Below the pieces are notes generated by a model, which had not been told where the DNA came from, did no database searches, and saw only the letters and a list, made by a program, of their open reading frames with translations. Source: Tissierellia bacterium (GTDB lineage Bacteria; Bacillota; Clostridia; Tissierellales; Tissierellaceae). From it: DNA of 33,129 bases. Positions 1 to 33,129 of this stretch are shown here, piece by piece (within the stretch, counting starts at the first letter, position 1; the number at the start of each line of letters is the position of its first letter). The translations under genes and the position numbers were made by a program. The stretch is from positions 1 through 33,129 of the forward strand of contig JAQVYQ010000016.1 in assembly GCA_028708575.1 (NCBI GenBank). The letters are read 5' to 3'.

Positions 1-10
1 TTGTTGTGAT

Positions 11-2434
11 TTAAACCTTTACCACTACATTGCATGTTTCTTTATTTTGTATAGGAATTAAGTTATCTTTTATGATTTCCCCTTCTACTATTACTTCAAT
101 TTTTCCTGTCCCTTTATTTTCAATATTTATTATATATAGACAGTCTCTGAAAAATCTCTTGATTTTATATGATTTAATTTCAGCTGGTAGACAGGGCTCT
201 ATTCTAAGTCCTTCATAGTCTGGAATAATTCCAAGGATTGATTGACTTATATTTACAAAGGACCAAGCAGCTGTTCCAGTTAACCAACTGTTTTTTCCTT
301 CACCATATGAGAAGCTTTCACGACCAGCTATTGTTTGACTGTAAACATAGGGTTCCGTCTTGTGAATTTCACTAAACTCTTCAATATATGCAGGGCTTAT
401 CCTTTTATATATATCAAAGGCTTTATCTGCTCTGCCTAGTTTTGTCTCGGCAATACTTATCCATGGATTATTGTGACAGAAAACAGAGCCATTTTCTTTA
501 TAGCCAGGTGGGTAACTGGAAATTTCTCCTAGTTCCTTATAATATTTTGTATAGCAAGGAGAAAGCAGTTCTACTCCATAGTCATTTACTAATTTTTCAT
601 GAACTGAGTCAAGTGCCTTTTTTGCATAGGTATTCTCTATACCTAAACCAGCCATTACACACATTCCCTGAGGCTCAATGAATATTTTTCCTTCTTCACA
701 AGTCTTGCTACCAACTTTATTTCCGAAGGCATCATAAGCACGTAAATACCATTCACCATCCCAACCATGCTCATATATTGCTTCCTTCATATTATTAACA
801 TGACTGGTGATTTTGTCACCTTCATCAGCATCTCCAAATCTGTAGCAAAGTTCAGCATAGTCTAAGCCATATTTTACGAACATTCCAGCAATAAAAATAC
901 TTTCTGCAATTCCACTTTCAAAACTAGAGACTGTTTGAAAACTTTCACCTGGTTCAGTAGAAAAACTATTTAAATTAAGACAATCATTCCAATCGGCTCT
1001 ACCTATTAAAGGTAATCCATGAGGTCCAAGATTATTGATAGTATAGTTAATGCTCCTTCGTAAGTGTTCAAATAATGGTTTTTCACTAGCTATTTTATTG
1101 TCAAATGGAATTTCTTCATCTAATATACTTCTATCGCCAGTTTCCTTTATATAAGCAACTGTAGATCCAATTAACCATAATGGATCATCATTAAAACCAG
1201 CTCCAGCATTATGATTTCCCAGTTTTGTAAGTGGCTGATATTGATGGTAGGTGCTGCCATCCTCAAGTTGAATTGATGCTATGTCAAGGATTCTCTCTCT
1301 AGCTCTTTTAGGTATAAGATGTACAAAACCTAAGATATCCTGACAGCTATCTCTAAAGCCCATCCCTCTACCAATTCCACTTTCAAAATAGCTTGCACTT
1401 CTACTTAAGTTAAATGTAGTCATACATTGATATTGGTTCCAGACGTTTACCATTCTATCTATTTTTTCGTTCTTGCTTTCTACATTATATCTAGATAACA
1501 AGTTATCCCAATAGTCAGCAAGTCTTTTTAATTCTATTTCTACTGATTGAAGAGATTTATATTTCCCCAATACCCTTCTGGCTTCTGATTTATTGATTAT
1601 ATTGTTGCCTTCCCATTTGCTTTCTGCTTTGTTTTCCCCATATCCTAATACAAATATTATATTTTTACTTTCTCCAGGGGCTAAGGACAATTCCAGTTGA
1701 TGACTTCCTATAGGATACCAACCGTGTGCAATGGAATCTTTACTACTTCCCTCTTCTACAACTTCAGGATTATCAAATCCTCTCATTTTGCCTAGAAATT
1801 GATCCCTATCTGTATCAAATCCTGTTGCCTTTTCATTTACTCCGAAGTATGCATAATGATTCCTACGTTCTCTATATTCAGTCTTATGATAAATAACTCC
1901 GTCTTCTACTTCTACTTCTCCAATATTTAAATTGCGTTGAAAGTTTTGACTGTCATCTACTGCATCCCATAGACACCATTCAACAAAACTATACATTTTG
2001 ATATTCTTATGTGATAAGGACTTGTTTGTCAAAGTCAGATTGTGTATTTCACAATTTTCTCCTAATGGTACAAAGCATGTTAATTCACTATTAAGCTCGT
2101 CCTTTTCACTGTCTATTATGGTATATCCTAATCCATGTCGGCATTTATAATCATCCAATGGGGTTTTACATGGCATATATCCAGGATTCCAAGGATCCTT
2201 ATCTACCTCTTTTATATAGTAATATCTTCCTCCAGTATCCACTGGGATATTATTGTAACGAAATCTAGTAAGTCGCTGCAATCTAGCATCTTTAAAAAAA
2301 CTATATCCCCCTAGTGTATTTGAAATCAATCCATAAAAATTTTCATTACCCAAATAATTAATCCAAGGAAGAGGAGTTTCAGGTGTGGTGATTATATATT
2401 CCTTATTTGCATCATCAAAATAACCGTATCTCAT
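11..2434 (-). CDS. GH94 family phosphorylase, cellobiose phosphorylase-like
   Basis: [14 protein letters not shown]-terminus; [66 protein letters not shown] block typical of cellobiose phosphorylases. ORF track starts at 2440, but the second ATG (2434) is better spaced from AAGGAGG. Confidence 0.88.
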
Positions 2435-2455
2435 ATACATGCCTCCTTACTACAT

Positions 2456-2464
2456 CGTTTTCGT
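2456..2464. promoter_or_regulatory. Candidate LacI-family operator (ACGAAAACG, minus orientation) just downstream of the GH94 promoter
   Basis: CGTTTTCGT; same 9-mer as at 2593-2601; lies after the -10 box at 2476-2481. Confidence 0.55.
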
Positions 2465-2475
2465 TCCTAGTTATA

Positions 2476-2504
2476 ATAATAGACTATTGGTGCTATAAAA
2501 TCAA
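2476..2504 (-). promoter_or_regulatory. Sigma-A-type promoter for the GH94 gene
   Basis: On minus strand: TTGATT (2504-2499), 17 bp spacer, TATTAT (2481-2476). Confidence 0.6.
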
Positions 2505-2544
2505 TAAAATTATCAGAATATATGAAATTTATTGAATTTTTCGA

Positions 2545-2573
2545 TTGACATAGTGGTTTTTTAATCATATAAT
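2545..2573 (+). promoter_or_regulatory. Perfect-consensus sigma-A promoter for the lacI-type gene and possibly the transporter operon
   Basis: TTGACA (2545-2550), 17 bp, TATAAT (2568-2573). Confidence 0.85.
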
Positions 2574-2592
2574 TGATTTGACGAATACATTT

Positions 2593-2601
2593 ACGAAAAC
2601 G
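2593..2601. promoter_or_regulatory. Candidate LacI-family operator ACGAAAACG
   Basis: Sits about +12 to +20 from the predicted start; embedded in CGAATACatttACGAAAACGTATTCG with CGAATAC/GTATTCG flanks. Confidence 0.55.
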
Positions 2602-2639
2602 TATTCGCTGTGAATACTTGAACACTAGGGAGTGAAGAG

Positions 2640-3653
2640 TTGGTTACAATTAAGGACATTTCTAAAAAAAGTGGATATTCTACATCTACAGTAAGCAAGG
2701 CTCTTAATAGCTCTTCAGAAATCGGAGAAGAAACTACTTCGTTAATTCAAAAAATGGCTAGTGAGATGGGATACTTCCCCAATGCAGCTGCTAGATTACT
2801 TAAGACTAACAAGTCAAATAATCTTGGCGTATTGTTTGTAGATGAAATGCAAAGTGGTTTAGCTCATGAGTATTTTTCATCAGTTTTAAATAGCTTTAAA
2901 GTCGAAGCCGAACGCTTAGGATATGATATTACATTTATAAGTCACAATATCGGTAATCTAAATATGACTTATTATGAACATTGTAAGTATCGTAACTGTG
3001 ATGGTGTAGTTATTGCATGTGTGGATTTCAATGACACTAGAGTCATAGAACTCATACAAAGCGAAATACCTACTATTACAATTGACCACATATTTAATGA
3101 TTCTACCTCCATACTTTCTGATAACTTAAAAGGGGTTAAGGATTTGGTTAATCATATATATGATTATGGCCATAGGAAAATAGCTTTCATTCATGGTGAA
3201 AATACTTCTGTAACTCAAAGACGTATAGCAGGTTTCCATAAGGCTTGCAACAAATTAAACATAACAGTACCAGATTACTATATTAAACCAGCACGATATC
3301 ATGATCCAAAATCAAGTGGTTTGGCAACAAAGGAGCTATTAGAGCTTAAGGACCCTCCTACATGCATTATGTATCCGGATGATTTTTCTTTCATAGGTGG
3401 GATGAATGAAATCGAAAACCATGGGCTTTCCATACCTAATGATATAAGCGTAGCTGGATATGATGGAATTTATCTATCCCAAGTATTAAGGCCAAAACTC
3501 AGTACATATAAGCAGAATACAGAAGCTTTAGGTAAATATGCAGCAGCTAATCTTATTGATGCAGTAACTAATAAGAAGACCTACATTCCTAAGCAAATTT
3601 GGGTAGAAGGTGAACTTTTGGTTGGAAATTCGATCAAAAAAATCGAATTTTAG
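2640..3653 (+). CDS. LacI family transcriptional regulator
   Basis: TTG start; MVTIKDISKKSGYSTSTVSKALN HTH; periplasmic-binding-like effector domain; preceded by GGGAG. Confidence 0.93.
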   Translation: MVTIKDISKKSGYSTSTVSKALNSSSEIGEETTSLIQKMASEMGYFPNAAARLLKTNKSNNLGVLFVDEMQSGLAHEYFSSVLNSFKVEAERLGYDITFISHNIGNLNMTYYEHCKYRNCDGVVIACVDFNDTRVIELIQSEIPTITIDHIFNDSTSILSDNLKGVKDLVNHIYDYGHRKIAFIHGENTSVTQRRIAGFHKACNKLNITVPDYYIKPARYHDPKSSGLATKELLELKDPPTCIMYPDDFSFIGGMNEIENHGLSIPNDISVAGYDGIYLSQVLRPKLSTYKQNTEALGKYAAANLIDAVTNKKTYIPKQIWVEGELLVGNSIKKIEF

Positions 3654-3702
3654 ATATTGCTTACATTAAATAGTGAGCGCTTATTAAAAGGAGGAGGTAA
3701 AT

Positions 3703-5151
3703 GTGAATAAATTTAAACGTATTATTGCATTAATGCTTGTGATGATTATGGGGGTTACATTTGTAGCATGTGGAAACGATACCAAAGACGTTGCAACGCC
3801 ACCAGTATCTGATCAAAAAGACGCTGGGGATATCTCACAATCTGAGCCAGAAGATAAAGCAGGGAAAGTTTTAAATATCTGGGGTTGGAATAATGAATTC
3901 CAAGGCTTATATGAAACTTACTTTGAAGATGCTGGCCTTCTACCAAATGACATAGAAGTAAAATTTACTATTGTACCTAATGATGACAATGCTTATCAAA
4001 ATGCTCTAGATGAAGCATTATTAAATCAAGAAACTGCTTCAGATGATGATAAGATTGATTTATTCTTAATTGAAGCAGACTATGCATTAAAATATGTTGA
4101 AAGTGATTATACTCTTGACATTATGAAGGATGTAGGATTAACAGATGCAGATATTGCTGGACAATACAAATATACTCAAGAAATAGTAACTGATAGCAAG
4201 GGAGCAATTAAGGGTACATCTTGGCAAGCTACCCCTGGTTTATTTGCATATAGAAGATCTATTGCAAAGGATGTTTTAGGAACAGATGACCCTGTTAAAG
4301 TTCAAGAAGCATTATCCACATGGGATAAATTCTATGATGTTGCTAAAATGTCTTCAACTAAAGGATACAAGATGTTATCAGGATATGATGATTCATATCG
4401 TACATTCTCAAATAATGTATCCAGTCCTTGGGTAGATAGTAACAGTACAATTGTATTAGATGATAATACAGTAAAATGGATTGAACAATCTAAAGAATTT
4501 ACAGACAAAGGTTATAATAACAAATCCTCATTATGGGATGACCAATGGGCAGCAGACCAAGGCCCAGGCGGCAAAGTATTCGGATTCTTCTACTCAACAT
4601 GGGGTATCAACTTTACCCTATTAGGAAATGCGCTTGAAACACCTCTACCTGATGGTATAACTGCAACAAGTGATCCAGACGTGTTTAAAGAAGCTACTGA
4701 AGGAAATGGAATCTTTGGTGACTATGGTGTTGTTGAAGGTCCTCAAAATTACTATTGGGGTGGAAGCTGGTTATGTGGTGCAACAGGATCAGATAATCTA
4801 GAATTAGTTCAAGAAATTATGAGAACTATGACATGTGATGCAGATACTCTAATTACTATTACTAAGGATACTCAAGACTTCACAAATAATATTGAAGCTA
4901 TGGATTCTCTTGCTGCAGATGATAACTTTGCATCCGCTTTCTTAGGTGGACAAAATCATATAAAATTATTTGCAGAATCTGCTAAGGGTATTGATATGAG
5001 CAATATCTCCCCTTATGACCAAGGGTTAAATGAAGAAATCCAAACTGCATTTAGAGATTATTTTAATGGTACTGTTGATTATGATACAGCTCTTAATAAC
5101 TTCTATACAGCTGCATTAGAAAAATATCCTAACTTAAAAGTATCTAATTAG
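3703..5151 (+). CDS. Sugar ABC transporter substrate-binding lipoprotein
   Basis: Lipobox MGVTFVACGN; extracellular solute-binding family 1-like; followed by two permeases. GTG start with GGAGG. Confidence 0.9.
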   Translation: MNKFKRIIALMLVMIMGVTFVACGNDTKDVATPPVSDQKDAGDISQSEPEDKAGKVLNIWGWNNEFQGLYETYFEDAGLLPNDIEVKFTIVPNDDNAYQNALDEALLNQETASDDDKIDLFLIEADYALKYVESDYTLDIMKDVGLTDADIAGQYKYTQEIVTDSKGAIKGTSWQATPGLFAYRRSIAKDVLGTDDPVKVQEALSTWDKFYDVAKMSSTKGYKMLSGYDDSYRTFSNNVSSPWVDSNSTIVLDDNTVKWIEQSKEFTDKGYNNKSSLWDDQWAADQGPGGKVFGFFYSTWGINFTLLGNALETPLPDGITATSDPDVFKEATEGNGIFGDYGVVEGPQNYYWGGSWLCGATGSDNLELVQEIMRTMTCDADTLITITKDTQDFTNNIEAMDSLAADDNFASAFLGGQNHIKLFAESAKGIDMSNISPYDQGLNEEIQTAFRDYFNGTVDYDTALNNFYTAALEKYPNLKVSN

Positions 5152-5153
5152 TT

Positions 5154-5188
5154 TATAAAGGGAGCGCGGGTTCCGCACTCCCTTTATA
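5154..5188 (+). terminator. Intra-operon hairpin (partial terminator or processing stem) after the SBP gene
   Basis: TATAAAGGGAG ... CTCCCTTTATA with inner GCGG/CCGC stem. Confidence 0.7.
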
Positions 5189-5208
5189 TTATATCGAGGT
5201 GAATAGAT

Positions 5209-6123
5209 ATGAAAAGCATTTCTAAGAAAAAAAACAAATCAATTTCTTATTCAAAATGGGGCTATATATTCTTAATTCCCTTTTTTACAATATACATTTT
5301 ATTTTCCTTTATTCCACTTGTATCAACTTTTTATTATAGTTTCTTCGAAAATTATATGACTGGACTTACACAGATAGGTCCTAATTTTGTTGGCCTGGAG
5401 AACTATAAAACCATATTATTTGAATCTGATCTACCAAAATTTGCACTTAATACATTTATTATCTGGATACTAGGATTTATTCCACAGATTATAATATCTT
5501 TGACCATAGCTATCTGGTTTACTAGTGCAAGACTTAAATTGAAATTTACAGGCTTTTTTAAAACTGTTATATATATGCCAAATCTTATAATGGCAGCAGC
5601 ATTTTCTATGCTGTTTTGGGCTTTGTTCTCGGACATTGGCCCAGTAAATAATCTTCTAGTAGCTTTAGGTTATGAACCTTTTTCTTTTATGCAGAGCATT
5701 AGCGGAAACAGAGGCCTTATCGCTCTGATGAATTTTCTGATGTGGTTTGGTAATACAACCATTTTACTAATGGCAGCTGTTATGGGTATTGACAACTCTA
5801 TACTGGAAGCTGCGCAAATCGATGGAGCCAATGCATGGAAAACCTTCTGGTATGTAACTATTCCATCCATAAAACCTATATTAGTCTATGTGTTTCTTAC
5901 TTCTTTAATAGGTGGCATCCAAATGTTTGATGTCCCACAAATCCTTACAAACGGCGCTGGTGGTCCAAATAGAACATCTATGACTATGATCATGTATTTG
6001 AACAGGCACTTATTTAGCAAAAACTATGGATTAGCAGGTGCATTATCAGTAATCCTTTTAATAGTAACTGCAATACTTAGCTTCATAGTATATAGAAATC
6101 TTACTGAAAGGGAGGAAAAATAA
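5209..6123 (+). CDS. Carbohydrate ABC transporter permease (MalF/UgpA-like)
   Basis: Multiple TM segments; EAAQIDGANAWKTFWYVTIPSIKPI EAA loop. Confidence 0.92.
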   Translation: MKSISKKKNKSISYSKWGYIFLIPFFTIYILFSFIPLVSTFYYSFFENYMTGLTQIGPNFVGLENYKTILFESDLPKFALNTFIIWILGFIPQIIISLTIAIWFTSARLKLKFTGFFKTVIYMPNLIMAAAFSMLFWALFSDIGPVNNLLVALGYEPFSFMQSISGNRGLIALMNFLMWFGNTTILLMAAVMGIDNSILEAAQIDGANAWKTFWYVTIPSIKPILVYVFLTSLIGGIQMFDVPQILTNGAGGPNRTSMTMIMYLNRHLFSKNYGLAGALSVILLIVTAILSFIVYRNLTEREEK

Positions 6124-6959
6124 TGGATTTACGTAAAGCAAATAGAATTTTATGCTACATTGTTTTAATTTTACTATCAATATTATGCCTCTTTTCCTTT
6201 TATCTATTGATTGTTAACTCTACAAGAGCACATTCACAAATACAAAAAGGATTTTCTTTTACTATTGGTGGCTTTTTTAACGCAAATCTAAAAAACGTTT
6301 TAGATAATGATGAGTTGCCTGTTATCAATGGTATTATCAATAGTTTTATAGTATCATCAGCCAGTGCAATTTTAGCAACATATTTTTCAGTATTAACTGC
6401 ATTTTCTATCCATACATATGATTTTAAATTTAAAAGAATATTTTTTACCTTTATTATGATGATAATGATGGTTCCAAATCAAGTATCTGCCCTAGGATTT
6501 ATGAGTTGGATGGGCAAATTGGATTTAATGGACTCTTTAATTCCTCTATTCTTACCATCAATCGCTTCCCCTATTGTCTTTTATTTTATGTTAGCATATA
6601 TGCAAAGCAATCTACCTAAAGCAATGGTTGAAGCAGCAAGAATCGATGGTGCCAGTGAGTTTAGAATATTTAATCAGATGGTACTTCCAATAATGAAACC
6701 AGCTATTGCTGTTCAAGCAATATTTACTTTTGTAAGTGCATGGAACAATTATTTTATACCAACATTAATTATAAGATCGGCAGAAAAAAAGACTCTACCA
6801 ATTCTTATAGCTCAACTTAGAAGTGCTGATTATCTTAAATTTGATATGGGGCAAGTATATATGCTTATATTCCTTGCAATTATACCGATTATTATCATAT
6901 ATATAATCCTATCTAAGTATATTGTTCGTGGAGTTGCCGTAGGAAGCGTAAAGGAATGA
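6123..6959 (+). CDS. Carbohydrate ABC transporter permease (MalG/UgpE-like)
   Basis: EAARIDGASEFRIFNQMVLPIMKP EAA loop; overlaps upstream permease stop. Confidence 0.92.
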   Translation: MDLRKANRILCYIVLILLSILCLFSFYLLIVNSTRAHSQIQKGFSFTIGGFFNANLKNVLDNDELPVINGIINSFIVSSASAILATYFSVLTAFSIHTYDFKFKRIFFTFIMMIMMVPNQVSALGFMSWMGKLDLMDSLIPLFLPSIASPIVFYFMLAYMQSNLPKAMVEAARIDGASEFRIFNQMVLPIMKPAIAVQAIFTFVSAWNNYFIPTLIIRSAEKKTLPILIAQLRSADYLKFDMGQVYMLIFLAIIPIIIIYIILSKYIVRGVAVGSVKE

Positions 6960-6963
6960 TAAT

Positions 6964-9345
6964 ATGAAATATGGATATTTTGACCAGGAAAAAAGAGAAT
7001 ATGTGATTACAAAACTTAATACCCCTGCTCCTTGGGTTAACTACCTAGGATCTCCTGAATATGGCGCTATTATATCTCATAATGCTGGAGGATATAGTTT
7101 CGTCAAAAGTGGTGCTAAAGGTAGGATTTTAAGATATAAATTTAATGATAATGATACTCCTGGTAGATATATTTATATAAGAGATGATGATTCAGAAGAT
7201 TTCTGGTCTGCTACATGGCAACCAGTTGGTAAGGGTGAAGACTATAAGGGCTCTTGTAGACATGGACTAGGATATACAACCATAGAGTCAGAGTATGCTG
7301 AAATAGAGTCTAAGACTACCTATTACGTACCTCTAAAGAAGACGTATGAGGTTTGGAGGCATATAATCAAAAACAATTCGACTAGGGAAAGAAATATTTC
7401 CATATTTGGATATGCTGAGTTTACAAATAATAGTGATTATGAACAGGATACTGTAAATCTGCAATATTCACAATTTATTTCAAGAACATACTATGAAAAT
7501 AATACAATAATACAAACCTTAAGCGAGAATTCTAATGAAGCAGTCTCTAGATTCTTTGCTCTTGTAGGGTCGCCTGTAACTTCTTATACTGGAGACAAGA
7601 AAAGTTTTATTGGTAATTATAGGTCTTATAAAGATCCAGAAGCTGTTGACAAAGGAAATTGTGGTAATAGTCTAAATTATAATTTAAACTCTTGTGGTGC
7701 TTTACATACTTCTATCTGCCTACAAGCAGATGAAGAGATAGAAATAGTTTTTATCCTAGGCCAGCATAATCAAAGTGATGCTCAGGATATAGTTAATCAA
7801 TATGAAATTAATAGTGATCTAAATAAAACGGATTCAGATTTAATTGAATTAAAAAAATACTGGAATAATAATTTAGCTAGTTTTAAGGTAGTGACTCCAG
7901 ATGAAGACTTTAACCATATGATTAATACTTGGAATGCCTATCAATGCTTTATAACTTTTACTTGGTCTAGGGCAGCATCCTTTACCTATTGCGGTCAAAG
8001 AAATGGATTTGGATATAGAGATACAGTACAAGATATTCAAGGAATAATACATCTTGCACCTGAATTAGCAAAAAAACAGTTAAATTTCATGATCTCGGCT
8101 CAAGTTGATAATGGCGGAGGGCTACCCCTAGTAAAGTTTAATCATACACCTGGTCATGAAGATACGCCAGATGATTATTCCTATGTTAAGGAAACAGGGC
8201 ATCCTTCTTATCGTGCCGATGATGCTTTATGGCTCTTTCCAACTATTAAAAAATATATTGGGGAAACAGGAGAATTAGCATATCTAGATGAGGTAATTCC
8301 CTATGCCAACACTGGAGTAGATACAGTCTACAATCATTTAAAGAAAGCCATAGAGTTTTCTTTAAATAGATTAGGTCCCAATGGGCTCCCAGCTGGTTTG
8401 CATGCTGATTGGAACGATTGCTTAAGACTAGGTAAGAATGGGGAGTCAACTTTTGTAGCTATGCAACTTTACCAAGCATTTGTTATAATGAGAGAGTTTG
8501 CAGATGCAAAATTTGATACTTCTTACTCTGAATATTTGTTAGATCAAAAATTGAAATTTGCAGATAAAATCCAAAGCCTATGTCTTGAAAAAGATAGATA
8601 TATTAGAGGAATTACAGAAGATGGTTTGAGGATAGGGTCAAAAGAAAATGAAGAAGCAAGTCTATGGCTCAATCCACAAAGTTGGGCAGTCTTATCTGGA
8701 CTTGCAAATATGGAAACCAGTGAAATAATACTAGAAAATGTCCATAAAAACCTAAACACAAAATTTGGTGCTAAATTAATGAGTCCTAGTTTCAAAAATA
8801 TAGACTTTAATGGAGCTTTAGCTAAAGTATACAATGGTTCCACCAAGGAAAATGGAGGAATATTTTTACAAACTCAAGGATGGCTAATTTTAGCAGAATC
8901 TTTAATGGGACATGGAAATCGGGCTTACCAGTATTATAAGGAAATCTCTCCAGCACATCAAAATCATATAGCTAATATAAGACAAATGGAGCCTTATGTA
9001 TATGGCCAATTCACTGAAAGTAGACCTAGTCCCTTTGAAGGTAGATCACATGTTCACTGGCTAACAGGTACTGCTTCCACAGTAATGGTATCTTGTGTTG
9101 AAGGAATTTTAGGTATTCGACCCGACATAAAGGGAATCCTTATCCAGCCTTCAATTCCTAGCAATTGGAGTAAGGTAAAAATCGAAAAAATATTTAGGGG
9201 TAAAAAATTGGTTATAGTTATTATAAATCATAATGAAAAAGAATCTGGATTTAAGGAAGTTTATTTAAATGGAGTTAAAGTTAAAAGCAATTACTTTTTA
9301 GAAGAGCAGTTAAGTAATTCTAATGAAATACTATATATTATGTAA
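6964..9345 (+). CDS. GH94 family phosphorylase, second paralog, specificity uncertain
   Basis: MKYGYFDQEKREYVIT N-terminus like the 11-2434 protein; GFGYRDTVQDIQGIIHLAPELA and GLHADWNDCLRLG motifs. Confidence 0.87.
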   Translation: MKYGYFDQEKREYVITKLNTPAPWVNYLGSPEYGAIISHNAGGYSFVKSGAKGRILRYKFNDNDTPGRYIYIRDDDSEDFWSATWQPVGKGEDYKGSCRHGLGYTTIESEYAEIESKTTYYVPLKKTYEVWRHIIKNNSTRERNISIFGYAEFTNNSDYEQDTVNLQYSQFISRTYYENNTIIQTLSENSNEAVSRFFALVGSPVTSYTGDKKSFIGNYRSYKDPEAVDKGNCGNSLNYNLNSCGALHTSICLQADEEIEIVFILGQHNQSDAQDIVNQYEINSDLNKTDSDLIELKKYWNNNLASFKVVTPDEDFNHMINTWNAYQCFITFTWSRAASFTYCGQRNGFGYRDTVQDIQGIIHLAPELAKKQLNFMISAQVDNGGGLPLVKFNHTPGHEDTPDDYSYVKETGHPSYRADDALWLFPTIKKYIGETGELAYLDEVIPYANTGVDTVYNHLKKAIEFSLNRLGPNGLPAGLHADWNDCLRLGKNGESTFVAMQLYQAFVIMREFADAKFDTSYSEYLLDQKLKFADKIQSLCLEKDRYIRGITEDGLRIGSKENEEASLWLNPQSWAVLSGLANMETSEIILENVHKNLNTKFGAKLMSPSFKNIDFNGALAKVYNGSTKENGGIFLQTQGWLILAESLMGHGNRAYQYYKEISPAHQNHIANIRQMEPYVYGQFTESRPSPFEGRSHVHWLTGTASTVMVSCVEGILGIRPDIKGILIQPSIPSNWSKVKIEKIFRGKKLVIVIINHNEKESGFKEVYLNGVKVKSNYFLEEQLSNSNEILYIM

Positions 9346-9361
9346 ATTAGGGGGATATATT

Positions 9362-10498
9362 ATGAGTGGCATAATACTTAAAAATTTAACTAAAATTTAT
9401 CCAGGAGATGTTTTAGCCGTTAAAGATTTTAGTTTGGAAATTAGAGATAAAGAATTTATCGTACTAGTTGGCCCTTCTGGTTGTGGTAAGTCCACTGTAT
9501 TACGAATGATTGCTGGTCTTGAAGACATTACTTCAGGAGAATTATATATTGACGATGAATTAGTTAATAATATGTTACCTAAGGATCGGGATATAGCAAT
9601 GGTTTTTCAAAACTATGCTCTTTATCCTCATATGACTGTCTATAAAAATTTAGCATTTGCTCTTTCACTTAGAAAAGTTCCAAAGAGTGAAATAGATGAT
9701 AAGGTTCGAGAAACTGCTAAAATCTTAGAAATTGAAAGCCTACTTGACAGAAAACCAAAAGCCTTATCAGGCGGTCAAAGACAGCGGGTTGCACTAGGTC
9801 GTGCAATGGTTAGAGATCCAAAAGCATTTTTACTAGATGAACCATTATCAAACCTTGATGCAAAACTACGCGCATCTACTAGGACTGAAATTACCAAGCT
9901 TCACAATAAATTAAATACAACATTTATATATGTTACTCATGATCAAACTGAAGCTATGACAATGGCAGATAGAATCGTTGTAATGAAGGATGGCTATATA
10001 TATCAAGTGGGAAGTCCTCAAAAACTATATGATTTCCCTAACAGTATCTTTGTGGCTGGCTTTATAGGAACTCCTCAAATGAACTTTATTGATGCTATGC
10101 TAATTAAGAATGATTCTGGATATTTTGTAAAAATTGATGAGATTCTTTTTCCTGTCTCAAAAGAAAGATTTAGCCCTCAAATCTTAGATGATTATATTGA
10201 TAAGGATATAGTCTTAGGTATTAGGGCAGAAGATGTCTTAATGGTAGAAGATGATACTTCTAAAGCTAAGTTAAACTCCATAGTAGAAGTTGCTGAACAT
10301 ATGGGCTCAGAAATTTATGTATATATCGATTATAAAGAAAACAATATTACAGCAAGATTTAAATCTGATATTAGTCTAGCCATAGGTGAAAAAATAAATA
10401 TATCTTTTAACTTAGACAAAATACATCTATTCGATAAGGAAACTGAATTATCCCTGCTTGAAAGTAAGCAAGAACCTTTAACAACAAATATCAATTAA
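9362..10498 (+). CDS. Carbohydrate ABC transporter ATPase (MsmX/UgpC-like)
   Basis: Walker A GPSGCGKST, signature LSGGQRQRVALGRA, Walker B FLLDEPLSNLD. ORF track starts at 9323; ATG at 9362 (MSGIILKNLTKIYPGD) follows AGGGGG. Confidence 0.92.
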   Translation: MSGIILKNLTKIYPGDVLAVKDFSLEIRDKEFIVLVGPSGCGKSTVLRMIAGLEDITSGELYIDDELVNNMLPKDRDIAMVFQNYALYPHMTVYKNLAFALSLRKVPKSEIDDKVRETAKILEIESLLDRKPKALSGGQRQRVALGRAMVRDPKAFLLDEPLSNLDAKLRASTRTEITKLHNKLNTTFIYVTHDQTEAMTMADRIVVMKDGYIYQVGSPQKLYDFPNSIFVAGFIGTPQMNFIDAMLIKNDSGYFVKIDEILFPVSKERFSPQILDDYIDKDIVLGIRAEDVLMVEDDTSKAKLNSIVEVAEHMGSEIYVYIDYKENNITARFKSDISLAIGEKINISFNLDKIHLFDKETELSLLESKQEPLTTNIN

Positions 10499-10501
10499 TT
10501 G

Positions 10502-10532
10502 AAAGACCTTGATTTTAAAAATCAAGGTCTTT
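10502..10532. terminator. Bidirectional terminator between convergent genes
   Basis: AAAGACCTTGATTT-TAA-AAATCAAGGTCTTT perfect hairpin with T/A tracts. Confidence 0.88.
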
Positions 10533-10563
10533 TATTCTACTTATATAAAGATTTTTTATCATT

Positions 10564-11196
10564 TTATACAATTATTTTAAATCTTTTTTGTGGTCTTCCT
10601 ACTTTCCCATATTTGTAGTTAACCTCTACCTTATTTTCTTCTTCCATATGTTGTAGATACCTATGTACTGTTTGGTAGGCTAAACCTGTCCCTTTCGCAA
10701 TCTCACTTATGGAATAATATTTGCTGCTTTTATTATTGTACTTATTCATGTAAATCTCAATAATTTCTAAGGTTTCATTAGTTATTCCTTTGAAATATTC
10801 ATAATCATTAATAGTACTTGATGTTTTTGTATCTTTCATTTTTAGATGTACATTAATTCGAGATATTATATCAGGTGCTTTTATAGGTTTAAGTGCAAAA
10901 TCACTTGCACCAGCTGACATGAAATCATCTGCAACATTTTGATCTTCTTCTACGGTCAAAACAATGATTGGCACTTTTGAGTTTATCTTTCTTAATCTTT
11001 TAACACCTTCTATGCCGTTATAAATAGGAAGATGATAATCTATTAATACTAAATCCGGCTTATACTTTTTAAGTCTTTCAATACCTTCTAAAACACTTAT
11101 TGCTGTAATTGAAATCCAATCTTTGTATTCACATATAGCAGTCATGGCAAACAATATTTCTTTATCATCATCAATAACTAAAATTTTAGTACTCAA
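10564..11196 (-). CDS. Response regulator with C-terminal HTH (CitB/DcuR-like arrangement)
   Basis: Receiver domain ILVIDDDKE ... DLVLIDYHLP ... LKPI; C-terminal HTH SISEIAKGTGLAYQTVHRYLQHME. Confidence 0.88.
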   Translation of the reverse strand: MSTKILVIDDDKEILFAMTAICEYKDWISITAISVLEGIERLKKYKPDLVLIDYHLPIYNGIEGVKRLRKINSKVPIIVLTVEEDQNVADDFMSAGASDFALKPIKAPDIISRINVHLKMKDTKTSSTINDYEYFKGITNETLEIIEIYMNKYNNKSSKYYSISEIAKGTGLAYQTVHRYLQHMEEENKVEVNYKYGKVGRPQKRFKIIV

Positions 11197-12570
11197 TTAT
11201 ATCACCTCGGATAAAATTACTTTGGTAATTGTTCCAACACCATACTTACTTGTTATATACATTTGTCCATTATGATTATCAATTACGTCTTTTATATAAG
11301 TCAATCCTAAACCAGTTGATTTTCTCCCACTAACCCCACTCTTTTGTATCTCTTTCATCAATTCTTCTTTTATACCAATTCCGTCATCACAAATATCTAT
11401 ATAAAGCTTACCTTCTTTAGAGTAAATATTAATCCAAATATGTCCATCTTCATTGTCCAAAGCATTAAAAGAATTATCTAAAATATTTATCATAGCTCTG
11501 GTAAAATTGACCTTATTAACATCAATAAGACTTTCTCTAGCATCATTATTGTATATAACCTTAGATGCATAAGGAAGATGAGAAATATTTGATAGAACAT
11601 AGTTAAAAAGTTCTTCACTAGTTAATGTGATCTTTTTATCTTTATATAATATTTCAGATATCATTTCGCTTTGATTATCTAAGGATGCTTCTATTCTTTC
11701 TAAATATTCTTGAATGGTTGAATCAGAACATTCATCCATCATCTTAATAACACTTATTAATGCAATACTTGATGTTAATGGAGTTTTAAGATCATGAACC
11801 AAGTTTTTCATCTCAGTATAATATCTAGTCTGTAATGAATCCATTCTATATTCATGAAGCTCTTGTTCAATTTTTTTATTCTTTTCTGTAGCAACTATTA
11901 TCCTATTTTCATCACTAACTAGTTTTGCTACTAATATTGAGCCAAATACAAAAACCACAAAAAATAATATTCCAAAAATGGTTAATATTTCTTCTCCATT
12001 TAAGAGACTTGCCACAAACTTAATATCTTGAGATGTTTCTCCCCTCCCAAATCTTAACATAGAAAGGCCTGGGATTATGTCTAACCATTGAACTCCAAAC
12101 AACAACAAAACGATTATTATAGCTTTTTTAAGAATAGAAACCTCTGAAATATCCATATATTCTAGAAACATTATTGCAAAAATTACTATAAAAGCAGGAA
12201 TACTTAAATCATACTTAATATTGTGTATTATATTAATTGATGAGTAAACAAGAGGAATTATGATTATAGCAATAAATCCTTTCACATATGGTATTTTTTT
12301 ATCCTTATATTCTAATTTTATGGATTCTGCAACTATAAATGTCCCTAAATAATGTGGAAGACCTCTTATACAGTTTAAAATTACTAAACTTGATGCACTT
12401 AATAATAATAATCCAGTGTCATTTTTTTCGATACTTTTAAATAATAAATCATAAGCATTAAAATTGTGAACATTAACAAATTTAGGAGCAATAAGTCCTA
12501 AAAATATTAATACTATACCGATAATTAGCTTATTCTTATCAAAAATAATTGAAACTTTGTTAATCCTCAT
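11197..12570 (-). CDS. Sensor histidine kinase with multi-TM N-terminus
   Basis: H-box LVHDLKTPLTSSIALI, N-box ILDNSFNALDNEDG, G-box DICDDGIGIKEE and GRKSTGLGLTYIKDVID; about 7 hydrophobic N-terminal segments. Confidence 0.9.
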   Translation of the reverse strand: MRINKVSIIFDKNKLIIGIVLIFLGLIAPKFVNVHNFNAYDLLFKSIEKNDTGLLLLSASSLVILNCIRGLPHYLGTFIVAESIKLEYKDKKIPYVKGFIAIIIIPLVYSSINIIHNIKYDLSIPAFIVIFAIMFLEYMDISEVSILKKAIIIVLLLFGVQWLDIIPGLSMLRFGRGETSQDIKFVASLLNGEEILTIFGILFFVVFVFGSILVAKLVSDENRIIVATEKNKKIEQELHEYRMDSLQTRYYTEMKNLVHDLKTPLTSSIALISVIKMMDECSDSTIQEYLERIEASLDNQSEMISEILYKDKKITLTSEELFNYVLSNISHLPYASKVIYNNDARESLIDVNKVNFTRAMINILDNSFNALDNEDGHIWINIYSKEGKLYIDICDDGIGIKEELMKEIQKSGVSGRKSTGLGLTYIKDVIDNHNGQMYITSKYGVGTITKVILSEVI

Positions 12571-13633
12571 AATTAGATCTTATCCTTTTTAATATAATAA
12601 GTAGACAAAAGCTCATTATAACTACAACAAATACTGTTTTTAATGGATAGGAATAAGTATAATAGACATTTCCTTCCCCTATTATAAAAGGAGTTGAAGG
12701 ATCTATTGCTAATCCAAATTCATTAGCTAAGTCTTTAATATTTATTATATTCATAACAGGAACATCTTTAGAAGAAAAAAACTGAACTAATCCCGTTTTT
12801 CTACTTGTATTAAAAAATTCGTCAATAATTAACCCATTAGATGCATTAATAGAATCAGTAGTATCTCCAAATGCAACTATATTACCGCCTATATTTATAA
12901 AACAGCTTATCCTATTTGAATTTCTAAAATATATATCTTTTCTTAGAGCAATATTACTCTCCAAATCTTCTTCTAATAAAATTGTTTTACCGTAATATCT
13001 CATTCTATCTAATATGATATTTAATTCATCAGGGTTCATATCTCTACCCATATCCCCTGAACCACCTGGGGATACTACAATAGTTTTATTTTTTATCAAT
13101 CCTTCATTAAATAGGTATTCTTCCATATCCAGATAAGTAAATTCAAGATTATTTCCACCCCAAGTTGATGCACCTACAGAAGTTATTATTATAGGATTAA
13201 CTTCCATAACCTGGCAAGCTACAATCGTTGCAATATTAAGAGCAGGAAAAGAACTAGAAAAACTGACTGCTACATAATCTCCTTTTTTTACTCCACCATC
13301 ATCTAACATATCTATTATTACAGCAGCGAAGTTTGGATTTGTAGACGTTCTCTTTGACTCTATACTACCAAGAGTTGTAGTAATTCCATTCATTTCTTCT
13401 CCAATTAAACCAGTCTTATTTATGTCTTCTACGCCTAACTCAATATTTCTTGATACTTTTTCCTCTTTGATTTTTTCACTGCATTCTTTCATAATACTTG
13501 CAGCTCTATACTTTTCTTCATATAGTGGATCTTTAACGAGACTTTTGCTGTCTGTAATAAATATGTAAAATACTACTAATAATAAGGTCATAATTAAAAT
13601 ATATTTATCATACTTGCTAAATCTCTTCTTCAT
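12560..13633 (-). CDS. pgsW: Poly-gamma-glutamate system protein (PgsW-like)
   Basis: Position directly after pgsC; N- and C-terminal TM helices around an extracytoplasmic domain. Family assigned from recall and context. Confidence 0.7.
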   Translation of the reverse strand: MKKRFSKYDKYILIMTLLLVVFYIFITDSKSLVKDPLYEEKYRAASIMKECSEKIKEEKVSRNIELGVEDINKTGLIGEEMNGITTTLGSIESKRTSTNPNFAAVIIDMLDDGGVKKGDYVAVSFSSSFPALNIATIVACQVMEVNPIIITSVGASTWGGNNLEFTYLDMEEYLFNEGLIKNKTIVVSPGGSGDMGRDMNPDELNIILDRMRYYGKTILLEEDLESNIALRKDIYFRNSNRISCFINIGGNIVAFGDTTDSINASNGLIIDEFFNTSRKTGLVQFFSSKDVPVMNIINIKDLANEFGLAIDPSTPFIIGEGNVYYTYSYPLKTVFVVVIMSFCLLIILKRIRSNYED

Positions 13634-14082
13634 AGCATTACACCATATACTAATAAGATATCTATTAATCTAACAATAATAGCAACAAAAATCATTGATG
13701 TTAAAGTTTTTAAAATCCCCTGTTTATTAACATCCTGGGCAATAAGTCCTGGTATTACAAATCCTATTGAAGTTGTTGCAAATAATAAGGAAAACGAGAA
13801 AAAACTTATAGCCTTTTGAATTGATTGACTTAACATTAGACTTGTAATAATAGTTATTCCAAATCTTCTTTTCCCATAGATTATTATGTGTTTTGATAGA
13901 ATATTTACAATTGCTAAAGTAATAATGCTTAGTAAAATTGTAGCAAGGATCCTATCTGGTTGATTTAAATATAATGCTATATATCCTGGTACTATAATGC
14001 CACCTGGTGAAACCTCAGTAATTTCATAATATATGATACTTATAATTACACCTAAAATAATTATTTTATACAATTGCATCAC
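13630..14082 (-). CDS. pgsC: Poly-gamma-glutamate biosynthesis protein PgsC/CapC
   Basis: 150 aa membrane protein; GIIVPGYIALYLNQPDRILATILLSIITL typical of PgsC; overlaps pgsB. Confidence 0.88.
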   Translation of the reverse strand: MMQLYKIIILGVIISIIYYEITEVSPGGIIVPGYIALYLNQPDRILATILLSIITLAIVNILSKHIIIYGKRRFGITIITSLMLSQSIQKAISFFSFSLLFATTSIGFVIPGLIAQDVNKQGILKTLTSMIFVAIIVRLIDILLVYGVML

Positions 14083-15211
14083 CTATATCTTCTATATAGT
14101 TTATTAAGTCTTGTCCATGGCCTACAATATTCCCAATAGCATATATAATTGAATCATTTTGAATATCATTTAAAATCTTAAAATCAAGATTTCCTATTGC
14201 TTTTATTAAATTACTGTCAATACCATACCTTACAAGTTTCCTTTTCATTGCATTTTTAAATTCCCCTGTTATCCAGATTTGATTAAAATCCAACTGCCTA
14301 ATAAGGTCAAGGTGCTGCTTCATCCTATCTGGTCTATCTGCTCTATTGTTTACGAGTATTATTAAATCCTTATTATTAAACAACCCTATTTTTTTTAATC
14401 TATTATATATAATAGATATTGAATCTGGATCATTTATGGCCAATCCATTAACAAATTTTATATCTATATTTCTATCATTATAGATTTGATATATTTTCAA
14501 TACTCCTGGATCTTTTTTATAGTTTTTCATTCTTTGTAATGCTGTATCCTTGTCTACCCCCAAGACTCTACAAACCTCTAAAGCTATGCTTACATTTTCC
14601 TTAAAATCTATGCCATAATCGCCGTCAATATCTTCTGCTAATATAACCTTTGAATTCTGTTTTTTACCCACTTGTCTATAATAGTCTATAAAGTAATCTT
14701 CAGGAGTTATAAACACACCATTATAGGGCATTACATTTCCCAAAGCAATTGCTACATCTTTAAGGCTTGGACCCATTTCTTCTAAATGATCTCTTCTAAC
14801 ATTTGTAACTACACTTATATCTGCATTTAAGATTTTGTGCTGAGATATATATTGCAGTTCGGGATTGACGGCCATACATTCAATAACCAGAAGATCTGCA
14901 CCTTGCATTGCTGCCTCTTTAATTATCTTTAGCTGTTCCTTAATATTTGCCCGACCTTTTCTTATAATTGGATTTTCAACTCCATTAGTATCAATAATTC
15001 TAGGACTTGTACCTGTTGTTTTACAGAACACCTTATATTGTCCACCTCTTAATGAGGCTTCTATTAATCTAGATGTAGAGGATTTCCCTCGGGTACCATT
15101 TACATGAATAATATGTTTGATTTTCTTTCTATATTTCTTATTTTGATATGATTCAAAAAATAAATATATTATATATAAAGAAAAAATAAAAATTATTGTA
15201 TTTATATACAT
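14066..15211 (-). CDS. pgsB: Poly-gamma-glutamate synthase PgsB/CapB
   Basis: N-terminal TM; Mur-ligase-like HVNGTRGKSSTSRLI; ECMAVNPELQ; VTNVRRDHLEEMG. Confidence 0.93.
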   Translation of the reverse strand: MYINTIIFIFSLYIIYLFFESYQNKKYRKKIKHIIHVNGTRGKSSTSRLIEASLRGGQYKVFCKTTGTSPRIIDTNGVENPIIRKGRANIKEQLKIIKEAAMQGADLLVIECMAVNPELQYISQHKILNADISVVTNVRRDHLEEMGPSLKDVAIALGNVMPYNGVFITPEDYFIDYYRQVGKKQNSKVILAEDIDGDYGIDFKENVSIALEVCRVLGVDKDTALQRMKNYKKDPGVLKIYQIYNDRNIDIKFVNGLAINDPDSISIIYNRLKKIGLFNNKDLIILVNNRADRPDRMKQHLDLIRQLDFNQIWITGEFKNAMKRKLVRYGIDSNLIKAIGNLDFKILNDIQNDSIIYAIGNIVGHGQDLINYIEDIGDAIV

Positions 15212-15223
15212 ATTATAATCATC

Positions 15224-15955
15224 CTATCTAAAATAGTTTATAATTCTTTCTATTACATATAAATGAAAACTTATTCTGTTTTCTAATTTATCATTCATAT
15301 TACTCTCAATAGTTAAAACAGGAATACCTAATCTATCTGATACTTCTTTGTTAAATGACCCATTCAGAGATGAAGTGTCTAACATAATTTTAGTAGAATC
15401 ATTATCAATTATATAATCATCATATACCTTCTCAGTTATTTCCATAAATTTGGAATCCATTAAATCTAAAATTAGTCCATTGGCTAAAAAACTACTGTCT
15501 TCATCATAATTTCGCTCCCACTCATGTAAATCCATTACTATATCTGGACTTTCTTTTTCCACCAGTTTAAAAATTTCATAAGCCATAACTTCAGTATCTG
15601 TCCCATTTGGTTTTCCAGGAAATGCTCTGTTTAAATCGCTCATATAATATGGGTTTCTTTCTTCATTTCTAACCGCTTCTGTATTTGATCTTGGTATTAT
15701 TATGAAATTAGCCCAATCCGGTTTAACCTCTATTATCCTTGCAGCAGCTTTAATGCCTCCAATTTCATTTCCATGAATACCACTTATTATCATAACTTTT
15801 ATTTTTCTACCATTATCAATATAGTATATGGGGCTTTCATATTTGGTACCTGCCATTATATAATAGTCCCTAAAATCATATATATGTGAAAAAGAATAAA
15901 TTAATAATACAATTAATAAAAAACATAAAATATAAAATAATTTATTTTTAATCAT
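15224..15955 (-). CDS. Membrane-anchored M14/AstE-AspA-like zinc carboxypeptidase
   Basis: Zn motif GIHGNE and later DLHEWE; N-terminal TM. ORF track starts at 15970; ATG at 15955 follows AAAGGA. Confidence 0.78.
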   Translation of the reverse strand: MIKNKLFYILCFLLIVLLIYSFSHIYDFRDYYIMAGTKYESPIYYIDNGRKIKVMIISGIHGNEIGGIKAAARIIEVKPDWANFIIIPRSNTEAVRNEERNPYYMSDLNRAFPGKPNGTDTEVMAYEIFKLVEKESPDIVMDLHEWERNYDEDSSFLANGLILDLMDSKFMEITEKVYDDYIIDNDSTKIMLDTSSLNGSFNKEVSDRLGIPVLTIESNMNDKLENRISFHLYVIERIINYFR

Positions 15956-15979
15956 AAGGATTCCTTTCATTCAATAAAA

Positions 15980-16001
15980 CCCCGACAATAATTCATCGGG
16001 G
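15980..16001 (-). terminator. Hairpin between the two M14 genes
   Basis: Minus strand CCCCGATGAATTATTGTCGGGGTTTTATTG. Confidence 0.7.
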
Positions 16002-16013
16002 ATTCTATTTATA

Positions 16014-17153
16014 TTAACTAAGAGGGTTTAGCATAAATCCAACACCTTTTTCTTGAATTTCTTCATAGTCAGGTAAATTAGTTATAATTATTGGATTATT
16101 TTCATTCTTTGCTGTGTATACTGAGGTGATTTCCTTTATTGTTTCTAAATGTCTTCCAACTCTTTCTTCTAACGGATGTCCATTTTCATCAAATGGTACA
16201 TATAGATTTCCACGTTTTGCAGCATTTACATACATTTTATCTTTACCTTTTATAACTAAATCTTCATCTGTTTTTCCTCTTAATCTGCCTTGAGCTGCAT
16301 TTGCTGTTTCTGCTAATAATGCTAAAGTATCAGTGTAATCCCCTAATTCTCTATGAGTAAGTCCTCTTAGATTAGTAGGTGATGGCTCAAGAGCTATATC
16401 TACACCTTTCAATTGCAAATTAATAGTAACCACCGATGCTATTCCCATTGCATATTCGTGGGATACTATTGCATTAATTACAGGGTATTCTGGTGAAGCT
16501 TCATGTAAATCAAGTGTTATATCGATATTTTCCACTTTTATCATTTCAGTTATTGCATATGTTACTTTTTCTGTAAATGTGCCATCTGATCTTCCTGGAT
16601 ATGCACGATTTAGATTTCTAGTTTCACTACCTGATAACTGTTGACCTGAAGCTGCATGAACATATACATCAGGATCTGGCCATTGATCAATTGGATTAGT
16701 GGCTCTTGACCCATATCTAAATTCTCTTTCTCCATACTCTGTTTCAATAGTAAACCTTTGTGGTGAGCCTTCTTGTGCGTCATTATGAGAAAAAGCACTA
16801 TTATTTGCTCGTGGAATTATATACAAAGTTCCTGAATCAATTTTAGCAGTTTCAATTAATGATATTGCTGCCATGTACCCACCTGGCTCATTAGCATGTG
16901 TTCCCCCCAATACCAACATAGAGCCACCTGCTTTATCACCTTCTAGTATATATATTTCTGCATCCCCATTTGTCCCTTTCAATTGTGGAAAATAATCACT
17001 TAGCATTTTTTGCATGGTAACTCCTGGTCCTGCAACAATCACCTCAGGAATATGCATGCTTGAAAATGATTTTCCTGCAATAAATGAAACAACTAGAGCT
17101 ATAATTAAAAAAATAACTGAAGCCGTTTTTTTATTATCCATTAAAATCATCAC
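16014..17153 (-). CDS. Membrane-anchored M14/AstE-AspA-like zinc carboxypeptidase
   Basis: Zn motif GGTHANEPGG and LDLHEASPEYP; N-terminal TM KKTASVIFLIIALVVSFIAG. Confidence 0.8.
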   Translation of the reverse strand: MMILMDNKKTASVIFLIIALVVSFIAGKSFSSMHIPEVIVAGPGVTMQKMLSDYFPQLKGTNGDAEIYILEGDKAGGSMLVLGGTHANEPGGYMAAISLIETAKIDSGTLYIIPRANNSAFSHNDAQEGSPQRFTIETEYGEREFRYGSRATNPIDQWPDPDVYVHAASGQQLSGSETRNLNRAYPGRSDGTFTEKVTYAITEMIKVENIDITLDLHEASPEYPVINAIVSHEYAMGIASVVTINLQLKGVDIALEPSPTNLRGLTHRELGDYTDTLALLAETANAAQGRLRGKTDEDLVIKGKDKMYVNAAKRGNLYVPFDENGHPLEERVGRHLETIKEITSVYTAKNENNPIIITNLPDYEEIQEKGVGFMLNPLS

Positions 17154-17168
17154 TCCTTCCTAACTGAC

Positions 17169-17312
17169 TTACTTAATCATTAACACACGAAGTAATAATG
17201 GAATAATGACCAAAGCATTATTTGCTTGATTCCAAAGATCTTCTTCATCAAATAGCTCCCAAACCGTAAATAACAATACAAAAGCTACTAATAATCTATA
17301 TACCAAAGCCAT
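17169..17312 (-). CDS. 47-aa small membrane protein, absent from the supplied ORF track
   Basis: MALVYRLLVAFVLLFTVWELFDEEDLWNQANNALVIIPLLLRVLMIK; preceded by AAAGGTGGG on the minus strand; fits exactly between the permease and M14 genes. Confidence 0.65.
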   Translation of the reverse strand: MALVYRLLVAFVLLFTVWELFDEEDLWNQANNALVIIPLLLRVLMIK

Positions 17313-17333
17313 TTCATAACCCACCTTTCATCT

Positions 17334-18632
17334 CTACAAGATAAGATCTCCTATTGGATTTGCAAAGATAATAAATACAAGTCCCCATACAACAATAGCT
17401 ATTACTGGAATAATACACTTTTTAAGTATATTAAAATAATTTTCTTCTCCTACTACTTGTGCTGCAAATATTCCTGCTAAAGCTGTAGGTGGAACTAAAT
17501 CCCCTGTGCCTGCAATAAATGATAAGGCAGCAGCTACAATAATCTCATTCTTACCTAATAATGCAAGACAGAAGGGTACACCTAATACTGATGAAGAACC
17601 GAAAGCAGATACTGCACCAAAAAGAGGTATAAAAATAGCAATACCTAAATATAAGAAAACTGAAGGAAGGCTTAATGCCACATCTACTATAAATCCTCTT
17701 ACTCCTGTTAGGGTCATTATCTGTATAAACATCCCTACACCCATTAGTATCCCTAATACAGGTAATGTACTTTTAACAGCACTTTTTGATGTTTGTATAA
17801 AATTCACTTTCTTTCCTGTAAATAACCCTACTATTGCACTTATTAAAAATATTAGTGGCATTCCTAAATTAGGTATGATTTGTGGAGCTATTTTACTTGC
17901 TAACATTAAGAATATCAATACTAATATTGGTATAAAGAGTTTAATTTCCTTAACATTACTTTTAACTAATTCTGAAGAACTATCTACAGAATTAGTTGAG
18001 CTTAGTATGAATTGTTCATAATCAAAATTTTTAGCATACTTTAATCCTAAAAATAATACTGTGAAAACAGCCACCGGTACTATTAATAATAAGAGGGGTA
18101 TAGTAAATCCTACATATGGTAAATCTATTCCACCACCAATTATCATTGCTGGCACATTTACAGGTGGAGCAATCATACCATAAATTGCCCCCATGGCAAT
18201 TATTGCTCCTGTTTCTGCAACTGGTATTCCCATTGTCATTAATACAGGTGCAACTATGGCACCAGAACTTAAAACTGCTGCAGTAGATGAGCCAGTAATC
18301 ATTCCCGGAAACATTATAATTATCATAATTAATATTAATAGCAATACTGGATTATTATGAAATTTTCTTACTATTAGAAAATTCAGAGTATCTAAAGCAC
18401 CGGATTCTTCTATTACTTTCATGAACATCATAGCTGTTGCAATTACTAAAATAGTATCAATATAACCAAAAGTACCCTCAACTAGATGCTTTATAGGTAT
18501 TCCATGTCCACTAACTAAAGCTCCAGCTATTGAAGCTAGCATCATAGAGAGACTTATTGGAAGTTTTAATAAAAATGCCCCAATCAAAAAGGTCACAATC
18601 ATAGCAATAAAAAATATAAGTTCAATTTGCAA
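17334..18632 (-). CDS. TRAP large-permease (DctM)-like transporter
   Basis: 12 or so TM; MITGSSTAAVLSSGAIVAPVLMTMGIPVAETGAIIAMGAIYGMIAPPVNVPAMI. ORF track starts at 18650; TTG at 18632 follows GGAAGGGGG and is the likelier start. Confidence 0.8.
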   Translation of the reverse strand: MQIELIFFIAMIVTFLIGAFLLKLPISLSMMLASIAGALVSGHGIPIKHLVEGTFGYIDTILVIATAMMFMKVIEESGALDTLNFLIVRKFHNNPVLLLILIMIIIMFPGMITGSSTAAVLSSGAIVAPVLMTMGIPVAETGAIIAMGAIYGMIAPPVNVPAMIIGGGIDLPYVGFTIPLLLLIVPVAVFTVLFLGLKYAKNFDYEQFILSSTNSVDSSSELVKSNVKEIKLFIPILVLIFLMLASKIAPQIIPNLGMPLIFLISAIVGLFTGKKVNFIQTSKSAVKSTLPVLGILMGVGMFIQIMTLTGVRGFIVDVALSLPSVFLYLGIAIFIPLFGAVSAFGSSSVLGVPFCLALLGKNEIIVAAALSFIAGTGDLVPPTALAGIFAAQVVGEENYFNILKKCIIPVIAIVVWGLVFIIFANPIGDLIL

Positions 18633-18650
18633 TTTAATTCCCCCTTCCAT

Positions 18651-18679
18651 TAATAAGGGAGATAAAATCTCCCTTATTA
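18651..18679 (-). terminator. Intra-operon hairpin between DUF6305-like gene and permease
   Basis: TAATAAGGGAGA-TAAAA-TCTCCCTTATTA perfect 12-bp stem. Confidence 0.6.
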
Positions 18680-18682
18680 ACT

Positions 18683-19312
18683 CTACTTAAATGCATTTAC
18701 TAGTGGATTCATTGCATCAGCTATACTAGTTACTGTATCCATTGGGATACTATTACTTGAAGCTATACCCGTAAATAATCCATCATTATTTCCATCTTCA
18801 ACCACTATTAGGTAATCAGCTTGACTACAAACAGGCTCAATAAATTTATCAGATAATTCGCCTCTTCTACTTTCACCACCTATATGCATAGCGATTATTT
18901 TCACATCATTTGTTTTAGCCGCATCTACTACAGCTAATGCTCTATTTAATTCTTGATTTTCATCAATCCCTGCTGCTCCTAATCCTTTAGAGCTTCCTCC
19001 GACTGCTAAAATTAATGTCTTAGCATCACCTATATTTTCAGCTTCTACTAATTTATCCATTGTATATTCTAAACCTGCATTTTCTAATAAGGCCTTTACC
19101 ATTTCTACATCTGCACTTTGACCAACTGAAGTTAAAAGGGTTGGATGTTCAGCAAATGCTTCAGTCAATACCTGAATTTGACCATTTTCTACAGCTTCTG
19201 TTGATTCTGTGCCTCCAGTATTAGCTGGTTCAGATGAACCACATCCTACTAGTGATAAGACCAGTAAAATGGTAATTATACTAAACAATGTATTCTTTTT
19301 AAATCTAATCAT
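18683..19312 (-). CDS. DUF6305-like lipoprotein
   Basis: Lipobox LSLVGCGSS; HPTLLTSVGQSADVEMVKALLENAGLEY and GGSSKGLGAAGID motifs; family name from recall. Confidence 0.7.
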   Translation of the reverse strand: MIRFKKNTLFSIITILLVLSLVGCGSSEPANTGGTESTEAVENGQIQVLTEAFAEHPTLLTSVGQSADVEMVKALLENAGLEYTMDKLVEAENIGDAKTLILAVGGSSKGLGAAGIDENQELNRALAVVDAAKTNDVKIIAMHIGGESRRGELSDKFIEPVCSQADYLIVVEDGNNDGLFTGIASSNSIPMDTVTSIADAMNPLVNAFK

Positions 19313-19354
19313 TAATTATCACTCCTAAGCCTATCCTTCTAATATGTTATCGTA

Positions 19355-21121
19355 TTAGAATCCAACTGCCTGACCATCTCTTCTTGGATCTCCAGCTCCA
19401 TGTAGCAATCCTTCTTCCATAATTATACATTGGGCTCCCCCAAAGTATGCATCCAATTCCCCTCTAATATCAATTTCATGACCCATTGCTTCTAACTCTT
19501 TTAATACATCTTTATCCATCCTAGATTCAACAGACAATGTGCCTCTCTGGTTAAACATTCTTGGAGCATTAACTGCATCTTGAATATCCATATCATGGTC
19601 TATTACATTGCTAATTATTTGTGCAACAGATCCAATAATTCTAGTTGCTCCTGGTGAACCTAAAGTCATAAATGGCTCTCCATCCTTCAATACAAGAGTT
19701 GGAGTCATACTACTTAATGGTCTCTTCCCTGGCTCAACTGAATTTGATGTCCCCGGTTCTGCATTAAAATCATCCATCTCATTATTTAGAATAAAACCTC
19801 TTCCAGGTACACCCACACCTGAACCAAAGAAGTAATTTATAGTCTTTGTAACTGCCACCATATTCCCTTCCTTATCCATTACTGAGAAGTGTGTTGTACT
19901 ACCACTTTCATACTTATATGGATCTCCAAAGGACACTTTTTCAGCTGCTTTTGTTTTGTCAATTCCTTCCGCTAATACCTTAGCATAATCCTTAGATGCA
20001 AGTCCTGCCAATGGTACATCAACAAAATCAGTATCAGCCATGTATTTGCCTCTATCAGCAAACATCAATTTAGATGCCTCTGACCATAAATGTAGGCCTT
20101 CAGTTGTATTGTGCCCTGCGCCTTTCACATCAAAGTTTTCTAGTATATTGAGTAATTGAATTACATGTGTTCCACCTGAGCTTGAAGGTGGTGCAGATAT
20201 TATTTCGTATCCTCTATATGTTCCTTTTACTGGTTCTCTCATTTTCAATTCATAATTTGCTAAATCTTCAAGTGCAAAAATACCTCCTGCATCATTAGCT
20301 GCTTTTACAATATCTTCTGCAACTTGACCTTTATAGAAACCATCTTTCCCCTCTTTAACAATAATTTTTAATGTTTCAGCTAAATCAGGATTTTTTATTG
20401 TATCTCCTGCTTCAAATGGAAGTCCATTTTTTAAGTAAATTTCCTTTGTTGCATCAAATTTATTTATTTTTTCAAAATTATCTTGTATTATACCAACAAA
20501 ATTATCAGTAACTAAGAAACCATTTTCTGCAATATCTATTGCAGGTTGCATTACTTCTTCTCTTGACATTGATCCATATGTTTCAAGAGCAGTTAATAAT
20601 CCAGCAACTTCCCCAGGAATACCTGCAGCCTTGCCACCTACAGTTTTTCCTTCATTAACTACTTTTCCTTCTTCATCTAGTTCATACATATCTGCCGTTG
20701 CATTTCCAGGAGCTACTTCTCTAAAATCAAAGAACGCCTCTTCCCCTGTTTCTGCAAATCTAATAATCATAAAACCACCACCGCCAAGTCCTGATGCATT
20801 TGGTTCTACTACTCCAAGTGCAAAAGCTGTGGCTACTGCAGCATCAATGGCGTTTCCACCATTTTTCATGATTTCAATGCCTACTTCAGAAGCTTCTGGC
20901 TTAGCGGTTGCTAGCATACCATTCTTACCAGTATCACTTCTATCCATATTTACGACAGGCTTTTCAGGTTCTTTTGGAGTTTCAACTGCAACACTTTCCT
21001 GTTGGGCAACAGGTTCTTCAACATTAGTAGCTGGCTCACTAGTTTGACATCCTACTAGAGAAAATACTAAAGCTAAGGCTAATAACAAAGATAATAATTT
21101 TAAATTTTTCTTATTTCTCAT
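19355..21121 (-). CDS. ggt: Gamma-glutamyltransferase, lipoprotein form
   Basis: Lipobox FSLVGCQTS; GGNAIDAAVATAFALGVVEPNASGLGGGGFM; catalytic-Thr region GSTTHFSVMDKEGNMVA; PLSSMTPTLVLKDGEPFMTLGSPGATRI. Confidence 0.93.
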   Translation of the reverse strand: MRNKKNLKLLSLLLALALVFSLVGCQTSEPATNVEEPVAQQESVAVETPKEPEKPVVNMDRSDTGKNGMLATAKPEASEVGIEIMKNGGNAIDAAVATAFALGVVEPNASGLGGGGFMIIRFAETGEEAFFDFREVAPGNATADMYELDEEGKVVNEGKTVGGKAAGIPGEVAGLLTALETYGSMSREEVMQPAIDIAENGFLVTDNFVGIIQDNFEKINKFDATKEIYLKNGLPFEAGDTIKNPDLAETLKIIVKEGKDGFYKGQVAEDIVKAANDAGGIFALEDLANYELKMREPVKGTYRGYEIISAPPSSSGGTHVIQLLNILENFDVKGAGHNTTEGLHLWSEASKLMFADRGKYMADTDFVDVPLAGLASKDYAKVLAEGIDKTKAAEKVSFGDPYKYESGSTTHFSVMDKEGNMVAVTKTINYFFGSGVGVPGRGFILNNEMDDFNAEPGTSNSVEPGKRPLSSMTPTLVLKDGEPFMTLGSPGATRIIGSVAQIISNVIDHDMDIQDAVNAPRMFNQRGTLSVESRMDKDVLKELEAMGHEIDIRGELDAYFGGAQCIIMEEGLLHGAGDPRRDGQAVGF

Positions 21122-21240
21122 AATCTAGTCCCCCTTTTTATTAAAAAAGATTTTCTTCTAGTTAAAATGTATTCTAAATAAACTGAATTATCCATTATTT
21201 CTCTTATTTCTCTTAAATTGTCAAAAACAATAAAATAAAA

Positions 21241-21280
21241 AAGCCTCTATAACATTAAATAACTAATGTTATAGAGGCTT
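21241..21280 (-). terminator. Rho-independent terminator after the 11-mer repeat gene
   Basis: AAGCCTCTATAACATTA-AATAAC-TAATGTTATAGAGGCTT, 17-bp perfect stem; minus strand followed by TTTTATTTTATT. Confidence 0.9.
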
Positions 21281-21292
21281 TTTACATTCTAC

Positions 21293-21505
21293 TTAAATTC
21301 TCTTTTTTATATCATCAAGAGTATCTTCTATTGCATCTCTAGCTTTATCTATGCCTTTCTCTGCTTTCGACATAGTTTTGTCTAGTATCTTTTCTGCTTT
21401 GTCACTGTTTTTATCAAAAACGTCTTCAACTTTGTCCATTGAATTTTCGTATATATCTTCTGCTTTATTTATGACTTTATCAAACCTTTTTTTAAAATTA
21501 TCCAT
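21293..21505 (-). CDS. 70-aa amphipathic protein of tandem 11-residue repeats
   Basis: Start at ATG 21505 after AAGGAG (track start 21616 is too long); DNFKKRFDKVI/NKAEDIYENSM/DKVEDVFDKNS/DKAEKILDKTM/SKAEKGIDKAR/DAIEDTLDDIK. Confidence 0.75.
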   Translation of the reverse strand: MDNFKKRFDKVINKAEDIYENSMDKVEDVFDKNSDKAEKILDKTMSKAEKGIDKARDAIEDTLDDIKKRI

Positions 21506-21639
21506 AATAATATTCTCCTTATAACTTACTAACTTTTTATTATTATATCCTAAGATTAGAAATTTAGAATATATCATATGGATAAATATAGTAGTAATTA
21601 CCTGTGACTTTATCAATGGTTTCTAAATATAGTTTCTAT

Positions 21640-22224
21640 CTAGTTATCAGATGGTAATAAAAACTCAGTAATTATCACTGGTAAATTGGCACTTATAATC
21701 GTAATTTTCTCTTCAATTTCTGTTTCCAAAACAAATAATGTAAATCCATCAATTTCTCTTTTTTCATCTTGGCTGTGTAAATTTAAGACAAAATCATTCA
21801 TAGAAAATATAGTTACCACTTGTGAACCCCTAAGTGTATATTGGTCTCCTTTATTTAGGATTTGCATCTTTGCTTGATTCCCACTTTTCACAATAAAATT
21901 GTAATCTCTACAATCCAGAGTGTTTTCAGAAAATGTACTCCAAGATCCATCAAAGTATTCAACTTGATATTTGTCTAATTCTCTTTTATATAATCCCTGG
22001 TGAGAAAGGTTTAACTTCCCTTCTAAAGGAAGAATATATCTTTGGTAATTGCTAAAGTCTGAGAATTTTGATTCAGTTGATGTAAATGTAGCTGAGGAAA
22101 CTCTCCATAAAAAGTCTTTTTCAGAAAAGCTTGCATCTTCTGGATATATTATTAATTGAGTTGTCTCTCCACCAGCCCATTTTGTAGTTATGAAATCTTC
22201 TTTTTTAATAATTTTTTCTTTCAT
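21640..22224 (-). CDS. HutD/Ves family protein
   Basis: TTKWAGGETTQLIIYPEDASFSEKDFLWRVSSATF motif characteristic of HutD/Ves cupins. Confidence 0.82.
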   Translation of the reverse strand: MKEKIIKKEDFITTKWAGGETTQLIIYPEDASFSEKDFLWRVSSATFTSTESKFSDFSNYQRYILPLEGKLNLSHQGLYKRELDKYQVEYFDGSWSTFSENTLDCRDYNFIVKSGNQAKMQILNKGDQYTLRGSQVVTIFSMNDFVLNLHSQDEKREIDGFTLFVLETEIEEKITIISANLPVIITEFLLPSDN

Positions 22225-22248
22225 ATCAACACTATCCTTTTTTCAATA

Positions 22249-22812
22249 TTAGTCGATTTTCAACTCTTTTAGCGCATTACTGAATTCATTGATTTTAGAT
22301 TCATCTTTTACTAGTGGAAGATTTGCTTCTATATTCATTAAGCATCCGTTTGTTCCAATCTTTGCAAGTTCATATCCTATTACTAAATCTGAATAACAGT
22401 TTGGATTTGATTTCCCATCTAATTCCCTACCTATATCATATACTCTTTTACAAAGTTTTGCATTTTCCATAGGTGCTGTTGCTCCTACCACACCTGCATT
22501 TGCAATGGCTTGTTTTCTTGCCTCTTTCTCTATTTCTGTTTCCTTAGGTAATTTGTATGCATCCCTAATCACTCCATAAGCTTTAGCATCATCTACTATA
22601 CCTACAAGTAATTTTTGTCTTATTTCTTCTAATTCCTTTGCCAATTCCAATTGTCTTTCAGCAGGAATTCCAAAATCTTTCTTAGTTGATAGTTTGCATA
22701 CCATACCTATTAATCCACAGGCTTTTGCTCCTGCTAATGCTGATGCACTTCCTCCACCAACCGTTACATCATCTGTGTCCAAAATTAATTCTAATACATC
22801 TTTGTAATCCAT
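22249..22812 (-). CDS. fchA: Cyclodeaminase/cyclohydrolase family protein (formimidoyl-THF cyclodeaminase, FchA-like)
   Basis: DTDDVTVGGGSASALAGAKACGLIGMVCKLS; adjacent to FtcD. Confidence 0.85.
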   Translation of the reverse strand: MDYKDVLELILDTDDVTVGGGSASALAGAKACGLIGMVCKLSTKKDFGIPAERQLELAKELEEIRQKLLVGIVDDAKAYGVIRDAYKLPKETEIEKEARKQAIANAGVVGATAPMENAKLCKRVYDIGRELDGKSNPNCYSDLVIGYELAKIGTNGCLMNIEANLPLVKDESKINEFSNALKELKID

Positions 22813-22912
22813 ATTATCCCTCCATTGTTAATTATACTATATTTTATAATAATTATACAATTTAAAGGCGCGCAAAAAGCGTGCCTTCAAATTGTGTCAG
22901 TTGACTAGTCTT

Positions 22913-23812
22913 TTATTGTTCGTCTAACAATCTTTTTTCTAGTATTTGCTCTATATCAAAATTTTCTACCTGTAAATAATACTCAGCAACATCAAGTAAT
23001 GACTTCATAGGAACAGTTCCTATAACTTCACTTCCTACTACATTTACTCCATATCTTCTTGCTTCCATTTTAACCATTTCAAAGGCTTGATATACTGATG
23101 TTTTTTCATAGTTTACTAGGTTCATTGAAACTTGAGTTTGATTTCTTTCTTCTAATTTTAAGCCTATAGCTTTTACATATCTCAATCCACCGCCAATATG
23201 TCTTACTGTTTTTGCAATTTTATCTGCAATTTCTACATTTGGTGTGTCTAGATTTATATTGAATGCTACTAGTGGTACTCTTGCCCCTACAGCTGTACAA
23301 CCATTTTTCACATTCATCTCTTGAGGTCCAAAATCTGGTTTCCAGTTTTCTTCTTTAATCTTTTCAAAGAAGCCTTCATATTGTCCTTTTCTTACACTTG
23401 CTAGATTCTTTCTATCAGCTTTTGTTGCTGCATCTTCGTATAGATATACTGGAATTCCCCAGCTTCCTAATTCAACACCTACTTCTTTTGCAATTTCAAT
23501 ACATTCATCTATGGTTACATTAGATACAGGTGTAAATGGAATAACATCTGTTGCTCCCATTCTAGGATGAGCTCCTTCATGTTTTGACATATCAATAAGC
23601 TCAGCGGCTTTTCTTGCTGTATTTATAGCAGCTTCTCTAACTTGCTCTGGAGAGCCTATCATTGTAAGCACTGTTCTATTGTGATCTTTATCAGATGAAT
23701 AGTCTAAAATTGTTATACCTTCAATTTTTCTAGCTTCATCAATAATTTGCTCTACTATCACTTCGTCTCTACCTTCACTAAAATTTGGTACACATTCCAT
23801 TAATTTTCTCAT
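22913..23812 (-). CDS. ftcD: Glutamate formimidoyltransferase
   Basis: MRKLMECVPNFSEGRDEVIVEQI; HNRTVLTMIGSPEQV; HEGAHPRMGATDVIPFTPV. Confidence 0.94.
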   Translation of the reverse strand: MRKLMECVPNFSEGRDEVIVEQIIDEARKIEGITILDYSSDKDHNRTVLTMIGSPEQVREAAINTARKAAELIDMSKHEGAHPRMGATDVIPFTPVSNVTIDECIEIAKEVGVELGSWGIPVYLYEDAATKADRKNLASVRKGQYEGFFEKIKEENWKPDFGPQEMNVKNGCTAVGARVPLVAFNINLDTPNVEIADKIAKTVRHIGGGLRYVKAIGLKLEERNQTQVSMNLVNYEKTSVYQAFEMVKMEARRYGVNVVGSEVIGTVPMKSLLDVAEYYLQVENFDIEQILEKRLLDEQ

Positions 23813-23836
23813 AACTTCCTCCCCTTTTTACTTATA

Positions 23837-25075
23837 TTATAACAAATTTTCTACAAAAGTTTTTATAAACCAAATTGTTTGTGGTTGATAAATGATGTCT
23901 ACTAAAAACGCTCCAACTATTGGAACTATCATCATAGCCTTTCTACTCATTCCATATTTCTCGTTAACAGCTGTCATATTAACTATTGCTGAAGGAGTAG
24001 CTCCTAGCCCATGACCACAAAGACCAGCACACATAACAGCAGCGTCGTAATTGCTTCCTAATATTTTGAAAACTACAAAATAAGCTAGTATTACCATCAT
24101 CACTACTTGAGCTAAAACCACAAATAAAACTCCACCTATTAAACCAGATAATTCCCAGAGCTTTAAAGTCATAAGTGCTAATGATAAATAAAGATTTAAC
24201 ATAACATTACCAATTTCATCTACTAATGAGAAATCAAATTTATAGAAATTGAATCTTTCATTTAAATTTCTAAGTATTACAGCAACAAACATTGCTCCTA
24301 CATAAGTAGGGAATCCCATGTTTATTATATTACTTATCCAACCAGATATAATAGTTCCTAAAGCCATACTTATAATAATTGCAGATACATTTTTCATTAT
24401 ATCTAGGGAACTAAGCTTGTCACCTGAACTTACATTAATATCTGTAACAGAAGTATCAAATGCTTCATCTGTATCAGGTCTTAAATTGTTTTTTTCTATA
24501 AGTCTTCTCCCTAATGGTCCACCTACTAATACTGCAGATATAAGACCAAAAGTTGCTGCTGCAGCTCCAACTAATGGAGCAACATCATATCCCATTTCAG
24601 CAAAAGTATTTCCATAAGAAAGTGCTGCACCGTGTCCGCCAATCATCGCAATAGCACTTGCAAGTAATGCATATGGTGCTTCAAGTCCTATTGCCTTAGA
24701 AACTGCAATTCCTAATGTATTTTGCAATATGGAAATAACACCAGCTATGAGCCAGTAAATAATTAATAGCTTTCCACCCTTTTTAAGCAATTTAAAACTT
24801 GCCCCAAGTCCTACTGTTGTAAAGAATGCTAGCATGAAAGTCTCTTGGAAAATGTTTTCAAAATTAAAATTAAATGAATTAGTTGAATATCCAACCCAAG
24901 TGATAAACATAAAGATAAATCCACCAACAACTGGCGCTGGGATACAATATTTATCGAGTACTTTTATTTTATCTTTTGAAAAATACCCCAAAAGTAATAA
25001 TATCGCAGCAAAAGCTAAAGTTACAGCTGAATTTACATTAATATTAGTAATTCCATCAATAAGTTCAAAGTTCAT
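23837..25075 (-). CDS. gltS: Sodium/glutamate symporter
   Basis: MNFELIDGITNINVNSAVTLAFAAILLLLGYFSKDKIKVLDKYCIPAPVVGGFIF; GGHGAALSYGNTF; CAGLCGHGLGATPSAIVNM. Confidence 0.93.
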   Translation of the reverse strand: MNFELIDGITNINVNSAVTLAFAAILLLLGYFSKDKIKVLDKYCIPAPVVGGFIFMFITWVGYSTNSFNFNFENIFQETFMLAFFTTVGLGASFKLLKKGGKLLIIYWLIAGVISILQNTLGIAVSKAIGLEAPYALLASAIAMIGGHGAALSYGNTFAEMGYDVAPLVGAAAATFGLISAVLVGGPLGRRLIEKNNLRPDTDEAFDTSVTDINVSSGDKLSSLDIMKNVSAIIISMALGTIISGWISNIINMGFPTYVGAMFVAVILRNLNERFNFYKFDFSLVDEIGNVMLNLYLSLALMTLKLWELSGLIGGVLFVVLAQVVMMVILAYFVVFKILGSNYDAAVMCAGLCGHGLGATPSAIVNMTAVNEKYGMSRKAMMIVPIVGAFLVDIIYQPQTIWFIKTFVENLL

Positions 25076-25165
25076 AATAACCTCCTCTTAATTTTTTAAA
25101 TATTTTAACACCTATACTAATACTTTTCCTAACCTCCCTATTATATTCATATATCTATATGATAT

Positions 25166-25181
25166 TGCATAATTCATGCCA
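25166..25181 (-). promoter_or_regulatory. Sigma-54 (-24/-12) promoter upstream of gltS
   Basis: Minus strand TTGGCATGAATTATGCAAT; GG and GC separated by 10 bp as in consensus TGGCACGN4TTGCW. Confidence 0.85.
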
Positions 25182-25234
25182 ACTTAATAAAATTCAAACA
25201 ATGTGCATTTAAAGGGATAGGGAACTTGATAAAA

Positions 25235-25249
25235 TTTGCACCATGCAAA
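25235..25249. promoter_or_regulatory. Candidate enhancer site 1 for the NtrC-family activator
   Basis: TTTGCACCATGCAAA (TTTGCA-N3-TGCAAA dyad), about 87 bp upstream of the inferred TSS. Confidence 0.65.
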
Positions 25250-25274
25250 ATATGCATAAAACAACCCTGCATAT

Positions 25275-25289
25275 TTTGCATGGTGCAAA
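25275..25289. promoter_or_regulatory. Candidate enhancer site 2 for the NtrC-family activator
   Basis: TTTGCATGGTGCAAA; centre 40 bp from site 1 (about four helical turns). Confidence 0.65.
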
Positions 25290-25304
25290 TTTTGCAGGGT
25301 TGTT

Positions 25305-26648
25305 TTATAGATTATACTCTTTAATCTTGTACCTTAATGTTCTTTCCGCTATACCTAAACTATCAGCAGTCCATTTTCTGTTTTGATTATTCTTTTCAAG
25401 GGCAAACTTTATAACCTTCTTCTCTATTTCCTTCATGTTTTCGCCTTCATAAATCTTTACATGGTTGTTAGTAGAATTATTAGAATTACTTGCCATTTCT
25501 TGTGATTCTATATGCAATAAATCATGCTTTATATATTCTGAAGTATTTAACAGTACAGCTCTTTGAATAATATTCTCTAACTCTCTTACATTGCCTTTAA
25601 AAGTATAATTACTAAGGATTTCATAAGCCTCATCAGTAATCCCCTTAACATTTTTATCGAAAGAAATATTATATTTATCAATGAAATAAGCCACTAAATA
25701 TTTTAAGTCTTCCATCCGTTCTCTTAGAGGAGGAGCTACAATATTGATTACATTTATTCTATAATAAAGATCTTCCCTAAATTTTCCTGCCTTTACTTCC
25801 TTTTCTAAATCTCTATTTGTAATGCAAATAATCCTCACATCAACTTCATTTGTTTTTGAATCGCCAATTTGTCTTACTTCTTTTTCCTGTAGAAACCTCA
25901 ATAGCTTTGATTGGAGCCTTAAATCCATTTCCCCTATTTCATCTAGTAAAAGGGTTCCTTTATCAGCTCTTCTTATAACGCCAACTTCATCTTTATAAGC
26001 ACCTGTAAAGGCGCCTTTCTTATATCCAAAAAGCTCACTTTCCAAAAGTTCCCCAGGCATAGCAGCACAATTTAAGGTTACAAATGGCTTATCAGCTCGA
26101 TTACTTGTTCTGTGAATTTTCTGAGCTATAAGTTCTTTTCCAGTACCGCTTTCTCCTGTTATTAATATAGTAGCATTGGTGTCTTTAATTTTGTTTATTA
26201 AATCATTGATTTGTTTTATTGGATATGATTCACCAATTATGTCCTTCCTTATATGTCCCTCTAAACTATTAATTCTCTGATACATCTGTAGTTTTTCATT
26301 GGCTGTGTTTAACAATAATATAAGTTGATCATTATCAATTGGCTTTGTTATAAAGTAATAAGCACCTGACTTAATAGCATCTATGGAATTTTCTATGGTA
26401 GAATAAGCCGTCATAATAATGATAATAGCATTTGGTTCGAATTGAAGAAATTTCTTCATCAGCTCTAGTCCGCTTCCCTCTTTTAATCTTAAATCTAGTA
26501 GGACCAAGTATATTTTTTCGTTTTTAAATACCTCCAAAGCTTCTGAAGAATTCTCACATGTATATATTTCAAATCTATCCTCTAAAAGAAATTTAAGTGA
26601 TCTTAATATTTTAGTTTCATCATCAACAATTAACAATTTACTCTTCAT
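25305..26648 (-). CDS. NtrC-family sigma-54-dependent response regulator
   Basis: Receiver LLIVDDETKIL; AAA+ GESGTGKEL; GAFTGA; LLLDEIGEMDL; C-terminal HTH WTADSLGIAERTLRYKIKEY. Confidence 0.95.
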   Translation of the reverse strand: MKSKLLIVDDETKILRSLKFLLEDRFEIYTCENSSEALEVFKNEKIYLVLLDLRLKEGSGLELMKKFLQFEPNAIIIIMTAYSTIENSIDAIKSGAYYFITKPIDNDQLILLLNTANEKLQMYQRINSLEGHIRKDIIGESYPIKQINDLINKIKDTNATILITGESGTGKELIAQKIHRTSNRADKPFVTLNCAAMPGELLESELFGYKKGAFTGAYKDEVGVIRRADKGTLLLDEIGEMDLRLQSKLLRFLQEKEVRQIGDSKTNEVDVRIICITNRDLEKEVKAGKFREDLYYRINVINIVAPPLRERMEDLKYLVAYFIDKYNISFDKNVKGITDEAYEILSNYTFKGNVRELENIIQRAVLLNTSEYIKHDLLHIESQEMASNSNNSTNNHVKIYEGENMKEIEKKVIKFALEKNNQNRKWTADSLGIAERTLRYKIKEYNL

Positions 26649-28224
26649 TTAATTCACCTTTTTTTATCTTTAATATAATACTCATACCCTTTTGTTTTCC
26701 ATCACTTTTCGCGGATATAGTTACTTTGTTTTCTTCTACTATTTGCTTAACAACAAACATTCCAACTCCATTACCATATTCCTTAGTTGTGTAAAAAGGC
26801 TCAAAAATATATTGAATATCATCTTTATTCATACCATATCCATTATCTTTAAAAGTCAATACAATATCTTCTTCAGTCTTTATTGCTGATATTATGATAA
26901 TAGGGTAGTCAACTTCTTTTACAGCATCCAAACTATTTAGCAAAATATTTAGTACTACCTGCTTAAATTGAGATCTATCAAATTCTATATAATATCTTTT
27001 ATCAATATCAATATTTAGATGAATATCTCTTATTTGTAATTTAACAAGATTGATTGTTTTTATTAATTCCTTATATAGATTTAATTCTTCTATGACTGGT
27101 TTCTTTGGAGATGAATATTCCATAAATTCCTTAATAAGGCTATCAACCCTATCTATTTCTTCAGGGATATCCTCAGTGGCGGCTAGCATAAACTCCTTGT
27201 CATCTGATTTATTTTTCATCTGGCTAGTATATATTTTTATTGATGTTAGAGGATTTCGTATTTCATGAGCAAGTGATGATATAATTCTATCCATAAACTG
27301 CAATTTATCATAATGTCTAAGCTCATTTATAAGGAGCCTCTGCTCCTCTGTTTTTTCTTCTATTATTATTTTTAATTTATTATTGAATTCTTTTATTACA
27401 TATATCAAAGCTATTAATCCCAAACAAATTCCAATAGTGATTTTCCATAAAATCTCATATTGTGTCTTTGTGTTTTTTATAGGACTTCCGAACCACTTTC
27501 TATATAACGAATCATACATTCCGCTTTTCTGAATTTCAGAAATCCCTATGTTGAGTTTTTGCAAGAGAAGTACATTATCTTTATCTACAGCTATGGAATA
27601 CTTTTGTTCATTAAGACTTTCACCAACTATCTTGACAAGTTCAATTGAATTTCTTTCCTTACATAAATAATTAACAGTTAAGGTATTACCTATAAGTGCA
27701 TCAACTTCTCCATACAATAAAGCTTTCAAAGCATCATGAAGTGAATCATGCTGAATTATTGTTACATTATCAATTTTATTTATTTCTTCATATATAATAT
27801 CTTCTTTTTGTAAAGCAATTATTTTGCCTGCTAAATCTCTCTCATTATTTATTTTTGTATTACTATTCAATACAAATATTGACTGAGAACTGACTAAAAG
27901 TGACTCTGAAAACAAAAAGCTCCCTTTTCTTTCTTCTGATTCTTTCATCCCCTGGATTATATCAGCTTGTCCATTACTAATGGAATTATAAGCATCTTCC
28001 CATTTCATTGGATAAAACTCAAATTTCATTCCAGTTACAAGGCTGATCGCCTTAATTACATCAACATTAAATCCCTTGTAGGATTCATCTAAATCCACAT
28101 ATTCATATGGTGGAAAATTTTCATCCCCAGCAACCCTATAAGTTTCTGAATCTGCATAAGAAGGTTGAGCTAATGTAATATTCAATAAAATACATAGTAT
28201 AAATATTGTCTTTTTAAAATTCAT
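26638..28224 (-). CDS. Sensor histidine kinase with periplasmic SBP_bac_3 domain
   Basis: YRVAGDENFPPYEYVDLDESYKGFNVDVIKAI SBP3 domain; HEIRNPLTSIK H-box; NILLNSLDAV; signal peptide. ORF track starts at 28263; ATG at 28224 follows GAGG. Confidence 0.92.
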   Translation of the reverse strand: MNFKKTIFILCILLNITLAQPSYADSETYRVAGDENFPPYEYVDLDESYKGFNVDVIKAISLVTGMKFEFYPMKWEDAYNSISNGQADIIQGMKESEERKGSFLFSESLLVSSQSIFVLNSNTKINNERDLAGKIIALQKEDIIYEEINKIDNVTIIQHDSLHDALKALLYGEVDALIGNTLTVNYLCKERNSIELVKIVGESLNEQKYSIAVDKDNVLLLQKLNIGISEIQKSGMYDSLYRKWFGSPIKNTKTQYEILWKITIGICLGLIALIYVIKEFNNKLKIIIEEKTEEQRLLINELRHYDKLQFMDRIISSLAHEIRNPLTSIKIYTSQMKNKSDDKEFMLAATEDIPEEIDRVDSLIKEFMEYSSPKKPVIEELNLYKELIKTINLVKLQIRDIHLNIDIDKRYYIEFDRSQFKQVVLNILLNSLDAVKEVDYPIIIISAIKTEEDIVLTFKDNGYGMNKDDIQYIFEPFYTTKEYGNGVGMFVVKQIVEENKVTISAKSDGKQKGMSIILKIKKGELNEE

Positions 28225-28328
28225 ATTAATCCTCATTAATAAATATTTTCTTTTTAGCCTCAAAGATATTATATCATATAAGTAATCAAATCCTCTTTCT
28301 TAATATTGGACTGTCTATATTAAAAAAC

Positions 28329-28362
28329 CTCTATAACACATATAATTTCAAGTGTTATAGAG
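28329..28362 (-). terminator. Rho-independent terminator after the TPM-domain gene
   Basis: CTCTATAACAC ... GTGTTATAGAG; minus strand followed by GTTTTTTAAT. Confidence 0.85.
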
Positions 28363-28367
28363 ATTCC

Positions 28368-29114
28368 TTACCAGCTCCCACCGGCTCCACCGCCGCCAGA
28401 TCGACCGCCGCCACCTCTGGAGCCGCCTCTGCCACCACCACCGCCACCTCTGCCAAGGCCTCTTACCAAGAGAAAAGTTAGCCTTCCTCTAAAGAATTTA
28501 AAATCAATAAACAAAAATATTATTATACCTATAATGGTAAATATTCTTGGTATGGTTGGTCCACTTTGAGCTTGGTCTGCTCTAGAATAATATTGACCGT
28601 CTCTAGTCTGTAGTTCAATATTGTACTCAGATTCTATATAATTTAATATCTCTTCATAACCAGATAGTACCCCTGCATCATAATTACCTTGAGAAAAACT
28701 TGGTATTATGTTTTCTTCTATGATTCTTTTTGTTCTACCATCTGGTAATATGCCCTCTAGACCATATCCTACTTCTATCCAAAGTTCACCATTACTTGGA
28801 ACTATTAGAACTAATAATCCATTATCAAGTTCTTTACCCCCTATGTCCCATTTATCAAATAAAGCAGTTGCGTAAGTGTTTATATCCATTCCTTCCAAAT
28901 CATTTATAGTAGCCAATACTACTTGGGCACCTGTTTTTTCATAAAGCTCTATATTGGTTTCTATAATGTAGTTTTTTGTTGTATTATCTAATATATTAGC
29001 TTCATCATATACATAAAAATCATTATTTGGATTAGGAATTGCATACACAGTAGTAGATAGAAGTATTAAGAAGCTTGCTAATAATAATATATATCTATTT
29101 TTACGACTCTTCAT
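28368..29114 (-). CDS. TPM domain (YgcG-like) membrane protein with Gly-rich C-terminus
   Basis: NDFYVYDEANILDNTTKNYI; GLLVLIVPSNGELWIEVGYGLEGILPDGRTKRII; GGGGRSGGGGAGGSW tail. Confidence 0.9.
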   Translation of the reverse strand: MKSRKNRYILLLASFLILLSTTVYAIPNPNNDFYVYDEANILDNTTKNYIIETNIELYEKTGAQVVLATINDLEGMDINTYATALFDKWDIGGKELDNGLLVLIVPSNGELWIEVGYGLEGILPDGRTKRIIEENIIPSFSQGNYDAGVLSGYEEILNYIESEYNIELQTRDGQYYSRADQAQSGPTIPRIFTIIGIIIFLFIDFKFFRGRLTFLLVRGLGRGGGGGGRGGSRGGGGRSGGGGAGGSW

Positions 29115-29126
29115 TTAAGCACCCTC

Positions 29127-29684
29127 TTAAAAATTAACTTCTGGTACTTGTGCATCCTCCGCATTTATTTCAAAATACTGTCTTGATTCAAAATTAAATA
29201 TGCCTGCTATTATATTAGTTGGAAATCTTCTAATAGAAGTATTGAATTCCCTAACTGCGTCATTATATCTCATTCTTTCTGTAGAAATTCTATTTTCAGT
29301 ACCAGATAATTCTGCTTGTAATTCTAAAAAGTTTTGATTTGCTTTTAAGTCTGGATAGTTTTCTACAACTATATTTAATGATCTTATAGCTGAATCAAAT
29401 TGTTCATTAGCCTGAGCATATTCTTCAGGTGTATTTGCATTAGTAAGTCCAGATCTTGCATTAGTGATTTGCATCAATACATCTTCTTCATGACTTGCAT
29501 AGCCTTTTACTGTATTTACTAGATTTGGAATTAAATCTGCTCTTCTTTTCAAAACATTTTCAACCTGTGCCCATGCTCCGTCTATATTCTCTTCCTTAGT
29601 AACAAGACCATTGTATGATCCAAATACCATCATTAATAAAACTACTACTACAATTATAATTATAATTGCTGATTTACCTTTCAT
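29127..29684 (-). CDS. lemA: LemA family protein
   Basis: YNGLVTKEENIDGAWAQVENVLKRRADLIPNLVNTVKGYASHEEDVL. Confidence 0.95.
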   Translation of the reverse strand: MKGKSAIIIIIVVVVLLMMVFGSYNGLVTKEENIDGAWAQVENVLKRRADLIPNLVNTVKGYASHEEDVLMQITNARSGLTNANTPEEYAQANEQFDSAIRSLNIVVENYPDLKANQNFLELQAELSGTENRISTERMRYNDAVREFNTSIRRFPTNIIAGIFNFESRQYFEINAEDAQVPEVNF

Positions 29685-29851
29685 TAAATCTTATACCTCC
29701 TATTATTATAAAATACCTTCAATATATTTATATCCATATTTATTATAATACTATGCTTTTTTTAAAAATACAATTAATTAACAAAATTAGAACTGAAAAT
29801 GCACTCCTATTTATTTTGATTTAGACTTTAATTTCCTCATTACAACCACCT

Positions 29852-30481
29852 CTATTTTATCATTTTGCTATCCAATATAACATAATTAGCTCTATGTATA
29901 TATAAACTCTTTCCATCAATATTAAGTCTTGTCATCTTTGGTAAGTCTTCAGGCACTGTCACATATACTTTTTCGCCTTGAAAAACTCCTATAGGTATGC
30001 CCATTTGACTAGAGACTATTATTGTTTTTTCTTTACCTATTTCATTTTTTAAATCATTTATAAATCTATCCACTGGTACGAATCCGCCACCACTATCTAC
30101 TTCTATATCAGAAGGTAGCTCAAAATCTTCTACCATATCCAATCCCTTTTCAGCGAAGATGACAGTATTACCGACTTGAAGCATCTCATCACCATTTATG
30201 GTAATTTCAAGAACACTAGATTCAAAACCTGTTGATTCTATATCTATATTAGCTTCATTTTCTAATAGGCCTACTGTTATTCTATTACCTTCTAATTCCA
30301 ATGTCTTATTTGCATAATGGTCATAAATCAAGATATCGAATTCATTCCCTATTAAATCTCCTCTTAATACTGATAATTTATCCTTTATAGCAGCACAACT
30401 TGATAATCCGATGATGCTTAAAATCAATAAACTAATTATTATTAACTTTGTTTTTTTGCATAAATTTATTTTGTCTTTCAT
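29852..30481 (-). CDS. Uncharacterised lipoprotein, DUF5052-like
   Basis: Lipobox IGLSSCAAIKD; GNEFDILIYDHYANKTLELEGNRITVG; family name from recall. Confidence 0.65.
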   Translation of the reverse strand: MKDKINLCKKTKLIIISLLILSIIGLSSCAAIKDKLSVLRGDLIGNEFDILIYDHYANKTLELEGNRITVGLLENEANIDIESTGFESSVLEITINGDEMLQVGNTVIFAEKGLDMVEDFELPSDIEVDSGGGFVPVDRFINDLKNEIGKEKTIIVSSQMGIPIGVFQGEKVYVTVPEDLPKMTRLNIDGKSLYIHRANYVILDSKMIK

Positions 30482-30641
30482 ATTATCTTATCCTCTCTGT
30501 TTCATGGTATAATTTCTTATAAAGCTTTAATTTACCTTGATGTTAAATTATATCATATTTATATTTGATACCCTAATTTATATATACACAATAAATTTTT
30601 AAATGTTGCATATACTAAAAAAAGTTACAGGAGGAATACTT

Positions 30642-31487
30642 ATGAAATTTGATTTTAAGCGTTTTTTGCTAATAAACATTGGCTTATTTATCTTAGGATG
30701 TGGTTTGTACTTTTTCCTTATTCCATCTAGTCTTGCTGCTGGTGGTGCTGCAGGCCTTGCATTGGTAATTAGTAGTTTACTGCCAAATTTAGATTATAGC
30801 CTAGTACTGGCAATTATTAATATTAGCTTATTTATTATCGCTTTTATAGTTCTTGGTAAAGATTTTGGTGGATACACTCTTTATGCTAGTTTATCTTTAT
30901 CTGCTATGATTTTTGTATTAGAAACTTTATACCCAATGGCAAAACCATTTACAGATGATCTGTTTATTAACTTAGTATTTGGTATTCTAATATCAGGGGT
31001 TGGAATGGGTATTGTCTTTAATCAAAATGCATCAACTGGTGGAACAGATATTATAGCTAAGATAATAAATAAATATACTCATTTAGATATTGGAAAGTGT
31101 TTACTTATGTCAGACTTTCTTATTACTCTATTTGCTGCATATGTTTTTGGCCCTCGTTTAGGAATGTATTCATTATTAGGAGTAATTATTAACTCTTTTG
31201 TTATAGATAAAATGATTGCTGGATTTAATACAAAAATTAATATAATAATAATTACTAATGAATATGAGAAAGTAAATGACTACATCATTAATAAGATTGA
31301 GAGAGGTACAACAATTTTCCATGCTACAGGTGGGTATTCAAATCATGAAAAGAGAATAATAAATTCAATTGTTGATAGAAGAGAATATATAAAAATTAGA
31401 GATTATGTTAAGTTAATTGATCATAGGGCTTTTGTTTCAGTATCCTATATATCTGAAGTAGAAGGTGAAGGTTTTACATTTGATTGA
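30642..31487 (+). CDS. YitT family (DUF2179) membrane protein
   Basis: LFILGCGLYFFLIPSSLAAGGAAGLALVIS; GGTDIIAKIINKYTHLDIG; C-terminal DUF2179-like region. ATG at 30642 follows AGGAGG. Confidence 0.9.
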   Translation: MKFDFKRFLLINIGLFILGCGLYFFLIPSSLAAGGAAGLALVISSLLPNLDYSLVLAIINISLFIIAFIVLGKDFGGYTLYASLSLSAMIFVLETLYPMAKPFTDDLFINLVFGILISGVGMGIVFNQNASTGGTDIIAKIINKYTHLDIGKCLLMSDFLITLFAAYVFGPRLGMYSLLGVIINSFVIDKMIAGFNTKINIIIITNEYEKVNDYIINKIERGTTIFHATGGYSNHEKRIINSIVDRREYIKIRDYVKLIDHRAFVSVSYISEVEGEGFTFD

Positions 31488-31542
31488 TAATCAATAATAC
31501 CACTTTTAATTTACATGCAAATTTTAAGGTGAAATATATATG

Positions 31543-31582
31543 GGCAAAGAAATTTATTTAACAAAATATATTTTCTTTGTCC
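31543..31582 (+). terminator. Probable terminator after the YitT gene
   Basis: GGCAAAGAAA ... TTTCTTTGTCC then TTTATTTA; one bulge. Confidence 0.5.
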
Positions 31583-31589
31583 TTTATTT

Positions 31590-31627
31590 AGATCATTTAT
31601 ATTTATTTTACTAAATATAAATGATCT
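31590..31627. repeat. 15-bp perfect inverted repeat
   Basis: AGATCATTTATATTT (31590-31604) / AAATATAAATGATCT (31613-31627); no clear T-tract. Confidence 0.8.
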
Positions 31628-31833
31628 ATTCTCTCACCATAACCTATTCGATATGTTTCTATTTTAATACTATCATTTGTTATACTCATTTTAATCATAT
31701 TGGATTCTCCTTCTATATTATCTCCTACAAATACACCTGCTTTAAGATAAATTGTTTTTTCTATGGATTTCTCTATTGTTTCAATGCTATCATTCAAATC
31801 ATATTTTTATATGGATTTTCCTATTAATCTCAT
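31603..31833 (-). pseudogene. Possible remnant or interrupted small ORF
   Basis: ATG at 31833 reads MRLIGKSI*KYDLNDSIETIEKSIEKTIYLKAGVFVGDN...; a single in-frame TAA at 31807-31809. Confidence 0.35.
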
Positions 31834-32017
31834 GTTTCCACATATTTCTTCATATTATTACATATTTACCCATAAAAACATAAAAATCTTGGTTTTTCTC
31901 ATTTATTAATTTCTATAACTTCTAGTTGTAAAGATATTTATAAATTGGTAAGAATTTCTAATTACATTGCCAGAAATTAATAGGAATAATCATCTTATAT
32001 AAATTGATAATAAGTAT

Positions 32018-32446
32018 ATGGACAAAAAAATCTTTATATATAAATATATTGCTTATGGAACTTTGGGTTTAGGATTGGAAATTTTCTATACTGGATTTAT
32101 TTCTTTTTTAAGAAAAGACTTTACACTACAAGGAACATCCTATATTTGGATGTTTTTCATATATGGATTAGCTGTATTTGTGGAGCCTATTCATGATAGA
32201 ATTCGGGATAAAAGCTTTATAGTCAGAGGATTAATATATATGGTTTTAATATATTTTATTGAACTAATAACAGGCACAATCCTTATGTATCTTCTAGGTA
32301 AATGCCCTTGGGACTATACAGGTATTGGAAATAACTCAATTAATAGTATTGTTTCCATTTACTTTATGCCTATTTGGTTTGCGTTAGGTATGTTTCTTGA
32401 AAAAGTTCATGATTTCTTAGATAGAACAATAACATATGTGGAATAA
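32018..32446 (+). CDS. Putative ABC transporter permease, CmpB-like membrane protein
   Basis: GTSYIWMFFIYGLAVFVEPIHDRIRDKSFIVRGLIYMVLIYFIELITG...CPWDYTG typical of the family; weak RBS. Confidence 0.8.
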   Translation: MDKKIFIYKYIAYGTLGLGLEIFYTGFISFLRKDFTLQGTSYIWMFFIYGLAVFVEPIHDRIRDKSFIVRGLIYMVLIYFIELITGTILMYLLGKCPWDYTGIGNNSINSIVSIYFMPIWFALGMFLEKVHDFLDRTITYVE

Positions 32447-32469
32447 GTAAATAATTCAAGCCTGACCCC

Positions 32470-32508
32470 AAATAGAAAAGGAGGGAAATCTTCCCTCCTT
32501 TTCTATTT
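32470..32508. terminator. Bidirectional terminator between convergent genes
   Basis: AAATAGAAAAGGAGGGA-AATCT-TCCCTCCTTTTCTATTT, 17-bp perfect stem. Confidence 0.9.
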
Positions 32509-33129
32509 CATTGCTCTCATTGAGTTTAATATTGCAATAACCGCTACACCTACATCTGCAAATACTGCTTCCCACATTGTTGTGATGCCAAAGGCTGCCA
32601 TTACAAGAAATACTCCTTTAACGCCTAAAGCAAAAGCAATATTTTGATACACAATCTTTTTAGTCTTTTTAGCAACTTCAATTGCTTCTACAATTTTAGA
32701 AGGTTCATCTGTCATTATCACTATATCTGCTGCTTCTATTGCTGCATCAGATCCTAAGCCACCCATTGCAATACCTATATCAGCCCTTACTAATACTGGT
32801 GCATCATTTATTCCGTCACCAACAAAGGCAAGTTTCCCATTTTTTGATTTTTCTTCATCTAATGATTCTAGCTTTTCTACTTTATCTGCTGGCAATAACT
32901 CTGAATATACTTCATCTACGCCAAGTTCCTTAGCAACTTTTTCAGCTACAAATCTTGTATCTCCTGTTAGCATAACTGTCTTTTTTATTCCCAGATTTTT
33001 CAATGCTTTTATAGCACTAACTGAGTCCTCTTTTATTTCATCTGAAATTACTATATATCCTGCATACTCTTTATCTATAGCTATATGAACTAAAGTGCCA
33101 ATGGTTTCTACATCAGCATATGAAATATT
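32503..33129 (-). CDS. Heavy-metal P-type ATPase, C-terminal part (continues past window end)
   Basis: TGDTRFVAEKVAKELGVDEVYSELLPADKVEKL and AFVGDGINDAPVLVRADIGIAMGGLGSDAAIEAADIVIM; frame open to 33129 (NISYADVETIGTLVHIAIDKEYAGYIVISDEIK...). Confidence 0.93.
   Translation of the reverse strand, partial: NISYADVETIGTLVHIAIDKEYAGYIVISDEIKEDSVSAIKALKNLGIKKTVMLTGDTRFVAEKVAKELGVDEVYSELLPADKVEKLESLDEEKSKNGKLAFVGDGINDAPVLVRADIGIAMGGLGSDAAIEAADIVIMTDEPSKIVEAIEVAKKTKKIVYQNIAFALGVKGVFLVMAAFGITTMWEAVFADVGVAVIAILNSMRAMK

Follow-up and report, generated by a model that had tools for sequence, protein, structure and literature searches.

The locus upstream of gltS in this Tissierellia bacterium raises the question of how a gltS-ftcD-fchA-hutD operon is switched on and which compound its sensor recognizes. 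An earlier note had described it as a glutamate-responsive sigma-54 circuit in which a sensor kinase and an NtrC-family regulator drive these four genes. We analyzed the locus within the whole 33,129-nucleotide stretch of DNA (contig JAQVYQ010000016.1; hereafter, the window) and compared it with the genomes of relatives. The genes concerned, all on the minus strand, are as follows.

21640-22224, minus strand: HutD family protein (Pfam HutD only)
22249-22812, minus strand: FchA-type formimino-THF cyclodeaminase (Pfam FTCD_C only)
22913-23812, minus strand: FtcD, glutamate formimidoyltransferase, the second copy of the genome (TIGR02024)
23837-25075, minus strand: GltS-family Na+ symporter, proposed importer of formiminoglutamate or glutamate (TIGR00210 above cut-off)
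25305-26648, minus strand: NtrC/AtoC-type response regulator, sigma-54 activator with GAFTGA and HTH_8 (Pfam)
26638-28263, minus strand: membrane sensor histidine kinase with SBP_bac_3, a TM helix, HisKA, and HATPase_c (Pfam)

The gltS, ftcD, fchA, and hutD assignments were confirmed with NCBIfam and Pfam models (fchA and hutD by Pfam only). GltS scored 328.9 on TIGR00210, the sodium/glutamate symporter equivalog (cut-off 310.75), and FtcD scored 482 bits on TIGR02024 (cut-off 221), which places a formiminoglutamate-cleaving enzyme in the operon; a sequence search of the PDB with GltS found no relative. The regulator contains Response_reg, Sigma54_activat, AAA_lid_14, and HTH_8 domains, and GAFTGAY is present in its translation, which makes it an NtrC-family activator of the response-regulator type and agrees with the NtrC-family regulator described earlier. 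Likewise, the SBP_bac_3 sensor domain claimed for the kinase was found by Pfam together with HisKA and HATPase_c. The ATG near 28224 is likely the true kinase start, and the SBP_bac_3 domain, which is predicted to be extracellular, resembles amino-acid binding proteins of the PDB (best, 4zv1 AncQR, E=1.7e-34). AtoC and AtoS were the top-scoring NCBIfam models for the regulator and the kinase, respectively; however, both scores were far below the equivalog cut-offs, and no acetoacetate genes lie near the system. The rpoN gene, which the earlier note had required, is encoded in the 2.0-Mb genome.

Other genes of the window were also annotated. A poly-gamma-glutamate-type cluster at 12560-17153 on the minus strand encodes a Mur-ligase-like protein, CapC, a TIGR04332 system protein, and two AstE/AspA-family proteins, and it is followed by gamma-glutamyltransferase and DUF6305 genes at 18683-21121. 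These genes and DctM were rejected as members of the system, having no homologs in related loci. Between hutD and the gamma-glutamyltransferase gene lies a small charged repeat-like protein (21293-21616, minus strand), whose only match, MT0933_antitox, was sub-threshold. Two GH94 phosphorylase-family genes (11-2440, minus strand; 6964-9345, plus strand) enclose a LacI-type regulator and apparent sugar ABC transporter genes, as read from the translations (window 11-9345).

The DNA between the regulator gene and gltS contains four elements.

25166-25181, minus strand: sigma-54 -24/-12 promoter TGGCATGAATTATGCA, predicted +1 about 25155 (pattern scan)
25231-25256, minus strand: promoter-proximal inverted copy with the second dyad, 25235-25249 (26-bp inverted repeat)
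25256-25308, minus strand: terminator-shaped hairpin at the regulator 3' end, holding the enhancer core, with an outer stem and a T-run on the gltS side (inverted repeat, covariation)
25268-25296, minus strand: conserved putative enhancer core TGCA-N5-TGCA-N3-TGCA-N5-TGCA, including the dyad 25275-25289 (order-wide pattern search)

TGGCATGAATTATGCA, at 25181-25166 on the minus strand, was the only place in the window that matched TGGCAYN5WTGCW without a mismatch; the 19-mer quoted in the earlier note corresponds to 25182-25164. It is a TTGGCA...TTGC-like box with GG-N10-GC spacing and fits the clostridial sigma-54 consensus TTGGCATN5TTGCT (PMC6615313). Setting the C of GC at -12 gives the predicted +1 about 25155. 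When up to two mismatches were allowed, 60 matches were seen in the window versus 52 expected by chance, so the weaker -24/-12 matches carry no meaning. The element was kept in all close orthologs with gltS downstream, and the -24/-12 match claimed at 25166-25181 is real.

Two perfect TTTGCA-N3-TGCAAA dyads, TTTGCACCATGCAAA at 25235-25249 and TTTGCATGGTGCAAA at 25275-25289, are present as previously described, 40 bp apart and centered 87 and 127 bp upstream of 25155. They constitute the two arms of a single perfect inverted repeat of 26 bp (25231-25256 / 25268-25293) and so did not originate as independent sites. Interleaved with it is another inverted repeat (25256-25280 / 25284-25308), which has the distal dyad as its loop region and overlaps the regulator stop codon. 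This arrangement leaves three readings open, namely, an enhancer, a terminator, or an RNA switch. In the 2.0-Mb genome, the proposed scan for the dyad gave only three exact matches, two of them in this promoter region; the third (G000 C47:29306 = L106:5307), between a tRNA-Arg-like region and a transporter gene end, was rejected as a regulatory site because it has no promoter context. The proximal dyad is window-specific: orthologs do not have it, and two same-genus loci show a partial TTTTTGCATGGT there. It is best read as a putative recent inverted duplication, which may serve as an additional binding site. Conservation was limited to the distal dyad (25275-25289), so that the idea of two independent conserved sites was rejected, and the two-dyad control site of the earlier note stands in its promoter-distal half.

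Comparison with relatives bears on the enhancer and terminator readings. Regulator orthologs, counted at E<=1e-120, were found in 21 of the 249 genomes of the order Tissierellales; the relatives carry the names Soehngenia (a member of Tissierellales), Gudongella, and Tissierellia. The usual order in close orthologs is kinase, regulator, palindrome, sigma-54 promoter, gltS, ftcD, fchA, and hutD. The palindrome, CCCTGCA-N5-TGCA-N3-TGCA-N5-TGCAGGG, is built around the distal dyad as its core. The strict core pattern had 10 matches in the 249 genomes, one per genome and all in this system upstream of gltS, whereas the reversed control pattern had none. The distance from the element center to the GG of -24 was 102-105 bp in all 15 close orthologs, five rearranged ones included, and 72-80, 97, and 112 bp in more distant systems. 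Four of the rearranged genomes have the order gltS-ftcD-fchA-(hutD)-kinase-regulator, and the fifth has the regulator on a different contig. Each of the five has the palindrome, the T-run, and -24/-12 upstream of gltS behind another gene, and no palindrome was found in the DNA after the regulator. The element thus stays with gltS when the regulator is elsewhere, indicating that it belongs to the gltS promoter and is not merely the terminator of the regulator gene. In L114, where the regulator copy no longer has gltS, only a decayed element is left, and gltS relatives without a nearby regulator (G110, G111, G228; L132-L134) have neither the element nor -24/-12. Judged from these patterns, the palindrome is very probably the enhancer of the gltS promoter.

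The overlap of the window palindrome with the regulator stop codon and its terminator shape would also fit a transcription terminator of the regulator gene only, with the regulator binding elsewhere. We consider this very unlikely, and the rearranged genomes, with the palindrome at gltS and none after the regulator, led us to reject it. Furthermore, the core sequence is invariant, whereas a terminator requires pairing alone; the spacing to the promoter is fixed; and the strict form occurs nowhere else in the order (249 genomes).

The putative enhancer has the shape of an intrinsic terminator, a G+C-containing stem followed by a T-run. In an alignment of 18 elements (A1), which is the basis of the following pair and T-run counts, the four TGCA pairs (columns 14-17 with 42-45) were identical in 18/18, a sign of recognition by a protein. 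Compensatory changes were seen in the outer stem (9, 3, 6, 2, and 2 two-sided change cells in columns 8-12), and the covariation of the whole structure was not reached by any of 500 shuffles. The T-run on the gltS side was longer than the opposite A-run in 15 elements and shorter in 1 (P=5e-4), and the hairpin energies ranged from -18 to -35 kcal/mol. A covarying stem combined with a one-sided T-run is what marks an RNA terminator directed at gltS. Drift in protein specificity is another way in which both halves of a palindrome can change together; the adjacent one-sided T-run argues for RNA instead. A simple rule-based terminator scan of the window called no terminator at the hairpin, since its loop rule is narrow and the T-run here forms part of the paired stem. 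The fused form was retained after relocation, and Bacillales homologs have it with a different sequence, GGCGAAAATTGCCGTGCGGCAATTTTCGCC. These results suggest that an enhancer and an intrinsic terminator appear to be fused in one palindrome.

Alternatively, the interleaved hairpins might act as an RNA terminator/antiterminator switch that decides whether transcripts of the regulator gene continue into gltS. The fold of lowest predicted energy is the 26-bp hairpin (25231-25293; z=-5.4), which excludes the terminator hairpin. However, its second arm is window-specific and absent in relatives and would be transcribed only past the terminator, and an Rfam search of the window, hairpin included, gave no match. 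We regard this switch as very unlikely, and the fused enhancer and terminator is preferred.

The same kinase/regulator clade was also seen with GltS, ABC, or TRAP transporters in L009, L010, L012, L013, L014, and L124. Five of these loci (L010, L012, L013, L014, and L124) have a palindrome of terminator shape at a distance of 72-80 bp from the -24 element. In L012 (position 3853) and L013 (position 3940), a further -24/-12 match lies in front of the kinase gene, which suggests putative autoregulation in Bacillales.

FtcD and FchA act on formiminoglutamate (FIGLU), the last intermediate of histidine breakdown, in which HutH, HutU, and HutI are followed by FtcD/FchA or HutG. The operon has the last-step enzymes FtcD and FchA in common with this pathway (HutG being the alternative), along with HutD. 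It differs in having no hutH, hutU, or hutI and in having its own transporter and sensor, and it coexists with a separate ftcD-hutI-hutU cluster in the same genome. The operon FtcD is mostly 85-91% identical to the FtcDs of orthologous operons and 58% identical to the FtcD of its own hut cluster. Similarly, GltS is 66-90% identical to most operon orthologs and ~36-43% identical to paralogs not beside ftcD, one of which is in the window genome. In G227 (99% complete), the operon was kept, and there was no hutH, hutU, or above-cut-off hutI. In Bacillales, the same kinase-regulator pair precedes HutG and a GltS-type transporter (L010, L012) or occurs with an ABC transporter and a HutG-like enzyme (L009, L013); three of these four loci exceeded the TIGR01227 (HutG) cut-off, and L009 was slightly below it. 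Two unrelated transporters (GltS, ABC) and two unrelated enzymes (FtcD, HutG) thus have formiminoglutamate as their only common point. On the basis of these associations of the regulator pair, and of the second ftcD beside the hut cluster, FIGLU is most likely the ligand and substrate, and the operon would serve FIGLU import and catabolism.

The binding pocket of the kinase was compared with glutamine- and arginine-binding relatives. It retains the Arg (GMK..EER) that we take to be the carboxylate-binding residue of this fold. It has a Thr-to-Lys change and an Asp-to-Asn change (DALIGN versus DAVVTD), the latter conserved across close orthologs; the replaced Asp is presumably the residue that holds the alpha-amino group of the ligand in those relatives. 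As a pointer to an altered ligand, the Asp-to-Asn change is suggestive only, and it does not single out FIGLU, since the formimino group is positively charged.

It could also be argued that the kinase responds to glutamate, or to some other ordinary amino acid, outside the cell and that the operon serves glutamate uptake, with ftcD-fchA in an incidental one-carbon role. GltS passes the sodium/glutamate symporter model, so glutamate is possible as its cargo, and the functionally similar Pseudomonas AauSR system answers acidic amino acids (PMC7962211). Even so, FtcD or HutG recurs with the regulator pair whatever the transporter, mere glutamate uptake would hardly call for a second ftcD in addition to the one of the hut cluster, and a GltS paralog encoded in this genome stands without an adjacent ftcD. 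The conserved pocket changes, Thr-to-Lys and Asp-to-Asn, also speak against a plain glutamate sensor, which we therefore consider a somewhat doubtful alternative. Glutamate is probably not the signal. The dedicated sigma-54 two-component circuit for gltS-ftcD-fchA-hutD is strongly supported by comparative genomics, but we find no support as such for the label 'glutamate-responsive'. N-formimino-L-glutamate is the compound to which the genomic associations point, and a conserved Asp-to-Asn change is present in the sensor.

Taken from comparative sequence analysis, the sensor-regulator pair very probably turns on a single operon that imports and degrades a glutamate derivative. In the proposed model, the outer domain of the kinase would sense the extracellular derivative, most likely N-formimino-L-glutamate, and the kinase would phosphorylate its NtrC-type partner. 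The phosphorylated regulator would dock on the four-TGCA palindrome, centered about 103 bp from the -24 element, and activate RpoN polymerase at one promoter for gltS-ftcD-fchA-hutD. GltS would bring in the substrate, and FtcD and FchA would transfer the formimino group to tetrahydrofolate, releasing glutamate and ammonia. As the enhancer would also be an intrinsic-terminator hairpin, upstream transcription would end there, and the promoter would stay silent until activated. As a point against the model, FIGLU could in most genomes also arise inside the cell from histidine degradation. We hold the full model, with a FIGLU-sensing kinase, an enhancer-terminator, and an RpoN-driven operon, to be probable.

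The functionally closest known system is AauS/AauR, through which RpoN controls acidic amino acid uptake in Pseudomonas (PMC7962211). Both systems have a two-component sigma-54 activator, an adjacent acidic-amino-acid transporter promoter, and upstream palindromic sites (PMC7962211). However, AauR recognizes TTCGG-N4-CCGAA and targets the aatJQMP ABC transporter (PMC7962211), whereas the window system has a four-TGCA palindrome within a hairpin and targets gltS with FIGLU-degrading genes; it has neither that site nor an acidic amino-acid ABC transporter and is thus not an AauSR member. The sigma-54 regulons of the Clostridiales reconstruction (Nie et al. 2019, PMC6615313) have the same promoter consensus as the window system and likewise Fis-type HTH activators, mostly with one operon per activator and for amino-acid catabolism. 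Only about 10% of the activators described there have receiver domains, unlike the window regulator; Table 1 (39 activator groups) lists no gltS-ftcD-fchA-hutD target, and terminators are not mentioned in the main text. Literature searches found no FIGLU transporter or sensor and nothing relevant on terminator-enhancer fusions.

If this reading is right, a regulon would be added beyond Table 1 of the clostridial sigma-54 reconstruction (PMC6615313), and formiminoglutamate would be named as a plausible nutrient signal with candidate sensor and transporter families. It would also provide a cis-element in which one palindrome is both terminator and enhancer, which matters for annotation, as an enhancer shaped like a terminator would be dismissed as a terminator, and which bears on how sigma-54 promoters stay silent. 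More tentatively, with the chances slightly against it, Bacillota may have a class of sigma-54 enhancer-terminators that keep a fixed distance to the promoter and move as one unit through rearrangement. Such elements would act as promoter insulators and may link transcription from upstream to the occupancy of the enhancer; in this locus, they would serve dedicated extracellular FIGLU sensing and scavenging.
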